From positions 1 through 64,000 of the forward strand of contig NZ_VWPY01000003.1 in the NCBI RefSeq assembly GCF_011839805.1: DNA of 64,000 bases, written 5' to 3'. Under the pieces are notes generated by a model that saw only the letters and a list, made by a program, of their open reading frames with translations, made no database searches and was not told the origin of the DNA. Within the stretch, counting starts at the first letter, position 1; each line of letters opens with the position of its first letter. The position numbers and the translations under genes were made by a program. Below, in pieces: positions 1 through 64,000 of the stretch. The stretch is from Kineococcus rubinsiae. GTDB taxonomy: Bacteria > Actinomycetota > Actinomycetes > Actinomycetales > Kineococcaceae.

Positions 1-117
1 CATCAACTGTTGTTCGCGTCCACTGTGCGGTTCTCGGGATACAACCGAACCCACCCCAAGCACGACCCCTCGTGAGAGTGGTTGGTGTGGGGGTGTGGTG
101 GTCGGATCCTGGTGTTT
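1..117 (+). other. 23S-5S rRNA internal spacer
   Basis: This stretch lies directly upstream of the 5S gene and carries the 'cgcgtccactgtgcggttct' block that is typical of the spacer after actinobacterial 23S genes. The 23S gene itself must end before position 1. The rRNA operon is therefore transcribed rightwards into this window. No protein-coding content is seen. Confidence 0.7.
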
Positions 118-238
118 GTGGTCCGGTGGTCATAGCGGTGGGGAAACGCCCGGTCTCATTCCGAACCCGGAAGCTAAGCCTGCCAGCGCCGATGGTACTG
201 CTCGGGAGACTGAGTGGGAGAGTAGGACGCCGCCGGAC
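118..238 (+). rRNA. rrf: 5S ribosomal RNA
   Basis: The sequence has the universal 5S features: a terminal stem in which gtccgg (121-126) pairs with ccggac (233-238), the conserved block around ccgaacccggaagctaagc (161-179), and the 'gatggtactg' and 'gggagagtagg' blocks of helices IV/V. The length of about 120 nt is normal. The ends are set by the terminal stem and may be off by a few bases. It is the last gene of an rRNA operon that starts outside the window and is followed by a strong terminator at 251. Confidence 0.97.
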
Positions 239-250
239 CGCTCAACGTGG

Positions 251-312
251 GGGGTAGGGGTGTGGTTGATCGACCCGCAAGGGTCGTCAGTCACACCCCT
301 ACCCCTTCTTTC
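251..312 (+). terminator. rRNA operon terminator
   Basis: A perfect 14-bp stem is formed by 251-264 and 292-305, closed over an inner hairpin (gaccc 272-276 with gggtc 281-285, GCAA tetraloop). It is followed by a T-rich tail (306-311). This is a classic intrinsic terminator placed 13 bases after the 5S gene, so it ends the rRNA operon before the protein gene at 407. Confidence 0.93.
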
Positions 313-406
313 ATGCCCACACCGCCGCGCTGATGCGCGAGGTGAGCCTCACCGCGGCTGTGGACGGCGACGGCGGGCCACTCCACCACCTCGCTAGCGT
401 CAGCGC

Positions 407-1624
407 GTGACCTCCTTGCAGCGCCGGCCCGCGCTCGAACTGCCGCCGGTGAGCCGCGCGTCCCGCTGGGTGGACGCTGACGCCGCGAACCGGTGGACCA
501 CGCAGACGCTGCGGGCGAACGAGGCGCGGCTGCGAGCGGCGGCGGCACGGCGTGAGTCGGCCGTCGAGTTCCGCGCTCCCGTCCCCGCGTCGGCCGGCAC
601 CCTCTTCGTCCGCACGGGTGAGGACGTCGAGGAGCGCGACGTGTCGTGCGCCGTCGTGCGGATGGACCTCTCCGGTCCCGCGCCCGTCGTGCGGGCGTCC
701 CTGCCCGAGGACCTGCCGCTGTTCGAGGACGCGTGGGAGCTCCTGCAGGTCCTGACCCGCTTCCGCGAGGACGCGGTCGAGGACTGGCTGGATCCGCGGC
801 AGGCCCTCGACGAGGCGCTGGCCGCGGACCCGGAGCGTGCGGGAGCTGCTGCGGCGCAGTGGATCGCCCTGACCGGCGGCGGACCGGACGCTGTCACGGC
901 CCACCAGGTGGTCGAGGCCGCGACCGGTGCTGCCACCGCTCCCGTCGAGGGCCTCACCTGGTCCGCGTGGGCGGACTGGTTCACCGCCCACCTCCAGCAG
1001 GTCGCCCGAGGTGAGGTCTCCCCGCCCCGGGACACCTCCCCTCCGGACCTGGTGCGGACGGGGGAGTTCGACCGGGCCGTCGACGTCGGCGCCGTGGTCG
1101 AGGAGGTGCTGGACCTCCGCTCGGACGACGTCACCGCCTGGCTGTCGCTCCCCGACCAGCCTCGCCGCCTCCACGTGTGGGCCGACCTGGGCCGCGTCCT
1201 CGGGAGCGTCACGACGGACGGTCCGGCGCTCGACGTCGCGGCGACTGCGGCCGTCGTGGTCGGGCAGCGGCGGGAGGACGGAACGCTCGAGGTCCTCGAC
1301 GCCTCTCCGGAGGTGCCGCTCGACGACGGCCTCCGGAGCCGGCTGCCCGTGGCCGCCTCGGTGCTGGGTGCCTGGTTCGGCCCGAGCAGCCCCCGTCTCG
1401 ACGTCCGGCCGTGGCCGGCGCAGCGGGCGCTGCTGGCCGGTGAGCCGGCCGTTGTCCTCGACGCGTGGCGACGGGAAGCCGGCGAGCTGCTCGCCCTCGA
1501 CGACACGGACCTCCGCCACGCGCTGCTGCGGCTCGGGAGTGCGGTCGTCCCGGCCGGCACCCGCGGGTGGCTCGAGCGCCTCCTGTGGCGGATGGACGCC
1601 TTCCCCCTCACGGGTACGGCGTGA
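407..1624 (+). CDS. uncharacterised protein coupled to a WXG100-like gene
   Basis: This 405-residue protein is rich in Ala, Arg and acidic residues, has no signal peptide, membrane segment or nucleotide-binding motif that I can see, and I do not recognise its family. It starts with GTG at 407; no strong ribosome site is visible. The stop codon overlaps the GTG of the next gene (GTGA at 1621-1624), so the two are translationally coupled and probably act together. Because the partner is a short helical protein resembling WXG100/ESX factors, a role linked to a type VII-like secreted or surface helical protein is possible, but this is inference from position only. Codon use is typical of the host. 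Confidence 0.7.
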   Translation: MTSLQRRPALELPPVSRASRWVDADAANRWTTQTLRANEARLRAAAARRESAVEFRAPVPASAGTLFVRTGEDVEERDVSCAVVRMDLSGPAPVVRASLPEDLPLFEDAWELLQVLTRFREDAVEDWLDPRQALDEALAADPERAGAAAAQWIALTGGGPDAVTAHQVVEAATGAATAPVEGLTWSAWADWFTAHLQQVARGEVSPPRDTSPPDLVRTGEFDRAVDVGAVVEEVLDLRSDDVTAWLSLPDQPRRLHVWADLGRVLGSVTTDGPALDVAATAAVVVGQRREDGTLEVLDASPEVPLDDGLRSRLPVAASVLGAWFGPSSPRLDVRPWPAQRALLAGEPAVVLDAWRREAGELLALDDTDLRHALLRLGSAVVPAGTRGWLERLLWRMDAFPLTGTA

Positions 1625-1905
1625 GGCTGGCCGTCCGCACGGACGAGCTGCGCGCCGCCGCGCAGCAGCTGGCCGACGCCGCCGACCGCGTGGGCCGGCT
1701 CACCGCGGCCCTGGACGCGCAGCGCTCCGCCGTCGCGGCCTGGGCCACGGGGCGGGCGCGGACCCGGGCCGACGCGTTCCTCGCCACCCTGCTCGACGGG
1801 GTGCGCTCGGGGGCGGAGGAGCTCGACGACCTCGCCCTGCGGACCACGGTCGCGGCGCAGGACTACGAGGACGCCGAGTCCTCCGCCCTACCCCGTCCCC
1901 GGTGA
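1621..1905 (+). CDS. small WXG100-like helical protein
   Basis: The gene encodes 94 residues starting at GTG 1621, overlapping the upstream stop by four bases; a longer in-frame opening to 1465 exists but lies inside the upstream gene. The protein is an almost continuous pair of amphipathic helices (Val-Arg-Thr-Asp-Glu-Leu-Arg near the N terminus, Ala-Ala-Trp-Ala-Thr-Gly at about residue 40, Asp-Tyr-Glu-Asp-Ala-Glu near the end). Size, helix-turn-helix layout and the WATG turn resemble WXG100/ESX proteins, although the exact WXG is absent. The C-terminal YxxxD/E-like Tyr-Glu-Asp-Ala-Glu would fit an ESX export signal. No ESX machinery genes are in view, so the assignment is tentative. Confidence 0.6.
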   Translation: MRLAVRTDELRAAAQQLADAADRVGRLTAALDAQRSAVAAWATGRARTRADAFLATLLDGVRSGAEELDDLALRTTVAAQDYEDAESSALPRPR

Positions 1906-1920
1906 CGGCACACTGCTGAC

Positions 1921-2769
1921 GTGCCCTCCGTCCCGAGCCCGCTCGTGTCCGCCGCCGCCCTCCGCACCCGCTGCGCGGGGCAGGAGCCGCCCGTCCTGCT
2001 CGACGTCCGCTGGAGCCTGACCGGGCCGCACGGCCGGGAGGACTACGACCGCGGCCACCTCCCGGGGGCGGTGTTCGTGGACCTGGACACCGAGCTGTCC
2101 TCCGCCCGCACGGCGACCTCGGGGCGTCACCCCCTCCCCGACGTCGCCGCCCTGCAGGAGGTGCTGCGCGCCGCGGGCGTCAGCGGCTCCTCCGTGGTCG
2201 TCCTGTACGACGCGCGGGACGCGACGAGCGCGGCGCGCGGCTGGTGGGTGCTGCGCTGGGCCGGGCTGACGGACGTCGCGGTCCTGGACGGGGGTCTGGC
2301 CGCGTGGACCGCGGCGGGGGGCGAGGTGACGACCGACGTCCCGTCGCCGCCGCGCGGGGACGTCGCCCTGCGGGCGGGTGCACTGCCCGTGCTGGACGCG
2401 GACGCGGCCGCGACCCTCGCCCGCACCGGGCTGCTGCTCGACGCCCGCGCACCCGAGCGCTACCGCGGGGAGGTCGAGCCGGTCGACCCGGTGGCCGGTC
2501 ACGTTCCGGGTGCGGTCAACGCGCCCACGGCCGCGAACGTCGGGCCGGACGGCACCTTCCTCCCGGCCGACGAGCTCCGGGCGCGCTTCACCGCGCTCGG
2601 TGCGGACGGGGTCCAGGTGGGCGTCTACTGCGGCAGCGGGGTGACCGCCGCGCACGAGCTCCTCGCCCTCGACGTCGCGGGCCTCACCGGAACCCTCTAC
2701 CCCGGCTCGTGGTCGGAGTGGGTGACGAACCCCGAGCGTCCCGTCGCCACCGGCGCCGAGACGGGCTGA
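1921..2769 (+). CDS. sulfurtransferase with tandem rhodanese domains
   Basis: The 282-residue protein has two rhodanese domains, as in thiosulfate and 3-mercaptopyruvate sulfurtransferases, which pass a sulfane sulfur to cyanide or thiols through a cysteine persulfide. The N-terminal domain (about 10-130) carries the 'YDRGHLPGA' CDC25-like motif but no catalytic cysteine. The C-terminal domain (about 150-275) carries the active loop CGSGVTA, with the catalytic Cys at residue 237. The six-residue loop beginning C-G-S-G is closer to mercaptopyruvate-type loops than to CRKGVT of bovine rhodanese, so the donor cannot be decided by eye. It starts at GTG 1921, 15 bases after the previous gene, and could share its transcript. 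It is probably cytoplasmic. Confidence 0.9.
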   Translation: MPSVPSPLVSAAALRTRCAGQEPPVLLDVRWSLTGPHGREDYDRGHLPGAVFVDLDTELSSARTATSGRHPLPDVAALQEVLRAAGVSGSSVVVLYDARDATSAARGWWVLRWAGLTDVAVLDGGLAAWTAAGGEVTTDVPSPPRGDVALRAGALPVLDADAAATLARTGLLLDARAPERYRGEVEPVDPVAGHVPGAVNAPTAANVGPDGTFLPADELRARFTALGADGVQVGVYCGSGVTAAHELLALDVAGLTGTLYPGSWSEWVTNPERPVATGAETG

Positions 2770-2866
2770 GGAAACTCCTCGCTCCCCGCTGCATCCGCGC
2801 GGGGCGTCCGCGGAGAAGGAGGAGTGAACGGGTCGCACCGCGGCCCGCGAACTCCGAGGAGAAACC

Positions 2867-3691
2867 GTGCGCAGAGCCTCCGTCGCCGCCGCCCTCGTGG
2901 CCGTCCCCCTCGTCGCGCTCGCCGCCCCCGCGGCCGCAGGCGCCGCGAGCACCGGGAACGCCACCGTCTCGATCCTGCACGCCGTCCCGGACCTCCCGGT
3001 CGACGTCTACGCCAACGGCAACGAGGTCGTCGGCGACTTCACCCCCGGAACCCTGACCGACCCGCTGCAGCTGCCCGCGGGCAGCTACGACCTCGCCGTC
3101 TACCCGGCCGGGGCCGACCCCGCGGCGACGCAGCCCGCCATCTCGGCGGACGACGTGACGGTTCCCGCCGGTGCGAACATCACCGTCGTCGCGCACCTCT
3201 CGGCCACCGGTACGCCCACGCTGACGCCGTTCGTCAACGCACCCGCGGACCTCGCGGCCGGCGAGGCGGAACTCACCGTCCGCCACACCGCGGCCGCCCC
3301 GGCCGTGGACGTGCGCGCCGCCGGGACCGCCGTGCTGACCGGGCTCACCAACCCGAACGAGGCCAGCATCAACGTGCCCGCCGGGACGGTCAGCGCGGAC
3401 GTCACGCTGGCGGGCACGAGCACCGTCGCGATCGGGCCGGCCGACCTGACGCTGCCCGAGGGTGCGCAGACCATCGTCTACGCGTGGGGTTCCGCCGAGG
3501 CGGGGAACCTCAAGCTGGCGACGCAGACCATCACCGGTGGGGGTTCCGCTCCCGGCGGGATCCCCTCGGGTGAGGCCGGTCTCGCCGACACGGGCCTCTC
3601 CCCGTGGGTCGCCGGTGCGGGTGTCCTGCTGCTCGCGGGCGCCGGCGCGAGCGTCGTCCGGGCTCGTTCCAAGGCCGTCGCAGGCCGGTGA
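2867..3691 (+). CDS. cell-wall DUF4397 protein with LADTG sorting tail
   Basis: The 274-residue product has an N-terminal signal peptide (Arg-Arg start, hydrophobic core, cleavage likely after the Ala-rich stretch near residue 26), then two beta-rich repeats of the DUF4397 type (His-Ala-Val-Pro-Asp...Val-Asp-Val-Tyr near 38-50 and His-Thr-Ala-Ala-Pro-Ala-Val-Asp-Val near 145). The C terminus has LADTG, a hydrophobic segment and an Arg/Lys-rich tail, which is the layout of a sortase sorting signal. The next gene is a sortase, whose GTG overlaps this stop codon, so this is very likely its substrate. It starts at GTG 2867 behind 'gaggaga'. The function of DUF4397 is unknown; exposure on the cell wall is inferred from the tail. 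Confidence 0.88.
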   Translation: MRRASVAAALVAVPLVALAAPAAAGAASTGNATVSILHAVPDLPVDVYANGNEVVGDFTPGTLTDPLQLPAGSYDLAVYPAGADPAATQPAISADDVTVPAGANITVVAHLSATGTPTLTPFVNAPADLAAGEAELTVRHTAAAPAVDVRAAGTAVLTGLTNPNEASINVPAGTVSADVTLAGTSTVAIGPADLTLPEGAQTIVYAWGSAEAGNLKLATQTITGGGSAPGGIPSGEAGLADTGLSPWVAGAGVLLLAGAGASVVRARSKAVAGR

Positions 3692-4362
3692 ACCCCGTGT
3701 GGCGGCGGGAGGCGCTCGTGTCGCTGGTGCTCGCCCTGACCGGCGTGGCGCTCCTCCTGTCGTGGTGGTCGGCCCGGCCGGCCGCCGACGTGGGCGTGGT
3801 GGCGGCCCCCGCCGCCACCACCGCCCCCGCCGTCGTCGCCCTCCCGGCGGCGCCGGCGGGGGTCGCCGTTCCGCTGGTCGGAACCCGTTCCGCCGCAGTC
3901 CCACCCGTGGCTGTGGTACTCCCACCGGTGTCGCTCGACCTGCCCGACCGGCGGATCTCCGCACCGGTCCTGCCTGTCGGTGTGGATCCCGACGGGTTGC
4001 TCGAGGTCCCGCGCGACGGTGACGACGTCGGCTGGTACCGGTGGAGCGCGGTGCCCGGTGAGCCGGGGACCGCGGTGTTCGCGGGCCACGTCGACACCCT
4101 GCGCGACGGTCCCGGGGCGTTCTACGACCTGTCCCGGGCCGAACCCGGGAACCTGGTCGCCGTGACGCTCGAGGACGGTTCCGTCCGCGAGTTCTCGGTC
4201 ACCGCGCGCGAGTCGTTCCCCAAGACGTCCCTGCCGGTGGACACGGTGTTCCGCCGCGGGGGAACTCCGCAGCTCGTCCTCGTGACGTGCTCCGGTCCCT
4301 TCGACGAGGACACCCGCAGCTACGAGGAGAACCTCGTGGTCACGGCCGAACCCCGGGGATGA
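3688..4362 (+). CDS. class F sortase
   Basis: This 224-residue transpeptidase would cut the sorting signal of cell-wall proteins at the Thr-Gly bond and attach them to the envelope. It has an N-terminal membrane anchor (about residues 10-28), a Pro/Ala/Val-rich linker, and the sortase barrel. The catalytic residues are visible: His134 in AGHVD, Cys201 in LVTCSG, and Arg210 in DTRSYEEN. The GWYRWSAVPGEPG block fits the small class F sortases of actinobacteria. The GTG start at 3688 overlaps the stop of the DUF4397 gene (GTGA), and the stop overlaps the ATG of the sigma factor (ATGA), so this is one operon. The upstream protein is the obvious substrate; other substrates elsewhere are possible. 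Confidence 0.92.
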   Translation: MNPVWRREALVSLVLALTGVALLLSWWSARPAADVGVVAAPAATTAPAVVALPAAPAGVAVPLVGTRSAAVPPVAVVLPPVSLDLPDRRISAPVLPVGVDPDGLLEVPRDGDDVGWYRWSAVPGEPGTAVFAGHVDTLRDGPGAFYDLSRAEPGNLVAVTLEDGSVREFSVTARESFPKTSLPVDTVFRRGGTPQLVLVTCSGPFDEDTRSYEENLVVTAEPRG

Positions 4363-5015
4363 ACGGGGGCGGGTTGGCGGGGCCGGTGATCCCCCGTACC
4401 GTGCCCCCCGTGGCCCTCCGCGTCGTGCCGACCCGCGAGGAGGACGACGTCCCGACCACGGGGGCGGACCCCTTCGCGTCGGCGGACGACGAGGCGGTGG
4501 GGCGGGGCTTCGCGGCCGGGGACGAGCGCGCCTTCGCCGTGGCCTTCGCCCGGTGGGCGCCGCTCGTGCACGGGCTCGCGCTGCGCCGGCTCCCCGACGC
4601 CGACGCGCAGGACGTGGTGCAGGCCGTGTTCGTCTCCGCGTGGCGCACCCGCGCGGGCTACGACCCGGACCGCGCCCTGCCCGGGTGGCTGGTCGGCATC
4701 GCCCGGCACCGCATCGCCGACGCCGTGGCCGCCCGGCTCCGCGCGCCCGAGCTGAGCACCGTCGACGACCGCGACGGCCCCGCCGCGGAACCGGTGGTGC
4801 CCGACGCGGCCGACGCCGCCGCCGACCGCATCGTCCTGCTCGCCGAGCTGGAGCGGCTCGGCGAACCGCAGCGCACGGTGCTGCGGATGGCGTTCTTCGA
4901 CGACCTGACGCACGTGCAGATCGCCGAACGGACCGACCTCCCGGTCGGTACCGTGAAGAGCCACGTGCGACGGTCGCTGCGGCGGCTGCGAGACCGGTTG
5001 GAGGGGAGCGCGTGA
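4359..5015 (+). CDS. ECF-type RNA polymerase sigma factor
   Basis: The 218-residue protein contains sigma region 2 (about 55-115, with the LPDADAQDVVQAVFVSAWR core-binding helix) and region 4 (about 165-215, with LTHVQIAERTDLPVGTVKSHVRRSLRRLR helix-turn-helix shown here in part), and lacks regions 1 and 3, as ECF sigma factors do. The ATG at 4359 overlaps the sortase stop; a GTG at 4410 would trim 17 residues and cannot be excluded. The next gene is its zinc anti-sigma factor, again joined by GTGA. Region-4 sequence and partner type place it near the SigK/RskA-like group. The setting suggests it responds to the cell envelope and may drive its own operon. Confidence 0.93.
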   Translation: MNGGGLAGPVIPRTVPPVALRVVPTREEDDVPTTGADPFASADDEAVGRGFAAGDERAFAVAFARWAPLVHGLALRRLPDADAQDVVQAVFVSAWRTRAGYDPDRALPGWLVGIARHRIADAVAARLRAPELSTVDDRDGPAAEPVVPDAADAAADRIVLLAELERLGEPQRTVLRMAFFDDLTHVQIAERTDLPVGTVKSHVRRSLRRLRDRLEGSA

Positions 5016-5755
5016 GTCTCCCCGACCCCACCGCGGGCCCCCACCTCACCGAGGAGGAGGCCGTCCTGGCCGCCCTCGGCGAGGCGCCGTCGCCCGCCGT
5101 CGGGCAGCACCTGCCGACCTGCGCCGCCTGCCGCGCCGAGCTCGACACCTGGCGCCGCCTCGTGACGACCGTGCGCGACGGGGAGGACGTGCCCCCCGTG
5201 CCGCTGCCCCCGGGCACGTGGGAGGCGGTCCGCCGCGAGGCCGGGCTCGCGCCCACCGCGCCGCGGCCGGACCTCTCCGTCGTCGCCCCGCGACGCGACG
5301 CTCCCCGGCGACGCGACGGTCGCGCGCGCCGCTGGCTGCCCGTGGCCGCCGCGCTGGTGGTCGGTGCGGGCCTCGGGGCGGGCGCCGTCGCCCTGCGCCC
5401 GGACCCCGTGCCCGCAGCCGCGCCCGCCGTCGCGAGCGCCGAGCTCGCGCCCGTCGCGTCCACCGGTCGCGGGAGCGCCACGGTCCGCGACGTGGACGGC
5501 CACCGCGAGCTCGACGTGTCCGTGCAGGGCGTCACCGCCGCGCCGGCCGGGGTGCTGGAGGTGTGGCTGCTCGACTCCGACGGGGGGCTGCTGGCCGTCG
5601 GGACGATGGCCGGTGACCAGCTGAACGTGCCGCTGCCCGCCGACGTCGACCTCGCGCGCTTCGCCACCGTCGACGTCTCGCGCGAACCGCTGGACGGCGA
5701 CCCCGCCCACTCCTCCGACAGCGTCCTGCGAGGCGAGCTCACCCCCGAGGCCTGA
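5012..5755 (+). CDS. membrane anti-sigma factor, RskA-like with zinc finger
   Basis: This 247-residue protein should hold the upstream sigma factor inactive at the membrane. The N-terminal zinc anti-sigma domain shows the HxxxCxxC motif in QHLPTCAACRAEL (about residues 29-41). A basic stretch precedes one membrane helix (about 107-128), and the external C-terminal domain resembles the RskA family (VLEVWLLDSDGG near 185). The GTG start at 5012 overlaps the sigma stop. Release in this family usually needs regulated proteolysis; no protease gene is nearby. The 167-bp gap after it holds no gene that I can support. Confidence 0.9.
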   Translation: MSLPDPTAGPHLTEEEAVLAALGEAPSPAVGQHLPTCAACRAELDTWRRLVTTVRDGEDVPPVPLPPGTWEAVRREAGLAPTAPRPDLSVVAPRRDAPRRRDGRARRWLPVAAALVVGAGLGAGAVALRPDPVPAAAPAVASAELAPVASTGRGSATVRDVDGHRELDVSVQGVTAAPAGVLEVWLLDSDGGLLAVGTMAGDQLNVPLPADVDLARFATVDVSREPLDGDPAHSSDSVLRGELTPEA

Positions 5756-5922
5756 GGCGGGCGCCGGCGCTGAACGGGTGACGAGCGCGGGCAGGGGTCC
5801 AGGCGTGGTCGCGGGGTCCCGACACCACGGGGTGGAGGGCGTCCTCCCGCCGATCCGCGCCCGCGTCGGTGAAGATCTCCTCCGGGCCGGCGAGGTCCCC
5901 CGGACGCCGTGAGGAGGCCCGC

Positions 5923-6942
5923 GTGAGCACGCTGGAGGAGTCCCGCGTGCGCGGCCTGCTCCTCGGCCTCGCGGTGGGCGAGGTCCTCGGGCGCTCCGGG
6001 GCGCGGGAGCCCACCGGGGTGCTGCGCCACGGGGTCGTCACCCAGCTCGCGTGCGCGACCGCGGACGCGACCGTGCGCTGCTCCGTCCGCTGGCTCGTCG
6101 AGGACCGGGCCGACCCGCCGCGGGAGCTGCGCGGGGCCTACCGGCGGTGGTGGCGCCGCCGCTCGGCGCCCGACGCGGCGCCGGCCGCGGACGACGGCTG
6201 GCTCGGGGGTGTGCCGCTGCTCGCCGAGGACCGCGGGCCCGCGGGCTCGACGGCGCGGGCCCTGGCGACCGGGACCGGCGGGGGTCTCGACAGCCCCGTG
6301 ACCACGAGCTCGGGGTGGCACGCGCTGGCCCGGGCCCTGCCGCTGGCCACGCTCAACGTCCGCGCCGACGGCCTCGCGGCCGTGCTGGGCGCGGAGTCCG
6401 CGGCCGTCACCCACGGCCCCGGGTCCTGGTACCCCGCCGCCGCCGCCTCGCTGGTGGCGGCCTACGCGATCAGCACCGGCGACGCGGAGCAGGCCGTCGG
6501 CGCGGGGCTCTCGTCGGCCGTCGTGCACGGCGTCGACTTCGCGACCGTCGGCGTGGTCGACGACGCGGTCCGCGCGGCGCGCGAAGAGCCGGGCCGGCGG
6601 GACCGCCTGCGGGGCGGGGCCCCGGACTCCACCAGCGCGTCCGCGCTGTGGGGCGCCGTCTACTGCCTGCTCTCCCACCCCGGCCCGGGCGACGTCCCGC
6701 GCGCGCTGCGGCTGGCGCGGCAGGCCCCGTTCGCGGCCCCGGTGACCACCGTGACGGGGGCGTTCCTCGGTGCGGTGCACGGCGCGGACGCGCTGCCCCG
6801 GCGGGTCGTCACGAGCCTGGACCTGGCCTACGTCCTCGACCAGCTGGGCCGCGACCTGGCCCGCGAGGCCCGGCAGAACGCCGACGGGACGTGGGGGGCG
6901 GGCGCCGACGTCCGCTGGCGGGCCCGCTACCCCGTGGGCTGA
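5923..6942 (+). CDS. degenerate ADP-ribosylglycohydrolase-like protein
   Basis: The 339-residue protein has the all-helical fold pattern of the DraG/ARH family but has lost its metal ligands. The first motif reads GLAVGEVLG instead of GxxxGDxxG. The T-D-D-T motif is replaced by Thr-Ala-Asp-Ala-Thr near residue 48, and the C-terminal GGDTDT motif is replaced by Pro-Val-Thr-Thr-Val-Thr near 281. It is therefore probably not a hydrolase; it may bind ADP-ribose or be a scaffold. An intact family member lies at 33689-35113 for comparison. GTG 5923 is chosen because 'gaggag' sits just upstream and the family motif starts soon after. Its 3' end overlaps the convergent GH4 gene by 16 bases. Confidence 0.75.
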   Translation: MSTLEESRVRGLLLGLAVGEVLGRSGAREPTGVLRHGVVTQLACATADATVRCSVRWLVEDRADPPRELRGAYRRWWRRRSAPDAAPAADDGWLGGVPLLAEDRGPAGSTARALATGTGGGLDSPVTTSSGWHALARALPLATLNVRADGLAAVLGAESAAVTHGPGSWYPAAAASLVAAYAISTGDAEQAVGAGLSSAVVHGVDFATVGVVDDAVRAAREEPGRRDRLRGGAPDSTSASALWGAVYCLLSHPGPGDVPRALRLARQAPFAAPVTTVTGAFLGAVHGADALPRRVVTSLDLAYVLDQLGRDLAREARQNADGTWGAGADVRWRARYPVG

Positions 6943-8297
6943 CGGTCGAAGACCGCCGCGACCTCGGGGATCCGCTCGACGTAGCCGTCCAGCAGCTGCC
7001 GGCCGACCTGCACGGAGTCCACGAGCGGGTGCAGCGCGAACGCCTTCAGCGCCTCGGACCGGTCGCCGTGCACCGCCGCGGCGATGGTGTGCCGCTCGAC
7101 GGCCTTCACCTGCTGCATGAGTCCCAGCTGGTGCAGGTCGGGCGCCGCCGTCGACAGCGGGTGGACGCCGTTCGCGTCGACCGTCGTCGGCACCTCCACG
7201 ACGGCGTCGTCGGGCAGGCCCGCGATCGTCCCGCCGTTGCGGACGTTGAGGATCCTGGTGGCCCGCTCGTCGCGGCTGACGGCCGCCATGACGGCGAGCG
7301 CGACCCCCGCGTACCCCTGCTGCGACGGGTCGAGCTCGGGCTGGTCGACGTGCGCGGGGCGCCCCTGCTCACCGCCCTTCGCCTCGGCCATGTAGCTGGC
7401 GCTGCGGGCCGTGACCGTCTCGCGCCACAGGTCCGCGGCCCCCTCACCGGCCGTGCGCAGCCGCTCGTAGAACTCGCCCTGCGTCGCGAGGAGGAACTCC
7501 CCGCGCGTCTGCGGCGAGGCCGTGATCGCGCGCACCGCCTCGCGGTTGGCGTAGTAGTAGTACAGGTACTCGTTGGGGACCGAGCCGAGCGTCCGCAGCC
7601 AGTCGCGGCCGAAGACGATCCCCTCCTCGAGCACGTCGAGCGCGGCGTCGTCGGCCAGCAGGCGGGGCAGCACGTCGACCCCGTCGTGCAGGACGCGGCG
7701 CATCCAGCCGAGGTGGTTCAGGCCCACGTAGTCCATCTGCACCCGGTTCGGGTCCAGCCCCAGCAGTCCCGCGACGCGGCGGCCGAGCCCGGAGGGCGTG
7801 TCGCAGATCCCGAGGACGCGGTCGCCCAGCACCGACTGCATCGCCTCGGTGATGATCCCGGCCGGGTTGGTGAAGTTCAGCACGTACGCCTGGGGGGCCA
7901 GGCGGCGCACCTGCTCGGCGACGTCCAGCATGAACGGCACGGTGCGCAGGGCGTAGGCGAGGCCGCCGGGGCCGGTCGTCTCCTGGCCCAGGACACCGAG
8001 GTCCAGGGCGACGCGCTCGTCGCAGCAGCGCCCCCGCAGACCGCCGATGCGGACGGCGGCGAAGACGAAGTCGCTGCCCTGCAGCGCCTCGGGGAGCGAC
8101 GTGGTCGCGACGACCCGCGGGGCGTCGGGGAAACCCCGGGAGATCTGCTCCAGGACGCGCTGCATGCCCGCGAGCCGCTCCGGGTCCACGTCGTGCAGCG
8201 CGACCTCCTCCACGCGCGGGTTCCCGGTGTCGCGCAGGAGGGCCTGGTACACGTAGGGGGTGCGGAACCCGCCGCCGCCGAGGATGCAGAGCTTCAC
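6927..8297 (-). CDS. GH4 family glycosidase (6-phospho-beta-glucosidase-like)
   Basis: GH4 enzymes cleave glycosides, often phosphorylated, by an unusual NAD- and metal-dependent redox mechanism. The 456-residue product begins with the Rossmann motif LCILGGGGFRTP. It has the ICDTPSG segment that carries the metal-ligand cysteine, and GLNHLGW with the metal-ligand histidine and the Asn. Asn-Glu-Tyr-Leu-Tyr-Tyr-Tyr-Tyr near the middle fits the phospho-beta-glucosidase group. GTG 8297 is chosen because the protein then begins at the nucleotide-binding strand as in other GH4 proteins; the open frame extends to 8393. It is divergent from the PfkB kinase and sugar importer, which suggests that imported glycosides are its substrate. 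Confidence 0.9.
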   Translation of the reverse strand: MKLCILGGGGFRTPYVYQALLRDTGNPRVEEVALHDVDPERLAGMQRVLEQISRGFPDAPRVVATTSLPEALQGSDFVFAAVRIGGLRGRCCDERVALDLGVLGQETTGPGGLAYALRTVPFMLDVAEQVRRLAPQAYVLNFTNPAGIITEAMQSVLGDRVLGICDTPSGLGRRVAGLLGLDPNRVQMDYVGLNHLGWMRRVLHDGVDVLPRLLADDAALDVLEEGIVFGRDWLRTLGSVPNEYLYYYYANREAVRAITASPQTRGEFLLATQGEFYERLRTAGEGAADLWRETVTARSASYMAEAKGGEQGRPAHVDQPELDPSQQGYAGVALAVMAAVSRDERATRILNVRNGGTIAGLPDDAVVEVPTTVDANGVHPLSTAAPDLHQLGLMQQVKAVERHTIAAAVHGDRSEALKAFALHPLVDSVQVGRQLLDGYVERIPEVAAVFDRQPTG

Positions 8298-8366
8298 GGG
8301 AGACGACGGTAGCAGCGGCCCGCGGGGGGTCGCAGAACTGCCGCGGACGGGCCGCGGGGGCTCTCC

Positions 8367-8396
8367 TTGCGTGAGTTCGCACCCCGTGCCCATACT
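8367..8396 (+). promoter_or_regulatory. candidate promoter and operator for the kinase-importer operon
   Basis: TTGCGT (8367-8372) and CATACT (8391-8396) are separated by 18 bases and would form a sigma-70-like promoter 50 bases upstream of the PfkB start. An inverted repeat TGCG-N6-CGCA (8368-8381) overlaps the -35 box and could be an operator. No regulator gene is adjacent. This rests on pattern match alone. Confidence 0.4.
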
Positions 8397-8445
8397 CGGT
8401 CGCGCCCGGTCCCGGGTGGGACCGACGGGGAGGACACCGGTCGTC

Positions 8446-9444
8446 GTGCACTCGGCTCCACCCGCGCCGCCGGTTCCCGTCGACGCGGCGTTCGGCGGGA
8501 TCGTGTTCTGCGACCTGGTGTTCTCGGGCGTGCAGCTGCCCCGGCCGGGCGCGGAGGTCTACGCCGACGGCTTCGTGCTCACCCCCGGCGGAACCGCGAA
8601 CCGGGCCGTGGCCACCGCCCGGCTGGGCCTGCGGACGGCGCTGCTGGCCGTGCTCGGCCGCGACCTGTTCGGCAACCACCTGCTCTCGCTGCTCGCGGCG
8701 GAGGAGAACCTCGACCTGCGCTGGGTGCAGCAGCACGCCTCCGCGCACACCGCGCTGACCGTCGCCGTGACCGACGAGCACGACCGCAGCTTCATCACCT
8801 ACGAGGAGCCGGACACCGCCGTGCCGGCCGCGTGGCCGGGCCCCGCTCCCGCGTCCCGCACCTGCCACGTCAGCGTCGCCGGCCCCCTGCCCGCCTGGGT
8901 CGCGCCGCTGCGCCGCGGCGGGACCACGGTGTTCGGCGGGGTGGGCTGGGACGCGAGCCACCGCTGGTCCCCGGACGTCCTGGACCGCCTCGGCGAGGTG
9001 GACGTCTTCGTGCCCAACGAGGTGGAGGCCACCAGCTACACCCGCACCGGGGACCCGGCGGCCGCGGCCCGGGTCCTCGCCGAGCGCGTGGGCACCGTCG
9101 TCGTCACCCGCGGCGGCCGCGGGGCGATCGCGGTCGACGCGGGCACGGGGGAGTGGGTCGACGTCCCGGCGGTGGCCGTCCGGGCGGTCGACCCCACGGG
9201 GGCGGGCGACGTGTTCACCTCGGGCCTCATGACGGGCACCGTCCTCGGCTGGGACCTCGCGACCCGCGTCCGCTTCGCCGGCCTCGTCGCCTCGCTGTCC
9301 GTGCGGACGCTCGGCGGCGCCACGAGCGCGCCGCGGCCCCGCGACGTGCTGGACTTCCTCGAGCGGGAGCGCCCCGCCGGCGACTTCCGCCAGATCCACG
9401 ACTGGGCGGCCACCGGCCGCGACAACCCCCCGGAGGACACGTGA
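8446..9444 (+). CDS. PfkB-family carbohydrate kinase
   Basis: This 332-residue ribokinase-family kinase phosphorylates a sugar or nucleoside with ATP. It shows the N-terminal Gly-Gly-Thr-Ala-Asn-Arg-Ala substrate loop (about residue 46) and the C-terminal signature DPTGAGDVF with the catalytic Asp in GAGD (about 250). GTG 8446 follows 'ggggagga' by 11 bases; upstream in-frame codons lie in the promoter region. The stop overlaps the GTG of the substrate-binding protein (GTGA), so it is the first gene of a four-gene operon with an ABC importer. It probably phosphorylates the imported sugar or the product of the divergent GH4 enzyme; the exact substrate is unknown. Confidence 0.88.
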   Translation: MHSAPPAPPVPVDAAFGGIVFCDLVFSGVQLPRPGAEVYADGFVLTPGGTANRAVATARLGLRTALLAVLGRDLFGNHLLSLLAAEENLDLRWVQQHASAHTALTVAVTDEHDRSFITYEEPDTAVPAAWPGPAPASRTCHVSVAGPLPAWVAPLRRGGTTVFGGVGWDASHRWSPDVLDRLGEVDVFVPNEVEATSYTRTGDPAAAARVLAERVGTVVVTRGGRGAIAVDAGTGEWVDVPAVAVRAVDPTGAGDVFTSGLMTGTVLGWDLATRVRFAGLVASLSVRTLGGATSAPRPRDVLDFLERERPAGDFRQIHDWAATGRDNPPEDT

Positions 9445-10826
9445 CCAGCACCTCGAGCGGCAGCTCCCCCCGTCGCCCCCTCGCCCGGCGCTCCGTCCTC
9501 GCGGGCGCGCTCGCCGCGGCCGGCGCGGGCCTCGCGGCCTGCGCCCCCGGCAGCTCCGGCCCCTCCGGTGGCGCCTCGAGCTCCGCGCCGGTCTCCACCG
9601 ACGCGGCGTCGCTGGGCGACGTGACGCTCGCGGTGTGGGACCAGAACACCGACGAGGGGATCAACGCGGCGCAGGAGAAGCTCAACGCGGCGTTCATGGC
9701 GGCCTACCCCAACATCACGGTGGAGCGGACCGTGCGCTCCTTCGACGACCTCAAGACGACGCTGCGCCTGGCGCTGTCGGGGGACGTCGCCCCCGACGTC
9801 GTGCAGGCGAACCAGGGCTACCCGGACATGGGGGCGTTCGTGCAGGCGGGCCTCCTGCAGTCCCTGAACCCGTGGGCGGACGCCTACGGCTGGACGAAGC
9901 GCTACCCCGCCGACCTGCTGAGCCTCAACCGGTTCTCCGCCGACGGCGCGACGTGGCGCGACGGCGACCTCTTCGGCGTCTCCCAGACCGGGGAGATGGT
10001 GGGCGTCTACTACGACAAGGCCGTGCTGGCCCGGGCCGGGGTGCAGCCGCCCACGACGATGGACGAGTTCACGGCGTCGCTGCCGACGATCCTCGCGGCC
10101 GGTGAACTGCCCATCCAGTACGGCGACGCCGACAAGAGCCCCGGCATCCACCTGTTCGGCGTCGCCCTCGCGACGATGGCCGGGGCCAAGGCGGCCGGTG
10201 CCCTGGTCTCCGGTGCCGGCGGGGCCTGGACCGATCCCGCGGTCGTCGCCGCGGCGACCGCGCTGCAGCAGTGGGCGCAGGCCGGGTACCTCCCCGCCGG
10301 GCACAACGGCGTGGCCGAGGACGACGCCGTCGCGCGCTTCGGTCAGGGCCAGGGCGCCTACATGCTCAACGGCACCTGGCAGCTCGCGACGCTGCAGGCG
10401 GCGCTCGGCGCCGACGTCGGCTTCACGGCCCTCGCCGGGACCGGCGGCACCCCCGAGACGCTCGGCGGGATCGGCCTCGCCTGGGCCGTCTCGGCGAAGA
10501 CCGCGAACGCCAACGCGGCCGCCGCCTACGTCGACTTCCTCACCAACGCCGCCGCCGGCCAGGTCCTCGTCGACACCGGGAACCTCCCCGCGGTGTTCCC
10601 CGAGGGCTACACGGCTCCCGCGGGCACGCTGGCGGGCGACGTCGCGACCTCGTGGCAGGCCGTCAGCCAGGGCGGCGGCCTCGTGCCCTACCTCGACTAC
10701 GCGACCCCCACCTTCTACGACACCCTCACCGCCGGCATCCAGCAGCTGACCGGCGGCCGGCAGGACCCGCAGCAGTTCACCGAGGCGCTGCAGGCCGACG
10801 ACGCCGCGTTCCGGAAGGGCGCCTGA
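9441..10826 (+). CDS. sugar ABC transporter substrate-binding lipoprotein
   Basis: The 461-residue protein is an extracytoplasmic solute-binding protein of family 1 (CUT1 importers for oligosaccharides). The N terminus has an Arg-rich signal with a lipobox (LAACAPG, Cys at about residue 34), followed by a Ser/Gly/Pro linker, then the two-lobed binding fold beginning at about residue 58. Conserved blocks include APDVVQANQGY and QGAYMLNGTW. The start overlaps the kinase stop codon. The two permeases follow directly. The sugar cannot be read from sequence; beta-glucosides would agree with the GH4 neighbour. Confidence 0.92.
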   Translation: MTSTSSGSSPRRPLARRSVLAGALAAAGAGLAACAPGSSGPSGGASSSAPVSTDAASLGDVTLAVWDQNTDEGINAAQEKLNAAFMAAYPNITVERTVRSFDDLKTTLRLALSGDVAPDVVQANQGYPDMGAFVQAGLLQSLNPWADAYGWTKRYPADLLSLNRFSADGATWRDGDLFGVSQTGEMVGVYYDKAVLARAGVQPPTTMDEFTASLPTILAAGELPIQYGDADKSPGIHLFGVALATMAGAKAAGALVSGAGGAWTDPAVVAAATALQQWAQAGYLPAGHNGVAEDDAVARFGQGQGAYMLNGTWQLATLQAALGADVGFTALAGTGGTPETLGGIGLAWAVSAKTANANAAAAYVDFLTNAAAGQVLVDTGNLPAVFPEGYTAPAGTLAGDVATSWQAVSQGGGLVPYLDYATPTFYDTLTAGIQQLTGGRQDPQQFTEALQADDAAFRKGA

Positions 10827-10831
10827 CCCCC

Positions 10832-11770
10832 GTGGCCACCGTCACCCCGGCCCGGGCTCACGGACCACGGCCCCGCGCACCGAGGCCCCGCGGACCACGG
10901 CCCCGCCGGCAGTGGAAGGCCTACCTCTACCTCGCGCCGGCGCTCGCCGTCCTGGGCACGTTCCTCCTCTACCCGTTCGCGCAGAGCATCTGGATCTCGC
11001 TCTTCGACTGGAACGGGCTCTCCCTGGCCACGTGGACGGGTCTCGGCAACTACCGGGACATGGCGGGCGACCCGGTCGTGCGGGCGGCCTTCGGGCACGC
11101 CCTCGTCCTCATCGCGTTCTTCGCGGTCCTGCCGGTGGTGCTCGCCCTCCTCCTCACGGCCGTCATGGGGCGTGCGGTGCGGATGCGCGGCCTCGGCTTC
11201 TTCCGCGCCGTCCTGTTCCTGCCGCAGGTGGTCGCCTCGGTCGTCGTGGCGACCTCGTGGCTCGCGCTCTACGCCCCGGACGGGCTGGTCAACCAGCTCC
11301 TGCGCCTCGTCGGGCTCGAGGTCGCCACGCGGGCGTGGCTCGGCGACTTCGGCACGGCGCTGCCCGCGGTCGGCCTCGTCGGCAGCTGGGTGGGCATCGG
11401 CCTGTGCCTGGTCCTCTTCCTCTCCGGCGTCGCGCAGATCGACCGGGAGCTCTACGAGGCGGCGCGGCTGGAGGGCGCGGGCCTCTTCCGGGAGTTCTTC
11501 GCCGTGACCCTGCCGGGGCTGCGCGGGCAGATCGCCGTGGCGCTGACGCTCACGGTGGTCGCGGCGCTGAAGACCTTCGACCTCGTCTACGTCACGACCA
11601 GCGGGGGCCCGGGCACGTCGACGACGGTCCCGGCCCTGCTCGCCTACGACCGCGCCTTCCGCACCGGCCAGGTCGGGTCGGCGTGCGCGATCGGCGTGAC
11701 GCTGGCGGTCCTCATCCTCCTCGTGACCCTGCTCGTCTCCCGCGTGCAGCCGGCGGAGGAGGACGCGTGA
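10832..11770 (+). CDS. sugar ABC transporter permease (MalF type)
   Basis: This 312-residue integral membrane protein has an Arg/Pro-rich cytoplasmic N terminus, then six predicted membrane segments, and the EAA loop that docks the ATPase (EAARLEGAG at about residue 208). It forms the importer channel with the next gene. GTG 10832 lies five bases after the binding-protein stop, and the stop overlaps the next start (GTGA). There is no ATPase gene in this cluster, so a shared MsiK-type ATPase encoded elsewhere is presumably used. Confidence 0.92.
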   Translation: MATVTPARAHGPRPRAPRPRGPRPRRQWKAYLYLAPALAVLGTFLLYPFAQSIWISLFDWNGLSLATWTGLGNYRDMAGDPVVRAAFGHALVLIAFFAVLPVVLALLLTAVMGRAVRMRGLGFFRAVLFLPQVVASVVVATSWLALYAPDGLVNQLLRLVGLEVATRAWLGDFGTALPAVGLVGSWVGIGLCLVLFLSGVAQIDRELYEAARLEGAGLFREFFAVTLPGLRGQIAVALTLTVVAALKTFDLVYVTTSGGPGTSTTVPALLAYDRAFRTGQVGSACAIGVTLAVLILLVTLLVSRVQPAEEDA

Positions 11771-12591
11771 GGATCAGCCGCGCCGAGGCGGTGCTCAACT
11801 ACGTCCTCCTCGGCGTCTTCGCCGTCGCCGCCCTGACCCCGCTCGTGGGCGTCCTCCTCGCGGCGGTCACCCCGCAGGGCGAGGGGCGCTACGGGTTCCA
11901 GCTGCCTTCGCGCATCGCGCTGGGCAACTTCGCGACGGCCTGGCGCGACGGCGGGTTCTCGCACTACCTGCTCAGCAGCGCGCTGGTCGTCCTGGGCGTC
12001 GTCGCGCTCACGACCGTGCTGTCGGTCCTCGCCGGCTTCGCCTTCGCGACCCTGCGCTTCCCCGGCCGCCGCGTCCTGTTCTACGTGTTCCTGCTGGGCC
12101 TGATGGTGCCGCTGGAGTCGTTCGTCATCCCGCTCTACTACACGCTGCGCGGGTGGGGCCTGACGGACACCTACTGGTCGCTGCTGTTCCCGCAGACGGC
12201 GCAGTCGCTCGCGTTCGGCACGTTCTGGATGCGCACGACGTTCCGGGCCTTCCCCGTGAGCGTGCTGGAGGCGGCGCGCCTGGACGGCGCGGCCGACCGG
12301 GTGCTCCTGTGGCGCATCCTCGTCCCCAGCGCGCGCCCGGCCCTGACGACGATGGGCCTGCTCATCGCGCTCTGGACCTGGAACGAGTTCCTGCTGCCGC
12401 TGGTGATGATCTCCAGCGAGACGTGGCGCACGGCGCCGCTCGGGCTGGCCTTCTTCCAGGGGCAGTTCACGACGCAGACGTCGCTGCTCGCGGCCGCGGC
12501 GACGATCATCGCCCTGCCGATCGTCGTGCTGTACCTGTTCCTACAGCGCCGGTTCATCGCCGGGATGCTGGCGGGGGCCGTCAAGGGCTGA
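11767..12591 (+). CDS. sugar ABC transporter permease (MalG type)
   Basis: The 274-residue membrane protein is the second permease of the CUT1 importer. It has about six membrane segments, the EAA motif EAARLDGA (about residue 172) and the usual C-terminal GMLAGAVKG ending of the MalG family. Its start overlaps the upstream stop. It ends the operon; a strong hairpin (12605-12645) lies 13 bases downstream. Confidence 0.93.
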   Translation: MRISRAEAVLNYVLLGVFAVAALTPLVGVLLAAVTPQGEGRYGFQLPSRIALGNFATAWRDGGFSHYLLSSALVVLGVVALTTVLSVLAGFAFATLRFPGRRVLFYVFLLGLMVPLESFVIPLYYTLRGWGLTDTYWSLLFPQTAQSLAFGTFWMRTTFRAFPVSVLEAARLDGAADRVLLWRILVPSARPALTTMGLLIALWTWNEFLLPLVMISSETWRTAPLGLAFFQGQFTTQTSLLAAAATIIALPIVVLYLFLQRRFIAGMLAGAVKG

Positions 12592-12604
12592 GCGGTCCGG
12601 GCGC

Positions 12605-12645
12605 ACGACGACGGCGGTGCGTGAGCTCCGCACCGCCGTCGTCGT
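12605..12645. terminator. bidirectional hairpin between convergent genes
   Basis: Positions 12605-12621 and 12629-12645 are perfect complements (17 bp) around a seven-base loop. It lies between the 3' ends of the MalG-type permease and the glutamine synthetase gene, so it can terminate both. No T-tract follows, as is usual in high-GC actinobacteria. Confidence 0.85.
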
Positions 12646-12663
12646 CCCCGCTGCTCCGAGGAC

Positions 12664-14841
12664 CTACTTGATGAAGAGCATCTCCTGGTAGGTGGCCAGC
12701 GGCCACAGGTCGTCCGCCACCAGCGTCTCGATCTCGTCGGCCGCGGCGCGCACGGCGTCCATCGCCGGGAGCAGCCCGTCGCGGGCGTGCTCGGCCTCGG
12801 CCAGCGGCGTGGTCGCCCCGTCGTGGGCCAGGGCCGCGCGCAGCGCCTTCAGCCCTGCGCGGAGGGCGACGACCGGCGCCGTGAACTCCGCCAGCATCGT
12901 CGTGTCACCCTCGACGCCGGCGGCCGTGAGCGCCGCGACGTTCTGCGCGAGCTCCGTCTGGTAGCGCACGGCGGCCGGCAGGACGCTCGTGGTGGCCATC
13001 TCGAGGGTGAGCTTGGCCTCCACGGTGATGCTCAGCGCGTACTGCTCGAGCGCGACCTCGTAGCGGCTGTGCATCTCCCGCGGGGACAGCACGCCGTACT
13101 TGTCGAACAGCGCCAGGGACTCCTCGGAGATGAGCTCGGGCACCGCGTCGAGGGTCGTGCGCAGGTTCTTCAGGCCCCGCGCCTCCGCCTCGGTCTGCCA
13201 GTCCTCGGAGTACCCGTCGCCGTTGAAGACGACCGCGCCGTGGTCGGTGACGATCTCCTCGAGGACCTTCTGCACGGCGTGGTTGAAGTCCTCGCCGGCC
13301 GCGACGCGCTCCTCCAGCGCGGTGGCGATGTGGTCCAGCGCTTCGGTGACGATCGTGTTGATCGTGTAGACGGGGGAGGCGATGGACTGGTTGGAGCCCG
13401 GGGCGCGGAACTCGAAGCGGTTGCCCGTGAACGCGAAGGGGCTCGTGCGGTTGCGGTCGCCCGGGTCGGTCGGCAGGACCGGCAGCGTGTCGACGCCGAT
13501 GGTCATCGTGCCCTTGTCCTTCGACGACGTCGCCCCGCCCTTGGCGACCTGGTCGAAGACGTCGGCCAGCTGCGCGCCCAGGAAGATCGAGATGATGGCC
13601 GGCGGGGCCTCGTTCGCGCCGAGGCGGTGGTCGTTGGTCGCGGAGGCGACCGAGGCCCGCAGCAGCCCGCCGTACTTGTGCACCGCCCGGATGACGGCCG
13701 CGCAGAAGACGAGGAACTGCGCGTTGTCGTGCGGGTTGTCGCCCGGCAGCATGAGGTTGCCGACGGTGGTGCTGCCGAAGGAGAAGTTGACGTGCTTGCC
13801 GGAGCCGTTGACGCCCTCGAACGGCTTCTCGTGGAAGAGCAGCTCCATGCCGTGCTTGTGGGCCATGCGCTTCATGGTCACCATCAGCAGCTGCTGGTGG
13901 TCCGCGGCCAGGTTGGAGCGCTCGAACATGGGCGCGATCTCGAACTGCCCCGGCGCGACCTCGTTGTGGCGGGTCTTCGCGGGGATGCCCAGCTTGAACA
14001 GCTCGCGCTCGGTGTCGAGCATGAAGGCCAGCACCCGCTCCGGGATGGCCCCGAAGTAGTGGTCGTCGAACTCCTGGCCCTTGGGCGGCTTGGCGCCGAA
14101 CAGCGTGCGGCCGGAGTTCAGCAGGTCGGGCCGCGACAGGAAGAAGTGCCGGTCGATGAGGAAGTACTCCTGCTCGGGCCCGGCGTAGGACACGATCGCG
14201 CCCGGGTCGTCGTGGCCGAACAGCTTCAGGACGCGGGCCGCCTGCGTGGCCATGGCCTGCTGCGAGCGCAGCAGCGGCGTCTTGTGGTCCAGCGCCTCCC
14301 CCGTCATGGAGACGAAGACGGACGGGATGCACAGGGTGTTGCCGTTGGGGTTCTCGAGCACGTACGCGGGGCTCGTGGCGTCCCAGCCGGTGTAGCCGCG
14401 CGCCTCGAACGTCGAGCGCAGGCCGCCGTTGGGGAAGCTCGACGCGTCCGGCTCGCCCTGCACGAGGGTCTTGCCGGCGAACTCCGCGATCGAGGAGCCG
14501 TCGTCGCCGGGCTCCAGGAAGCTGTCGTGCTTCTCCGCGCTGGAGTGGGTCAGGGGGTAGAAGACGTGCGCGTAGTGGGTCGCGCCCTTCTCCATCGCCC
14601 AGTCCTTCATGGCGGAGGCGACCGCGTCGGCGACGGAGGGGTCCAGGGGCCGGGACAGCTCGATCGTCGCGACGACGGACTTGAAGACGGCCTTCGGGAG
14701 CCGCTTCTGCATCTCGGCCTTCGTGAAGACGTTGGCGCCGAAGATGTCGCCGGGCGCCTCCGCGTGGTCGAAGGACGAGGCCGGGGGCTGGTAGGCCATC
14801 ACCGCGGTGATCGCTTGCCGGCGGGCGCTGCTGCCGCTCAT
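12664..14841 (-). CDS. glnN: type III glutamine synthetase
   Basis: The enzyme makes glutamine from glutamate, ammonia and ATP. At 725 residues it matches the GSIII class (about 700-730) rather than GSI (about 470). Visible blocks are [16 protein letters not shown] near the N terminus, [10 protein letters not shown], the HVNFSFGS-type glutamate/ATP site ([13 protein letters not shown]), [10 protein letters not shown], and [19 protein letters not shown] 14841 is chosen because 'aggag' sits just upstream and the protein then starts like other GSIII enzymes; the open frame extends to 14928. It is a single gene, convergent with the sugar importer. A small palindrome (GTGAC 14963-14967, GTCAC 14973-14977) lies in its upstream region and could be regulatory, but I cannot match it confidently to a GlnR site. 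Confidence 0.96.
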
Positions 14842-15008
14842 GGGGTGCTCCTGGGCGTCTCGCGGGACGGCCGGAGCGGGAACGACCCGGCCGCACGGGT
14901 CACCGCGGACCCTAGGGACCTCGTGCACCGATCGTGTTTCGTCCGTGTGTCCGGCGGATGCCGTGACTGACCGTCACGCCACCTGACGCGTCGCCGCGAG
15001 CCCGGCGG

Positions 15009-16775
15009 TCACTCGAGGGGCTCGGTGCCCGTCCCGTCGGCCGGCCCGGTCGAGGCCCGCCAGGCGGTCACGGCCGCCTGCTGCTCCGCCGGGGCGCCGG
15101 CGGCGACGTGGTCGGCGAGGAGGTCGTAGAACTCGCGGATGGTCCAGGGCGTCCAGCCGTGCGGCTGGTCCCGGCCGAACGCGTAGGTCACGTTCGAGCC
15201 CTCGAGCTCGTCGACGCGCGCCTTGAAGGCGTTGACCGCGACGTTGAGGAAGAAGGTGTCCGCGTCACCCACGTAGATCGTCAGCTGGCCGTCGAGCTTG
15301 TCGCGCAGCTGGTCCCAGTGCCCCTCGACGTGGGCGGCGAGGTCGAAGGCCTCCCAGGCGGCGGACACGTCGTGGTCGATGACGCCGGTCGCCTTGTCGA
15401 ACACGGGCGCGGGGTAGCCGTCGTCGCCGCGCGGGGAGAAGACGGCCTGCCACACGTCCCACTGCCCCAGCCCCGAGCGGCCGCGGCTGCCCAGCGCCCG
15501 CTCCCAGCCGTTCTCCTGACCGACCGTGAACAGGGCCTTGCCGCTCACCTCGCGCGCCGCGGGCACGGGCGCGTCGAGGTAGGCGTGGCGGGTCGCGTAG
15601 GCGTTGTCGTCGCCGTAGACGTCGACGAGCTCGACGGCGTGGAAGTCCAGCGGGTCCGGGTAGCCGACCCAGGCGCCCCGGTACAGGTCCGGGTAGAAGA
15701 CCTGCGTGGCCGCGGCCTCCCAGCCCCCGGTCGACCCCCCGGAGAGCACCCGGCCCCACGCGGCGCCGACCGTCCGGAACCGCCGGTCGAGCTCCGGGAG
15801 CAGCTCGGTGTGCAGCGCCGTGCCGTACGGGCCGAGGTTCGCGCTGTCCACGGCGTAGGAGTCGTCGTAGTACGGGTTCTCGTGCCGCAGGGTCACGGTG
15901 ATGAAGGCGGGCGCCGTCCCCGACAGCCAGAAGGCGCTGAACGGGGTGCTGCCGTCCTCCGCGAAACCGCGGGGGGCGTCACCCGGGAAGTGCCCGTGGT
16001 TCACCTCGACGGGGTACCGGACGGCGCCGTTGGCCGGGTCGTCGTAGCCCGCGGGCAGCAGGACGTCGGCGCCGACGAACATGTCGCGGCCCCAGAACTC
16101 CGACAGCGCCGCGCTGCAGATCTTCACGTGCCGCACGTGCTCGGAGTCGGTGGGGTTGCCCTGCTGGGCCGTACCCCCCTCGGGCACCGGCTGGGACGGG
16201 GCGAGCGCGGAGTCGAGGGTGAGCTGCAGCGGTGGCCGCTCGCCCGTGCCGTCGACCGAGACCTCGACGACCGGGCCGTACAGGTTCCCCGCGGAGGCGA
16301 AGACGTCGTGGCCGTCGCCGCCGGGCAGGTGCAGGTCGACCTCCGCGCCGTCGGAGCGGGAGAAGTGCGTGTAGACGTTGAGGAACGCCTGGGCGCGGTA
16401 GCGGCCCGCGGGCAGCGCCGCGGCGTCGGCGAGCGGGAACCCGTCGGCCGGCGCGCCGAGCGGGACGGGAGTGCTGCGCCCGGGCGCCAGGCCGGTGACG
16501 TCGAGGCCCCAGAACGGGGCACCGTCGGCGACGTCGCGCACCTGCTCGCGCGGCTCACCGTCCTCGTCGGTGGTCAGGACGACGTAGACCCGGCCCGTCA
16601 CGGCGGCGTCGACGACGCCGTCGGCGAGGGTCACCGTCGCGGTCCACGGGGCCGGTCCCGCACCCGCGGCGGGACGCGGGGCCGCGGAGGGGGAGGCGGC
16701 GCTGCCCAGCACCGCCGCGGTGGCCCCTGCTCCGACCACCGCGCCCACGACCCAGCGGCGGGACGGTCCGGTCAC
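15009..16775 (-). CDS. secreted esterase-like alpha/beta hydrolase
   Basis: The 588-residue protein has a twin-arginine-like signal (Ser-Arg-Arg-Trp-Val-Val, hydrophobic stretch, cleavage likely near residue 32) and is probably exported folded. The C-terminal half (about 230-560) resembles the esterase D/feruloyl-esterase type hydrolases: a nucleophile elbow GGSTGGW (Ser at about residue 347), an acid candidate in YVGDADTFF, and a His candidate in QPHGWTPW. The N-terminal half is a beta-rich region of unknown role. It starts with GTG 16775 behind 'aggag'. Substrate is unknown; a role in releasing esterified plant material is only a guess from the sugar-uptake neighbours. Confidence 0.8.
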   Translation of the reverse strand: MTGPSRRWVVGAVVGAGATAAVLGSAASPSAAPRPAAGAGPAPWTATVTLADGVVDAAVTGRVYVVLTTDEDGEPREQVRDVADGAPFWGLDVTGLAPGRSTPVPLGAPADGFPLADAAALPAGRYRAQAFLNVYTHFSRSDGAEVDLHLPGGDGHDVFASAGNLYGPVVEVSVDGTGERPPLQLTLDSALAPSQPVPEGGTAQQGNPTDSEHVRHVKICSAALSEFWGRDMFVGADVLLPAGYDDPANGAVRYPVEVNHGHFPGDAPRGFAEDGSTPFSAFWLSGTAPAFITVTLRHENPYYDDSYAVDSANLGPYGTALHTELLPELDRRFRTVGAAWGRVLSGGSTGGWEAAATQVFYPDLYRGAWVGYPDPLDFHAVELVDVYGDDNAYATRHAYLDAPVPAAREVSGKALFTVGQENGWERALGSRGRSGLGQWDVWQAVFSPRGDDGYPAPVFDKATGVIDHDVSAAWEAFDLAAHVEGHWDQLRDKLDGQLTIYVGDADTFFLNVAVNAFKARVDELEGSNVTYAFGRDQPHGWTPWTIREFYDLLADHVAAGAPAEQQAAVTAWRASTGPADGTGTEPLE

Positions 16776-16866
16776 GGGGAGCTCCTGGGGTGGCGCAGCG
16801 GGCGGGGTCCCCGGAACGTAGCAGCGGTACCTGGGCCGGGGCAGACCCGTTCGTGTGGACCTCCGG

Positions 16867-16917
16867 TGCGCTCAGGCGTCCCCTGCGCTCAGGCGTCCCC
16901 TGCTCTCACACGTCCCG
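16867..16917. repeat. three tandem 17-bp repeats
   Basis: Two identical 17-mers (16867-16883 and 16884-16900, beginning tgcgctcaggcg) are followed by a third, diverged copy (16901-16917). The third copy contains the stop codon of the aldolase gene (complement 16906-16908). The array lies between two genes read leftwards. I see no stem-loop, so it looks like a short minisatellite and not a terminator. Confidence 0.8.
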
Positions 16918-17556
16918 GGACTGCCCGTACCCGCCGAACCGCTGGACGACGTGCGCGACCTCCTCGTCGGGCAGCAGGGCCGGGGTCCCGATGGCGCTGG
17001 CCCGCATCCAGACGTCGCACAGCCACTCCAGCTGCCGCGCCCGGTCGTAGGCCGCGCCCAGCGAGGCCCCCGTGCAGATCGTCCCGTGGTGCTTCATCAC
17101 GCAGCCGCTGCGCCCCTGCAGGGCGCGGGAGACGTTGTCGCGCAGCTCGGTCGTGCCGTAGGTGGCGTAGGGCGCGACGCTGACGGGACCGCCGAACATG
17201 GCGAGCTGGTAGTGCACGGCCGGCACGTCGTCGCGCAGCAGGGACATCGCCGTGGCCGCGGTCGAGTGGGTGTGCACGACGGCCTGCGCCCCGTGCTCGG
17301 TGTAGCAGACCAGGTGCAGCGGGAGTTCCACGGTCGGCTTGAGGGCCCCGTCCACGACGGTGCCCTCGAGGTCGACGACCACGACGTCCTCGGGGCGCAT
17401 GGTGTCGTAGGCGGTCCCGCTCGGCGTGCAGACGACGAGGTCGCCGCAGCGCTGCGACACGTTCCCGGAGGTGCCGACGACCAGCCGGTCGCGCACCATC
17501 CGCTGGGCGAGCGCGACGACGGCCGCGCGCTCCCCGGCCAGCAGCAGGTCGGTCAC
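16906..17556 (-). CDS. class II aldolase/epimerase (fuculose-phosphate aldolase-like)
   Basis: The 216-residue protein belongs to the zinc-dependent class II aldolase/adducin family, which includes L-fuculose-1-phosphate aldolase and L-ribulose-5-phosphate 4-epimerase. It shows TSGNVSQR (substrate phosphate loop, about residue 29), TPSGTAYD, the catalytic Glu in PTVELPLH, and zinc-binding histidines in VVHTHS and VMKHHGT. The length fits the aldolase branch. GTG 17556 overlaps the stop of the dehydrogenase gene (GTGA). In this locus it would cleave a ketose phosphate made by the FGGY kinase into dihydroxyacetone phosphate and an aldehyde; that sequence of steps is inferred. Confidence 0.88.
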   Translation of the reverse strand: MTDLLLAGERAAVVALAQRMVRDRLVVGTSGNVSQRCGDLVVCTPSGTAYDTMRPEDVVVVDLEGTVVDGALKPTVELPLHLVCYTEHGAQAVVHTHSTAATAMSLLRDDVPAVHYQLAMFGGPVSVAPYATYGTTELRDNVSRALQGRSGCVMKHHGTICTGASLGAAYDRARQLEWLCDVWMRASAIGTPALLPDEEVAHVVQRFGGYGQSRDV

Positions 17557-18599
17557 GACGCCTCCAGGGGGGTGAGCAGGTACTTGGCGCCGCGGCCCGC
17601 GGCCATGTCCTCGAGGCTCTCGACGAGCGCCTCGAGCGGGCGACGTTCGGAGATCAGCGACTCCCCGTCGAGGTCGCCGGAGCTGAGGAGGTCCAGCGCG
17701 GTCTTGACGTACTGCGGCGTGTGGTGGAACACGCCCTTCAGCGTGTACTCGCTGTAGTGCATGGCGACCGCGTCGACGGAGAACCGCGACCCGGCCTTCG
17801 GCCCGCCGAACAGCAGCGCCGTCCCGCCGGGGCGCAGGCTCTCGACGGTCTGCTCCCACACCTCGGGCAGGCCCACGGCCTCGACGGCGACGTCGGCGCC
17901 CCGGCCGCCCTCGGTGAGCTCGCGCACGGCGGCCGAGCGGTCGGCCGTCGTGGCCAGGTCGGTGAGGTCGACGGTGTGCGCCCCCGCCTCGCGCGCCTGC
18001 GCGAGCCGGGTCGCGGACCGGTCGGTCGCGATCACCCGCGCCCCGCGCAGCCGGGAGAGCCGGACGAACATCAGGCCGATGGGCCCGCAGCCGTGCACGA
18101 CGACGGTGTCCCCGAGGGCGATCCCGGCCTCGGCCATCCCGTGCACGACGGTGGCCAGGGGTTCCAGCGGGGCGGCGGAGGCGAAGCTCACCGAGTCCGG
18201 CAGCACGTAGGTGTTCCGGCTGACGATCGCCGCGGGGATGACGACCTGCTCGGCGAAGGCGCCGTTGAGGAACTCGAGGTTCTCGCACAGGCTCGGCCGC
18301 TGCTTGGTGCACGCCCAGCAGTGCCCGCAGGGGGCGGTGTTCGCGGCGACGACGCGCTGGCCGACCTCGAACCCCTCCACCCCCGGCCCGACCTCGTCGA
18401 CGACGCCGGCGAACTCGTGGCCGAACCGGCTCGGCAGGACGGGGAACAACTTGGGGTGGCCGCGGCGGTAGGACTTGAGGTCCGTGCCGCAGGTGGCCGC
18501 GGCGTGCACGGCGACCGAGACCTCCCCCGGGCCGGGGACGGTGCGGGGGACCTCCTCGATGCGGAGGTCGCCGGGGCCGTGGAAGACGGCTGCGCGCAT
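17553..18599 (-). CDS. zinc-dependent alcohol/polyol dehydrogenase (MDR family)
   Basis: This 348-residue medium-chain dehydrogenase would oxidise a sugar alcohol with NAD(P). It has the catalytic zinc site (Cys in ATCGTDLKS, about residue 37; GHE at about 60), the structural zinc lobe CGHCWACTKQRPSLC (about 91-105), and the Rossmann motif GCGPIG (about 170). ATG 18599 is used; the open frame runs on for more than 1,100 codons upstream, but that part is a shadow of genes on the other strand. The stop overlaps the aldolase start. Related enzymes act on threonine, sorbitol, xylitol or galactitol. Confidence 0.9.
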   Translation of the reverse strand: MRAAVFHGPGDLRIEEVPRTVPGPGEVSVAVHAAATCGTDLKSYRRGHPKLFPVLPSRFGHEFAGVVDEVGPGVEGFEVGQRVVAANTAPCGHCWACTKQRPSLCENLEFLNGAFAEQVVIPAAIVSRNTYVLPDSVSFASAAPLEPLATVVHGMAEAGIALGDTVVVHGCGPIGLMFVRLSRLRGARVIATDRSATRLAQAREAGAHTVDLTDLATTADRSAAVRELTEGGRGADVAVEAVGLPEVWEQTVESLRPGGTALLFGGPKAGSRFSVDAVAMHYSEYTLKGVFHHTPQYVKTALDLLSSGDLDGESLISERRPLEALVESLEDMAAGRGAKYLLTPLEAS

Positions 18600-18655
18600 G
18601 AGCTGCTCCGATGGTCTGCGTGGCAGGGGGTTGGCGTGGTTCGGGTCGGCGGGGA

Positions 18656-19465
18656 TCAGGGGGGCGGGGGTTCGGTGTCGTGGTCCTCGGGCGGCACGTC
18701 CACCACCTCGACCCGCACGCCGGCGGCGGCGAGGGACTCGAGGTGCTCGGGGGCCGTCTGCCGGTCGACGATGACGACGTCGAAGACGTCGACCCCGATG
18801 ACGCGGTGGGGGGCGCGGGCCGCGAACTTCGTGCTGTCGGCGAGCAGGATCTTCAGCTCGCCCATCTCGATGAACACCCGCTTGCGGCGGGCGGCGTCGG
18901 GCGTCGGGTAGAGCAGGAAACCCTGGTGGACCGCGGCCGCCGACATCACCACGGCGTCGGCGTTCAGCGTCAGCAGCTGGTCCATCACCGACGGCCCGTC
19001 GAAGGAGTCGAGGTTGCGGTCGTACTGCCCGCCGAGGCAGACGAGGTCGATGTCGGGGTCGGCCGCCGCCGCGGTGATCGTCGGCAGGAAGTTCGTGATG
19101 ATCGTCAGGGGCCGCAGTGCCGCGAGGTGGGGGAGCAGCGCGGCGACGGTCGTCGAGTCGTCGAGCGCGAGGGACATCCCGGGGCGCAGGTGGGCCATCG
19201 CCGCGCGGGCGAGCGCCTGCTTGGTCGAGGCCTGCTGGCGCCGGCGGAGGTTCACGTTCCGCTCGTGCAGCCGCAGGCTGGCCGTGCGCGCGCTGCCGCG
19301 GGTCCGCTCCAGCCAGCCCTCCGCGGCGAGGACGTCGAGGTCGCGGTGGATCGTCATCGGGCTCACGCCGAAGCGCTCGGCGAGGTCCTCGATGCGGGCG
19401 GTGCCGGCGTCCTGCACGAACTGCGCGATCGCCTGTCGGCGACGGGAGGGGACGTCGGGGGCCAC
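18656..19465 (-). CDS. DeoR-family transcriptional repressor
   Basis: The 269-residue protein has an N-terminal winged helix-turn-helix (VSPMTIHRDLDVLAAEGW, about residues 30-47) and a C-terminal sugar-phosphate sensor domain of the DeoRC type (DDSTT, GG-Q and DSTKF blocks). Family members are released from DNA by a phosphorylated sugar. GTG 19465 is chosen because 'aaggag' lies ten bases upstream; an in-frame ATG at 19510 would overlap the palindrome. It is divergent from the FGGY kinase, and the operator candidates at 19504-19552 lie in between, so it probably controls both arms and itself. Confidence 0.9.
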   Translation of the reverse strand: MAPDVPSRRRQAIAQFVQDAGTARIEDLAERFGVSPMTIHRDLDVLAAEGWLERTRGSARTASLRLHERNVNLRRRQQASTKQALARAAMAHLRPGMSLALDDSTTVAALLPHLAALRPLTIITNFLPTITAAAADPDIDLVCLGGQYDRNLDSFDGPSVMDQLLTLNADAVVMSAAAVHQGFLLYPTPDAARRKRVFIEMGELKILLADSTKFAARAPHRVIGVDVFDVVIVDRQTAPEHLESLAAAGVRVEVVDVPPEDHDTEPPPP

Positions 19466-19503
19466 GGCGCGTCTCCTTCGGCGGCGAGTGAACGAGCGGA
19501 AAC

Positions 19504-19552
19504 GTAACACGATTCGTTACCGATCCACCGCTTGACATGTGAGGTTCAACAT
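19504..19552. promoter_or_regulatory. divergent control region with two candidate operators
   Basis: Two inverted repeats lie between the repressor and the kinase: GTAAC-N7-GTTAC (19504-19520) and ATGT-N8-ACAT (19537-19552). A consensus-like -35 hexamer TTGACA (19532-19537) points towards the kinase and touches the second repeat; no good -10 box follows (best is GACCAT 19556-19561). The arrangement suits DeoR-type repression of both arms. The sites are read by eye only. Confidence 0.45.
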
Positions 19553-19622
19553 CCGGACCATGGGCTCGCGACCCTGCGGCGACGGCGCTGCGGTGGCACT
19601 CGAAGGAGAGGGCGACGAGACG

Positions 19623-21140
19623 GTGGGCAGAGAAGGTGCGGACCTCGTGCTCGCGGTCGACTGCTCCACCACGGCCGCGAAGGCCGTCGTCTTCGACGCG
19701 ACCGGGCGGGCGCTGGCCACGGGCCGCCACCCCATCCCCCTGACCCGCTCCGCCGTCGGCATCCCCGGCGCCCACGAGCAGCACGCCGACGACTGGTGGT
19801 CGGCGACGTGCGTCGCGGTCCGGGCCGTCGTCGCCCAGGTCGACGCCACCCGCATCGCCTCGGTCACCGTGACGCACCAGCGCGAGTCCTTCGTCTGCCT
19901 CGACGGGGTCGAGGAGCTGCGGCCGGCGATCCTCTGGCTGGACTCCCGCGCCCGCCGCGAGGTCGAGGAGCTCGGCAGCACCCGCGTGCACGAGGTGTCG
20001 GGGCGCCCGCCGGACACGACGCCGTCGCTGTACAAGATCGCGTGGCTGGCCCGCCACGAACCCGCGGTGATCGAGCGCGCGACCCGCATCGGCGACGTCG
20101 GTGCCTACCTGTCGCTGCGCCTGACCGACCGCTGGGCGTCCAGCTGGGCCAGCGCCGACTCCACGGGCCTCATGGACATGCGGACCCTGAGCTGGTCGGC
20201 GGAGCTGTGCGACCTCGCGGGCATCCGCGTCGAGCAGCTGCCGGTGTGCGTGCGCCCGGGCGACGTCGTCGGCGAGGTCACGGCCGCGGCCGCCGCCGCC
20301 ACGGGTCTGCGTGCCGGGACGCCGGTCGTCGCGGGCGGCGGGGACGGGCAGTGCGCCGCCATCGGCGCCGGCGCCGTGGCACCCGGCACCCTCTACCTCA
20401 ACGTGGGCACGGCGCTGGTCTGCGGCAGCGTCTCCGCGGACTACAGCTTCGACCGCAGCTACCGCACGGTCGCCGCGGCCGGCGGTTCCGGCTACCTGCT
20501 CGAGGCGTTCCTGTCCTCCGGCACGTACCTGGTCACCTGGTTCTGCGAGACGTTCGGCCCGTTCGGGTCCACGGGCGTCGCCCTGGCCCCCGAGGAGCTC
20601 CTCGAGGTGGCGGCCGCGAAGATCGCGCCGGGGTCGGGCGGGCTGCTCGCGCTGCCCTACTGGAACGGCGCGCAGACCCCGCACTGGGACGCGGCCGCCC
20701 GCGGCGCCGTCGTCGGCTGGACCGGCGGGCACACCCGCGCGCACCTGTACCGGGCCCTCCTGGAGGGCATCGCGTTCGAGGCGAAGACCCTCGTCGACGG
20801 CGTCGCGGCCGCCGTCGGCGCCCCGCACACGCGCCTGGTCACCGGGGGCGGTTCCCGCAGCGCGCTGTGGGCGCAGGTCCTCGCCGACGTCAGCGGTTCG
20901 CCGCTCGTGCTGTGCGCGGAACCCGAGACGACCGCGCTGGGCGCCGGGATGATCGGCGCGACCGCGGCCGGGCTGCACCCGGACCTGGCGGCGGCCGCGG
21001 CGGCCATGGGGCACCTCGGGCGGACCGTGGTCCCCGACCCGGCGGCCGTGGCCGTCTACGCGGACCTCGGCGAGATCCACGCGACGCTCTACTCCGCGCT
21101 GCGGCCCGCCATGACCGCGCTCCGCGCCTACAGCCCCTGA
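19623..21140 (+). CDS. FGGY-family carbohydrate kinase (XylB-like)
   Basis: The 505-residue kinase transfers phosphate from ATP to a ketose or polyol. It shows the N-terminal phosphate loop LAVDCSTTAAKAVVFD, the catalytic Asp region GGGDGQCAAIGAG (about residue 238), and the C-terminal ATP site TGGGSRSALWAQ with ALGAGM. GTG 19623 follows 'aaggagagg' (19603-19611) and places the conserved strand at residue 8; an ATG at 19560 and a GTG at 19539 would add a tail with no family resemblance. It is the first gene of the right-hand arm, with a ribose-type importer and an SDR downstream. Confidence 0.9.
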   Translation: MGREGADLVLAVDCSTTAAKAVVFDATGRALATGRHPIPLTRSAVGIPGAHEQHADDWWSATCVAVRAVVAQVDATRIASVTVTHQRESFVCLDGVEELRPAILWLDSRARREVEELGSTRVHEVSGRPPDTTPSLYKIAWLARHEPAVIERATRIGDVGAYLSLRLTDRWASSWASADSTGLMDMRTLSWSAELCDLAGIRVEQLPVCVRPGDVVGEVTAAAAAATGLRAGTPVVAGGGDGQCAAIGAGAVAPGTLYLNVGTALVCGSVSADYSFDRSYRTVAAAGGSGYLLEAFLSSGTYLVTWFCETFGPFGSTGVALAPEELLEVAAAKIAPGSGGLLALPYWNGAQTPHWDAAARGAVVGWTGGHTRAHLYRALLEGIAFEAKTLVDGVAAAVGAPHTRLVTGGGSRSALWAQVLADVSGSPLVLCAEPETTALGAGMIGATAAGLHPDLAAAAAAMGHLGRTVVPDPAAVAVYADLGEIHATLYSALRPAMTALRAYSP

Positions 21141-21243
21141 ACCCCGGGGCCGCACCCGTCCCCGCAGACCACCCTCCCTGGAGAGCTCCGGGGAGCTCCA
21201 CGACCCGCTGCACGGCAGCACGGCACGACACGGAAGGCACCAC

Positions 21244-21297
21244 GTGAACCGCGACGACGCAGCCGGCCAGGCCCGGCCCGGGCCGGTGGACCGGTGA
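21244..21297 (+). CDS. possible 17-codon leader ORF before the ABC ATPase
   Basis: A GTG at 21244 behind 'ggaagg' opens a 17-codon frame whose TGA (21295-21297) overlaps the GTG start of the importer ATPase gene. It could couple translation of the ATPase to a leader peptide. No known leader family is recognised, and chance is a real alternative. Confidence 0.3.
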   Translation: MNRDDAAGQARPGPVDR

Positions 21298-22892
21298 GCA
21301 CCACCACCGAGGGCCCGGTCCTCGAGTGCCACGACCTGGAGAAGTCCTTCGGCGGGGTCCCCGTCCTCAAGGGCGTCTCCCTCAGCCTCGAGCTCGGCAC
21401 CGTCACCGCGCTCGCGGGGGAGAACGGCGCCGGCAAGTCGACGATGATGAAGATCGCCTCCGGGCAGTACCGGGCCGACTCCGGCAGCGTCCGCGTCCGC
21501 GGCGAGGAGCTGGCGGCCGGGGACATCCGCGACGCGCACCGCCTCGGCGTCGCGATCGTGCCGCAGGAGCTCGCGTCGATCGCCCACATGACGGTCTACG
21601 AGAACCTCTTCGTGGGCCGCGAGCTGACGACGCGGATCGGCACGCTCGACCGCCGCGCCATGTCCCGCCAGGCCGCGGAGATGCTCGACGTGTTCGGCGT
21701 CGACATCGACCCGGGCGCCCGGATGGGGACCCTGCCCGTCGGCATGCAGCAGATCGTCGAGATCGTCAAGAACTCCAGCCGCGGCGCGAAGGTGCTGCTG
21801 CTGGACGAGCCCAGCTCCGCGATCTCCGAGCGGGAGGTGGAGGGCCTCTACCGGGTCGTCCGCCAGCTGCGCGACTCCGGCGTCGCGATGGTCTTCACCA
21901 CTCACAAGATGGCCGAGATCCGCGCCCTCGCCGACCGCGTCGTCGTCCTGCGCGACGGCGGCCTCGTGCTGGACCGGCCCATGACGGAGGTCTCGGACGA
22001 CGACATCGTCTCCGCGATGATCGGCCGCGAGCTCGAGGACCTGTTCCCCCCGCTGCACACCGTGCCGCGCGACGCGGAGCGGGTCCTGCAGGTCGAGGAC
22101 GTGCACGTCGTCGGTCAGCCCGGCGGCTGCTCGTTCGAGGTCCGCCGCGGCGAGATCCTCGGCCTCGCCGGGCTCGTCGGGGCCGGGCGCACGGAACTGC
22201 TCGAGGGCGTCTTCGGCATCCGGGCCACCACGTCGGGCCGAATCGTCGTCGCCGGCCGCGAGGTCCGGCGCCGGTCGCCGGCCGCTGCGATCTCGGCGGG
22301 CATGGCGATGGTCCCCGAGGACCGCAAGCTGTCCGGCGCGATCATGGGGCTCAGCGTCCTCGACAACGGGACCCTGCCGCGGCTCGCGCAGTTCAGCGTC
22401 GCCGGGTGGCTGAGGCAGAGGGCCCGCTCGCAGAGCGTCGGCAAGGCCATGGAGTCGGTGCGCCTGCGCAGCCGCGGGCTCGGCCAGGAGGTCGGGACGC
22501 TGTCAGGCGGCAACCAGCAGAAGGTCGTGCTGGCCCGCTGGCTCACCGAGCACGTCGACGTCCTCCTGCTCGACGAGCCCACGCGCGGCGTGGACGTCGG
22601 CGCCCGGTCGGAGATCTACCGGATCATCGCCGACCTGGCGGAGGCCGGCATGGCCGTCGTCATGGCCTCCTCCGACATGACCGAGGTCCTGGGCCTCTCC
22701 CACCGCGCGCTCGTCATGCGCGAGGGCGGCGTGGTGGGCGAGCTCGACCGCGACGACCTGGACCGTCCCGACGTCCAGGAGCTCATCTTCCGCCTGTCCT
22801 CGGGGCTCGACCCCCGACCCGACGAGCGCTCCGCAGAACCCGGCCAGCGCGCCGCAGAACCCGACCGTCAACCCGAAGAAGGGGACGCCTGA
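21294..22892 (+). CDS. sugar ABC transporter ATPase, tandem domains (RbsA/XylG type)
   Basis: This 532-residue cytoplasmic protein holds two ATPase domains and powers a CUT2 (ribose-type) importer. Domain 1 has Walker A GENGAGKST (about residue 41) and Walker B LLLDEPSSAIS. Domain 2 has the usual degenerate Walker A GLVGAGRTE (about 301), the intact signature LSGGNQQK and Walker B LLLDEPTRGVD. The C-terminal tail is Pro/Glu-rich with a repeated Ser/Ala-Ala-Glu-Pro unit. GTG 21294 overlaps the stop of a possible leader ORF. It is followed one base later by the permease. Confidence 0.94.
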   Translation: MSTTTEGPVLECHDLEKSFGGVPVLKGVSLSLELGTVTALAGENGAGKSTMMKIASGQYRADSGSVRVRGEELAAGDIRDAHRLGVAIVPQELASIAHMTVYENLFVGRELTTRIGTLDRRAMSRQAAEMLDVFGVDIDPGARMGTLPVGMQQIVEIVKNSSRGAKVLLLDEPSSAISEREVEGLYRVVRQLRDSGVAMVFTTHKMAEIRALADRVVVLRDGGLVLDRPMTEVSDDDIVSAMIGRELEDLFPPLHTVPRDAERVLQVEDVHVVGQPGGCSFEVRRGEILGLAGLVGAGRTELLEGVFGIRATTSGRIVVAGREVRRRSPAAAISAGMAMVPEDRKLSGAIMGLSVLDNGTLPRLAQFSVAGWLRQRARSQSVGKAMESVRLRSRGLGQEVGTLSGGNQQKVVLARWLTEHVDVLLLDEPTRGVDVGARSEIYRIIADLAEAGMAVVMASSDMTEVLGLSHRALVMREGGVVGELDRDDLDRPDVQELIFRLSSGLDPRPDERSAEPGQRAAEPDRQPEEGDA

Positions 22893-22893
22893 C

Positions 22894-23880
22894 ATGAGCG
22901 CGACCGCCGCCGTGCCCCTCCCGCGCCGCCGCTTCAGCCGCGACTGGATCGTCGCGCAGCTGATCCGCCGCGCGATGCTCATCGTGATGCTGCTGGTCAT
23001 CGCGTTCTTCAGCTACCGCAGCCTGCGGTTCTCCAGCCTCGACAACCTTCAGACCATCCTCATCGCGGCCGCGCCGTTCGCGCTCATCGCGCTGGGGCAG
23101 ACGCTCGTCATCCTCACCGGCGGCATCGACCTCTCGGTGGGCAGCATCATCGCGGTGTCCGCCATGACGGGGGCGTCGATCGCGAAGTCGAACCCCGGTC
23201 AGGTGTGGATGACCGTGGGCGCGGCGATGCTCGTCGGCCTGCTGGCCGGCGCGATCAACGGGTTCCTCGTCTCCCGGGTCGACGTGCCACCGTTCATCGC
23301 GACGCTCGGCATGCTGACGGCCGGGTCGGGCGTCGCCTTCGTCATCGGTGACGGCGCGCCCATCAACGGCCTGCCCGCGGAGTTCGGCACCATCGCCAAC
23401 ACCAAGGTCCTGGGCCTGCAGATCCCCGTCCTGCTGATGATCATCGGCATCGTCGGGTTCGGCATCGCCATGCGCCGCACGGCGTACGGCATGCGCATCT
23501 ACGCCGTGGGCGGCAACCGAACGGCGGCGGAGATCGCCGGCGTCAACGCCCGCCGCACGCTGTTCAGCGTCTACGCCGTCAGCGGCCTGCTCGCCGGGAT
23601 CTCCGGCGTCATGCTGTCCTCCCGCGTCAGCTCCGGCCCGCCGACCCTCGGCCAGGGCTACGAGCTGGACGCGATCGCCGCCGTCGTCATCGGCGGGGCT
23701 TCCCTCATGGGCGGTCGCGGCACGGTCTGGGGGACGGCGCTGGGCCTGCTCCTCATCCAGACCCTGAACAACGGGCTCGACATCCTGCTCGTCCCGGCCT
23801 ACTGGCAGAACGTCATCAAGGGCGTCCTCATCGTCGCCGCCGTCGCCGTCGACGTGTGGTCCGTCAAGCGCCGCACCTGA
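22894..23880 (+). CDS. sugar ABC transporter permease (RbsC type)
   Basis: The 328-residue membrane protein is the channel of the CUT2 importer. It has 8-10 hydrophobic segments, the [18 protein letters not shown] block typical of the family (about residues 66-83), [19 protein letters not shown], and [20 protein letters not shown]. It begins one base after the ATPase stop. One permease gene is enough, as these importers use homodimers. Confidence 0.95.
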
Positions 23881-23926
23881 CCCACCCTCCCCCCGACGCA
23901 CGCACCACCACTCCCGAGGAGAACCC

Positions 23927-25000
23927 GTGTTCCGCATCAGCAAGCTCGTCACCGGCGTCGCCGCCGCCGGTCTCGCCCTCAGCCTCGGCGCCTGCGGTGC
24001 CGGCGACCCGTCCGCCGACACCGGCAGCAGCGCGGACGCGAGCGGCGGTGGCGGCGGTGGCCTGCGCATCGGCGTCAGCGCCTACAACATGACGTCGTTC
24101 ATCACCGCCGGCAAGGAGGGCATGGAGGCCTACGCCAAGGCCAACGACATCGAGCTCCTCTGGAACTCGGCGAACGACGACGTCAACTCGCAGGCCGACC
24201 AGGTCGACCAGTTCGTCAACGCGGGCGTCGACGCGATCATCGTCATCCCCGTCCAGGCCGACTCCCTCGGCCCGCAGGTCGAGGCCGCCAACGCCGCGGG
24301 CATCCCGATCCTCGACGTCAACGCCAAGCTCAACAACGCGGCGCTGAAGGCCAGCGTCCAGCCCGACGACGTCGCGGCCGGCGCGGCCGAGATGCAGATG
24401 ATGGCCGACAAGCTGGGCGGCAAGGGCAACATCGTCGTCCTGCAGGGCCCGATCGGTCAGTCCGGCCAGATCGACCGCCAGACCGGCATCGACCAGACGC
24501 TGAAGAAGTACCCGGACATCAAGGTCCTCGCGCAGGACACCGCGAACTGGGACCGCGACCAGGCCGTGAACCGCATGGGCAACTGGATCTCCGCGTTCAG
24601 CGGCCAGATCGACGGCGTCGTCGCGCAGAACGACGACATGGGCCTCGGCGCCCTGCAGGCCATGAAGGAGGCCGGCCTCACCAAGCCGGTCGTGGGCATC
24701 GACGGCATCGAGGACGGCCTCAACGCCGTCAAGAGCGGCGAGTTCATCGGCACGATGCTGCAGAACGGCACCGTGGAGCTGTCCGCCGGCCTGGCCGTCG
24801 CGGCCGCGCTGGCCAAGGGCGAGGACGTGGACACCAAGCCCGTCTACAACATGCCGCGCATCACGCAGTCCAACGTCGACGTCGCCATGGAGCACGTCGT
24901 CACCAAGCGCAGCGACTTCCTGGCGCAGCTGCCCGACCTCACCGCGAAGAACCTCAAGACCGGTGACATCGCCGACGAGGGCATCCCCGCCGCGTCCTGA
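23927..25000 (+). CDS. sugar-binding lipoprotein (RbsB type)
   Basis: The 357-residue periplasmic-binding-protein-like domain of family 4 is anchored by a lipobox (SLGACGAG, Cys at about residue 22) and followed by a Ser/Gly-rich linker. Binding-cleft features include [15 protein letters not shown], the [14 protein letters not shown] segment and [17 protein letters not shown] 23927 is preceded by 'gaggag'. It delivers the sugar or polyol to the permease encoded just upstream. The ligand cannot be told from sequence. Confidence 0.94.
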
Positions 25001-25034
25001 CCCACCCGCAGCACCGAACAGGGAGGAGACCGTC

Positions 25035-25814
25035 ATGAGCACCACCGAACCCACCGACGAGGACGTCGACCTGAGCTTCCGGCTCGACGGCCGCACGGCC
25101 CTCATCACCGGCGGTGCCTCGGGCATCGGCAGTGCCATGGCGGGCGTGTTCGCGGCCGCGGGCGCCCGGCTCGTCCTCGTCGACCTCGACGGCGAGGCGG
25201 TCACCCGCCGCGCCGGCGAGGTCGGCGGGGACGCGGTCGGCCTGCAGGGCGACGTCTCCGACGCCGCCTCGGTCGAGCGCTTCACGGCCGACGCGGTCGC
25301 GGCGACCGGCGGCATCGACGTCCTCGTGACGTGCGCCGGCATCGTCGACCTGGCCCCGGCCGAGGAGCTGAGCGTGGCCTCGTTCACGCGGACCATCGCG
25401 ATCAACCTCACGGGCACGTTCCTCACGGCGCAGGCCGTGGGGCGGGGCATGCTCGAGCGGGGCCACGGCAAGGTCATCACCATGGCGTCGCAGGCGGCCT
25501 CGGTCGCCCTCGACGGCCACGCGGCCTACTGCGCCTCCAAGGCCGGCGTCGTCGGCCTCACCCGGGTGCTGGCGTCGGAGTGGGCGGGGCGCGGCGTGAC
25601 CGCGAACTCGATCTCCCCGACGGTCGTGCTCACCGACCTGGGCCGCAAGGCCTGGTCGGGGCCGAAGGGCGACGCCGCGAAGGCGGCCATCCCGACGGGC
25701 CGGTTCGCGCTGCCCCGCGAGGTCGCCGGGGCCGCGCTGTTCCTGGCCTCCGGCGCCGCGGACATGGTCAACGGCACCGACCTCGTCGTCGACGGGGGCT
25801 ACACGATCCGGTAG
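25035..25814 (+). CDS. short-chain dehydrogenase/reductase
   Basis: The 259-residue SDR has the cofactor motif TGGASGIG (about residue 23), the acidic residue after strand 2 (LVDLDG) that favours NAD(H), and the catalytic Ser (MASQAAS) and Tyr-x-x-x-Lys (YCASK, about 162-166). It is typical of NAD-dependent polyol or ketose oxidoreductases. ATG 25035 follows 'gggaggag'. It closes the right-hand arm of the polyol locus, so two dehydrogenases (this and the zinc enzyme) bracket the pathway. Confidence 0.93.
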   Translation: MSTTEPTDEDVDLSFRLDGRTALITGGASGIGSAMAGVFAAAGARLVLVDLDGEAVTRRAGEVGGDAVGLQGDVSDAASVERFTADAVAATGGIDVLVTCAGIVDLAPAEELSVASFTRTIAINLTGTFLTAQAVGRGMLERGHGKVITMASQAASVALDGHAAYCASKAGVVGLTRVLASEWAGRGVTANSISPTVVLTDLGRKAWSGPKGDAAKAAIPTGRFALPREVAGAALFLASGAADMVNGTDLVVDGGYTIR

Positions 25815-25853
25815 TCGTCCGGTGGTTCGACCGCGAGGCGGTCCTCGTGCGGG

Positions 25854-26972
25854 TCAGGTCCAGTAGAGGTAGCGGGCCTGGGGGAGTTCCCGCGCGAGGG
25901 CCGCCTCGAACCACGTCCGGAGGTCCTTCATGGTGTCCTTGTCGTAGACGTACTTCACCGCACCGAACTTGCCGTGCTTGCGGGTGCGCGTCTCCTCGTC
26001 GAGGTCGAGCTTGGTCTTCGGGTACCAGCCGAGCTGGACGTCCTTGCTCTTGGGCGTGAACCGGTGCGTGATGCACTCGACGGTGAGGTCGAGGTCCGGC
26101 ACGTCGGCGAGCTCCGCCCGGGCCGCGGCGAGCAGCTCGCCGTACTGCTGCTCCCAGTCCTCGACCGGCATGATCGGCGCGATGGTCAGGCCGACGGGGT
26201 ACCCGGCGCGGGCCAGCTTCCCCAGCGCCCGCAGCCGCGCCGCGACGCGGGCCGTGCCGCCCTCGAACTTCTCCACGCCGCCGACGTTGACCGACGCGCG
26301 GATCCGCGTCCGGCCGTGGTGCGGCAGGTCGAGGAGGCCGTCGACGTCGTCGTACTTGGTGGTCAGCCGCAGCTGCACGGGGCCCGCCCAGTCGTGCGTG
26401 CCGAAGTGTGTGATCGTCGCGGCCAGCGAGCCCGTGACGTGCTCGATGGCCAGCGGGTCGGTGTAGCAGGACGCCTCGAACGTCGTCCCCTCGTGACCGC
26501 GCGCCTCGGTGCCAGAGGTGACCGACCCGGCGCCCACCACGTCGTCGAGCCCCGCGAGGATGCGCGGCAGGTCGGCGTAGACCCGGGTGATGGGCGGGCC
26601 GGACAGCGACCCCGCGAGGTAGCAGTACTGGCAGTGCCCGGGGCAGCCCTCGGCCAGCGGGAACGACCAGTCGGCGCTCGGCGGGATGGGCGTGGGGCGC
26701 CGCTTGCTCGCGGCGCTCGTGACGACGGCCAGGGTGCGCTTGGCCCGGGCGTAGGTGGCGAGCTCGTCGGCCTGGCGCAGGCTCGGCAGGCGGTCGCCGG
26801 CGAGCAGGGTGACGTCCTCGACGCCCGCTGCGGTGAGCCGCTCGACGATGCTGCGGCCGTGCGGTTCGGCGTAGGCGGAGGCCGTGACGAGGACGTGCGT
26901 CGGGGTCCAGAGGACGGGGCGAGCGGCGGCGATCGGCACGCTGGGTACAACACCCGTCGCCGTGGCGACCAT
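25854..26972 (-). CDS. spore photoproduct lyase-like radical SAM protein
   Basis: The 372-residue protein belongs to the radical SAM superfamily. The 4Fe-4S cluster cysteines are Cys110, Cys114 and Cys117 in CPGHCQYC, the CxxxCxxC spacing of spore photoproduct lyase, and a further Cys169 (EASCYTDP) sits about where SplB has its hydrogen-donor cysteine. The N-terminal part resembles the lyase's helical domain. True SplB repairs a UV thymine adduct in spores; no sporulation gene is seen here, so the substrate may be another DNA lesion. It stands alone, on the opposite strand to its neighbours. Confidence 0.85.
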   Translation of the reverse strand: MVATATGVVPSVPIAAARPVLWTPTHVLVTASAYAEPHGRSIVERLTAAGVEDVTLLAGDRLPSLRQADELATYARAKRTLAVVTSAASKRRPTPIPPSADWSFPLAEGCPGHCQYCYLAGSLSGPPITRVYADLPRILAGLDDVVGAGSVTSGTEARGHEGTTFEASCYTDPLAIEHVTGSLAATITHFGTHDWAGPVQLRLTTKYDDVDGLLDLPHHGRTRIRASVNVGGVEKFEGGTARVAARLRALGKLARAGYPVGLTIAPIMPVEDWEQQYGELLAAARAELADVPDLDLTVECITHRFTPKSKDVQLGWYPKTKLDLDEETRTRKHGKFGAVKYVYDKDTMKDLRTWFEAALARELPQARYLYWT

Positions 26973-27074
26973 CCGTTGCTAGGCGTGGCGCGCGGCACAC
27001 CGGGCCGAAGCGGATCACCCGCGGGACGGGTGCCCCTACGGTGGGCCGACCACCAGCACCACCGAGGAGGACGC

Positions 27075-27428
27075 ATGCCCCAGCCGGTCGAGTCCCTGAT
27101 GAGGGCCACGCTCCTGGAGGTGTTCGGGGAGCGCGACGCCGAGCGCCGCCTCGCCGCGATCCAGCGCACCTACGCCGAGGACGTGGTGTTCTCCGACCGC
27201 GAGGAGGTCGTCACGGGCCACACGGCCCTCGACGCCAAGGCGCAGAAGCTGCTCGACGACGCCCCCGGGTTCGTCTTCAGCCCGGTCGGCCCGGCGCACG
27301 TCGCGCAGGACCTCGGCCACCAGGCCTGGGCGTTCGGGCCGCCCGGCCAGGACCCGGTCGTGACGGGCATGGACATCGCCCTGGTGCGGGACGGCCGGAT
27401 CGTCTCGCTCTACACGATCCTGACCTGA
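27075..27428 (+). CDS. NTF2/SnoaL-like small protein
   Basis: This 117-residue protein has the cone-shaped alpha+beta pattern of the NTF2-like superfamily: helical start (ERRLAAIQRTYAEDVVFSD), the GHTALDAKAQKLLD segment and terminal strands (VVTGMDIALVRDGRIVSLYT). Members are small-molecule-binding proteins, isomerases or cyclases. ATG 27075 lies behind 'gaggagga'. It is a single gene. No function can be named. Confidence 0.8.
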   Translation: MPQPVESLMRATLLEVFGERDAERRLAAIQRTYAEDVVFSDREEVVTGHTALDAKAQKLLDDAPGFVFSPVGPAHVAQDLGHQAWAFGPPGQDPVVTGMDIALVRDGRIVSLYTILT

Positions 27429-27452
27429 GCGCCCCGGTCTGACTCCGGGCGG

Positions 27453-28514
27453 TCAGCGGGGCAGCCGCACCCCGGCCGCCGGGAGCAGGTCGAACACCCC
27501 GGGTTCGCGCCACAGCGGCGTCCCCGCGGGGCTCGCCGCGTACAGCGACGTCGCGGCCCCGACGACCCGGTCGCGGTCGACCGGCCAGCGCAGGGGGCCG
27601 GCGATCTCCGCGAGGTCGCCCGGCGTGCGGGTCAGGGCGGTAGCGACGTGCTCGACGGCGGGCAGGCTCGCGGACTTGGCGAGGTTGCAGCGCGGGTCGG
27701 CCACGACGAGGTTCGCCAGGCCGTCGATGGCGACGCGCGACCACGGCAGGACGTGGTCGACGTGCACGTCGCGGCCCAGCGGCCGGTGGCAGTAGAAGCA
27801 GCGGCCGGCCTGCAGGTCGGTGAGCCCGGGCGCGAGGCGGGCCACGGCCGTGCGGGCGGCGCCGAACAGGAAGCCGTGCAGGTCCGGAGCGTCCAGGTCG
27901 GCGGCGTTCAGTCGCAGCAGGTCGCTGACCCACCACTGCTGCAGGACGGGTTGCAGCAGGCCCGAGACGCGGGCGAGGGCGTGTGCGATGCCGGGGTGGA
28001 GCGTGATCGACCAGTCGTGCGCGTCGAGCGCCGTGATCGTCACGTCCTCGCTCAACCAGCCGTCGGCGTAGAGGAACGGCGTGCCCGGGGCTCCGCCGCC
28101 GGTCCTCTGCAGAGCGAACAACGGCTGCTGCGCGAGCGTGACGCTTGTCCTGCGGCGAGCGCGCGCGACGACGTCCGGGTGGGCGAGGCGCAGCTGGGCG
28201 GGGGTGCTGAGCCCTGCCGCTGCGGCGACGGCCCGCAGGTCCGCGACGGTGTCCAGGATGGTGCGGCCCCTCGTCGAGTTCTGCCGCAGCACCCCCGCGG
28301 CGGCGAAGGGGCGGACCTGCGGCCAGTAGAGGTCGACGACCCGGTCGGCGAGGTCCCCGATCGGGACCCACAGCCCGGCGTCGGCGCCGGTCGGGTGCTC
28401 GAGGCAGTGCTGCAGCAGCGCCGACAGGACGGCGAGCTTGTACGTCGACACCCGGCGGCCCGTGGCGAGGAGGTCCGCGACGCGGGCGCCGACCTCGAGC
28501 GGATCGGGAGGCAC
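27453..28514 (-). CDS. HNH endonuclease domain protein
   Basis: The 353-residue protein carries a C-terminal HNH metal-finger nuclease (about residues 230-285): CFYCHRPLG, VDHVLPWS with the catalytic His, and NLVVADPRCN with a CxxC-like second half. The N-terminal 220 residues are helical and not recognised. It starts with GTG 28514; the GGAGG lies too close to the start to be a good ribosome site, so a start a little downstream is possible. No methylase or toxin partner is adjacent. It may be a restriction-like or repair nuclease. Confidence 0.78.
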   Translation of the reverse strand: MPPDPLEVGARVADLLATGRRVSTYKLAVLSALLQHCLEHPTGADAGLWVPIGDLADRVVDLYWPQVRPFAAAGVLRQNSTRGRTILDTVADLRAVAAAAGLSTPAQLRLAHPDVVARARRRTSVTLAQQPLFALQRTGGGAPGTPFLYADGWLSEDVTITALDAHDWSITLHPGIAHALARVSGLLQPVLQQWWVSDLLRLNAADLDAPDLHGFLFGAARTAVARLAPGLTDLQAGRCFYCHRPLGRDVHVDHVLPWSRVAIDGLANLVVADPRCNLAKSASLPAVEHVATALTRTPGDLAEIAGPLRWPVDRDRVVGAATSLYAASPAGTPLWREPGVFDLLPAAGVRLPR

Positions 28515-28630
28515 CCTCCGTGCCTACCAGAGCGGACCCGCGGCTGCCGCGACCACGCCGATCGGCCAGCATGGGACCTCCCGGTGGTCGAGGAGCGAGC
28601 CGCCGCGATCACCATCCCCGGAGGAACCCC

Positions 28631-29749
28631 GTGAGCACCACGCCCCGCGTCGTCGTCATCGGCGCCGGCATCCTCGGCGCCTCGACCGCCGCCCACCTCG
28701 TGCGGCTCGGCGCTCGGGTCGACCTCGTGACCGAGGGCGCCGTCGCCTCGGGCGCCTCGGGGCGCTCGCTGTCGTGGCTGAACTCCGCCGGGGCTCGGAC
28801 GGACGACTACCACCGGCTGCGGACGGTGGGCATCGACCGGTGGCGGACGTTCGCCCACGTCGGCCTCGACGACCGCGTGCGCTTCGACGGCGGGCTGACG
28901 TGGGCGGCACCCGGCGAGAGCCACCGCGAGCGGCACGAGCACGAGCTCTCGATCGGCTACGACTCGGTCTGGCTCGAGCGGGCCGAGGTCGCCGCACGGG
29001 TGCCCGGCGTTGACGTCTCAGCCGTCGCCGAGGAGGGGGCGGTGCTCAACCCGGGCGAGGGCTGGGTCGACCTACCGCTGGTCGTCGAGACCCTGCTGGC
29101 GGAGGTCGTCGCCGCGGGGGGCTCGGTGCACGAGGGGGTCGGGCGTTGCCTTCCCGTCCTCAGCGGCGGCCGGACGACCGGGGTGCGCGCCGCCTCGGGG
29201 GCCGAGTTCCCCGCCGACACCGTGGTCCTGGCCGGCGGTCCGTGGGTCCCGCGGGACCTGGCCGAGCTGGGCGTCGCGGTGCCCGAGCAGTCGCCCGTCG
29301 CGCTGCTGGTCCGCACCGCGCCGGTCGACAGCGGGTTGCGTGCCGTGCTGAACACCCCGCGCGTCGCGGTCCGTCCCGCCCCCGGCGGGACGCTCGTCCT
29401 CGACGCCGGGTGGTCCGAGCGCGAGGTCGAGGTGCGCGGTGACGGCGACTACGTCGTGCACGACTCCACGGTGGCGGGGCTGATCGCCGAGGCGTCGCGG
29501 GTCCTGGTGGGTAACCCGTCGCTGACGGTGGCGAGCACGGGCGTCGGGCCCAAGCCGATCCCCGGAGACGGCGAACCCGTGGTTGGCCCGGTCGCCGACG
29601 TTCCCGGGCTGCACGTCCTGTTCACGCACAGCGGGGCGACGCTCGGGCTGGTGCTGGGGGAGTTCACCGCCCGCGAGGTCGTCACGGGCGCCGAGAACCC
29701 GCTGCTGTCGTCGTTCCGCCCGTCCCGCTTCACCGCCGTCGCGCGGTGA
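28631..29749 (+). CDS. FAD-dependent oxidoreductase (DAO family)
   Basis: The 372-residue flavoprotein has the ADP-binding motif VVVIGAGILGAS at residues 7-18 and the C-terminal FAD/substrate block of glycine oxidase/D-amino-acid oxidase-like enzymes (GPKPIPGDGEPVVGPV, HSGATLG). It oxidises amines or amino acids with FAD. GTG 28631 is 8 bases after 'ggagga'. It is a single gene, convergent with the PKD-protein gene, whose end lies four bases away. The substrate is unknown. Confidence 0.88.
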   Translation: MSTTPRVVVIGAGILGASTAAHLVRLGARVDLVTEGAVASGASGRSLSWLNSAGARTDDYHRLRTVGIDRWRTFAHVGLDDRVRFDGGLTWAAPGESHRERHEHELSIGYDSVWLERAEVAARVPGVDVSAVAEEGAVLNPGEGWVDLPLVVETLLAEVVAAGGSVHEGVGRCLPVLSGGRTTGVRAASGAEFPADTVVLAGGPWVPRDLAELGVAVPEQSPVALLVRTAPVDSGLRAVLNTPRVAVRPAPGGTLVLDAGWSEREVEVRGDGDYVVHDSTVAGLIAEASRVLVGNPSLTVASTGVGPKPIPGDGEPVVGPVADVPGLHVLFTHSGATLGLVLGEFTAREVVTGAENPLLSSFRPSRFTAVAR

Positions 29750-29753
29750 CCGG

Positions 29754-30617
29754 TCAGGAGGTCAGGACGGTGGTGCCGGCGAGCGCCGTCACGGGGTCAC
29801 CGGCCGAGGCGATGCCGACGGTGCCCGCGATAGGCTGAAACCCGAGGTCCGCGACCGAGTACTCGGCGGTGTAGGTCGTCGTCAGGGTGATCGCGTAGTC
29901 GCCGGGCCGGGTGTAGGTGTGCGTCACGGTCAGCGCCGGCCACGGTGCGCCGGGGTCCGCCGTCGGCCCCACGACGGCACCGTCGCCGGTGTCCCACCGG
30001 TAGGACACGGGCGTCGCGCGGATCGTCACGGGGAACCCGAGGATGTCGACCGTCCGCGTGACCTGCCCCGCGGTCGCGACCAGGTTCACCGGCAGGTTGA
30101 TGGCCACCCGCCCCGAGTCGGGTTGCAGCGACACGACCCCCGGCGGCAACCCGATGCGCCGCACGTCCTCGATCGTCACGGTCGGCAGCACCACCGCGGC
30201 CGCCGCTCCCGCCTCATTCAGCGATGTGCACCGCGACGCGCCACGGGCCCACTGGTTGGTCCCCGCCGGGCTCGTCCAGGTCGTCAGCATCACCTGGCCC
30301 GCAGGGCAGGTGGCCGCTGCGCCGCAGGAGTTGTCGCTGGCGCCAGTGTTCCGGCGCGGGTCGTTCTGCGAGCAAGCGGGTGTCCGACGAATGTCAAGGA
30401 CCGGCGCCAGTACTGGTTTGACTTGCCCTGCAGAGGCCGGCACCGATCGATTGGTTCGCCGTTGATCCACATGCAACCGACCGCCGACTGCAACGTCACC
30501 CTGGCCAATCTCACCGCGGATCTGCGGTGGCGGCTTGGCGCTGGCTTGCATCGGTTGCGGTAGGAGAAGAAGGCTGAACACGAAGATGGTCAAGATGCTC
30601 TTGACTCGCAGTGTCAT
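29754..30617 (-). CDS. secreted PKD-domain protein
   Basis: The 287-residue protein has a signal peptide (residues 1-27) and a C-terminal PKD-like beta-sandwich (about 190-255: Val-Ser-Tyr-Arg-Trp-Asp-Thr-Gly-Asp-Gly and Thr-His-Thr-Tyr-Thr-Arg-Pro-Gly-Asp-Tyr). Two cysteine pairs in the middle suggest disulfides. The start overlaps the stop of the upstream lipoprotein gene (ATGA), so both come from one transcript. The first third of the gene (about 30350-30617) is noticeably richer in A and T than the rest. PKD domains often mediate protein contact at the surface. Confidence 0.78.
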   Translation of the reverse strand: MTLRVKSILTIFVFSLLLLPQPMQASAKPPPQIRGEIGQGDVAVGGRLHVDQRRTNRSVPASAGQVKPVLAPVLDIRRTPACSQNDPRRNTGASDNSCGAAATCPAGQVMLTTWTSPAGTNQWARGASRCTSLNEAGAAAAVVLPTVTIEDVRRIGLPPGVVSLQPDSGRVAINLPVNLVATAGQVTRTVDILGFPVTIRATPVSYRWDTGDGAVVGPTADPGAPWPALTVTHTYTRPGDYAITLTTTYTAEYSVADLGFQPIAGTVGIASAGDPVTALAGTTVLTS

Positions 30618-31216
30618 ACCGGCAGTGCCTGGATGTACCAGTGCCCGTCACGTAGGTGCATCTGCACGAGGCCGTCGGTGACGGAGCCTGAGTTCTCGTT
30701 GACGATCGAGCCGTCAGGTCCCACCAGCTGCGAGTCCTTCGTCACCAGGCGGAGGTTGACATCGGCCTCTTGCTTCACCGGGTCGCTGAACAGCAACTCC
30801 GCCGACTCGAAGCCGACGTCGCGGTTGATGCTCGTGTAGCCGAGCGTGCGGTGTTCGTCCACCGAGGCGGCGAGCGTCTCGCACGTCTGACAGTCGGGCT
30901 CGCTGATGCTGCGGAGCAACGTGGGGTCGCCACTGGCGCGGGCGTAGTTCAAGACTTGCAAGTAGTACGCCGCGAACCCGATGGCGTCGTCCTCGTTGAA
31001 CGTCCCCTCCGGCCGGAAGGTCGGCGCGGGCAGCGAGACGGTGGCGACCGACGTCGGAGTCGTCGGAGATGGAGTCACCGGCTGGCTGGTCGACGTGGTC
31101 GGCGTCGTCACCGGAGCGCTCGACACGACAGCCGGCGTCGCCTCGTCGGCGCTGCAGCCGGCCAGCGGCAGCAGCAGAGCGAGGCCCGCGAGGGGCGCCA
31201 GGTGTCGTCGGAGCAC
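30614..31216 (-). CDS. DUF6318-like lipoprotein
   Basis: The 200-residue protein begins with a lipoprotein signal (LLPLAGCSAD, Cys at about residue 21), then a Thr/Pro/Ser linker of about 40 residues and a compact domain with the conserved FRPEGTFNEDDAIGFAAYY start and a Cys pair in SEPDCQTCETL. This matches the DUF6318 type of actinobacterial lipoproteins as I remember it. Its stop overlaps the PKD gene's start. Function is unknown; the pair is probably exported and may form a surface complex. Confidence 0.75.
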   Translation of the reverse strand: MLRRHLAPLAGLALLLPLAGCSADEATPAVVSSAPVTTPTTSTSQPVTPSPTTPTSVATVSLPAPTFRPEGTFNEDDAIGFAAYYLQVLNYARASGDPTLLRSISEPDCQTCETLAASVDEHRTLGYTSINRDVGFESAELLFSDPVKQEADVNLRLVTKDSQLVGPDGSIVNENSGSVTDGLVQMHLRDGHWYIQALPV

Positions 31217-31276
31217 TCACGAAACGCTAGGGCACCCGCTGCCGTCGCCGCTGGCGTCGTCCACAGCCCCACCCGC

Positions 31277-31310
31277 GGTGATCATGCACGGTGCAACACG
31301 CAAGATCACC
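31277..31310. terminator. long imperfect palindrome, likely terminator or intergenic repeat
   Basis: The arms 31277-31287 and 31300-31310 pair over 11 bp with one mismatch (outer ggtgatc/gatcacc perfect) around a 12-base loop that can add a GTG/CAC stem. It lies just beyond the 3' end of the transglutaminase gene pair and upstream of the lipoprotein gene, so it could terminate the former. Similar palindromes occur in actinobacterial intergenic regions, but I cannot confirm copies from this window. Confidence 0.55.
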
Positions 31311-31322
31311 GAGGGAAGGGGG

Positions 31323-32207
31323 TCAGGCCGCGACGTCCACGATGCCGAGGCGCCGGGAGCTCGTGAGCCGTCCGGTCGCCGGCCCGACGTAGGTCCCCGC
31401 GGTCGGGGCGACGTCCGTGTAGTCGCGGCCGGTGGCGACCGTGACGTACTTCCGTCCGGCGCGGCGGCCGTTGCACGGGTCGAACGGCACGGCCACGGCG
31501 GCACCGTCGGCGGGCACAAGGACCTCGACCCACGCGTGGGTGCCGCCCTGCCCGAGCAGATGCCCGGAGACGTAGCGCGCGGGCACGCCGAGCTCGTGGC
31601 AGAGCGCCAGCATGATGTGGGCGTAGTCCTGGCAGACGCCGCGTCCGCCGTCGAGCGCCTCCGCGGCGGTGGTGCGGGTGCCGGTCGGGCCGTACTCGTA
31701 CGTCATCGTCTGGTGCACGGCGTGGGTGACGCGCTCGGCGGTGTCGATCGTCGTCTCGTGCGGCCGGCGCAGTTCGGTCGCCCAGCCGCGCAGGCGCTCG
31801 TCGGCCGCGGTGAGGCGGGTGGGCAGGCGCCAGCGGACGTCGTCGAGCGCGGAGCGGGGGAGCACCGGCAGGGCGTCGCCGTCGCGCTCCAGCAGCGCGG
31901 TGAGGCGGAACTCGATGTGCTCGTCGACCCGGGCGGCGTGCACCTCGACGAGGTGGTTGCCGACGGAGTTCAGGCGCTCGAGCGGCCGGGCGCGCGAGCC
32001 CTCGACGTCCAGCGCGTAGTGCCGGCGGTGGACGTCGCCGTGGCGCACGGGCGGGACGACGACGAGCCGCTGCCGCACGGCGGCCACGGGGAGGTCGTAG
32101 TCGTAGCGGAAGGTCTGCTCGAGCCGGTAGGTGATGCGCTCGGCACCGTCCAGGTCCAGACCCTTGTGGTCCAGCAGGGGAGCGGACAGCGCGTCGTCGA
32201 GGATCAC
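31323..32207 (-). CDS. transglutaminase-like cysteine protease family protein (intact triad)
   Basis: The 294-residue protein has the bacterial transglutaminase N-terminal beta domain (about 20-110) followed by the papain-like core. The triad is visible: Cys in GRGVCQDYAH, His in GTHAWVEV and Asp in VPFDPCNG. Family members are mostly proteases or amidases, not true cross-linkers. GTG 32207 overlaps the stop of the upstream paralogue (GTGA), so the two are co-translated. No signal peptide is present; it should be cytoplasmic. Confidence 0.9.
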   Translation of the reverse strand: MILDDALSAPLLDHKGLDLDGAERITYRLEQTFRYDYDLPVAAVRQRLVVVPPVRHGDVHRRHYALDVEGSRARPLERLNSVGNHLVEVHAARVDEHIEFRLTALLERDGDALPVLPRSALDDVRWRLPTRLTAADERLRGWATELRRPHETTIDTAERVTHAVHQTMTYEYGPTGTRTTAAEALDGGRGVCQDYAHIMLALCHELGVPARYVSGHLLGQGGTHAWVEVLVPADGAAVAVPFDPCNGRRAGRKYVTVATGRDYTDVAPTAGTYVGPATGRLTSSRRLGIVDVAA

Positions 32208-33019
32208 TCGACCTCCTCCGCGTGGACGACCATGGACTCCAGCAAGGGTCCCCCGAAGGTGGTCAACATCGCGACATCTGACGCGTCGCGTCCGCGGCCG
32301 ATGAGGACGCGGCCCTTGCGGGGGGTGTTGTTGCGCGGGTCGAAGGTCCACCAGCGGTCGCCGAGCCACACCTCCATCCACGCGGAGAAGTCCGGGACGA
32401 TGGCCGTGCCCTCGATGTCCATCTCCGGCAGGTACCCGAAGACGTAGCGCGCGGGGATGCTCAGGGCGCGGCAGAAGGTGATCGCCAGGTGGGTGAAGTC
32501 GCGGCAGACGCCGTAGCCGGACGCGTAGACGTCGGCCGCGGTCGAGGAGGCCGTGCTGCTGCCGTACTGGAACGTCAGGTGCCGGTGGACGTGGTCGCAG
32601 ATGGCCTGCACGCGCGTGTAGCCCTTGGGCAGCTGCGAGAAGCGGTTCCACGCCTCGTCGCCCAGCAGGTCGGGCACGACGTAGCGGCTGGGCAGCGTGT
32701 AGAGCAGGACGTCGTCGGGCAGGTCGAGCGGCGCGACCTCGGGGGCGGTGACGTCGACGTCCTCGGTGGCGTCCGGGACCTCGGCGATGGCGTCGTAGCG
32801 GAAGGTCGAGCGGCCCGTGGGGATGATGAGGCGCAGGCACTCGTTGCCGTAGAGGTCGGTGTAGGTGCGTCCGGCCTGGGCGGGCTCGATCGACCAGCGC
32901 TCGTCGGTGATGCGGACGCCGCCCTGCTCGCGCAGCGGCATGACCTGCACGACCGACGGTGTGTCGACAGCGGCCTCGTGCACGAACTCGCACCCCACGT
33001 GTACCCGCCGCACCGTCAT
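32204..33019 (-). CDS. transglutaminase-like protein lacking the catalytic His
   Basis: The 271-residue paralogue has the same layout as its downstream partner. The Cys is present (GYGVCRDFTHL) and the Asp is present (WTFDPRNN), but the position of the His reads Phe-Ser-Ala-Trp-Met-Glu-Val, with Ser where the partner has His (codon TCC around 32384). It may be inactive or use another residue, and could act as a partner subunit. ATG 33019 is behind 'gagctc'-flanked AGGAG. It is divergent from the vsr gene. Confidence 0.85.
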   Translation of the reverse strand: MTVRRVHVGCEFVHEAAVDTPSVVQVMPLREQGGVRITDERWSIEPAQAGRTYTDLYGNECLRLIIPTGRSTFRYDAIAEVPDATEDVDVTAPEVAPLDLPDDVLLYTLPSRYVVPDLLGDEAWNRFSQLPKGYTRVQAICDHVHRHLTFQYGSSTASSTAADVYASGYGVCRDFTHLAITFCRALSIPARYVFGYLPEMDIEGTAIVPDFSAWMEVWLGDRWWTFDPRNNTPRKGRVLIGRGRDASDVAMLTTFGGPLLESMVVHAEEVE

Positions 33020-33222
33020 CCGTGAGCTCCTCGGCGTCCCGCCGGCGGATCCTCCGCCGGTTCCCGGCGCGGTGACCTCGCAGGGTGCGGTGCCACCTCT
33101 GCGTCGAGTCGTGCAGGGGACGCTAGCCGGTCGGTGGCCGCTGCGGGAGGAGACCCTGTGGACGAGTCCCGCGGCGCGGTGTGCGGCGGCCCTAGCGTCG
33201 GGTCCGTGCAGCGCGGTGCCCG

Positions 33223-33729
33223 GTGACGCCGTCGTGGCAGGACCCGGGGCCGGCACCACCGCCCTCGACCGTCTCGGTGGCGGCCATCATGAGTCGCACC
33301 GGCCGTCGGGACACCGCCCCGGAGCTCGCGCTGCGGCGGGAGCTGCACCGCCGCGGTCTGCGCTACCTGGTCGACACGACCCCGCCCGGAACGAACCGCC
33401 GTCGCCGGGCGGATGTGGTCTTCCGCGGCGCGCGCGTGGCCGTCTTCGTCGACGGCTGCTTCTGGCACGCGTGCCCCGAGCACTTCCACCCGCCCAAGGC
33501 CAACGCCGAGTGGTGGCGCGTGAAGTTCGCGAGCATCGCCGCGCGCGACCGTGACACCGACGCCTCGCTCGCGGCGCTCGGCTGGTACCCGCTGCGGGTG
33601 TGGGAGCACGTGCCCGCCGTCGCGGCGGCCGACCGGGTTGCGGGGATGCTGCACGCGCGGACACCGGCTTCGCGCCGCGGAGGACCGGTCACCCGCGGCG
33701 CTCGGCCAGCTTGTCCAGCGCTCTCGTGA
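33223..33729 (+). CDS. vsr: very short patch repair endonuclease (Vsr)
   Basis: Vsr nicks DNA 5' of T:G mismatches that arise when 5-methylcytosine deaminates. The 168-residue protein shows the family order: RDTAPELALRRELHRRGLRY, RADVVFRGARVAVFVDGCFWHACPEH with the catalytic Asp and zinc/metal residues, and RDRDTDASLAALGWYPLRVWEH. GTG 33223 gives the full N-terminal arm; ATG 33289 would give a 146-residue form. Vsr genes usually sit beside a cytosine-5 methylase, but none is seen in this window. The 3' end overlaps the convergent gene by 41 bases. Confidence 0.92.
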   Translation: MTPSWQDPGPAPPPSTVSVAAIMSRTGRRDTAPELALRRELHRRGLRYLVDTTPPGTNRRRRADVVFRGARVAVFVDGCFWHACPEHFHPPKANAEWWRVKFASIAARDRDTDASLAALGWYPLRVWEHVPAVAAADRVAGMLHARTPASRRGGPVTRGARPACPALS

Positions 33730-35113
33730 AGCCGTCGTTCCAGACGCTCAGGTGCGGCCAGGCCGCGGCGACCCGCTCGGTCGCCTCCCGCGCCGACAGG
33801 CCCTCCTCGCGGACGAGCCACGCCCGCAGCACGAGTCCGGTGCGCGAGGCGCCGGCGTGGCAGTGCACGAGCACCCGCTTGCCCTCGGTGCGCAGCGCGG
33901 CCATGTCGCCGAGGACGTCGTCGAGCAAGGTGACCAGTTCAGTGTTGCTGTCGTCGTCGGTGAGGTAGGCGAAGCGCTGCACGTCGTGGCCGAAGCGCCC
34001 ACCGGTGCGGCACAGCGACACGACGGCGAAGTCGCGGTCGCTGCGGCGCGCGCCGTCCAGGTCCGCCGCCCACACACCGGGTGTGACCTCCGCGGCGTCG
34101 AGGCCTCGGGTGGGCGGCGGTTCGTGGAGGCGGGCACCGCGCTCGCCGTCCAGGCGAACGGCGAGGAGCTGCAGGTCGCGCAGCTCCCGGACCTGCGGTC
34201 CGAACCCCGGGATGCGGCCGTGCACGACGGATGTCCAGCGGATCGGGATGCCGGTGATGCCCGCGCGAGCGCCGGCGAGCGCACCGGTGACGCAGGCGAC
34301 GGTGTCGGTGTCCCCGCCGAGGTCGACGACCAATCGCATCGCCTCCTCGAACATCGTCGAGCGGCGCAGGGCCCACAACGCCGACCCCAGCGTCGGCCAC
34401 ACCGCACCGTTGGCCTCGGTGGCGTGCTCCGGGCGCCAGTCCGGGTCACACACCTGTGCCCACTTCGCGCGGTGCGGCTCCGCCACCAGGGGCAGCGCCT
34501 CCGCGACGGCCGCGTCGGCGTCCCCGCCGTCTAGCAGGGCCCGCAGCACCTCATGGAAGAGCGCGCAGCCCTCACTGGCCGCGGGGTCGCCGTGGGTGAG
34601 GGCGCTAATGCGCCGGGCGGCGTCCATCGTCGCTTCCTGCCCGGCGCGCGCGAAGAAGATCGCCGCGGGGGTGGTGCGCATGAGCGACCCGTTGCCGGCC
34701 GCCCGGTTCCCTGCGCGCAGGTGCTCGGCCGCGGCGGTTTCCCAGGGCAGTCCCGACCGCAGGACCGCGGAGGTCTGGATGCCGATGTCCGGCGGGTCAG
34801 CCTGCGCCCACCGCTGGAAGCGGTCGAAGACGTCGGCCTGGTCGAGGCCGTCGCGCTCCACCAGCGACTGGCCCAGCAGCAGCGCCATCTGCGTGTCGTC
34901 GGTGAACTCGCCGGGCTCCCAGTCGAGGGTGCCGCCGCCGCACATCTCGGTGGCGACCCCACGAGCCGCGGTGGGGAAGCGGGCGCTGAGCGCGTCGGGC
35001 GGGCCGAACTCGAACGGCGCGCCAAGGGCATCGCCGACGGCGGAGCCCACGAGGGAACCCATCACGCGGTGCAGTCGGTCCACGAGCTCTCCCCGGTTGG
35101 TGGTGGCGACCAT
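33689..35113 (-). CDS. ADP-ribosylglycohydrolase fused to a dual-specificity phosphatase
   Basis: The 474-residue protein joins two signal-removing enzymes. Residues about 10-300 form an ADP-ribosylglycohydrolase with intact metal motifs: GSAVGDALG, FTDDTQMAL and GGDTDTVACVTGALAGAR. Residues about 330-470 form a cysteine phosphatase with the P-loop VHCHAGASRTG (HCxxGxxR) and an upstream Asp-rich loop (LTDDDSN) that could hold the general acid. It may reverse ADP-ribosylation and phosphorylation on the same target or process ADP-ribose phosphates. ATG 35113 is chosen as the family motif starts soon after; the frame opens to 35164. It stands next to truncated genes at the island edge. Confidence 0.9.
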   Translation of the reverse strand: MVATTNRGELVDRLHRVMGSLVGSAVGDALGAPFEFGPPDALSARFPTAARGVATEMCGGGTLDWEPGEFTDDTQMALLLGQSLVERDGLDQADVFDRFQRWAQADPPDIGIQTSAVLRSGLPWETAAAEHLRAGNRAAGNGSLMRTTPAAIFFARAGQEATMDAARRISALTHGDPAASEGCALFHEVLRALLDGGDADAAVAEALPLVAEPHRAKWAQVCDPDWRPEHATEANGAVWPTLGSALWALRRSTMFEEAMRLVVDLGGDTDTVACVTGALAGARAGITGIPIRWTSVVHGRIPGFGPQVRELRDLQLLAVRLDGERGARLHEPPPTRGLDAAEVTPGVWAADLDGARRSDRDFAVVSLCRTGGRFGHDVQRFAYLTDDDSNTELVTLLDDVLGDMAALRTEGKRVLVHCHAGASRTGLVLRAWLVREEGLSAREATERVAAAWPHLSVWNDGFTRALDKLAERRG

Positions 35114-35135
35114 CCTGCCCACCGGGCCGCGGACG

Positions 35136-35255
35136 TCACCAGTCGTGCACCGTCCCGTCCGCAAGCCGGTTGCCCGGCAGGTACGCCGGGACGTAGAGGT
35201 GCGCCGCTACCAGCTCCTCGGCGTACTCGACCCCGATGCCCGGCGCCTCACCGGG
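35136..35255 (-). pseudogene. 3' fragment of an enolase-superfamily sugar-acid dehydratase
   Basis: On the complement, about 38 codons end at a TGA (35136-35138) and read Gly-Ile-Gly-Val-Glu-Tyr...Tyr-Leu-Pro-Gly-Asn-Arg, ending in LADGTVHDW. This is the C-terminal tail of mannonate/galactonate-type dehydratases of the mandelate racemase/enolase superfamily. The remaining 90 per cent of the gene is missing: upstream the sequence runs straight into the permease remnant. It is a decayed leftover. Confidence 0.65.
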
Positions 35256-35273
35256 GTCCTGAGGTGGCGGGCG

Positions 35274-35384
35274 TCAACCCTCGGTAGCGCCGGCGGTTAG
35301 CCCCCCGACGAGGTACTTCTCGCGCAAGACGGTCGCGAGCAGGACGGGAGCTGTCATGAGGGTGGCGGCGGCCATGAGACCGCC
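35274..35384 (-). pseudogene. 3' fragment of a MalG-type sugar ABC permease
   Basis: On the complement, 36 codons between two stops read Gly-Gly-Leu-Met-Ala-Ala-Ala-Thr-Leu-Met and end in LVGGLTAGATEG. That is the last membrane segment and the typical GLTAGAVKG-like ending of CUT1 permeases (compare the intact gene ending at 60545). A stop at 35382-35384 cuts it off upstream. With the dehydratase tail it shows that a sugar-acid operon was broken here. Confidence 0.7.
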
Positions 35385-35562
35385 TCAGTCGGTGCTGGCG
35401 CAGCAGATGAAGGTGAACAGCGTCACCGGCAGCCTCCCATTTTCCTCGTCCGAGAGGAACGGGTCCGAGTACGGACCTTGAACGCCGCTGTCGAGTTCGA
35501 TGTGCTTCTCCGGGCTCGAAGGAGCCTTCTGAGAAGGAGCGACGGACTTTGTCTCAGTGTTC

Positions 35563-36204
35563 TCAGACGCTTCCGTCGGCCAGGTGGGCGGCCACGGTTT
35601 CGTAGGCGGCCCGGCGATGTGCCTTTCGCGCCTCCCGGACTTCACGATCCGGATGGAAAAGCGCCTTTGGCCCCGGGTGGAAGGTGGGGACGACAGGGAG
35701 ATCGGGTCGGTCGCGCAGGAAATCAGGGTAGCGGCGCATGGCGAGCTCCCACCCGCGTTGAGCGTGGCGTCCCTGGAGGAGTACCACGCGCAGATCGGGC
35801 AAAAGTTGCAGCAGGCGGTGCAACGGCGTGACGCCCGCCGTCAACTCCGCGGCCGTCGGCGCACGGTTTATGTACCAGGGGTAGGCGTTCCAGGGGGTGA
35901 TGTCGTGAGGTTTGACGTTGACGCACTCGAACCGCTCAGCCTGGGCCACAGCGGTCGGGTCGTCGTTCTCTATGCACAAGAAGCCAGACCCACCCTCCTC
36001 CTGCGTACCCGGCCCGGGGTCCCGCAGGATGGAGAGGACGCGAGCCTCCACGCCTCCGTGCAGCGGGGCTACGCAGGGCATCCAGCCGCGGCCATCGTGA
36101 CCGCGGAGCTCGTCGACCAGCTGGTTGACCGGGCGCACGTGGTCCGCGTACCGGTCGAGGAACTGCCGCTCACGGAAGCTCGGGTCTGCCATCTGTCGCA
36201 CCAC
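35563..36204 (-). CDS. uracil-DNA-glycosylase-like protein
   Basis: The 213-residue protein resembles the uracil-DNA glycosylase superfamily: a first motif region SILRDPGPGTQ, the strand NVKPHDITPWNAYPWY where the catalytic loop falls, LRVVLLQGRHAQ (the loop strand before the last helix) and the HP-containing TFHPGPKAL motif near the C terminus. The usual GQDPY/GEGPG first motif is changed, so uracil excision is not assured. GTG 36204 or ATG 36192 can be the start; no ribosome site decides. It is 70 bases downstream of the helicase gene, on the same strand, and may share its transcript. The 178 bases beyond its 3' end show nothing I can support. Confidence 0.65.
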   Translation of the reverse strand: MVRQMADPSFRERQFLDRYADHVRPVNQLVDELRGHDGRGWMPCVAPLHGGVEARVLSILRDPGPGTQEEGGSGFLCIENDDPTAVAQAERFECVNVKPHDITPWNAYPWYINRAPTAAELTAGVTPLHRLLQLLPDLRVVLLQGRHAQRGWELAMRRYPDFLRDRPDLPVVPTFHPGPKALFHPDREVREARKAHRRAAYETVAAHLADGSV

Positions 36205-36274
36205 GGGCCCATCCTGCCGCGCTTTGCCGAGCGCACGGGGCGAACGTCAGGACTTCGCTCGACGTCCTGGGACG

Positions 36275-39200
36275 TCAGCTGGCGTTGACCAAGGCGGCCT
36301 CGGTGAAGAAGTCGGTCGGCATCGAGTGGTGCAGCCGCCAGGTGATGCCGATGGGCCGCTCACCCTCGTGCGACACGTAGTCAGCCGGACCGAGGCACAG
36401 GTACGGCTCGGCGCCCATGTCACCCTGCTTGCGCTGCCGGGCGAAGAGCAGGACGTGAGTGCCGAGCGTGCGGTGGTTGAGGTAGCGCCGTCCTGTCGTG
36501 GACGCGACGGTCGTGCGCGACTGGGACTCCCAGTGGAAGAGGTCCCGTGTGAGCGGGTAGTCGCGGTACATGGTGGTGGGCGAGTAGTCGACTTCGGACT
36601 TGGCCAGCGTGATGAGCAGCGCGTCGGTGCGTCGCTCAGGGGCCCAGACGACCCCTTCGCGGAAGGACATCGGAGGCCGGCTGGCCGTGGCTACCCCGAG
36701 GGCGCTGACGATCTCGTCGCGCGAGTAGCGCGCGTGGACGCTGAGGGGCAGGTGGGCCAAGTCGCCGGTGAGGGCGGTGGTGGGGTGACGCGCGGTGTCG
36801 AACGCGATGTCGACGAGCTGGCTCAGCTCGTCCCGGACGGCGTGCTCGTGCCGCAGCACCTCGAGCACGCGAGGCAGGTCTCCCGGCGCGCCCGACGGCC
36901 ACAGGCACGCCGTGAGCATGCCGGCGAGGTGCTGCTCGAGGGGTGAGAGAGCATTCGGCCGCACGTCGTCGGCGAGCAGACGACGGTAGGCGTCGCGGCG
37001 GAGACGGTCGTCGACGTGCGTGACCGCGCGCACCCGCTTGAGCAGCGTGGTCTCGAGCGGTCCAGCCTCTGGCGTTTCGAGACCAGCACGGCGGCGCAGG
37101 TCCGTCCAGGAGCGGTTGCTGCCGAGCAGCTCGCGCACGCTCAGGCCGCTGTCGCTGAGGAAGTCGGAGATCCGCTGGGTGCCCCGTGCTCGGACCTCGG
37201 CGACGATGGCGGGCGCCCGGGGGCTGACCTGGCGTTGGATGCTGGCGACGACGCGCTGCTGCACCACCTCGTCCAGCACGATCGAGCAGCCAGCGGGCAA
37301 GAAGGGGAAGCCCTGCTCGGCCTGGTGCTGCAGGGCGCCGCGGCTCGCCCCCGTGAGGGCGCGGAACCGGGTGTCGAAGCGGAAGTCGGCGTTCTGGTGC
37401 CCGATGAAGTCCAGGGCCGTCAGCACTGCCTTGCCGGGTGACGTGCGCAGACCGCGTCCGAGCTGCTGCAGGAAGACGGTCGACGACTCCGTCGGTCGCA
37501 GGAAGAGGACGGTGTCCACCTGCGGGATGTCGACGCCCTCGTTGTAGAGGTCGACGGCGAACACGATGCGGACCTCGCGGTCCTTCAGCCGACGCATGGC
37601 CGCCGAGCGCTCCTCGGGTGTGCTGCTCCCGCTGACGCTGAGCGCGTCGATGCCCGCGTCGCGGAAGACGCGGGCCATGTAGCGCGCGTGCTCGACGCTG
37701 ACGCAGAAGCCGATCGCTCGCATGGTGCGGACGTCGCTCACCCGGCGGCGCAACTCTCGCAGGACGAGCCGGGCGCGCGCGTCGTCACCGGTGTAGAGGT
37801 TGGTCAGACCCTCGACGTCGTAGCCGCCCCGGCGCCAGGTCAGGTCGCGCAGGTCGGTGCCGTCGTCCACCGCGAAGTAGTGGAACGGCACGAGCAGGTC
37901 GTCGGCCAAGGCGTCCCACAACCGCAACTCCGCCGCGGTGCGACCGCCGAAGAGCGCGAGCACGTCCTGACCGTCGGCGCGTTCGGGGGTAGCGGTCAGG
38001 CCCAGCAGCTCAACGGGTTCCATTCGGTCGAGGACGCGCTGGTAGCTGCCGGCGCTGGCGTGGTGGCACTCGTCGAGCACGACGACCTCGTACTGGTCCG
38101 GCGGCAAGCCGTTCAGCACGTCGACGGTCAGCGACTGGACGCTGGCGAAGACGTGCTTGCCCCGGCGGGGACGCTCGCCACCGACGAGCAGCTCGCCGAA
38201 GGCGCCATCACCCAGCACTTCGCGGTAGGTGCGCCGAGCCTGCTCCAGCAGTTCGCGTCGGTGGGCGACGAACAGCAGCGTGAGGTCGTGGCCGTGCTGC
38301 TCACGCAGCTGCCGGTAGTCGAAGGCCGCGAGGACGGTCTTGCCGGTGCCGGTGGCCGCGACGACGAGGTTGCGGTGACGGTCGTGCAGCTGCCGCTCTC
38401 CCGCGAGCTGCTCGAGCATCTCCTGCTGGTGCGGGCGGGGAGTGACCTCCAGACCCGACAGGTCGATGGGCGTCCCGGGACCCCGTTGCCCGCCCGCCGC
38501 AGCCAGCGCGACGTCCAGCCGCTCCCCGTCGCGGTCCGGCACGTACGTCTCGAAGCTGCTGCTGGCCCAGTAGCTGGCGAAGGTCGCGTCGAACTTGGCC
38601 AGCAACGCCGGGTTGGCCACCGCGGACAGGCGGACGTTCCACTCGAGCCCGTCCAGCAGGGCCGAGCGCGACAGGTTGGAGGACCCGACGTAGGCGGTGC
38701 TGAACCCGGTCGCCCGGTGAGCGACCCACGCCTTGGCGTGCAGCCTCGTCCGCGTCGTCTCGTAGATGACCTTCACCTCAGCGCCGAAGTCGTTGACCAG
38801 GGCGTCCACGGCCCGGCGCTCTGTCGCGCCCATGTAGGTCGTCGTGATGACGCGGAAGGGGACGCCGCGGTCCTGGAGGTCCTTCAGCGACCGCTCCAGC
38901 AGCTGCATCCCCGACCACTTGACGAAGGCGCACAGCAGGTCGACGCGGTCCGCGCTGGCCAGCTCCGCTCGTAGCTCCGCCGCGAGACTGGGGTCCGCCG
39001 CACTGTTCGTCAGCAAGGCGGCCTCGGACAGGGGCGTTGCCGGCCTCGCGGTCGACGGTCGGGTGAGGGCGCGGATCCGGTGTACCGCGAGGAGCTGTTG
39101 CGGGGCATCCTTCTCGTCGGGAACGGGAACCGCTGCTCGCTCGCCGAGGACCTCGAGGAGTCCACGGATCAACGTCAACCGCTCGGACCGGTCCGCCGTC

Positions 39201-39394
39201 GCCTCCAGCGACCGTTGGATCAGGGCGCTGACGTGGCGCGTCAAGACGTGGGGCGCGTCCGCGTCGTCGACGCTGCGCACCACGGTCGCCCAGCCCGCGG
39301 CGTCCGTCAGGGACACCTTCAAGCCTGCTGCGACGACGACCTCGTGCAGACCTTCCACGAGGTCGTCCATCGACGGGGCCTTCTCCGCGCTCAC
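36275..39394 (-). CDS. PLD-nuclease/SF2 helicase/DUF3427 protein
   Basis: The 1,039-residue protein has three parts. A phospholipase-D-like nuclease domain (about 120-290) has one HKD-type motif, HAK at 219-221 with GSSN at 237-240. An SF2 helicase (about 315-650) has Walker A AATGTGKT (346-353), DECH (441-444), TATP (467-470) and QQLGRGLRTSPGK. The C-terminal region (about 780-1,039) matches DUF3427 in layout. Such proteins are DNA translocases with a nuclease head and are found in mobile and defence regions. The start codon is 39394. The role is inferred as DNA restriction or repair; no accessory gene of a named system is beside it except the glycosylase-like gene. Confidence 0.88.
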   Translation of the reverse strand: MSAEKAPSMDDLVEGLHEVVVAAGLKVSLTDAAGWATVVRSVDDADAPHVLTRHVSALIQRSLEATADRSERLTLIRGLLEVLGERAAVPVPDEKDAPQQLLAVHRIRALTRPSTARPATPLSEAALLTNSAADPSLAAELRAELASADRVDLLCAFVKWSGMQLLERSLKDLQDRGVPFRVITTTYMGATERRAVDALVNDFGAEVKVIYETTRTRLHAKAWVAHRATGFSTAYVGSSNLSRSALLDGLEWNVRLSAVANPALLAKFDATFASYWASSSFETYVPDRDGERLDVALAAAGGQRGPGTPIDLSGLEVTPRPHQQEMLEQLAGERQLHDRHRNLVVAATGTGKTVLAAFDYRQLREQHGHDLTLLFVAHRRELLEQARRTYREVLGDGAFGELLVGGERPRRGKHVFASVQSLTVDVLNGLPPDQYEVVVLDECHHASAGSYQRVLDRMEPVELLGLTATPERADGQDVLALFGGRTAAELRLWDALADDLLVPFHYFAVDDGTDLRDLTWRRGGYDVEGLTNLYTGDDARARLVLRELRRRVSDVRTMRAIGFCVSVEHARYMARVFRDAGIDALSVSGSSTPEERSAAMRRLKDREVRIVFAVDLYNEGVDIPQVDTVLFLRPTESSTVFLQQLGRGLRTSPGKAVLTALDFIGHQNADFRFDTRFRALTGASRGALQHQAEQGFPFLPAGCSIVLDEVVQQRVVASIQRQVSPRAPAIVAEVRARGTQRISDFLSDSGLSVRELLGSNRSWTDLRRRAGLETPEAGPLETTLLKRVRAVTHVDDRLRRDAYRRLLADDVRPNALSPLEQHLAGMLTACLWPSGAPGDLPRVLEVLRHEHAVRDELSQLVDIAFDTARHPTTALTGDLAHLPLSVHARYSRDEIVSALGVATASRPPMSFREGVVWAPERRTDALLITLAKSEVDYSPTTMYRDYPLTRDLFHWESQSRTTVASTTGRRYLNHRTLGTHVLLFARQRKQGDMGAEPYLCLGPADYVSHEGERPIGITWRLHHSMPTDFFTEAALVNAS

Positions 39395-40087
39395 GGCTCC
39401 ACTGTGTCAGACGGTGACCCAGTGACAGCGGACGGTGCAAGTCTCCGGTCGACTGGTCGGCCGCCGCGGGACATGCGGTCACCGACGGCGGCGCTCGTGC
39501 TCAGGTGCCGCGGGGGCGAGTGACGACGATGAGTTCGACGGCAGAGTCGTCGCCGGCCCGCTGAAGCACCTCGGACACGTCTGGCCAGGCCAGTCCGCCG
39601 ATGGTGCTCCTGCACGAGCCGCACTGAGGCTGCCCCTCGTGTCAGTGTCCTCGGGCGCACTCGTTGCCTACGTGAGAGGGCGTGTCATGACGGCAGGCGA
39701 GAGCGCGACACGCAGTCGCAATATGGTGGGGCAGGTCAGCCGGCTGGTCGACTTCCTGCGGCAGCTGGCCTGGGCCGGTGCGAACGTCCGGGAAGATCTG
39801 GGCGTCCACCTCGACGCGCAACGCTCCACGGCTGCGGAGTGCGCTACGCCCCAGCCCTGGAGGTGACTCCGCGTCGCCGACGCTCCCTGAGTCCGGCACC
39901 AGGTCGTCATCAAAGCATCACGCGCCTGGATCAGGCCGGGGTCCTGGGGCGAACAGCATGCCTCCGCATTGTTGGAATGCATTGGTGCGACCGTGGGTGA
40001 GGCCGGAACCGGTCAGGAGCCGTGGTGAGATGGTGGCTGGCGAGCCGCAGCCGGAGCGCCAGCCGAGCCGAGACGAGCGGAGCGCAC
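39395..40087. other. 693-bp divergent intergenic region
   Basis: It separates the leftward DUF3427 helicase from the rightward GmrSD-like gene and must hold both promoters. I see no convincing -35/-10 pair, no tRNA and no long inverted repeat. One short frame (39687-39866, rightward) is listed separately with low confidence. The base composition falls towards the right end, where the AT-richer island core begins. Confidence 0.5.
39687..39866 (+). CDS. short hypothetical ORF, possibly a gene remnant
   Basis: A 59-codon frame starts at ATG 39687 behind 'gagaggg'. Its middle (Gln-Val-Ser-Arg-Leu-Val-Asp-Phe-Leu-Arg-Gln-Leu-Ala) looks like a real amphipathic helix, but the second half has no coding character. 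It may be the 5' end of a gene that has been cut, or chance. I do not recognise it. Confidence 0.3.
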   Translation: MTAGESATRSRNMVGQVSRLVDFLRQLAWAGANVREDLGVHLDAQRSTAAECATPQPWR

Positions 40088-42187
40088 GTGGCGATCACGC
40101 TATTTAAGGACACGACGTACACCCTGCACGGCCTCATCGAGGACATCCGTCGCGGCGAGGTGGCGTTACCCGACATCCAGCGCCCCTTCGTGTGGCCCGC
40201 AGCGAAGGTTCGGGACCTATTCGATAGTATGTACCGCGGGTTCCCGGTCGGCTTTTTGTTGTTCTGGGAGACCGGCGCCGGCGCCGGCGTCCGCCAGATC
40301 GGCATCGACGTCAAGCAGGCACCGCCGCGCCTACTCATCGTCGACGGGCAGCAGCGCCTGACCTCGCTGTTCGCCGTGCAGACCGGCACCAAGGTCATCC
40401 GCGAGGACTATACCGAGGCCCGCATCCGCATCGCTTTCCGGCCTAGCGACGCCACGTTCACCGTCACTGACGCCGCAGTCGAAAAGGACCCCGAATTCCT
40501 CGGCGACATCTCTGCCTTGTGGGTTGAAGGTGAGCGCAAGAAGACCGTCCGCGCCTACCTTGAACGCTTACGGGCCAAGCGGACGGTCGACCAGGTCGAG
40601 GAGGATCGGCTCGACGACGCCCTGGACCGGCTATACGACCTTCAAAATTACCCGTTCAAGGTCGTTGAGCTGTCCGCGGACGTCGACGAGGAGCAGGTCG
40701 CCGAGATTTTCGTCCGCATCAACTCCGAGGGCGTCAAGCTCAACCGCGCCGACTTCATCCTGACCCTGATGAGCGTGTTCTGGGACAAGGGCCGCGCCGA
40801 GCTTGAAGACTTCAGCCGCGCTGCGAAGCAGCCGTCGCTGTCCGGGGCCTCCCCGTTCAACTGGTTCATCCAGCCGCAGCCGCCGCAGATGCTGCGCGTG
40901 TCCGTTGCCCTGGCGTTCCGCCGCGCTGTACTGAAGATCGTGTATAGCCTGCTGCGAGGCAAGGACCTCGAGAGCGGCCTAGTGTCGGTCACCTCCCGCG
41001 AGACCCAGTTCGAGACCCTGCGCCAGGCCCAGGCCAAGACGTTGAACCTGACGAACTGGCACGAGTTCTTGCAGTGCCTGGAAAGGGCCGGCTACCGCAG
41101 CGGCAAGATGATCACCAGCGAGAGCGCAGTCCTTTACAGCTACGCGATGTGGCTCATCGGCCGCGTCGACTACGCCATGAGCGTCCAGGCGCTGCGCGAG
41201 GTCATCGCCCGCTGGTTCTTCATGGTTCAGGTGACCAGCCGCTACGCCGGCTCGTTCGAGAGCCGCTTCGAGTCCGACGTGGCCCGGATGGCCGACGTTA
41301 GGACCGGTGAGGAGTTCATCGAAGTCCTCGACCGCGTCATCGACGACACACTGTCCTCGGACTACTGGACGATCACGCTACCGAACGACCTGGCGACCTC
41401 GGCGTCGCGCAGCCCAGCGCTGAGCGCTTACATCGCCGCCCTGAACATCCTCGACGCAGATGCACTCATGGGCACCGGGAAGGTCCGCTCGCGCCTCGAC
41501 CCAGCCATCGTGGCCAAGAAGGGCATTGAACGTCACCACCTATTTCCCAAGGGCTACCTGCGCGACGTCTTGCAGGTCACCGACACCAAGCAGGTCAACC
41601 AGATCGCGAACATGGCGCTGGTCGAGTGGTCCGACAACATCGCGGTGTCCGACGACCCGCCATCGACGTACTGGCCAGCCCAGGTCGCGGCCCGCAACTT
41701 CCCGACCGACACGCTCGCCCGGCAGGAGCGGCACCACGCCCTGCCCCACGGCTGGACCCTGATGGCTTACTCGGAGTTTCTCGCGGCCCGCCGTAAGCTC
41801 ATGGGCGAGGTCGTGCGAGAGGCCTTCAGCCAGCTCCGCAGCAGCAGTTATGCCCCGAGCTACCCGCAGCCGGCCGCCCCGCCTGCCGGGTCGCCCGCGA
41901 CGTCTCCGGCCGGGGCAGCGCAGTCCTTTGACTCCGTGGCCGACCTCATTGAGCAGGGACTGCTCGCTGTCGGGGCGGTCCTGATGCCGGCCGACGACAG
42001 CGTCGACTCGCTCGCCACGGTGCTGGAGGATGGCCGCCTAGACATCGACGGACAGGTGTACGACACCCCCAGCCAAGCGGCCGCCGGCGCCGGGGCCGCC
42101 GCAGACGGCTGGCACTTCTGGCTCGCGGACACCGCCACCGGGTCTCCGACCCCACTCGCGCAGCTTAGCTCCCCGCCGCCTACGTAA
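40088..42187 (+). CDS. GmrSD-like DUF262/HNH protein with C-terminal RAMA domain
   Basis: The 699-residue protein joins a DUF262 NTPase-like domain, an HNH nuclease and a RAMA-like domain. DUF262 shows ALPDIQRPFVWP near residue 28, the core motif DGQQRLTSL at 86-94 and INSEGVKLNRADF. The HNH part has RHHLFPKGY (His483-His484) and NQIANMALVEW. Residues about 619-685 read like a RAMA (restriction enzyme adenine methylase-associated) domain, ending in GWHFWLADT. GmrSD enzymes cut DNA with modified bases; a RAMA reader could supply recognition of a modification. GTG 40088 lies five bases after GGAG. TTA codons occur at 40166 and 40568. It lies just upstream of the type I operon, on the same strand, 437 bases away. 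Confidence 0.88.
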   Translation: MAITLFKDTTYTLHGLIEDIRRGEVALPDIQRPFVWPAAKVRDLFDSMYRGFPVGFLLFWETGAGAGVRQIGIDVKQAPPRLLIVDGQQRLTSLFAVQTGTKVIREDYTEARIRIAFRPSDATFTVTDAAVEKDPEFLGDISALWVEGERKKTVRAYLERLRAKRTVDQVEEDRLDDALDRLYDLQNYPFKVVELSADVDEEQVAEIFVRINSEGVKLNRADFILTLMSVFWDKGRAELEDFSRAAKQPSLSGASPFNWFIQPQPPQMLRVSVALAFRRAVLKIVYSLLRGKDLESGLVSVTSRETQFETLRQAQAKTLNLTNWHEFLQCLERAGYRSGKMITSESAVLYSYAMWLIGRVDYAMSVQALREVIARWFFMVQVTSRYAGSFESRFESDVARMADVRTGEEFIEVLDRVIDDTLSSDYWTITLPNDLATSASRSPALSAYIAALNILDADALMGTGKVRSRLDPAIVAKKGIERHHLFPKGYLRDVLQVTDTKQVNQIANMALVEWSDNIAVSDDPPSTYWPAQVAARNFPTDTLARQERHHALPHGWTLMAYSEFLAARRKLMGEVVREAFSQLRSSSYAPSYPQPAAPPAGSPATSPAGAAQSFDSVADLIEQGLLAVGAVLMPADDSVDSLATVLEDGRLDIDGQVYDTPSQAAAGAGAAADGWHFWLADTATGSPTPLAQLSSPPPT

Positions 42188-42624
42188 CGGCCTTCTGCTA
42201 ACCCTTGAGGCTTCCGTCGGCGTGGTCTTCGACGCCTTCTCCACGCTAGTGTGCCTGCATTTTCTACGTTATCGCTCACCAAATACGCCACCTTCGGTAC
42301 CCTTGCCGGGTGTTACGCAGTCGCCTGACCCGCCTCGTACTGGCCACCGGACCCATCGCCTTGGCCCGTCCAGCACGCCGCCGGGAACGCCCTGTCATCA
42401 CGAGCCCCGCCCTACCCAACTCCGCCAGGGAGGTTGAGCCATGACCGGAACGCCCACGCGCCTACAGGGCAGATAGCGGATTTCGCCCGTCGTCCCCGGT
42501 CTGGTCGATCCGGTCGCGCGACTCCGCCTACTTCGCCGGCGCCCGTGGGTAATCTTGGAACACTCAGGAATCGCCGGTCTCGCCAGCATGTTTCGCGCCG
42601 ATCCAATCTGGAGAATCACCAACC
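42188..42624. other. 437-bp leader region of the hsd operon
   Basis: This AT-richer gap between the GmrSD-like gene and hsdM must hold the hsd promoter. A TAATCT (42550-42555) is a possible -10 box without a clear -35. A short ORF with a perfect ribosome site lies at 42441-42476. No terminator-grade hairpin was seen after the GmrSD-like gene, so read-through into hsdM is possible. Confidence 0.45.
42441..42476 (+). CDS. 11-codon ORF with a perfect Shine-Dalgarno, possible leader peptide
   Basis: AGGGAGG (42427-42433) stands seven bases before ATG 42441, the best ribosome site in the area. The frame encodes MTGTPTRLQGR and stops at TAG 42474-42476, 148 bases upstream of hsdM. It could be a leader peptide that sets expression of the restriction genes, or the remnant of a lost gene. 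Confidence 0.35.
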   Translation: MTGTPTRLQGR

Positions 42625-44631
42625 GTGTCAGTCCTTTCAAGTTTCGTGTGGAGCGTCGCCGACACGCTGCGCGGTCCCTACGCCGAGGCCGAGTACGGAT
42701 CGGTGATCCTGCCCTTCACGGTGCTGCGCCGCCTCGAGTGCGTGATGAAACCGCACCGCGAGGCGATAGCCAAGATCGTTGGGATGTACCCCGGCGAGCA
42801 GCAGCGGCGCACGCATCTAAAGATCGCCACCCGCAGCGAGGACAGCACGGGGCTGTCGTTCTGGACGACGAGCGCCTACACGCTGGAGAAGGCACTGCAG
42901 GATCCGGATAACCTGGTAGAGAACCTCATCGACTACGTTGGCGGGTTTTCCGCGAACTTAGACGTGTTCAAGTCCTTCGGCTTCGAGAACGTGATCCGCA
43001 CGCTCGCCGACCGCGACCGGCTCGCCCAGGTGACCCGCCACTTCGCGACGATTCCGCTGTCTCCCGACGATGTCTCCAACGCCGACATGGGCGACCTGTT
43101 CGAGAACCTAATTTATCGGTTCGCCGAGTCCGCCAACGACGGTGCGGGTCAGTTCTACACGCCCCGCGATGTCGTGCGACTCTTGGTCGACCTCGTGTAC
43201 GCCGAGGACACCGAGGCGCTGCGCGGCCGCGGCACAGTGCGGTCCATCTACGACCCCACGGCCGGCACCGGCGGCATGCTTACCGTCGCCGACGAGCACC
43301 TGCACAGGCTCAACCCGGACGCGTCCACGGCCCTTTTCGGGCAGGAGATCAACCCGCGCACCTACGCGATATGCAAGGCTGACCTGCTCATCAAGGGCCA
43401 GGACCCCTCGAACGTCCGGCAGGGCGACACGCTCGTCGTCGACTGCTTCGGCGACAGACGCTTCGACTACGTGCTGTCCAATCCTCCGTTTGGGACGGAC
43501 TGGAAGGCCGTCGAGTCAAATGTGAAGGACGAGCACGGGCGCGGCGGGCATGGGCGCTTCGCTCCGGGGCTCCCGGCCGTCGGCGACGCGGCAATGCTGT
43601 TCCTCCTCCACGTCGCGTCGAAGATGCGCGACAAGGACGAGAGTGGCCGCGGCGGCAAGGCGGGGATCGTCCTTAACGGCTCACCGCTGTTCAACGGAGG
43701 CGCAGGCTCTGGGCCGTCGGACATCCGCAGTCACATGCTCGAGAACGACCTCATCGAGGCCATCGTCGCCCTGCCGAACGACATGTTCTACAACACAGGA
43801 ATCGCCACCTACCTGTGGGTGCTGTCGAACGCTAAGGTCGACGAGCGCAAGGGCACCGTGCAGCTCATTGACGCAACAGGCTTGGGCTCGAAGCTGCGCA
43901 AGGCGATTGGCTCCAAGCGGGTCGAGATCACCGAGACGAATCGCGAAGCTGTTGTGCGAGCGTTCAGCGGGACGCAGAGTGAAGGCGACGAGGCTCAGGT
44001 ACCGGCAAAGGTCTTCGCCAACCGGGACTTCGCCTACTGGACCGTCACTGTCGAGCGGCCCCTCCAGCTGCGCTTCCAGTGCACGCCCGAGACGATCAGC
44101 GCTGTGGCCGAGCACAAGACGCTTGGCAAGATCACGGGCCTGACCGAAGCGCTGGAGACGTTCGGGGACGAGCCTCACCTGAATCGGGAAAAGTTCAACA
44201 AGGAGCTCGGCAAGCACCTCGGCGACCAGGGCGTCAGTCTGACCACCGCACAGCGGAAAACGCTCTGGCAGACCATCGGCGTGCATGACAAATTCGCCGA
44301 CATCTGCCTGGACAGTTCGCGTGCCCACAAGGGTGAGCCTGAACCCGACCCGGCGCTGCGCGACACCGAGAACGTTCCGTTCGGCTGGGGCGGCCACTCG
44401 AAGGCGCATGAGGCCCTCGAGGAGACCGTGCAGGCCTACTTCGACGCCGAGGTGAAACCGCACGTCGACGACGCCTGGATCGACTGGTCGAAGACGAAGA
44501 CCGGCTACGAGATCCCGTTCACGCGGCATTTCTACACCTACGAGCCGCCCCGGCCGCTCGAGGAAATTGACGACGACCTCGAGCGGGTCGTTGGCGAAAT
44601 CATGACCCTGCTTCGGGAGGTGGAGGCGTGA
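42625..44631 (+). CDS. hsdM: type I restriction-modification methylase subunit HsdM
   Basis: The 668-residue N6-adenine methyltransferase protects host DNA and is the core of the type I complex. It has the HsdM N-terminal helical domain (about 5-150), the SAM-binding motif DPTAGTGG starting at residue 210, and the catalytic NPPFG at 286-290. QFYTPRDVVRLL before motif I is typical. It is longer than the usual 500-530 residues because of a C-terminal extension. GTG 42625 follows 'ggaga'. The stop overlaps the hsdS start (GTGA at 44628-44631). A TTA codon is at 42958. Base composition is lower in GC than the flanking chromosome. Confidence 0.96.
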   Translation: MSVLSSFVWSVADTLRGPYAEAEYGSVILPFTVLRRLECVMKPHREAIAKIVGMYPGEQQRRTHLKIATRSEDSTGLSFWTTSAYTLEKALQDPDNLVENLIDYVGGFSANLDVFKSFGFENVIRTLADRDRLAQVTRHFATIPLSPDDVSNADMGDLFENLIYRFAESANDGAGQFYTPRDVVRLLVDLVYAEDTEALRGRGTVRSIYDPTAGTGGMLTVADEHLHRLNPDASTALFGQEINPRTYAICKADLLIKGQDPSNVRQGDTLVVDCFGDRRFDYVLSNPPFGTDWKAVESNVKDEHGRGGHGRFAPGLPAVGDAAMLFLLHVASKMRDKDESGRGGKAGIVLNGSPLFNGGAGSGPSDIRSHMLENDLIEAIVALPNDMFYNTGIATYLWVLSNAKVDERKGTVQLIDATGLGSKLRKAIGSKRVEITETNREAVVRAFSGTQSEGDEAQVPAKVFANRDFAYWTVTVERPLQLRFQCTPETISAVAEHKTLGKITGLTEALETFGDEPHLNREKFNKELGKHLGDQGVSLTTAQRKTLWQTIGVHDKFADICLDSSRAHKGEPEPDPALRDTENVPFGWGGHSKAHEALEETVQAYFDAEVKPHVDDAWIDWSKTKTGYEIPFTRHFYTYEPPRPLEEIDDDLERVVGEIMTLLREVEA

Positions 44632-45899
44632 CAGTCGAGGTGGTAGACGCTGTCGCGGAGCGTGTCCACAAGTGGCTCGGTGACCTTCCTGCGGGGTGGA
44701 CAGGCGCTCGCCTGTTCGAGGTCGCGGCCGCCTGGACGAGCAACGTCGACAAGCACACTGTGGACAGCGAGCCAGCAGTCAGGCTCTGCAACTACGTGGA
44801 CGTCTATAAGAACAATTCTATCGTCGACTCGATCGACTTCATGGCCGCCACCGCCACGAGGGGACAGATCCGAAGGTTCCGTATCCGAGTCGGAGACACC
44901 CTCATCACCAAGGACTCCGAGACAGCTGACGACATCGGCGTTCCTGCCTTTGTCGAGTACGAAGCCGACGACCTCATCTGCGGGTACCACTTGGCGGTCG
45001 TCCGGCCCAACGCACGGCGGGTCATTCCCAAATTTCTATACTGGGCGCTCGACTCCGAGCCCATCGCACGCCAGTGGGGTGTCACGGCTGCGGGTGTGAC
45101 TCGCGTCGGCATTCGTAGCACCGACCTCAACAAAGTCACAATCCCGCTTCCGCCGCCGGATGAGCAGCACGCGATCGCCGACTACCTGGACCACGAGACG
45201 GCGCAGATCGACGTACTCGTCGCGAAGCAGGAGGAGTTCACCGGACTTCTTCGGGAGCGGCGAGACGCAATTGCTGATGCCGAATTCCAACGGACCGAGG
45301 GCAAGCGTACGGCGACCGTTCGTCAGGCGCTGATATCCCTGAAGCGGGCTCCCTTTCCAAGTTCGGGCGTCGTGACTGCCTACCGCGACGGAGTCGTCAC
45401 GCTGCGCGCCAACCGGCGAGCCGACGGTTACACAATGTCAGAGGCGGAGGCGGGCTACCAAGGCGTCATGCCGGGGGACATCGTGTTCCACGCCCTTGAC
45501 GGCTTCGCTGGCGCAGTCGGCATTTCAGACAGCGATGGTCAATGCTCACCGGTTTACCACGTCTGCTCGCCCCGGTACGACGACGACGCCGAGTACCTCG
45601 CACTCCTCATCCGGTACATGGGCACGTCTGGCTTCCTCGCCACCCAGGCCCCAAGCACGAGACAGCGGAGCGTCGATTTCCGGAACTGGGGAACCTTCGC
45701 GCGCGTCCCGCTGGTGCTCCCGCCGACGGAGCTCCAGAAGTCGTTCGTCGCCGAGTACCACGAGCAGAGCTCCCGCATCGACGCCCTGATTGCCAAGGCC
45801 GAAGAGCACATCGCCCTCGCCAAAGAGCGGCGCTCGGCGCTGATCACGGCGGCGGTGACGGGGCGGATCAACGTACGCAATGCACGGAAGGCGAGCTGA
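44628..45899 (+). CDS. hsdS: type I restriction-modification specificity subunit HsdS
   Basis: The 423-residue subunit sets the bipartite target of the type I enzyme. It has two target-recognition domains (about 18-180 and 215-370), each followed by a conserved helical spacer: IADYLDHETAQIDVLVAKQ (about 184-202) and the second with SSRIDALIAKAEEHI (about 381-395). The TRDs are unlike each other, so an asymmetric site is expected; the recognition sequence cannot be read. GTG 44628 overlaps the hsdM stop, and hsdR begins three bases after its stop. Confidence 0.95.
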   Translation: MTVEVVDAVAERVHKWLGDLPAGWTGARLFEVAAAWTSNVDKHTVDSEPAVRLCNYVDVYKNNSIVDSIDFMAATATRGQIRRFRIRVGDTLITKDSETADDIGVPAFVEYEADDLICGYHLAVVRPNARRVIPKFLYWALDSEPIARQWGVTAAGVTRVGIRSTDLNKVTIPLPPPDEQHAIADYLDHETAQIDVLVAKQEEFTGLLRERRDAIADAEFQRTEGKRTATVRQALISLKRAPFPSSGVVTAYRDGVVTLRANRRADGYTMSEAEAGYQGVMPGDIVFHALDGFAGAVGISDSDGQCSPVYHVCSPRYDDDAEYLALLIRYMGTSGFLATQAPSTRQRSVDFRNWGTFARVPLVLPPTELQKSFVAEYHEQSSRIDALIAKAEEHIALAKERRSALITAAVTGRINVRNARKAS

Positions 45900-45902
45900 A
45901 TC

Positions 45903-48900
45903 ATGGTGGCACCCGATGGCACCCGCGAGGAGGCGTTCGAAACTGAGATCGCCGAGTACCTCGCCGCGCACGGCTGGGAGTACAGCAAGACGGACGACGG
46001 CTACGACGCCAAGCGGGCGATCTGGCCCGAGGACGTGCACTGGTGGCTGAGTGAGACGCAGCCCGACGAATACGCGAAGGTTGTGCGCGTCGGCACGGGC
46101 GCTGAACAGGTCGACCGCGAGGCGCTGCTGACGTCGCTGGTGTCACGCCTGGACACGCCGATGAGCTCGGGCGGAGGCACCTTAAACGTGTTGCGCCGGA
46201 AATTTTCCCACACCCGCGGCGCGACCGCACACCTGCGGATGTGCCAGTTTAGGCCGGCGACCACGCTCAACAAGGACGTCACCGATAACTACCACAAGGT
46301 CCGCCTTCGCGTTGTCCGTCAGGTGCACTTCTCTTCGAAGCGCGGGGACTCCCGGTCGATCGATCTGGTGCTCTTCGTCAACGGGCTGCCAGTGGCAACG
46401 ATCGAACTTAAGTCGTTCTTCAAGCAGGAGTGGCGCACCGCCGTCAGCCAGTACCGGAACGACCGGCACCCGGCGGGGCAGCCGCTACTCGGCTTCGGCG
46501 CCCGCGCGCTGGTGCACTTTGCCGTCGACGACGACCAGGTGCACATGACGACGAAGCTCGCGGGTGAAAAGACCTACTTCCTGCCGTTCAACCGCGGCCA
46601 CGACGACACCGGTGCTGCTGGCAACCCGCATAACCCGGGCGGAGCCGCCACGTCCTACCTGTGGGAGCAGCTCCTGTGGCGCGACAACTGGCTGGCCATC
46701 CTAGGCTCGCAGGTGTTCTTGAAGACCGAGGCCGACGAGGACCCTGCCACCGGGAGGCTCAAGCGGTCGGCGACGCTGGTGTTCCCGCGTTACCACCAGT
46801 GGCGCGCGGTGAAGAAGCTCGTCGCGACGATCGCCGAGGAGAAGCCGGGCGAGCGCTACCTGATCGAGCACTCTGCTGGGTCGGGCAAGACCAACACGAT
46901 CGCGTGGACGGCGCACCGGCTTGCGCGGCTCCACGACAGCGCGAACGAGAAGGTCTTCGATAAGGTCCTCATTGTCTCCGACCGCCGCGTCCTGGACGCC
47001 CAGCTGCAGCAGGCCGTCGAGCAGGTCGACGACACCGTCGGCACCGTCGCCGTGATCGACTCCGCGGCCGTGCGTCGCTCCGGCGGATCGAAGTCGCGCG
47101 CGCTGCTGGATGCGCTGACCGGCCCAGCGCTGGTCATCGTCGTGACGATCCAGACGTTCCCCTACGTCAAGGGCCTGCTGGAGACAACGCTTGGCGATAA
47201 GCACTTCGCTGTGATCATCGACGAGGCGCACACGTCCCAGTCTGGCAAGACCGCCGCCGATCTGAAGAAGGTTCTCACCGAGGACGGCCTGATCGCCACC
47301 GACGAGGACGTCGACTCCCAGGACGTCGTCAATGAGATCGTCGAGGCCCACGACGCGCGCGAGGCTCAGATCGTCGCTGAGACGGCAGCCCGGGCCGGCG
47401 CTCGAAACATATCGTTCTTGGCGTTCACGGCAACACCGAAGACCAAGACAAAGATGCTGTTCGGCCGCGAGGCCGACAACGGGAAGCCGGTCTCATTCGA
47501 CGTCTACCCGATGCGGCAGGCGATTGAGGAGGGCTTCATCCTCGACGTGCTACGCGGCTACCAGACGTACAAGACCGCGTTCGAGATCGAGCAGCGCAGC
47601 CAGGATGGCGTGGTGACAAGCATCGTCGACGACGGCGACCGCTTGGTGGATCCGAAGATCGCGGCCCGCAAGATCATGCGGTTCGCAAAGCTGCACTCGA
47701 CGAACATCGGCCAGAAGGTCGAGATCATCGTCGAGCACTTCCGCGCGAACGTTGCCCAGCTCCTCGACGGCCACGCCAAGGCGATGATTGTCACCGACTC
47801 CCGGCAGGCCGCGGTCCGGTACAAAGTCGAGGTCGACAAGTACCTCGCGCAGAAGGGCTACGGATACCAGTCGATCGTCGCCTTCTCCGACAAGATCAGC
47901 GACGACGAGTACGGCTTGATCGACGTCACCGAGGCGTCGATGAACCCAGGACTCGGCTCCGACCTCGCGCGGGAGTTCCGTCGGCCCGGGTACCGGCTGA
48001 TGCTCGTCGCCGACAAGTTCCAGACCGGCTTCGACCAGCCGCTGCTGTGCGCGATGTACGTAGACAAGAAGCTCCCGGACGTGCACGCGGTGCAGACGCT
48101 GTCGCGGCTGAACCGCACGTACCGAGCCCCGTCGGGCGAGTTCAAAGACCGCACGTTCGTCCTGGACTTCGTCAACGATCCAGCCGAGGTCCGCGAGGCG
48201 TTCCTCACCTACTACCTCGAGGCCCACGTCGAGACTGAGACCGACCCAAACCTGGTCCACCGGCTCGCTACCAAGCTCGCCCAGGCGCGGATCTACACCC
48301 CGGACGACGTCGAGCGCTACGCGAAGGCGTGGTGGACGCCGACGCAGTCCCACGCCGCGCTGGCCGCCGCGGTGACCCCTGCCCGCGACGAGTTCGCGAG
48401 TAGGTGGGCCGAGGCCGCAGAAGGCCAGGACAGTCAGGCCCTCGACGAGCTGCGCACCTTCCGCAAGGACTGTGGCTCTTACGTGCGGCTGTACGACTTC
48501 ATGTCGCAGGTCGTCGACTACGGAACCAGCGACTTGGAAAAACTGGCCGAGTTCCTGAGGCAGCTCGCGCGGCTGCTCCCGTCCGATGACCTGGGCCCGG
48601 ACGCCGACGTCTCTGGGCTCGAGCTGCGCCGCGTCCGCCAGATCGACCAGGGCAAAGCCCGCATCGGCCTCTCCGGCGACCAAGACACGCCGGGCCTGTC
48701 TGACATCACCGGCGTCGGGTCCGGTATCTCCCACCCCGACCCGCAGCAGGAGCTGCTGTCCGAAATCGTCGCCCGGATCAACTCGCTGTTCGGCGCGGAG
48801 TTCGCCGACCCGCAGATCGAGGGTTTCGTAATCGCTGCAGCAGGAATGGCCGAGGAGGACCAGCGCATCGCCGCCCAGATCGACCACAACGCCGTCGACC

Positions 48901-49115
48901 AGTTCCTGGCTTCGCCTGAACTGCGCGAGACGCTGACTGACGCCGCTGTCCTGAACGAGGGAGCGTTCGGCAAGCTCACCGGCGCGCTGACTGGCGAGAA
49001 TGAGCGAGCCGACGAGTTCATCAGGCTCATCGGCCAGTACCTGTACCAGTCGCGCCGGGTGCGGACGGTCTATGCGACGGATGCCGACGCCGCTTCTTCC
49101 GACGAGAGTGAGTAG
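45903..49115 (+). CDS. hsdR: type I restriction-modification endonuclease subunit HsdR
   Basis: The 1,070-residue subunit translocates and cuts unmodified DNA. The N-terminal nuclease domain has the PD-(D/E)xK pattern Ser-Ile-Asp-Leu-Val-Leu...Thr-Ile-Glu-Leu-Lys-Ser (about 155-175). The SF2 motor has Walker A SAGSGKT at 324-330, DEAH at 440-443, FTATPKTKT and a motif VI in QTLSRLNRTY. The C-terminal helical part (about 830-1,060) would bind HsdM/HsdS. ATG 45903 is three bases after hsdS. It appears intact, so the system should restrict. Confidence 0.96.
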   Translation: MVAPDGTREEAFETEIAEYLAAHGWEYSKTDDGYDAKRAIWPEDVHWWLSETQPDEYAKVVRVGTGAEQVDREALLTSLVSRLDTPMSSGGGTLNVLRRKFSHTRGATAHLRMCQFRPATTLNKDVTDNYHKVRLRVVRQVHFSSKRGDSRSIDLVLFVNGLPVATIELKSFFKQEWRTAVSQYRNDRHPAGQPLLGFGARALVHFAVDDDQVHMTTKLAGEKTYFLPFNRGHDDTGAAGNPHNPGGAATSYLWEQLLWRDNWLAILGSQVFLKTEADEDPATGRLKRSATLVFPRYHQWRAVKKLVATIAEEKPGERYLIEHSAGSGKTNTIAWTAHRLARLHDSANEKVFDKVLIVSDRRVLDAQLQQAVEQVDDTVGTVAVIDSAAVRRSGGSKSRALLDALTGPALVIVVTIQTFPYVKGLLETTLGDKHFAVIIDEAHTSQSGKTAADLKKVLTEDGLIATDEDVDSQDVVNEIVEAHDAREAQIVAETAARAGARNISFLAFTATPKTKTKMLFGREADNGKPVSFDVYPMRQAIEEGFILDVLRGYQTYKTAFEIEQRSQDGVVTSIVDDGDRLVDPKIAARKIMRFAKLHSTNIGQKVEIIVEHFRANVAQLLDGHAKAMIVTDSRQAAVRYKVEVDKYLAQKGYGYQSIVAFSDKISDDEYGLIDVTEASMNPGLGSDLAREFRRPGYRLMLVADKFQTGFDQPLLCAMYVDKKLPDVHAVQTLSRLNRTYRAPSGEFKDRTFVLDFVNDPAEVREAFLTYYLEAHVETETDPNLVHRLATKLAQARIYTPDDVERYAKAWWTPTQSHAALAAAVTPARDEFASRWAEAAEGQDSQALDELRTFRKDCGSYVRLYDFMSQVVDYGTSDLEKLAEFLRQLARLLPSDDLGPDADVSGLELRRVRQIDQGKARIGLSGDQDTPGLSDITGVGSGISHPDPQQELLSEIVARINSLFGAEFADPQIEGFVIAAAGMAEEDQRIAAQIDHNAVDQFLASPELRETLTDAAVLNEGAFGKLTGALTGENERADEFIRLIGQYLYQSRRVRTVYATDADAASSDESE

Positions 49116-49119
49116 GGCG

Positions 49120-51636
49120 ATGGCAAAGGACGCTCCGCATCCGGCGATCAGCGCGGTGCTCCAGGACTCCAACTTGGTGCCGTACTCCGACAAGGACCGC
49201 GGTCCGGTCGGCCTGGCGCACGCGACGAGCCTGTCCTTGGCGCGGGCCCTTGCCGTCGGCTGCCTCAGCCGCCTCGATCCGAGTCTAACGACCGTCGACG
49301 TCTGGGATCCTGCGGCCGGACTGGGATTCGCTGGACGCCTCCTGGTCGATGCGCTGCAGTCGTCGGGGGTAGAAGTCCGCTACCGCGGCCAGGACATCAA
49401 CGAAGCCGCCGTGTCCGCAAGCCTTCGTCGGTTCGAGGGGCTCCGCGACGCCGAGATCGCCCACGCGGACACGTTGACGCACGACGCGTTTGACGACTTC
49501 AGTGCCGATCTAGTGATCGTCGACGCGCCCTGGGGAATGGACTGGCGGCACTCGGCTGCAGCAGTGGAAAGAAGGCAATCCAACGGCGAGTTCGGGTTCG
49601 GTCTTCCTCAGCGCTCCGACAGCACCTGGCTGTTCATCTCCTTGGCGCTCGAAAAGCTGCGCTCGGTGGAGCAGGGCGGAGGACGTGTAGCGGCACTGGT
49701 GAACCCGGGCGCGCTCAGCTCCAGCGGCGTAACCGCAGAGGTCAGGCGAAGGATAGTCGAGGCCGGCCTGCTGGAGTCGGTCACCCGCCTTCCCGATGGT
49801 CTCGCGCCGAACACCGAGATCCCCCTGTACCTTCTGACGTTCTCCACCAGAGCCGAGGACGTCGGTAAGGGCAAAGCGATGATCGCGGACCTGCAGACGT
49901 TGTTCACCACCGAGCACCGCCGCAGGTCGATCCCGGTCGAGGCGTTCCACGAGCTCGACTCCGGGCTGAGGACAAAGAAGTCGGGCCCCCGCAATCGCAC
50001 TATCAGCACCCGCCAGTTCACGCGCCGGGACGCACGGCTGTCGCGCAGCACGAGCCAGGAACGTCAGCTCACGTGGCGCGTCACCACCTACAACGACACG
50101 GCGGTCGACGGCCACTTCCTGGAGACCCGCTACGGCCCAAACCCCAGCGTCGTGTTGGACGAGGAGCCGCGCGAGATCCTCGATCTCGATCCCAGTCGCG
50201 TCTTTGGCGACGACTCGCGCGAAGTGCTTCGAGACATGGCCGCGAAGGGCTGGCCAACCCGGCGCTTGAGCGATCTCCTCGCCCGGGAACCCGAGGCCGT
50301 GACAGATTCCGCGGACGCACATGGCGCACGCCAGCTCTTCGTCCCGACGACCTGGACTGGCAGAGCCGCCACCGACCTATCCGAGACGAACGCCGGCGGA
50401 CGTGTCCTGTCGGTTCAGCTCGACGACGACTCGGTCTACCCGCCCTTTCTGGCCGCATGGCTCAACTCCGAGCAGGGCGTCACCAGCCGGCTCCGAGCAA
50501 TCGACAACGGGAGCTCCGGCCACAATATACGGGCGCTGCGGTCGGACGCTCTCTCACTCATGAGGTGGGCCGACGAGCTCCTCGTGCCGGTCCCGGATCT
50601 CGGCGTCCAGCTCGCGCTCGCGTCGGCGGACGAGCGACTCGGTTCTTTCCAGACGGAGCTGAGCACTCAGCGAGCCACCATCTGGTCTGCCCCGGAGAAC
50701 GCCGACGACGTCGTGAGCAAGATAGCGGGTGCCTTCGACGACTCGCTGACCGTATGGCTAGACCAGCTGCCTTACCCGATCGCATCGGCGCTGTGGACCG
50801 CAGAGTCCGCCCATTCGGTGACGGAGCAGCAGCGAGCCTACCTCCACGCCTGGGAGGCGATCGTGACCTTCCATGCGACGGTATTGCTCTCGGCGAGCCG
50901 CAGCGATCCGGGAAGCGGTAGCGAGACCGATATCGCGATCCGCCAGACCCTGAAAGAGAACCATTTGAGCATCGAGCGGGCGTCGTTCGGCACCTGGGTG
51001 GTCATCGTCGAGAAGACGTCGAAGAACCTGCGCAGCGCGCTCGAGAACGGAGACGCCGACGACGTGGCCCGTGTCCGCCGCGCGTTCGCCGATCTCGGGC
51101 GCGCCGGTATCGAGCGGCTGATCTCCAAGGAGGTCGTCAAGAAGTTCAACGAGCTGAACGGCAAGCGCAACCGATGGTCCGGCCACACGGGCTACACCTC
51201 GGAGCAGGCGCTGAGGACTCAGGTCGACTCGCTCGTCTCGGACCTCAGAGAGCTCCGCGGGCTCCTCGGGAACGTCTGGTCCCAGCTTGTGCTGGTCCGC
51301 CCCGGCAGCGCCAAGCGCCGTCGTGACGGCCTCGTACAGACGGCCGAGGTTGCGGTCGGGACTCGGACGCCTTTTGCAACTCGCGATTTTACCGTGGGTG
51401 AGCACATGTTCGACGATGAGCTCTACCTTGTTCGGGATGGATCGCAATCGCCGCTGCGCCTTGGACACTTCATACAGCTGCGTGCCGCCCCGAGCAGCGC
51501 TCAGTTCACCACGTATTTCTACAACCGTACCGAGGGGACGAGCGTGCGTATGGTGAGCTACCAATACGGATTGGAAAGCGAGCTGCAGGACGACGTGGAG
51601 AGCCTCCGGGCGGACTTCGGCGAGCTGGCGACCTAA
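49120..51636 (+). CDS. fourth hsd-operon gene: degenerate N6-methylase-like protein with HEPN-like C terminus
   Basis: This 838-residue protein starts at ATG 49120, four bases after hsdR. Residues about 25-270 look like an N6-adenine methylase: SAM loop DPAAGLGF at 63-70, but the catalytic motif reads DAPW (135-138) in place of NPPF/DPPY. A TRD-like region follows (about 300-570; WLNSEQG and GHNIRALR). The C-terminal 250 residues are helical, with Arg683-Asn-x4-His689 (RNRWSGH), which fits the catalytic pattern of HEPN ribonucleases, followed by a beta-rich block ending near YFYNRTEGTSVRMVSYQYG. Methylation activity is doubtful; a regulatory or toxic RNase role is inferred. I cannot place it in a named family. 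Confidence 0.8.
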   Translation: MAKDAPHPAISAVLQDSNLVPYSDKDRGPVGLAHATSLSLARALAVGCLSRLDPSLTTVDVWDPAAGLGFAGRLLVDALQSSGVEVRYRGQDINEAAVSASLRRFEGLRDAEIAHADTLTHDAFDDFSADLVIVDAPWGMDWRHSAAAVERRQSNGEFGFGLPQRSDSTWLFISLALEKLRSVEQGGGRVAALVNPGALSSSGVTAEVRRRIVEAGLLESVTRLPDGLAPNTEIPLYLLTFSTRAEDVGKGKAMIADLQTLFTTEHRRRSIPVEAFHELDSGLRTKKSGPRNRTISTRQFTRRDARLSRSTSQERQLTWRVTTYNDTAVDGHFLETRYGPNPSVVLDEEPREILDLDPSRVFGDDSREVLRDMAAKGWPTRRLSDLLAREPEAVTDSADAHGARQLFVPTTWTGRAATDLSETNAGGRVLSVQLDDDSVYPPFLAAWLNSEQGVTSRLRAIDNGSSGHNIRALRSDALSLMRWADELLVPVPDLGVQLALASADERLGSFQTELSTQRATIWSAPENADDVVSKIAGAFDDSLTVWLDQLPYPIASALWTAESAHSVTEQQRAYLHAWEAIVTFHATVLLSASRSDPGSGSETDIAIRQTLKENHLSIERASFGTWVVIVEKTSKNLRSALENGDADDVARVRRAFADLGRAGIERLISKEVVKKFNELNGKRNRWSGHTGYTSEQALRTQVDSLVSDLRELRGLLGNVWSQLVLVRPGSAKRRRDGLVQTAEVAVGTRTPFATRDFTVGEHMFDDELYLVRDGSQSPLRLGHFIQLRAAPSSAQFTTYFYNRTEGTSVRMVSYQYGLESELQDDVESLRADFGELAT

Positions 51637-52153
51637 GTGGAAGGGCTTCGGCACGAGACCCTCAGCGTTCAGGCGCTCGAGCTGGCGAACAGTCGGCCCA
51701 CAAGCCATGCCCTAACCTTGTCGCCCGCCGCCAGCGGGGATCGGGCGACGCCGACTGAACAGCTCACCATCACCCCCTTGTCCGCCTGTTACAGGAAGGC
51801 CCGGGCCCTTCACCGTGACGTGGCGAGCACGGTGGGCCAACCGCGTACGCGTCCCGACCGACCGGTCCTCTACGGTCGAAACCGGCTCATCACGATCTAG
51901 GGTGTAGTCGAGAATGGCGGGTTCCGACTTTGAGTACACCCTCGATCGTGGTGGGCCGTTAATCGCTGTGCGCGTTGATGCTTCTTAGGGCTGCAGGTGC
52001 TGCAAGGAGCGCCGGCCTCTATTTCGTCGCGAGTCAGTGGGTGCTGTTTGCCTCTCGCTTCCGGCGCTTGTGCTTCTGCCGCAGAGAGTGAGCACGCCGC
52101 CGAGCGGCGGTGTCGCCCGCGGGAAGCGCAGGGTCAGATGCTGAAGAAATCTC
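51637..52153. other. 517-bp gap after the hsd operon
   Basis: The gap lies between the 3' ends of the rightward hsd operon and the leftward helicase. It is mostly non-coding and fairly AT-rich. An 87-codon frame begins with GTG 51637 directly after the upstream stop but lacks coding character. A 24-codon ORF from ATG 51914 to TAG 51988 has a protein-like composition (DFEYTLDRGGPLIAV) and includes a TTA codon; it could be the start of a lost gene. No strong terminator hairpin was found. Confidence 0.45.
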
Positions 52154-53860
52154 TTACTGCCACTCATTGTCCAAGCGCTGGACGTCCTCGGCCACGCCCA
52201 CGACCATGTCGAAGAAGCCCTCGTGCGCGCCGTCGCTCGGGTCCTCGACCGTGCCCGCCGCGAAGAGGATGACGAAGGTGACCACGCGACCTCCGGGCTT
52301 GCGGCGGACCACGCGCCCCAGGCGTTGGATCATCTGCCGCCGGCTGCGGCTGGCCGTCGTGACGATGCCGAGGTCCACGGTGGGCAGGTCGATCCCCTCG
52401 TCGAGGAGCTTGGGTGCGGCGAGCGCGAGGAGGCGCTGGCTCTCCAGGGCGTCGAGGTTGTCCTGACGCTCCCGCCGGTCCATGTCGGCGTGCAGTGCCG
52501 CAGCGGCAACGCCATGCTCTCGAAGGCGGTGCGCCACGGCTTCGGCGCTGTCCTTCGTCTGGGTGAAGACGACGGTGCCCTCGGAGGCGTCGATGAGCGG
52601 CGCCATCTCGCCGACCGCGTCGACCTTGCCCACCAGCTCCGCGAGGAGCCGGCGGCGGGCGCGCATGGCGGTCTCGGCGGTCTGAGCCGCGCGCCCCACG
52701 ACGCCCCCGACGCCGGCGAGCTGCCGGAGCCGCTGGTTCAGCGAGATGCCTGACGTCCCCCCGAGCGCACCCATGCTCCGCAGCTTGCGCAGGCTGTCGC
52801 TGACCCGGGAGCTGAGCGTGTCGTACTCCACGCGCTCCTCGTCGGTCATCCCCACGGGGGCGAGCACCAGCCGGAACGGAGACACGACCTGGTCGCGGAG
52901 GGCTCGCTCGAACGTGTACTCGCACACCGTGTTGCCGAAGTACGGGCGGATGTGCGAGTCCACCGCGTCGTCGCTGCGTTCCAGGGTCGCGGTCATGCCG
53001 AGGCGGCGCGTGTACCCGTCGCGCAGGGCCGATGACCAGGTGCCGGCGCCGTAGCGGTGCACCTCGTCGGCGACGAGCAGGTCGCCACCGGTGCCCCGCA
53101 GCAGCGAGCGACGGGCGGCGCTGTTGACGACCGCGACGACCACGTCGGCGCGGGCGGCGTCGCCCTTCTCCTCACCGCCGACCGCGGCGACCGACAGGTG
53201 GGGGAGGTGGGTCGCGAAACGGTGCAGCCACTGGCGCTGCAGCTCCACCGACGGGACGAGGACGGTGGTGGTCATGCCGTCCGCCGTAGCCCGAGCGGCG
53301 GCTGCCAGGCCGAGGTGTGTCTTGCCTGAGCCCGTGACGGCCTCGACGATTCCCCGGCAGCCGTTGGCGTACCAACCGCGCATCGCCTCGTCCTGCCACG
53401 GGTGCAGCGGCAGGCCCCAGGATGCCGGGACCGCCACGGCCGACATGCGTTCGACGGGAGGTCGGGGCGCCACCGTCTGCTGCTCCAACGAGGCGAGCAG
53501 TTCCTCCATCGCCGTCGACGGCGCCTCATCGCCCGCGGCGCGGGCGTCCTGCTGGCGGTGTCGGCGACTCGCCGCAGATGTGGCTTGCCCATCGCCGTCG
53601 GCCGCCGACCACCGGGGGCGGGTGGCGTCGTCCCTGACGAAGGAGGCGCCCTCGCCGGCGTACAGGACCTTGTTGATCTGCGTCTTGTCCGCAGCCCACG
53701 GGGTGCCGGCCAGCCCGAGGCCGATCTCGCGCGCGGTGGACGACGGTGCCCGGGTCACCTCGGCGAGGACGGCCTCGGCCAGCGACGCCGGTGCCGATGC
53801 GGTGTCCGGCTGCTCGCGGCCCGTGGCCGGCACCGCGTCGCTGGGCGTCGTGTCGGTCAC
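52154..53860 (-). CDS. XPB/RadD-like SF2 DNA helicase
   Basis: The 568-residue helicase has an N-terminal winged-helix-like domain (about 25-85), a linker rich in Ala/Arg/Gln, and the two RecA-like lobes. Walker A is VTGSGKT (185-191), then DEVH, the TATLERSDD motif and a C-terminal QRLGRVVRRKPGG motif VI. It resembles XPB- or RadD-type ATPases that remodel or unwind damaged DNA. GTG 53860 is nine bases after GGAGGAG; the open frame extends to 53911. It is divergent from the Fic gene. Whether it belongs to a defence pair or is a repair gene is open. Confidence 0.88.
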   Translation of the reverse strand: MTDTTPSDAVPATGREQPDTASAPASLAEAVLAEVTRAPSSTAREIGLGLAGTPWAADKTQINKVLYAGEGASFVRDDATRPRWSAADGDGQATSAASRRHRQQDARAAGDEAPSTAMEELLASLEQQTVAPRPPVERMSAVAVPASWGLPLHPWQDEAMRGWYANGCRGIVEAVTGSGKTHLGLAAAARATADGMTTTVLVPSVELQRQWLHRFATHLPHLSVAAVGGEEKGDAARADVVVAVVNSAARRSLLRGTGGDLLVADEVHRYGAGTWSSALRDGYTRRLGMTATLERSDDAVDSHIRPYFGNTVCEYTFERALRDQVVSPFRLVLAPVGMTDEERVEYDTLSSRVSDSLRKLRSMGALGGTSGISLNQRLRQLAGVGGVVGRAAQTAETAMRARRRLLAELVGKVDAVGEMAPLIDASEGTVVFTQTKDSAEAVAHRLREHGVAAAALHADMDRRERQDNLDALESQRLLALAAPKLLDEGIDLPTVDLGIVTTASRSRRQMIQRLGRVVRRKPGGRVVTFVILFAAGTVEDPSDGAHEGFFDMVVGVAEDVQRLDNEWQ

Positions 53861-54010
53861 CGAGAGAACTCCTCCAGATCGTTGGAGGCAGCGGCCTCCT
53901 GGCACGACCATCTTGACGGGCTGGGCGTGGGGAGCCGTCGTCGACCGATCCTGCGGCGGCGATGACGAAAGGAATCGGCCTCGTGATCAGCTTTCCGTCG
54001 GAACCTTGAA

Positions 54011-54023
54011 TATGCTTGTCGGG
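54011..54023 (+). promoter_or_regulatory. candidate -10 box giving a leaderless fic mRNA
   Basis: TATGCT (54011-54016) ends six bases before the GTG start at 54023, so transcription would begin at or beside the start codon and the mRNA would be leaderless, which is common in actinobacteria. No Shine-Dalgarno precedes the GTG. The -35 region is not recognisable. Confidence 0.4.
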
Positions 54024-55288
54024 TGTCTCGCCTTGTCAGCGCCGTCTGGAGCCCCGACCCCGGGGACGTCAGCGGCCTGCCGCGACGGCACCGCCGCCCT
54101 TGTCGCTACGACGCCTACGTGCCGGATCCGTTGGTGGGCCGAGAGGTCCTGCTCCCTGCGGACGTCGCCGCCGACGTCTCCGACGCTGAACGCGCGGTCC
54201 TCCAGCTCAACGCGTCGGGGCTGCCCTTCCGCGGCTACGAGGCGATCGCCCGGCTCCTCCTCCGGGCCGAGGCGGTGGCCTCGTCGCGCATCGAAGGTCT
54301 GGAGATCGGCGGCCGGCGACTGGCGCGGGCGGACGCTGCCCGGGCCGCCGACGGCTCCACCCACGACGTCGGAGCGGCGGAGGTCCTCGGCAACATCGAC
54401 GCGATGCGTGCTGCGGTCGACGACGTCGCCCGGCGACCACGCCTCGACCTCGACGCGATCAGCGACATCCACCGCGCCCTCCTGGCCGGGACGCGCGACG
54501 CCTCGTGGGCGGGCAACTACCGCGATCGGCAGAACTGGATCGGTGGATCGAGCTACAACCCGTGCGCTGCAGACTTCGTGCCGCCGCCACCCGACGAGGT
54601 TCCCGAGCTGCTGACGGACCTGGTCGAGTACCTGGAGTCCGACCTCCACCCGCCCGTGGTGCAGGCCGCCCTCGCCCACGCGCAGTTCGAGACCATCCAC
54701 CCCTTCGCCGACGGCAATGGGCGCACCGGCCGCGCGCTCATCCACGTCGCGCTCACCCGCCGCGGGTTGAGCCCACACCACGTCCCGCCGGTCAGCCTCG
54801 TGCTGGCCACCCGCAGCCAGGACTACATCGCCGGGCTCGAGAGCTTCCGCACCGAGGGGCACGACGGGCCGGCCCGCTGGATCGCGACCTTCGCCGCCGC
54901 CACGACCGAGGCCTGCGAGCGGGTGTCGGGACTGACCGACGGGCTCGCCGCCCTGCAGGGGCGCTGGCGCGAGGCGACCGGGACGGTCCGCGGGGGATCG
55001 ACGGCGGCGCAGCTGCTCGACGAGGTGCTGCCGCAGACCCCGGTGTTCACGGTCGCCCAGCTGGTGACGCTCACCGGCCGCTCGACCCAGGCCGTCAACG
55101 AGGCCGTCGACCGTCTACACAGTGCCGGCGTGCTGCGACAGACCACGGCCGGGCGGCGCAACCGCGCCTTCGAGGTCGACGGGCTCATCGACCTCATCAC
55201 CGGTTTCGAGCGGTCGCTGGCCTCACCGGCGGGTGACACCGCCGTCGAACCGCCGGCACGACCCGTGCCGCGACGCCCCGCCCGCTGA
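54023..55288 (+). CDS. fic: Fic family protein with self-inhibitory motif
   Basis: Fic enzymes transfer AMP or another nucleotide group to protein hydroxyls. The 421-residue protein has an N-terminal Fic_N-type region with the inhibitory helix SSRIEG (87-92; Glu91 would block ATP), the Fic core with HPFADGNGRTGR (from His226) and a C-terminal winged helix (about 340-395) that may bind DNA and control its own gene. All catalytic residues are present. The inhibitor is in the same chain, so no antitoxin gene is needed. The target is unknown. It is divergent from the XPB-like helicase, 162 bases away. Confidence 0.93.
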   Translation: MSRLVSAVWSPDPGDVSGLPRRHRRPCRYDAYVPDPLVGREVLLPADVAADVSDAERAVLQLNASGLPFRGYEAIARLLLRAEAVASSRIEGLEIGGRRLARADAARAADGSTHDVGAAEVLGNIDAMRAAVDDVARRPRLDLDAISDIHRALLAGTRDASWAGNYRDRQNWIGGSSYNPCAADFVPPPPDEVPELLTDLVEYLESDLHPPVVQAALAHAQFETIHPFADGNGRTGRALIHVALTRRGLSPHHVPPVSLVLATRSQDYIAGLESFRTEGHDGPARWIATFAAATTEACERVSGLTDGLAALQGRWREATGTVRGGSTAAQLLDEVLPQTPVFTVAQLVTLTGRSTQAVNEAVDRLHSAGVLRQTTAGRRNRAFEVDGLIDLITGFERSLASPAGDTAVEPPARPVPRRPAR

Positions 55289-55326
55289 CCCGTAGCGATG
55301 GCGAACTCCGTACGTCTCCGGCGAGT

Positions 55327-56013
55327 TCAAGTGGTGGGCCCGGGGCGGTAGTGCCGCAACCACGCCTCGGTCTGGGCGACGTGGGCGCCGGCGGCGGTGG
55401 CTGCGGCGGCAGGGTCCCGCCCGACGATGGCGTCGGCGATGGTGCGGTGCGCCGCGTTGGACGTGCGCATGATCGTCGGACCGTCCGGCATGCCGAACAT
55501 CTGGTACGAGCGGGATCGCGTCCGCAGGACGTCCAGGAACGCCACCAGGGTGGGACTCCCACCGGCCCGAGCGATCCGGGTGTGGAAGAGCGCGTCGAGG
55601 GTGGCCGCCTCCTCGACGTCGTCGGTCGCCTCCATGGCCGCGCACAGAGCGAGCAGCTCGGTGCGGAGCTCGTCGTCGACGCGGGCGGCGGCCTGGCTCG
55701 CGGCGTGCGCCTCCAGCACCCGGCGCACCTCGTACATCTCCAGCAGCCCGGACAGCGGGAGCAGGTCCACCGTCAGCCGCAGCGAGCCGATGAGCTCCTC
55801 CGGACGCAGCGCCGTGACGTAGACGCCGGAACCGTGGCGGGACTCCACCACGCCCAGCGCCGCCAGCATGCGCACGGCCTCGCGCAGCGAACCCCGGGAG
55901 ACCCCGAGCTCGTCGCACAGCTCGGCCTCGGCCGGGAACTTCCGGCCGGCGCCCAGCCGTCCGGTGCTGATCATCCGGCGGAGTCCGTGGAAGGCGTCGT
56001 CGACAGCGCTCAC
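55327..56013 (-). CDS. FadR-type (GntR family) transcriptional regulator
   Basis: The 228-residue regulator has the N-terminal winged helix (FPAEAELCDELGVSRGSLREAVRML, about residues 22-46, quoted in part) and the all-helical FCD ligand domain with its metal-binding Asp/His set (LFHTRI and AHRTIADAI blocks). GTG 56013 follows 'ggagg' by 11 bases; the frame opens further to 56133 without support. It is divergent from the PLP enzyme and importer operon and probably controls it. Ligands of this family are often organic acids or sugar acids. Confidence 0.9.
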   Translation of the reverse strand: MSAVDDAFHGLRRMISTGRLGAGRKFPAEAELCDELGVSRGSLREAVRMLAALGVVESRHGSGVYVTALRPEELIGSLRLTVDLLPLSGLLEMYEVRRVLEAHAASQAAARVDDELRTELLALCAAMEATDDVEEAATLDALFHTRIARAGGSPTLVAFLDVLRTRSRSYQMFGMPDGPTIMRTSNAAHRTIADAIVGRDPAAAATAAGAHVAQTEAWLRHYRPGPTT

Positions 56014-56135
56014 TCGATCTCGTGCCTCCCGTCGGGTCGCTGCCCACCGTAGGGCACCGGGACAACTCATCTGACCTACTGGGCACGAGACGGGTGGATC
56101 CGCGAATCGAAACACGAACGTAACCCAAGTCATCG

Positions 56136-56146
56136 GACGAATTGTC
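56136..56146. promoter_or_regulatory. candidate FadR-type operator
   Basis: GAC-N5-GTC (56136-56146) lies in the 173-base gap between the regulator and the PLP enzyme gene. GntR/FadR sites are often short imperfect palindromes of this size. No matching second copy was found, so support is weak. Confidence 0.3.
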
Positions 56147-56186
56147 TACGGTGTGCTCACAGCCGAGGACGAGGAGTGCTCCACCG

Positions 56187-57416
56187 ATGACCCAGCTCGA
56201 CGTTGCCGTGGCCCCGGTCGCGCCGCCGCCCCTGCTGCTGCCCGACGGCCGCCCGGCCGCGGCGGCCTGGCCCTCGGACCCTGCCCTGCGCCACCTCAAC
56301 CACGGGTCCTTCGGCGCCGTGCCCTCCGAGGTGATCGAGGGACAGGCCCGCCTGCGTGCGGAGATGGAGGCCTCCCCGCTGCGCTGGTACGTCGGCCTCC
56401 CCGCGCGCCACGCTGAGGCCCGCGCCCGGGTCGCCCCGCACCTGGGGGTCGCCGCGGACGACCTGGCCTTCGTGCCCAACGCCAGCGGCGGGGCCAGCGT
56501 GGCCTTCACGTGCATCCCCGTGCGGGCGGGCTGCGAGATCGTCGTCACCGACCACGGCTACGGCGCGGTGACGATGGGCGCGGAGCGGCTGGCCCGCCGG
56601 TGGGGCGGAACGGTCCGCGTCGCACGCGTCCCGCTGTCCGCGGGGCCCGAGGAGGCGGCGGCTGCGGTCATCGCCGAGTTCTCCGACCGGACCGGGCTCG
56701 TCGTCGTCGACCACGTGACCTCGCCCACCGCGCGCCGCATGCCCGTCGCCGAGATCGGTACCGCCGCCCGCGCACGGGAGATCCCCTTCCTCGTGGACGG
56801 CGCGCACTACCCCGCGATGGTCGCCGACCCCCTCGAGGGCGTCGACTGCGACGTCTGGGTCGGCAACCTGCACAAGTACGGGTGCGCCCCGCGCGGTGCC
56901 GGCGTCCTCGTCGCGCGCGGACCCCTCGTCGGGGAGATGAACCCGCTGATCGACTCGTGGGGCGCGCCGAAGCCGTTCCCGGCCCGCTTCGACGAGCAGG
57001 GCACGCTGGACACCACGAGCTGGCTGGCAGCCCCCGACTCCCTCGACCTCGTCGAGGACCTCTGGGGCTGGGACGTCGTGCGCGAGCACAGCGACCGCCT
57101 GGCGAGCTACGGCGCCGCCGTGATCGCCGACGCGTTCACAGCCCTCACCGGCGAGGACCACCGGGTCGACGTCGGCATGACCGTCGGGCCGATGCGCCTC
57201 GTGCGGCTGCCCGCGCCCCTGTGCCTGGGCCCCGGCGGCGGCAACGCGCTGCGGGACAGGGTCCTCACCGAACTCGGGGTCGAGGGTGCGTTCACCTCCT
57301 TCGACGGCGTGGGCTACCTGCGGCTGTCCGCTCACGCCTACAACACCCCCGACGACTACGAGGACTTCGCCGAACGGTGCGTCCCCGTCCTCGCCGGCTG
57401 GGCCTCCCGCGCCTGA
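56187..57416 (+). CDS. class V aminotransferase-fold PLP enzyme (isopenicillin N epimerase-like)
   Basis: The 409-residue PLP enzyme has HLNHGSFGAVP near the N terminus, the cofactor Asp in LVDGAHYPA and the Schiff-base Lys in NLHKYGCAPRG, a pattern found in CefD-like epimerases, lyases and desulfurase relatives. It probably acts on an amino acid or amino sugar taken up by the importer encoded next. ATG 56187 lies behind 'gaggag'. It is the first gene of an operon of four genes. No beta-lactam biosynthesis genes are present, so the CefD name describes fold only. Confidence 0.88.
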   Translation: MTQLDVAVAPVAPPPLLLPDGRPAAAAWPSDPALRHLNHGSFGAVPSEVIEGQARLRAEMEASPLRWYVGLPARHAEARARVAPHLGVAADDLAFVPNASGGASVAFTCIPVRAGCEIVVTDHGYGAVTMGAERLARRWGGTVRVARVPLSAGPEEAAAAVIAEFSDRTGLVVVDHVTSPTARRMPVAEIGTAARAREIPFLVDGAHYPAMVADPLEGVDCDVWVGNLHKYGCAPRGAGVLVARGPLVGEMNPLIDSWGAPKPFPARFDEQGTLDTTSWLAAPDSLDLVEDLWGWDVVREHSDRLASYGAAVIADAFTALTGEDHRVDVGMTVGPMRLVRLPAPLCLGPGGGNALRDRVLTELGVEGAFTSFDGVGYLRLSAHAYNTPDDYEDFAERCVPVLAGWASRA

Positions 57417-57457
57417 CTTCTCTCCCCTCGCCCCCACCACGACACGAAGGACGTTCT

Positions 57458-58753
57458 GTGACGAAGACACTGAGACTGCTGGGCGCCGGGCTCGTGACGG
57501 CCCTGCTCGTCACCAGCTGCGGAAGCTCCGCCGGCTCCTCCGACGACGGGGTCGAGCTGAAGATGGTCGAGAGCCTGACCAACCCCGCCCGCACCGCCGT
57601 CCTGAAGGGGCTGATCGAGGACTTCGAGGCCGCCAACCCCGGCACCACCGTCGACCTCATCTCGCCGCCCACGAACTCGGCGGACCAGAAGATCCAGCAG
57701 ATGCTGCAGTCGAAGAAGGGCATCGACGTCCTCGAGGTCCGCGACACGACCGTCGGCCCGTTCACCGCCAACGGCTGGCTGCGCGACCTCGCCCCGGACC
57801 TGAAGGGCTGGGCCGGCTGGGCGGACATGACCCAGCAGGCGGTCGACTACGCCCAGGGCGAGGACGGCACCTGGTACATCCCGTACGGGTTCTACGGCCT
57901 CAGCCTGTTCTACCGGAAGGACCTCGTGGAGAAGGCCGGGTTCGCCGGCCCGCCGGCCAGCTGGGACGAGCTGCTCCAGCAGGCCTCGGCCATCCAGGAC
58001 CCCGACGCCGGGACCTACGGGTACGCCTTCCGCGGCGGCACCAACGGCAACGGCAACCTGGTCACGGCCATCGAGGCCTACGTCGCCGACGACCTCGACA
58101 AGGCCAACGCGTTCAAGACGACCGACGGCAAGAGCATCTTCGCCGCACCCGAGGCGCTCACCGCCGCGCAGACGTACTTCGACCTGTTCGAGAAGGCGTC
58201 CCCGCCGTCCTCCGTGGCGTGGGGCTACCCCGAGATGGTCGAGGGCTTCTCCAACGGCTCCACGGCGTTCCTGCTGCAGGACCCCGAGGTCATCGCCACC
58301 GTCGGGCAGTCCACGGCCATCAAGCCCGACCAGTGGGGCACCGCGCCGCTGCTCGTGGGGCCGACGGGCAAGGCGGCTCAGCCCGTCGCCACCGCCGGCT
58401 GGGGCATGTCGGCCTCGACGGAGCACGCGGCCGAGGCGACCAAGCTCATCGAGTTCCTGTCCTCGGGCGAGGCATCCACGACCTTCACCAAGGAGAACAG
58501 CCTCGTCCCGATCCTCACCAGCGCCGCGTCCGACCCCTACTACTCCGAGGGGCCGTGGGCCAGCTACGTCACCATGACGAACGCCCCCGACACCTACCTC
58601 TCCGTCATCCAGCCCCGCAACGTCGACTGGTGGACCGAGTGGACCCAGAAGGCCGACGGCGACGTCCAGCGCGTCATCACCGGAGACATGACCCCGGCCG
58701 AGCTGCTGGCCGGCTGGGACGCCTACTGGGTGGAGAAGTGGGCGGCCGCGTGA
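57458..58753 (+). CDS. ABC transporter substrate-binding lipoprotein (CUT1)
   Basis: The 431-residue binding protein has a lipoprotein signal (VTSCGSS, Cys at about residue 22) and the family 1 solute-binding fold (NPGTTVDLISPP, KGIDVLEVRDTT, NGSTAFLLQDPE). GTG 57458 follows 'gaagga'. The stop overlaps the first permease (GTGA). The ligand is unknown; the PLP enzyme upstream suggests an amino-group-bearing compound. Confidence 0.92.
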   Translation: MTKTLRLLGAGLVTALLVTSCGSSAGSSDDGVELKMVESLTNPARTAVLKGLIEDFEAANPGTTVDLISPPTNSADQKIQQMLQSKKGIDVLEVRDTTVGPFTANGWLRDLAPDLKGWAGWADMTQQAVDYAQGEDGTWYIPYGFYGLSLFYRKDLVEKAGFAGPPASWDELLQQASAIQDPDAGTYGYAFRGGTNGNGNLVTAIEAYVADDLDKANAFKTTDGKSIFAAPEALTAAQTYFDLFEKASPPSSVAWGYPEMVEGFSNGSTAFLLQDPEVIATVGQSTAIKPDQWGTAPLLVGPTGKAAQPVATAGWGMSASTEHAAEATKLIEFLSSGEASTTFTKENSLVPILTSAASDPYYSEGPWASYVTMTNAPDTYLSVIQPRNVDWWTEWTQKADGDVQRVITGDMTPAELLAGWDAYWVEKWAAA

Positions 58754-59712
58754 CGACCCCGGAGACCATCGCCCGCCGTCCCGCTGCCGGGCCGCGGCCC
58801 GGCAGCGGGCGGGGGGCCGCTCCCCGGCGGGCCTTCACCGGGCGCCGCGCGCTCACGATCCTGGCCTTCCTGGCCCCGGCCGCCGTGTTCGTCGGCATCT
58901 TCACCTACTACCCGTTGCTGACGGGTGCGCAGATGGCGTTCCGCGACTGGAACCTGTCGAACTTCACCGACGCGTCCTGGGTCGGCCTCGACAACTTCCG
59001 CACCGTCCTGCACGACCCGGTGCTGCCCGGCGTGCTGCGCAACACCGTCATCTGGGTCGTCGGCTCGCTCGTTCCGCAGTTCGTCATCGGCTTCGCGATC
59101 GCGCTCTGGCTGCGGCGGCACTTCCGCTTCCGCGGCCTCTACCAGGCGCTGATCTTCTACCCCTGGGCCGTGTCGGGGTTCCTCATCGGCATCCTCTTCC
59201 GCTGGATGTTCAACGGCGAGTTCGGCGTCGTCAACGACCTGCTCGAGAAGGTCGGGCTCATCGACAGTCCCGTCCCGTGGCTGGCGCAGCCCAGCACCGC
59301 CATGGTCGCCGTGCTCATCGCCAACATCTGGTACGGCGTGACGTTCTTCGCCATCATGATCCTCGCCGCGCTGCAGTCGGTGCCCGACGAGATCCTCGAA
59401 GCGGCCGCTCTCGACGGGGCGGGCCGGACCCGCACGCTGCTGCAGATCGTCGTGCCCTACATCCGCATCACGCTCACCGTGACGGTGCTCCTGCGCGTCA
59501 TCTGGATCTTCAACTTCCCCGACATCATCTACGGGATGACGGGCGGCGGCCCGGCGGACAAGACCCACATCGTCACGACGTGGCTGATCCAGGTGACCCA
59601 GCGCGGGGACTACGGCGTGGCCGCGGCCATCGGCCTCATGGTCCTGGTCGTGCTGCTGATGTTCTCGGTGTTCTACCTCCTCGCGCTGCGGGAGAGAGGG
59701 GTGAAGCGGTGA
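58750..59712 (+). CDS. ABC transporter permease (MalF type)
   Basis: The 320-residue permease has a Pro/Arg-rich cytoplasmic start, six membrane segments and the EAA loop EAAALDGAG (about residue 216). It overlaps both neighbours by four bases (GTGA), showing strict co-translation with the binding protein and second permease. No ATPase gene is present in the cluster. Confidence 0.93.
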   Translation: MTTPETIARRPAAGPRPGSGRGAAPRRAFTGRRALTILAFLAPAAVFVGIFTYYPLLTGAQMAFRDWNLSNFTDASWVGLDNFRTVLHDPVLPGVLRNTVIWVVGSLVPQFVIGFAIALWLRRHFRFRGLYQALIFYPWAVSGFLIGILFRWMFNGEFGVVNDLLEKVGLIDSPVPWLAQPSTAMVAVLIANIWYGVTFFAIMILAALQSVPDEILEAAALDGAGRTRTLLQIVVPYIRITLTVTVLLRVIWIFNFPDIIYGMTGGGPADKTHIVTTWLIQVTQRGDYGVAAAIGLMVLVVLLMFSVFYLLALRERGVKR

Positions 59713-60545
59713 TCTTCCGCGAGACCGTCCCGGCGCGCGTGACGCGCGTCGCCTTCCTGGGCCTGTGGCTCGTCATCACGCTGTTCCCGCTGTACTGGAT
59801 CACGGTGACGTCGCTCAAGGCGCCCGGCGACATCTTCAGCCAGCCGCTGACGTACTGGCCGACGGCTCTGACGCTGGAGAACTACGCGGGGCTGTTCGCC
59901 CAGTCGGACTTCGGCGTCTTCGTCGCCAACAGCCTGCTGGTCTCCCTGGTGGGCGCCACGGTCGCCACGCTGATCTCGCTCCTGTCGGGCTACGTGCTGG
60001 CCCGCTTCGAGTTCCGCAGCAAGGGGGTGCTGCTCGCGGCCTTCTTCGTCACGCAGATGGTGCCGTCCTTCATCGCCCTCGGGCCCCTGTACCTCATGAT
60101 GACGAAGCTCGGCCTGGTCGACAGCCGGCTCGGCCTGATCCTCGTCTACATCGGGATCTGCATCCCCTTCTGCACCGTCATGCTGCGCGGCTTCTTCGCC
60201 AACGTGCCCGACGCGCTGGAGGAGGCGGCCATGATCGACGGGTGCTCGCGGCTGGGGGCGCTGTTCCGCGTCATCGTCCCCGTCATGATGCCGGGCATCA
60301 TCGCCTCCTTCATCTTCAACTTCGTCAACTGCTGGAACGAGCTGTTCCTGTCGGTGACGCTGATCAACTCGACGGAGAACCAGACGATCCCCACGGCCAT
60401 CAACGGGTTCATCTCGAGCTTCAACGTCGAGTGGGGCCCCATGGCTGCCGCGGCCGTCCTCACCGTCGTCCCCACCATGCTGCTGTTCGCCGTGGCGAGC
60501 CGGTGGATCGTGCAGGGACTGACCGCGGGCGCGGTCAAGGGCTGA
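59709..60545 (+). CDS. ABC transporter permease (MalG type)
   Basis: The 278-residue second permease has six membrane segments, the EAA motif EEAAMIDGCS (about residue 174) and the family ending GLTAGAVKG. It ends the operon. No strong terminator hairpin follows within the next 60 bases; the first clear hairpin on this side is at 61332. Confidence 0.93.
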   Translation: MIFRETVPARVTRVAFLGLWLVITLFPLYWITVTSLKAPGDIFSQPLTYWPTALTLENYAGLFAQSDFGVFVANSLLVSLVGATVATLISLLSGYVLARFEFRSKGVLLAAFFVTQMVPSFIALGPLYLMMTKLGLVDSRLGLILVYIGICIPFCTVMLRGFFANVPDALEEAAMIDGCSRLGALFRVIVPVMMPGIIASFIFNFVNCWNELFLSVTLINSTENQTIPTAINGFISSFNVEWGPMAAAAVLTVVPTMLLFAVASRWIVQGLTAGAVKG

Positions 60546-60637
60546 CGCAACTTCCTGGGAGACCGGCGTTAGTAGCCAGCTGCTCATCGGAAGGGCTAAG
60601 CGGCTGCGTACTGGTCGAACATCTTTGGGAGCAGCTG

Positions 60638-60895
60638 GTGGCGGCTTTACCGGCGGAGATCCTCGCAGCACCACTGTGGACCTTCACGACCCAGTCGCTC
60701 GCCGCGGGAGTGGCGACCGCGCTGTACGGAGAGCGCGTCCCGGTCCTCATGCAGCTGCTGACACGCCTCGCGGAGGAGCAGCGCGGTCGCTCAGCGCTGC
60801 GGCGCGCCCGGCCGGCGTGGCAAGGCGATCGCGTCGACGACGCGCCGCTCGTCGTCGCGAGTGACGACGTTGTGAAGATTGCCAAGCGCAGATGA
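60638..60895 (+). CDS. hypothetical 85-residue ORF
   Basis: GTG 60638 stands six bases after GGGAG (60627-60631). The product begins VAALPAEILAAPLW and continues with a helix-rich stretch (SLAAGVATALYGERVPVLMQ), which looks like real protein, ending in a basic tail. The frame is open upstream too, so it may be the 3' part of a decayed gene. No family is recognised. Confidence 0.35.
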   Translation: MAALPAEILAAPLWTFTTQSLAAGVATALYGERVPVLMQLLTRLAEEQRGRSALRRARPAWQGDRVDDAPLVVASDDVVKIAKRR

Positions 60896-60960
60896 AGGAC
60901 CCCTGCCACTCGCTCGTCCATATCAGAGGCGCTCACCGCAATGCCGCGAGCGTCCCGCGC

Positions 60961-61002
60961 CGAGCGCCGAGCGCCGAGCGCCGAGCGGCGAGCGCCGAGC
61001 GC
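60961..61002. repeat. 7-bp tandem repeat, six copies
   Basis: Six head-to-tail copies of cgagcgc run from 60961 to 61002, one with a c-to-g change (60982-60988). Slippage during replication could change the copy number. It lies in a non-coding stretch. Confidence 0.9.
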
Positions 61003-61014
61003 CTCGCGCAAGGC

Positions 61015-61078
61015 GTAAGTAGCGGACGAGGTAAGTAGCGGACGAGGTAAGTAGCGGACGAGGTATGCAGCGAGCGAC
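61015..61078. repeat. 16-bp tandem repeat, three perfect copies and one diverged
   Basis: gtaagtagcggacgag occurs at 61015-61030, 61031-61046 and 61047-61062 without change, followed by a diverged copy (61063-61078). The unit is not a multiple of three, so it is not a protein repeat. It lies 12 bases after the 7-bp array. Confidence 0.93.
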
Positions 61079-61331
61079 GCATGTTGCACAGCGCCCGTCC
61101 ACTGCACGAGCGAGCTCGACGAGTTGACGCGGTGCTGCCGTTGCAGTCATGGGTCTCTGCAGCAGCCGGATGTACCTACATCCTGCATCCGCAGCGTGGT
61201 GCCTTCCCTGGACGGCGCCGTCCTCTCGACCGCGGCTGGCCTCGTCACCCCCACCGAGACGTCAGCGCCCTCCTGCGGTGCGGGTCACGGTGAGCCCTGC
61301 TACGCATGACGTCCGAACGCTGTCGCGACAG

Positions 61332-61369
61332 AACGGCCGGCGCCCCGTACGGTGCGGGCGCCGGCCGTT
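61332..61369 (-). terminator. terminator hairpin of the amidase gene
   Basis: A perfect 13-bp GC-rich stem is formed by 61332-61344 and 61357-61369; the loop contains the self-complementary ccgtacgg. It lies 13 bases beyond the amidase stop codon (complement), so it should end that transcript. It lacks a T-tract. Confidence 0.85.
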
Positions 61370-61381
61370 CCGCTCAGACGG

Positions 61382-63061
61382 TCAGCCTTCCTCGCGGGCC
61401 GGGCCCGTGGCGATCACCGACTTGGGGATGACGCCGTTGCGCGGCAGTTCGGGGGTGCTGGCCGGGGGCAGGCGGTGGTCGGTGGCCTGCTCGTAGTCGT
61501 AGGCCATCGCGAGCAGGGTCGCGTCCGTGGAGCGGGGGGCGGCGAGCTCCAGTCCGACGGGCAGGCCCGCGGCGGTGAACCCCGCGGGCAGGGAGATCGA
61601 CGGGATGCCGGTGTTGGCGCCGACGTCGCAGAACGTCGTACCCGCCCAGTCCTCGTTCGCCGGCGCCTCGCTGGTGGGCATGGCGAGGGCGTCGAGGTCG
61701 TACTGCTCGAAGAACGCGTCCACCGCCTTCTTGCCGGCCTCCTGCGCGGCGACGGCCTTGTCGTAGTCGGGGTTGGGGACGTCGGCCAGCGCGAGCCAGG
61801 AGTCGAGGGTCTCCTTGTCGAGGGAAGAGCGGCCGTCTGCGACGACGTCGGAGAACGTCAGCTCGTCGGCGGGGGCGGTGAGCTCGGCGAGACCCGCGGG
61901 CCACTCGGCCTTGGTGGAGGCGAAGAACGCGTCGACGCTGGAGCGCATGTCGATCCAGCCACCGCTGGCCAGCTGCTGCTGGACGAACTCGCGGGTGAAT
62001 GGCACGTCGACGATCTCTGCGCCCTGGTCGGCGAGGTCGTCGACGGCCTGGTCGACGATCTTCGTCACCTCGTCGGTGCCGGGGCGCGGACCCTCCGGGA
62101 TGGCCGTGGAGTAGTCCCAGTGGAAGGAGCCGATCCGCTTGCCCTGCAGGGCGGTGTCGCTGAGGCCGGGGACGAACGTCGACGGGTCCTGCTCGGAAGC
62201 GATCGCGGTCTGCGGGTCGGCGGGGTCCACCCCGGCGAGCACGCTGCCGAGCAGGGCGGCGTCCTCGACCGTCGTGGTCATCGGGCCGGACACGTCCTGG
62301 CGCACCGACAGCGGGACGATGCCCGCGACGCTGGTCAGGCCCATCGTCGGGCGGTAGCCGACGAGGCTCTGGTGGGCGCTCGGCCCGATGATGGAACCGC
62401 AGGAGTCGGTGCCGAGGCCGGCGGCTGCGAAGCTGGCGGCGATCGCCGCACCGGTGCCGCCGCTGGAACCCGAGGCGCTGTACTCCTGGTTGTACGGGTT
62501 CGCGGTGCGCCCGCGCACCGAGGACAGCGAGTAGGTGCCGTGCCAGGCGAACTCGGCCATGTTCGTCTTGCCGATGATGATCGCGCCGGCGGCGCGCAAC
62601 CGCGCGACGGCGGTGGAGTCGTGCGCGGTCTGGTAGTCGGCCAGCGCTACGCTGCCCGCGGACGTCGGCATGTCGTAGGTCGCGTAGTTGTCCTTCACCA
62701 GCACCGGAACCCCGTGCAGGGGACCGCGGGAGATGCCGGCCTCGCGTTCGGCGTCGAGCAGGCGGGCGTTCGCCAGCGCGGTGGGGCTGACGGTGACGAC
62801 GGCCTTGAGGCCAGGCTGGTCGGCGTAGGCGTCGTCGTAGGCCTCGATGCGGTCGAGGTAGGCGCTCACCAGGTCCACCGAGGTCGTCTTCCCCGCGTCG
62901 AGCATCTCGACCTCGGTGGTGACGTCAAGCCCGATGACTTGGGGGAGTTCGTCGTGCGGGGTGGGGGCGGCGCTCGCGGGGGCGAACGTGGGGGCGAGGC
63001 AGAGAGCGGTGGCGGCCAGCAGCGCGGCGGAGCGGCGGCGGACGCGGGACGAGACGGGCAC
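61382..63061 (-). CDS. secreted amidase (amidase signature family)
   Basis: The 559-residue hydrolase cleaves carboxamide bonds. A signal peptide is clear (residues 1-32, Ala-x-Ala site). The amidase-signature triad is present: Lys in VLVKDN, cis-Ser in SGSSGGTG and the nucleophile Ser in GTDSCGSI. A usual GG pair is Cys-Gly here, a small departure. The last third is the helical C-terminal domain of the family. GTG 63061 lies behind GGAGG. It is a single gene ended by the hairpin at 61332-61369. The substrate is unknown; export suggests peptides or amides outside the cell. Confidence 0.93.
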   Translation of the reverse strand: MPVSSRVRRRSAALLAATALCLAPTFAPASAAPTPHDELPQVIGLDVTTEVEMLDAGKTTSVDLVSAYLDRIEAYDDAYADQPGLKAVVTVSPTALANARLLDAEREAGISRGPLHGVPVLVKDNYATYDMPTSAGSVALADYQTAHDSTAVARLRAAGAIIIGKTNMAEFAWHGTYSLSSVRGRTANPYNQEYSASGSSGGTGAAIAASFAAAGLGTDSCGSIIGPSAHQSLVGYRPTMGLTSVAGIVPLSVRQDVSGPMTTTVEDAALLGSVLAGVDPADPQTAIASEQDPSTFVPGLSDTALQGKRIGSFHWDYSTAIPEGPRPGTDEVTKIVDQAVDDLADQGAEIVDVPFTREFVQQQLASGGWIDMRSSVDAFFASTKAEWPAGLAELTAPADELTFSDVVADGRSSLDKETLDSWLALADVPNPDYDKAVAAQEAGKKAVDAFFEQYDLDALAMPTSEAPANEDWAGTTFCDVGANTGIPSISLPAGFTAAGLPVGLELAAPRSTDATLLAMAYDYEQATDHRLPPASTPELPRNGVIPKSVIATGPAREEG

Positions 63062-63176
63062 GGGGCCTCCGAGGACGACGGGGTGTCGCCTCGGAAGCTA
63101 GGGGCGCCGAAGGTCACCTGTGCGTCCGACGTGTCACGCCTGTGTTACGCCTGGGACTTATGTGACGCCGCCGGAA

Positions 63177-63713
63177 CTACCCGGTGACGCGGCGGACCGT
63201 CCCGACGACCAGGTCCACGGCCACGCCGAACACCAGGTGCGACCCGCCCTCCCAGACCCACCACGCCTTGGGAAGTTCTGACAGAGACGCCTGCACTCCC
63301 GTCACCGGAAGGACCGCGCCGTGGAACGCGCCGAACAGCGCGGCGCCGCCGAGGGTGCCCGCGCCCGCCCGGGCGAAGGGGATCCGCCGCGACAGCACCG
63401 AGTAGGCGACGGGGTAGCCGTAGGCGAGGGCGCGGTGGAACCAGACGGCGCCGGCCTCGAGGTCGTCGCCCTCGAGGGCGTCCCCGTCGCCGCCGCGCCA
63501 GTCGACCAGCCGGCGGTACAACACCGAGGGGGGCATGCGTTCGCCGTGGCCCGTCGGGTCGGCGCCGGGCAGCTCCTTCTGGCCGGGGGCGGGCGGGAAG
63601 ACCTTCTCGCCCCAGCCCTGCAGCGTGGACTCGGCCTTGCCCTTCGCCTGCACGCCGACCCAGCCCGCCAGGAGCCCGGTCGCCACGTCGAGCACGAATC
63701 GCGATGTCTTCAC
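63177..63713 (-). CDS. small integral membrane protein (DUF1440/YagU-like)
   Basis: The 178-residue protein has about three hydrophobic segments (residues 5-22, about 92-108 and 115-135, with another at the end). The sequence GLLAGWVGVQAKGKAE near the start and FPP soon after recall the YagU/DUF1440 inner-membrane family, whose function is unknown. ATG 63713 is used. It is 115 bases upstream of the amidase and may be its own unit. Identification is tentative. Confidence 0.65.
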   Translation of the reverse strand: MKTSRFVLDVATGLLAGWVGVQAKGKAESTLQGWGEKVFPPAPGQKELPGADPTGHGERMPPSVLYRRLVDWRGGDGDALEGDDLEAGAVWFHRALAYGYPVAYSVLSRRIPFARAGAGTLGGAALFGAFHGAVLPVTGVQASLSELPKAWWVWEGGSHLVFGVAVDLVVGTVRRVTG

Positions 63714-63830
63714 AGGGTCTGGCTACAGCACGGCGGCCACCAGCGCAAATGTGCACCTTCAAGCACTTCGCTCGGCCGAACGGGGTGGCCCGTCGCTCCG
63801 GACGCCCGCGGGGAGGTGCACCATGACGCC

Positions 63831-64000
63831 GTGACCGACACGACTGCTGCACCGGCTTCGTCCGGCGCGATGCTGACGACGCTGCCCGTCCTCGACCTCT
63901 CGCGCCTGGACGCGGGACCCGAGGAGGCGGCCGCGTTCCGGGACGAGCTGCGCACCGTCATGCACGAGGTGGGCTTCTTCTACCTCACCGGGCACGGGGT
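63831..64000 (+). CDS. 2-oxoglutarate/Fe(II) oxygenase family protein, 5' end only
   Basis: The first 56 codons are in the window; the gene runs off the right edge. The visible part matches the N-terminal domain of isopenicillin N synthase-like dioxygenases: LPVLDLSRLD, FRDELRTVMHEVGFFYLTGHG. GTG 63831 follows 'ggggagg' (63810-63816); an ATG at 63823 opens a frame that stops at once. It is divergent from the membrane-protein gene, 117 bases away. The iron and 2-oxoglutarate ligands would lie beyond the window. Confidence 0.85.
   Translation, partial: MTDTTAAPASSGAMLTTLPVLDLSRLDAGPEEAAAFRDELRTVMHEVGFFYLTGHG

Follow-up and report, generated by a model that had tools for sequence, protein, structure and literature searches.

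The question raised by this locus is what a further methylase-like protein does in a type I restriction-modification (R-M) operon that already possesses its modification, specificity and restriction genes. The window analyzed is a stretch of 64,000 nucleotides of contig NZ_VWPY01000003.1 of Kineococcus rubinsiae, read on the forward strand. Pfam and PADLOC matches give the order hsdM-hsdS-hsdR-X, X being the gene under study, and its description in the earlier note as the fourth gene of a type I R-M operon is thereby confirmed. The features are listed below, with residue numbers referring to X.

42625..44631, + strand: hsdM, type I modification subunit, 668 aa (Pfam N6_Mtase E 2e-57, HsdM_N E 1e-20; PADLOC MTase_I 803 bits)
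44628..45899, + strand: hsdS, specificity subunit, 423 aa (Pfam Methylase_S; PADLOC Specificity_I)
45903..49115, + strand: hsdR, restriction subunit, 1070 aa (Pfam HSDR_N, SWI2_SNF2; PADLOC REase_I)
49120..51636, + strand: gene X, putative pseudo-methylase with target-recognition domain (TRD) and HEPN-like tail, 838 aa
49222..50019, + strand: N6-methylase-like domain of X, about residues 35-300 (Pfam N6_Mtase; structural match to type I M subunits, best Z 28.4)
49306..49329, + strand: SAM loop DPAAGLGF of X, residues 63-70
49522..49533, + strand: motif IV position of X, DAPW, residues 135-138
50230..50589, + strand: predicted TRD of X, about residues 371-490, followed by a long helix (structural match to methylase+TRD enzymes)
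50740..51285, + strand: HEPN-like helical domain of X, about residues 541-722
51166..51186, + strand: R683-N-R-W-S-G-H689 motif of X (R, N, W, G and H invariant in 22/22 rows)
51286..51633, + strand: C-terminal part of X, with strands to about residue 771 and low confidence from about 784 (AlphaFold2 model)

X is an open frame of 838 codons with an ATG start at 49120, separated from the hsdR stop codon (TAG, at 49115) by the four bases GGCG, the very spacing first reported. A start at 49000, giving an ORF of 878 aa that extends upstream into hsdR, was discarded because close relatives start at the residue matching 49120. No promoter or terminator was found by scanning 42200-52200, and repeat and tRNA scans gave nothing useful.

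Domain architecture of X

Relatives 20-85% identical to X were gathered in an alignment (A2) of 22 family rows from Actinomycetota and Bacteroidota, from which L033 was excluded for its in-frame stop and L035 because it shares a protein accession with L034; the alignment used for folding (A3) additionally excludes L034 and holds 21 members. The row of L051, a copy probably frameshifted near its start, is devoid of about 120 N-terminal residues that lie in another frame, and is still counted among the 22. L057 and L058, which on a partial check seem to be repeats of L045 and L052, were left uncounted, and L059-L062 (genomes G701 and G739) were found after A2 and stand outside the 22. The clade of the window comprises 16 loci, namely the window, L033 and L036-L049. 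Family diversity comes mostly from two Bacteroidota and five Streptomyces-type rows, and with 21-22 sequences the structure and profile analyses have little material to build on.

Pfam recognizes only N6_Mtase in X (residues 60-269, E 2e-20). Among the matches listed for the AlphaFold2 model built from 21 family members (pLDDT 77, pTM 0.61), the best folds for the head are those of PacII and type I M subunits, with 3lkd, a type I M subunit, at Z 28.4 (rmsd 2.2 over 276 residues, model 19-363). Furthermore, residues about 34-516 match, again among those listed, the methylase + TRD enzymes M.BseCI, CamA and M.TaqI at Z about 20-21, with an rmsd mostly of 6-7 over 300-400 residues. In the model, the N-terminal ~520 residues fold like a DNA adenine methylase together with its TRD, and it is very likely that X is built of three modules, an N6-methylase fold, a target-recognition domain and a helical tail. 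The domain between the methylase part and the tail had been overlooked in the earlier note. A search of the 22 members with Methylase_S gave a marginal match (E 0.67) in one of them. In PADLOC, X scores as a type I methylase, with no BrxX/PglX model among its 16 matches, and two plasmid forms are annotated "N-6 DNA methylase"; with such an annotation and such scores, X can pass as a second modification gene.

A helical tail with HEPN features

Arg683-Asn-x4-His689, initially singled out as the pattern of HEPN ribonucleases, is present (KRNRWSGH, with R683, N684 and H689). R683 and H689 are kept in 22/22 aligned members, as are N684, W686, G688 and G691, H689 being the sole invariant histidine of the 22 rows. 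By itself the motif is weak and was rejected as proof of a HEPN domain, since among 2000 composition-preserving shuffles of X some Rx4-6H occurs in 99% and RNx4H in 4.2%; it is the conservation that counts. X contains four further Rx4-6H pairs, in which both residues are retained in no more than 2-10 of the 22 rows. The HEPN part is the best-conserved domain of the 15 clade proteins, with a mean pairwise identity of 75.7%, as against 72.3% for the C-terminus, 70.5% for the methylase and 61.0% for the TRD. In the divergent relative L062, R and H are retained (RTAGAH) and N and W are not, with DVPM at motif IV.

The best Pfam match of the window tail is HEPN_Swt1, which spans the motif at a sub-threshold level (E 0.057, 14.1 bits against a cut-off of 27.5) and matches one of ten tails scanned and one of the 22 full-length members (E 0.2). 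Profile-profile comparison by hhalign with 12 Swt1-type HEPNs from the same class aligned RNxWxGH with RNxWAH at a score of about 24.9-25.8 (probability 13-16%), above all 200 column shuffles (mean 12.1, SD 2.2, maximum 21.2). Lower scores were also given by the target in reverse (16.9) and by three other 190-column pieces of the X alignment (12-16). A C-terminal piece including the motif scored 22.4, so that the profile signal comes mostly from the motif region. When the window genome was scanned with HEPN_Swt1, the tail was among two places at E<=1 (E 0.08), a weak result given that the same scan also matched in 3/14 control genomes. The HEPN assignment rests on the motif and weak profile evidence taken together. 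Neither a cut-off nor a convincing E-value was reached by the tails in Pfam, PADLOC, NCBIfam or PHROGs, and a PDB sequence search with the tail profile gave three matches (E 0.75-5.3), none of them HEPN.

Folded alone, the tail (538-723) gives a confident, all-helical model (pLDDT 85.6, pTM 0.83). Comparison with HEPN folds, as the earlier note had proposed, was less telling: Foldseek against the PDB yielded no match under 0.001, with HEPN chains at E 1.1 and 1.7, and the 50 entries listed by VIA-align include 10 for HEPN structures, from about four distinct proteins, at Z 5.4-6.7, level with unrelated helical bundles that reach 7.2. The tail nevertheless probably has a HEPN fold, and the motif with the weak profile support makes it most like the Swt1-type HEPN RNases. 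In most HEPN domains the motif is a metal-independent RNase site, according to the 2013 survey (PMC3710099), and from its sequence we lean towards an active RNase in X. Our estimates for both fold and activity were slightly lowered on account of the control-genome matches and the single HEPN_Swt1 match among ten tails.

Distribution and gene neighbours

The species-genome collection, scanned with a tail-based and pattern-limited search, yielded 20 loci, and four records were found on plasmids, L033 being plasmid-borne. X occurs in Actinomycetota and in two Bacteroidota genomes. Of 394 sampled genomes of the class, five match the tail profile, G739 only through broken fragments; L060/L061 of this genome look like a decayed copy in which LRNRWTGHGG is still present. 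In the class of G752 the profile matches that genome alone out of 247. When 396 genomes of the phylum were searched with full-length X, only the window genome yielded a match over the whole protein, the other matches listed being to the methylase part. None of 70 pattern matches in viral contigs was confirmed, and among phage records none has the X tail and four have the methylase part alone.

Whether homologues always follow hsdR, a check suggested at the outset, receives a mixed answer. In the clade, hsdR lies upstream of X in 13/16 loci and ends within 5 bp of its start or overlaps it in 11/16; the distance from hsdR to X is 231 bp in L041 and 1950 bp in L049, where two opposite-strand ORFs intervene. 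Neither L037 nor L042 showed an hsdR, and the L043 locus is truncated at a contig end. Outside the clade, in the Streptomyces-type and Bacteroidota loci examined, X is never directly behind hsdR: it is divergent from hsdMSR in L054, follows the Gabija genes GajA/GajB in L055, lies near type III mod/res in L052, and in L050 has the hsd genes on the opposite strand at about 3 kb. Other defence genes are seen around X, with Gabija beside L037 (downstream of X) and L055 and type III R-M beside L052. In the L037 genome, where the X frame is intact, no HsdR_N match was found on contigs of 3 kb or more.

Seen from the other side, HsdR relatives occur in 50/394 genomes, and within the 1.5-kb flank (shorter behind two loci) of the 30 best-scoring hsdR loci, X follows two, the window and L073, the latter probably from the same genome as L045. 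Furthermore, in a same-genus genome whose downstream helicase is 91% identical, no hsdMSR-X was found in the 20 kb around this helicase.

Exchange of X between type I systems

X, M and R are all present at 12 loci, and over their 66 pairs the identities of M and R run together (Spearman 0.98), with X tracking each of them weakly (0.25), values that are descriptive given that the 66 pairs are not independent. In L041, X is 75% identical to that of the window, with HsdM at 51% and HsdR at 46%, and in L046 the figures are 68%, 33% and 28%. The reverse is seen in L048, where the partial HsdR is 83% identical and X 63%, and in L049 (80% and 61%). In the HsdR tree the R-M lineage of the window (8 loci) is united with support 100/100, with a long-branch warning for the other five; on the X tree, three or more label changes are required. 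Forcing the 8 loci together, a group defined from identities before the trees were made, is rejected by the X data (p-AU 2.3e-6). X has been exchanged between distant type I systems, whose HsdM and HsdR are 28-56% identical to those of the window.

We also considered whether the TRD of X tracks the specificity of HsdS, and rejected this. HsdS is 24-65% identical to that of the window in 10 loci and the X TRD 55-85% over 14 other clade rows, and in L033 and L038 the HsdS proteins are 37% and 39% identical and the X proteins 82% and 83%; which site the operon recognizes is thus no guide to X.

These observations bear on the idea of a "built-in" suicide module, which is not supported in that form: X has been exchanged between systems, is not found in the 1.5-kb flank behind 28 of the 30 hsdR loci and occurs without an adjacent hsdR. 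They bear as well on a guard of the PrrC type, in which direct contact with the type I complex would keep an RNase X silent until inhibition of this complex by an anti-restriction protein sets it free. Tight coupling of hsdR and X at 11/16 clade loci speaks for such a guard, and so does the precedent of PrrC, a HEPN RNase of a type Ic operon described as activated by T4 Stp (PMC3710099, PMC12707154). Exchange between R-M systems as distant as 28-56% identity argues the other way, and the intact X of the L037 genome makes a dedicated HsdR partner unnecessary; we hold this guard to be unlikely.

Since no HsdR_N match was found in that genome, restraint of X cannot depend on HsdR alone, and together with the movement of X between distant systems this makes it most likely that the restraint lies within X, following the logic of RloC. 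We incline slightly to the view that X is controlled by its own head and not by HsdM, HsdS and HsdR alone. A protein that does no harm would equally account for an intact X where R-M is lacking. Its frequent place behind hsdR suggests, by analogy with PrrC, that X could serve as a backup to restriction.

Drift of the methylase-like head

The earlier note had called X a dead methylase on the ground that DAPW stands where NPPF or DPPY is expected. DAPW indeed begins at residue 135, and NPPF is intact in the translated hsdM of the window. N6-adenine DNA methylases have (N/D/S)PP(Y/F/W) at motif IV, a pattern departed from in 21/22 rows of the family, the window included: DAPW occurs in 11 (window, L036-L041, L043, L045-L047), EIPY in five (L034, L050-L053), FPPF in two (L054, L055), and DSPW (L042), DPQW (L044) and DAPL (L049) in one each, the exception being L048 with DPPW. 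The SAM loop DPAAGLGF, reported as kept, is found at residues 63-70, and DPxxGxG recurs in each of the 15 clade rows and in none of the other seven, the window protein reading DPAAGLG. The five EIPY rows have DPACGxA, L054 retains the first glycine alone and L055 neither, so that the second glycine (G69) is absent in 7/7 rows outside the clade.

A motif IV that drifts while RNxWxGH stays fixed suggests a pseudo-enzyme. Some active N6 enzymes nonetheless use NLPY or NIPY (KsgA/Erm), and with them the intact SAM loop of the window protein and the DPPW of L048 make its inactivity a matter of inference; "dead" is a likely description of this member, and we say that the X of the window probably does not methylate. 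The same three facts, and the best fold matches to PacII and type I M subunits, would favour X being a second modification subunit, comparable to the M2 of PacII M1M2S, or an orphan DNA or RNA methylase with a tail that merely binds nucleic acid. This explanation is improbable when set against the drifted motif IV, the loss of G69 in all seven non-clade rows and the RNxWxGH tail as the most conserved part; furthermore, HsdM_N has no match (E<=1) in the window X or in any of the 22 members, and the HsdM equivalog TIGR00497 scores 20.2 bits, short of its cut-off of 242.75.

Weakest of all is a toxin-antitoxin-like addiction gene, an RNase X stabilizing the operon and neutralized by the product of a neighbour, which has on its side the toxin-like motif, the plasmid copy L033 and the lack of hsdMSR-X beside the same flanking helicase in the same-genus genome, and which is very doubtful because neighbours vary among loci, an unsystematic comparison having noticed no gene common to all.

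Discussion

In our working proposal, for which we see the balance as about even, X is a self-contained anti-phage protein that type I operons carry as an accessory fourth gene: its HEPN effector part would be kept in check by the pseudo-methylase head, which would serve as the sensor. HEPN active sites form between two copies of the domain. The tail of X would be a metal-independent endoRNase whose site forms in this manner, as presumed from HEPN biology, and pairing or release of two tails would be the switch. The pseudo-methylase/TRD head would act as the sensor, with the RNase held off while the head is empty and likewise while it sits on harmless DNA or on the restriction complex. Release may follow an encounter with foreign (unmodified phage) DNA, with a DNA-mimic anti-restriction protein or with a jammed restriction complex, the trigger being a guess; the freed RNase would then halt translation and the infection would abort.

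A more specific version, which appears possible but rather doubtful, makes X a decoy receptor: a methylase-TRD head that has given up methylation would now be bait for whatever enters or blocks the DNA-binding cleft of the restriction enzyme, be it DNA-mimic anti-restriction proteins of the Ocr/ArdA type or unmodified foreign DNA, and would fire the attached HEPN RNase. The sensing surface of the head itself would let the module plug in behind distant type I systems or live alone. Should the proposal of a self-restrained, head-gated effector be true, it would show that a DNA-methylase scaffold can be converted to the sensing of infection and that a suicide module of this kind can pass from one restriction system to another as a cassette.

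Comparison with known systems

X would resemble PrrC and RloC in logic and not in sequence. PrrC, the anticodon nuclease of the type Ic EcoprrI operon, is a HEPN-type RNase gene within a type I hsd operon and a proposed second line of defence, as X would be; the linkage to a type I R-M operon is found for X, whose RNase is predicted, in the window and 12 other clade loci. PrrC differs by its ABC-ATPase head and its silencing by EcoprrI (PMC3710099), whereas the head of X is N6_Mtase + TRD, and X sits behind hsdR, swaps partners and occurs without hsdR. RloC has, according to the same survey (PMC3710099), a HEPN tail under its own N-terminal head and is independent of R-M; its head, unlike that of X, is a Rad50-like ATPase. 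The HEPN_Swt1 family (PF18731), to which for example the Swt1-type HEPNs on DUF499 ATPases belong, shares a RNxWAH-like motif with X. In X this motif is longer by one residue (RNxWxGH), and the place of the ATPase is taken by a methylase-TRD head.

On the methylase side, BrxX/PglX, M.BseCI and CamA show the succession of N6-methylase, TRD and helical spacer, according to the structural matches and to PMC12839542. In that paper, BrxX has an N-terminal bundle and ends in a wHTH (type 1) and a coiled-coil-like extension, whereas X has a drifted motif IV and a HEPN-like tail. PacII M1M2S and type I HsdM offer the closest solved folds to the head of X among the matches listed, from which X departs by the absence of an HsdM_N match, its own TRD and its HEPN-like tail.

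The 2013 survey gives endonucleases, helicases and ATPases as fusion partners of restriction-linked HEPNs and sets methylases apart ("but not to the methylases", PMC3710099), a rule to which X would be a recurrent exception. Among the titles and abstracts listed by searches of an open-access library, we recognized no description of a methylase-TRD-HEPN protein. What is new in X is its putative sensor head, HEPN-type effectors tied to restriction being already known.

Variants and copies of X

A canonical DPPW at the methylase catalytic motif IV occurs in only one of the 22 aligned members of the family of X, the protein encoded behind hsdR. This sole case, from Agrococcus (L048 1231-3756), may still methylate, and it is a useful protein for comparison. 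A divergent relative (locus L062, genome G701), with about 26% identity across residues 61-820, has DVPM at motif IV and RTAGAH where the family has the HEPN-like RNxWxGH.

On the Gordonia plasmid pJH63-1 (L033), the copy of X is interrupted by an in-frame stop at 13438-13440, between the target-recognition domain and the tail. Beyond the stop, the reading frame of the tail is still open and has a gene annotation of its own, which leaves two readings for this plasmid copy: decay, or a split form of X. Separately, the window's own genome (G000) contains, on contig C84, another match that is HEPN_Swt1-like (C84:17899-18063, L117; E 1.8e-4, below the family cut-off).

Genes surrounding X

The hsdMSR-X operon of the window is flanked by three genes:

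40022-42187, +, DUF262-type GmrSD_N and RAMA protein, immediately upstream
52154-53911, -, helicase (PbeA and dnd_restrict_1 model matches), downstream
54023-55288, +, Fic protein (SoFic model match), downstream

The first probably acts in modification-dependent restriction. The helicase has a 91% identical counterpart in a same-genus genome, and hsdMSR-X was not found in the 20 kb examined around it.

At other loci, these genes lie near X:

L050 11067-12794, -, protein kinase (PD-T4-6 model matches), Streptomyces phaeofaciens
L037 11293-14889, Gabija GajA/GajB pair, Gordonia
L055 4496-7263, Gabija GajA/GajB pair, Psychroflexus

The kinase separates X from an hsd operon of opposite orientation, and the Gabija pair lies next to X in two hosts unrelated to each other.
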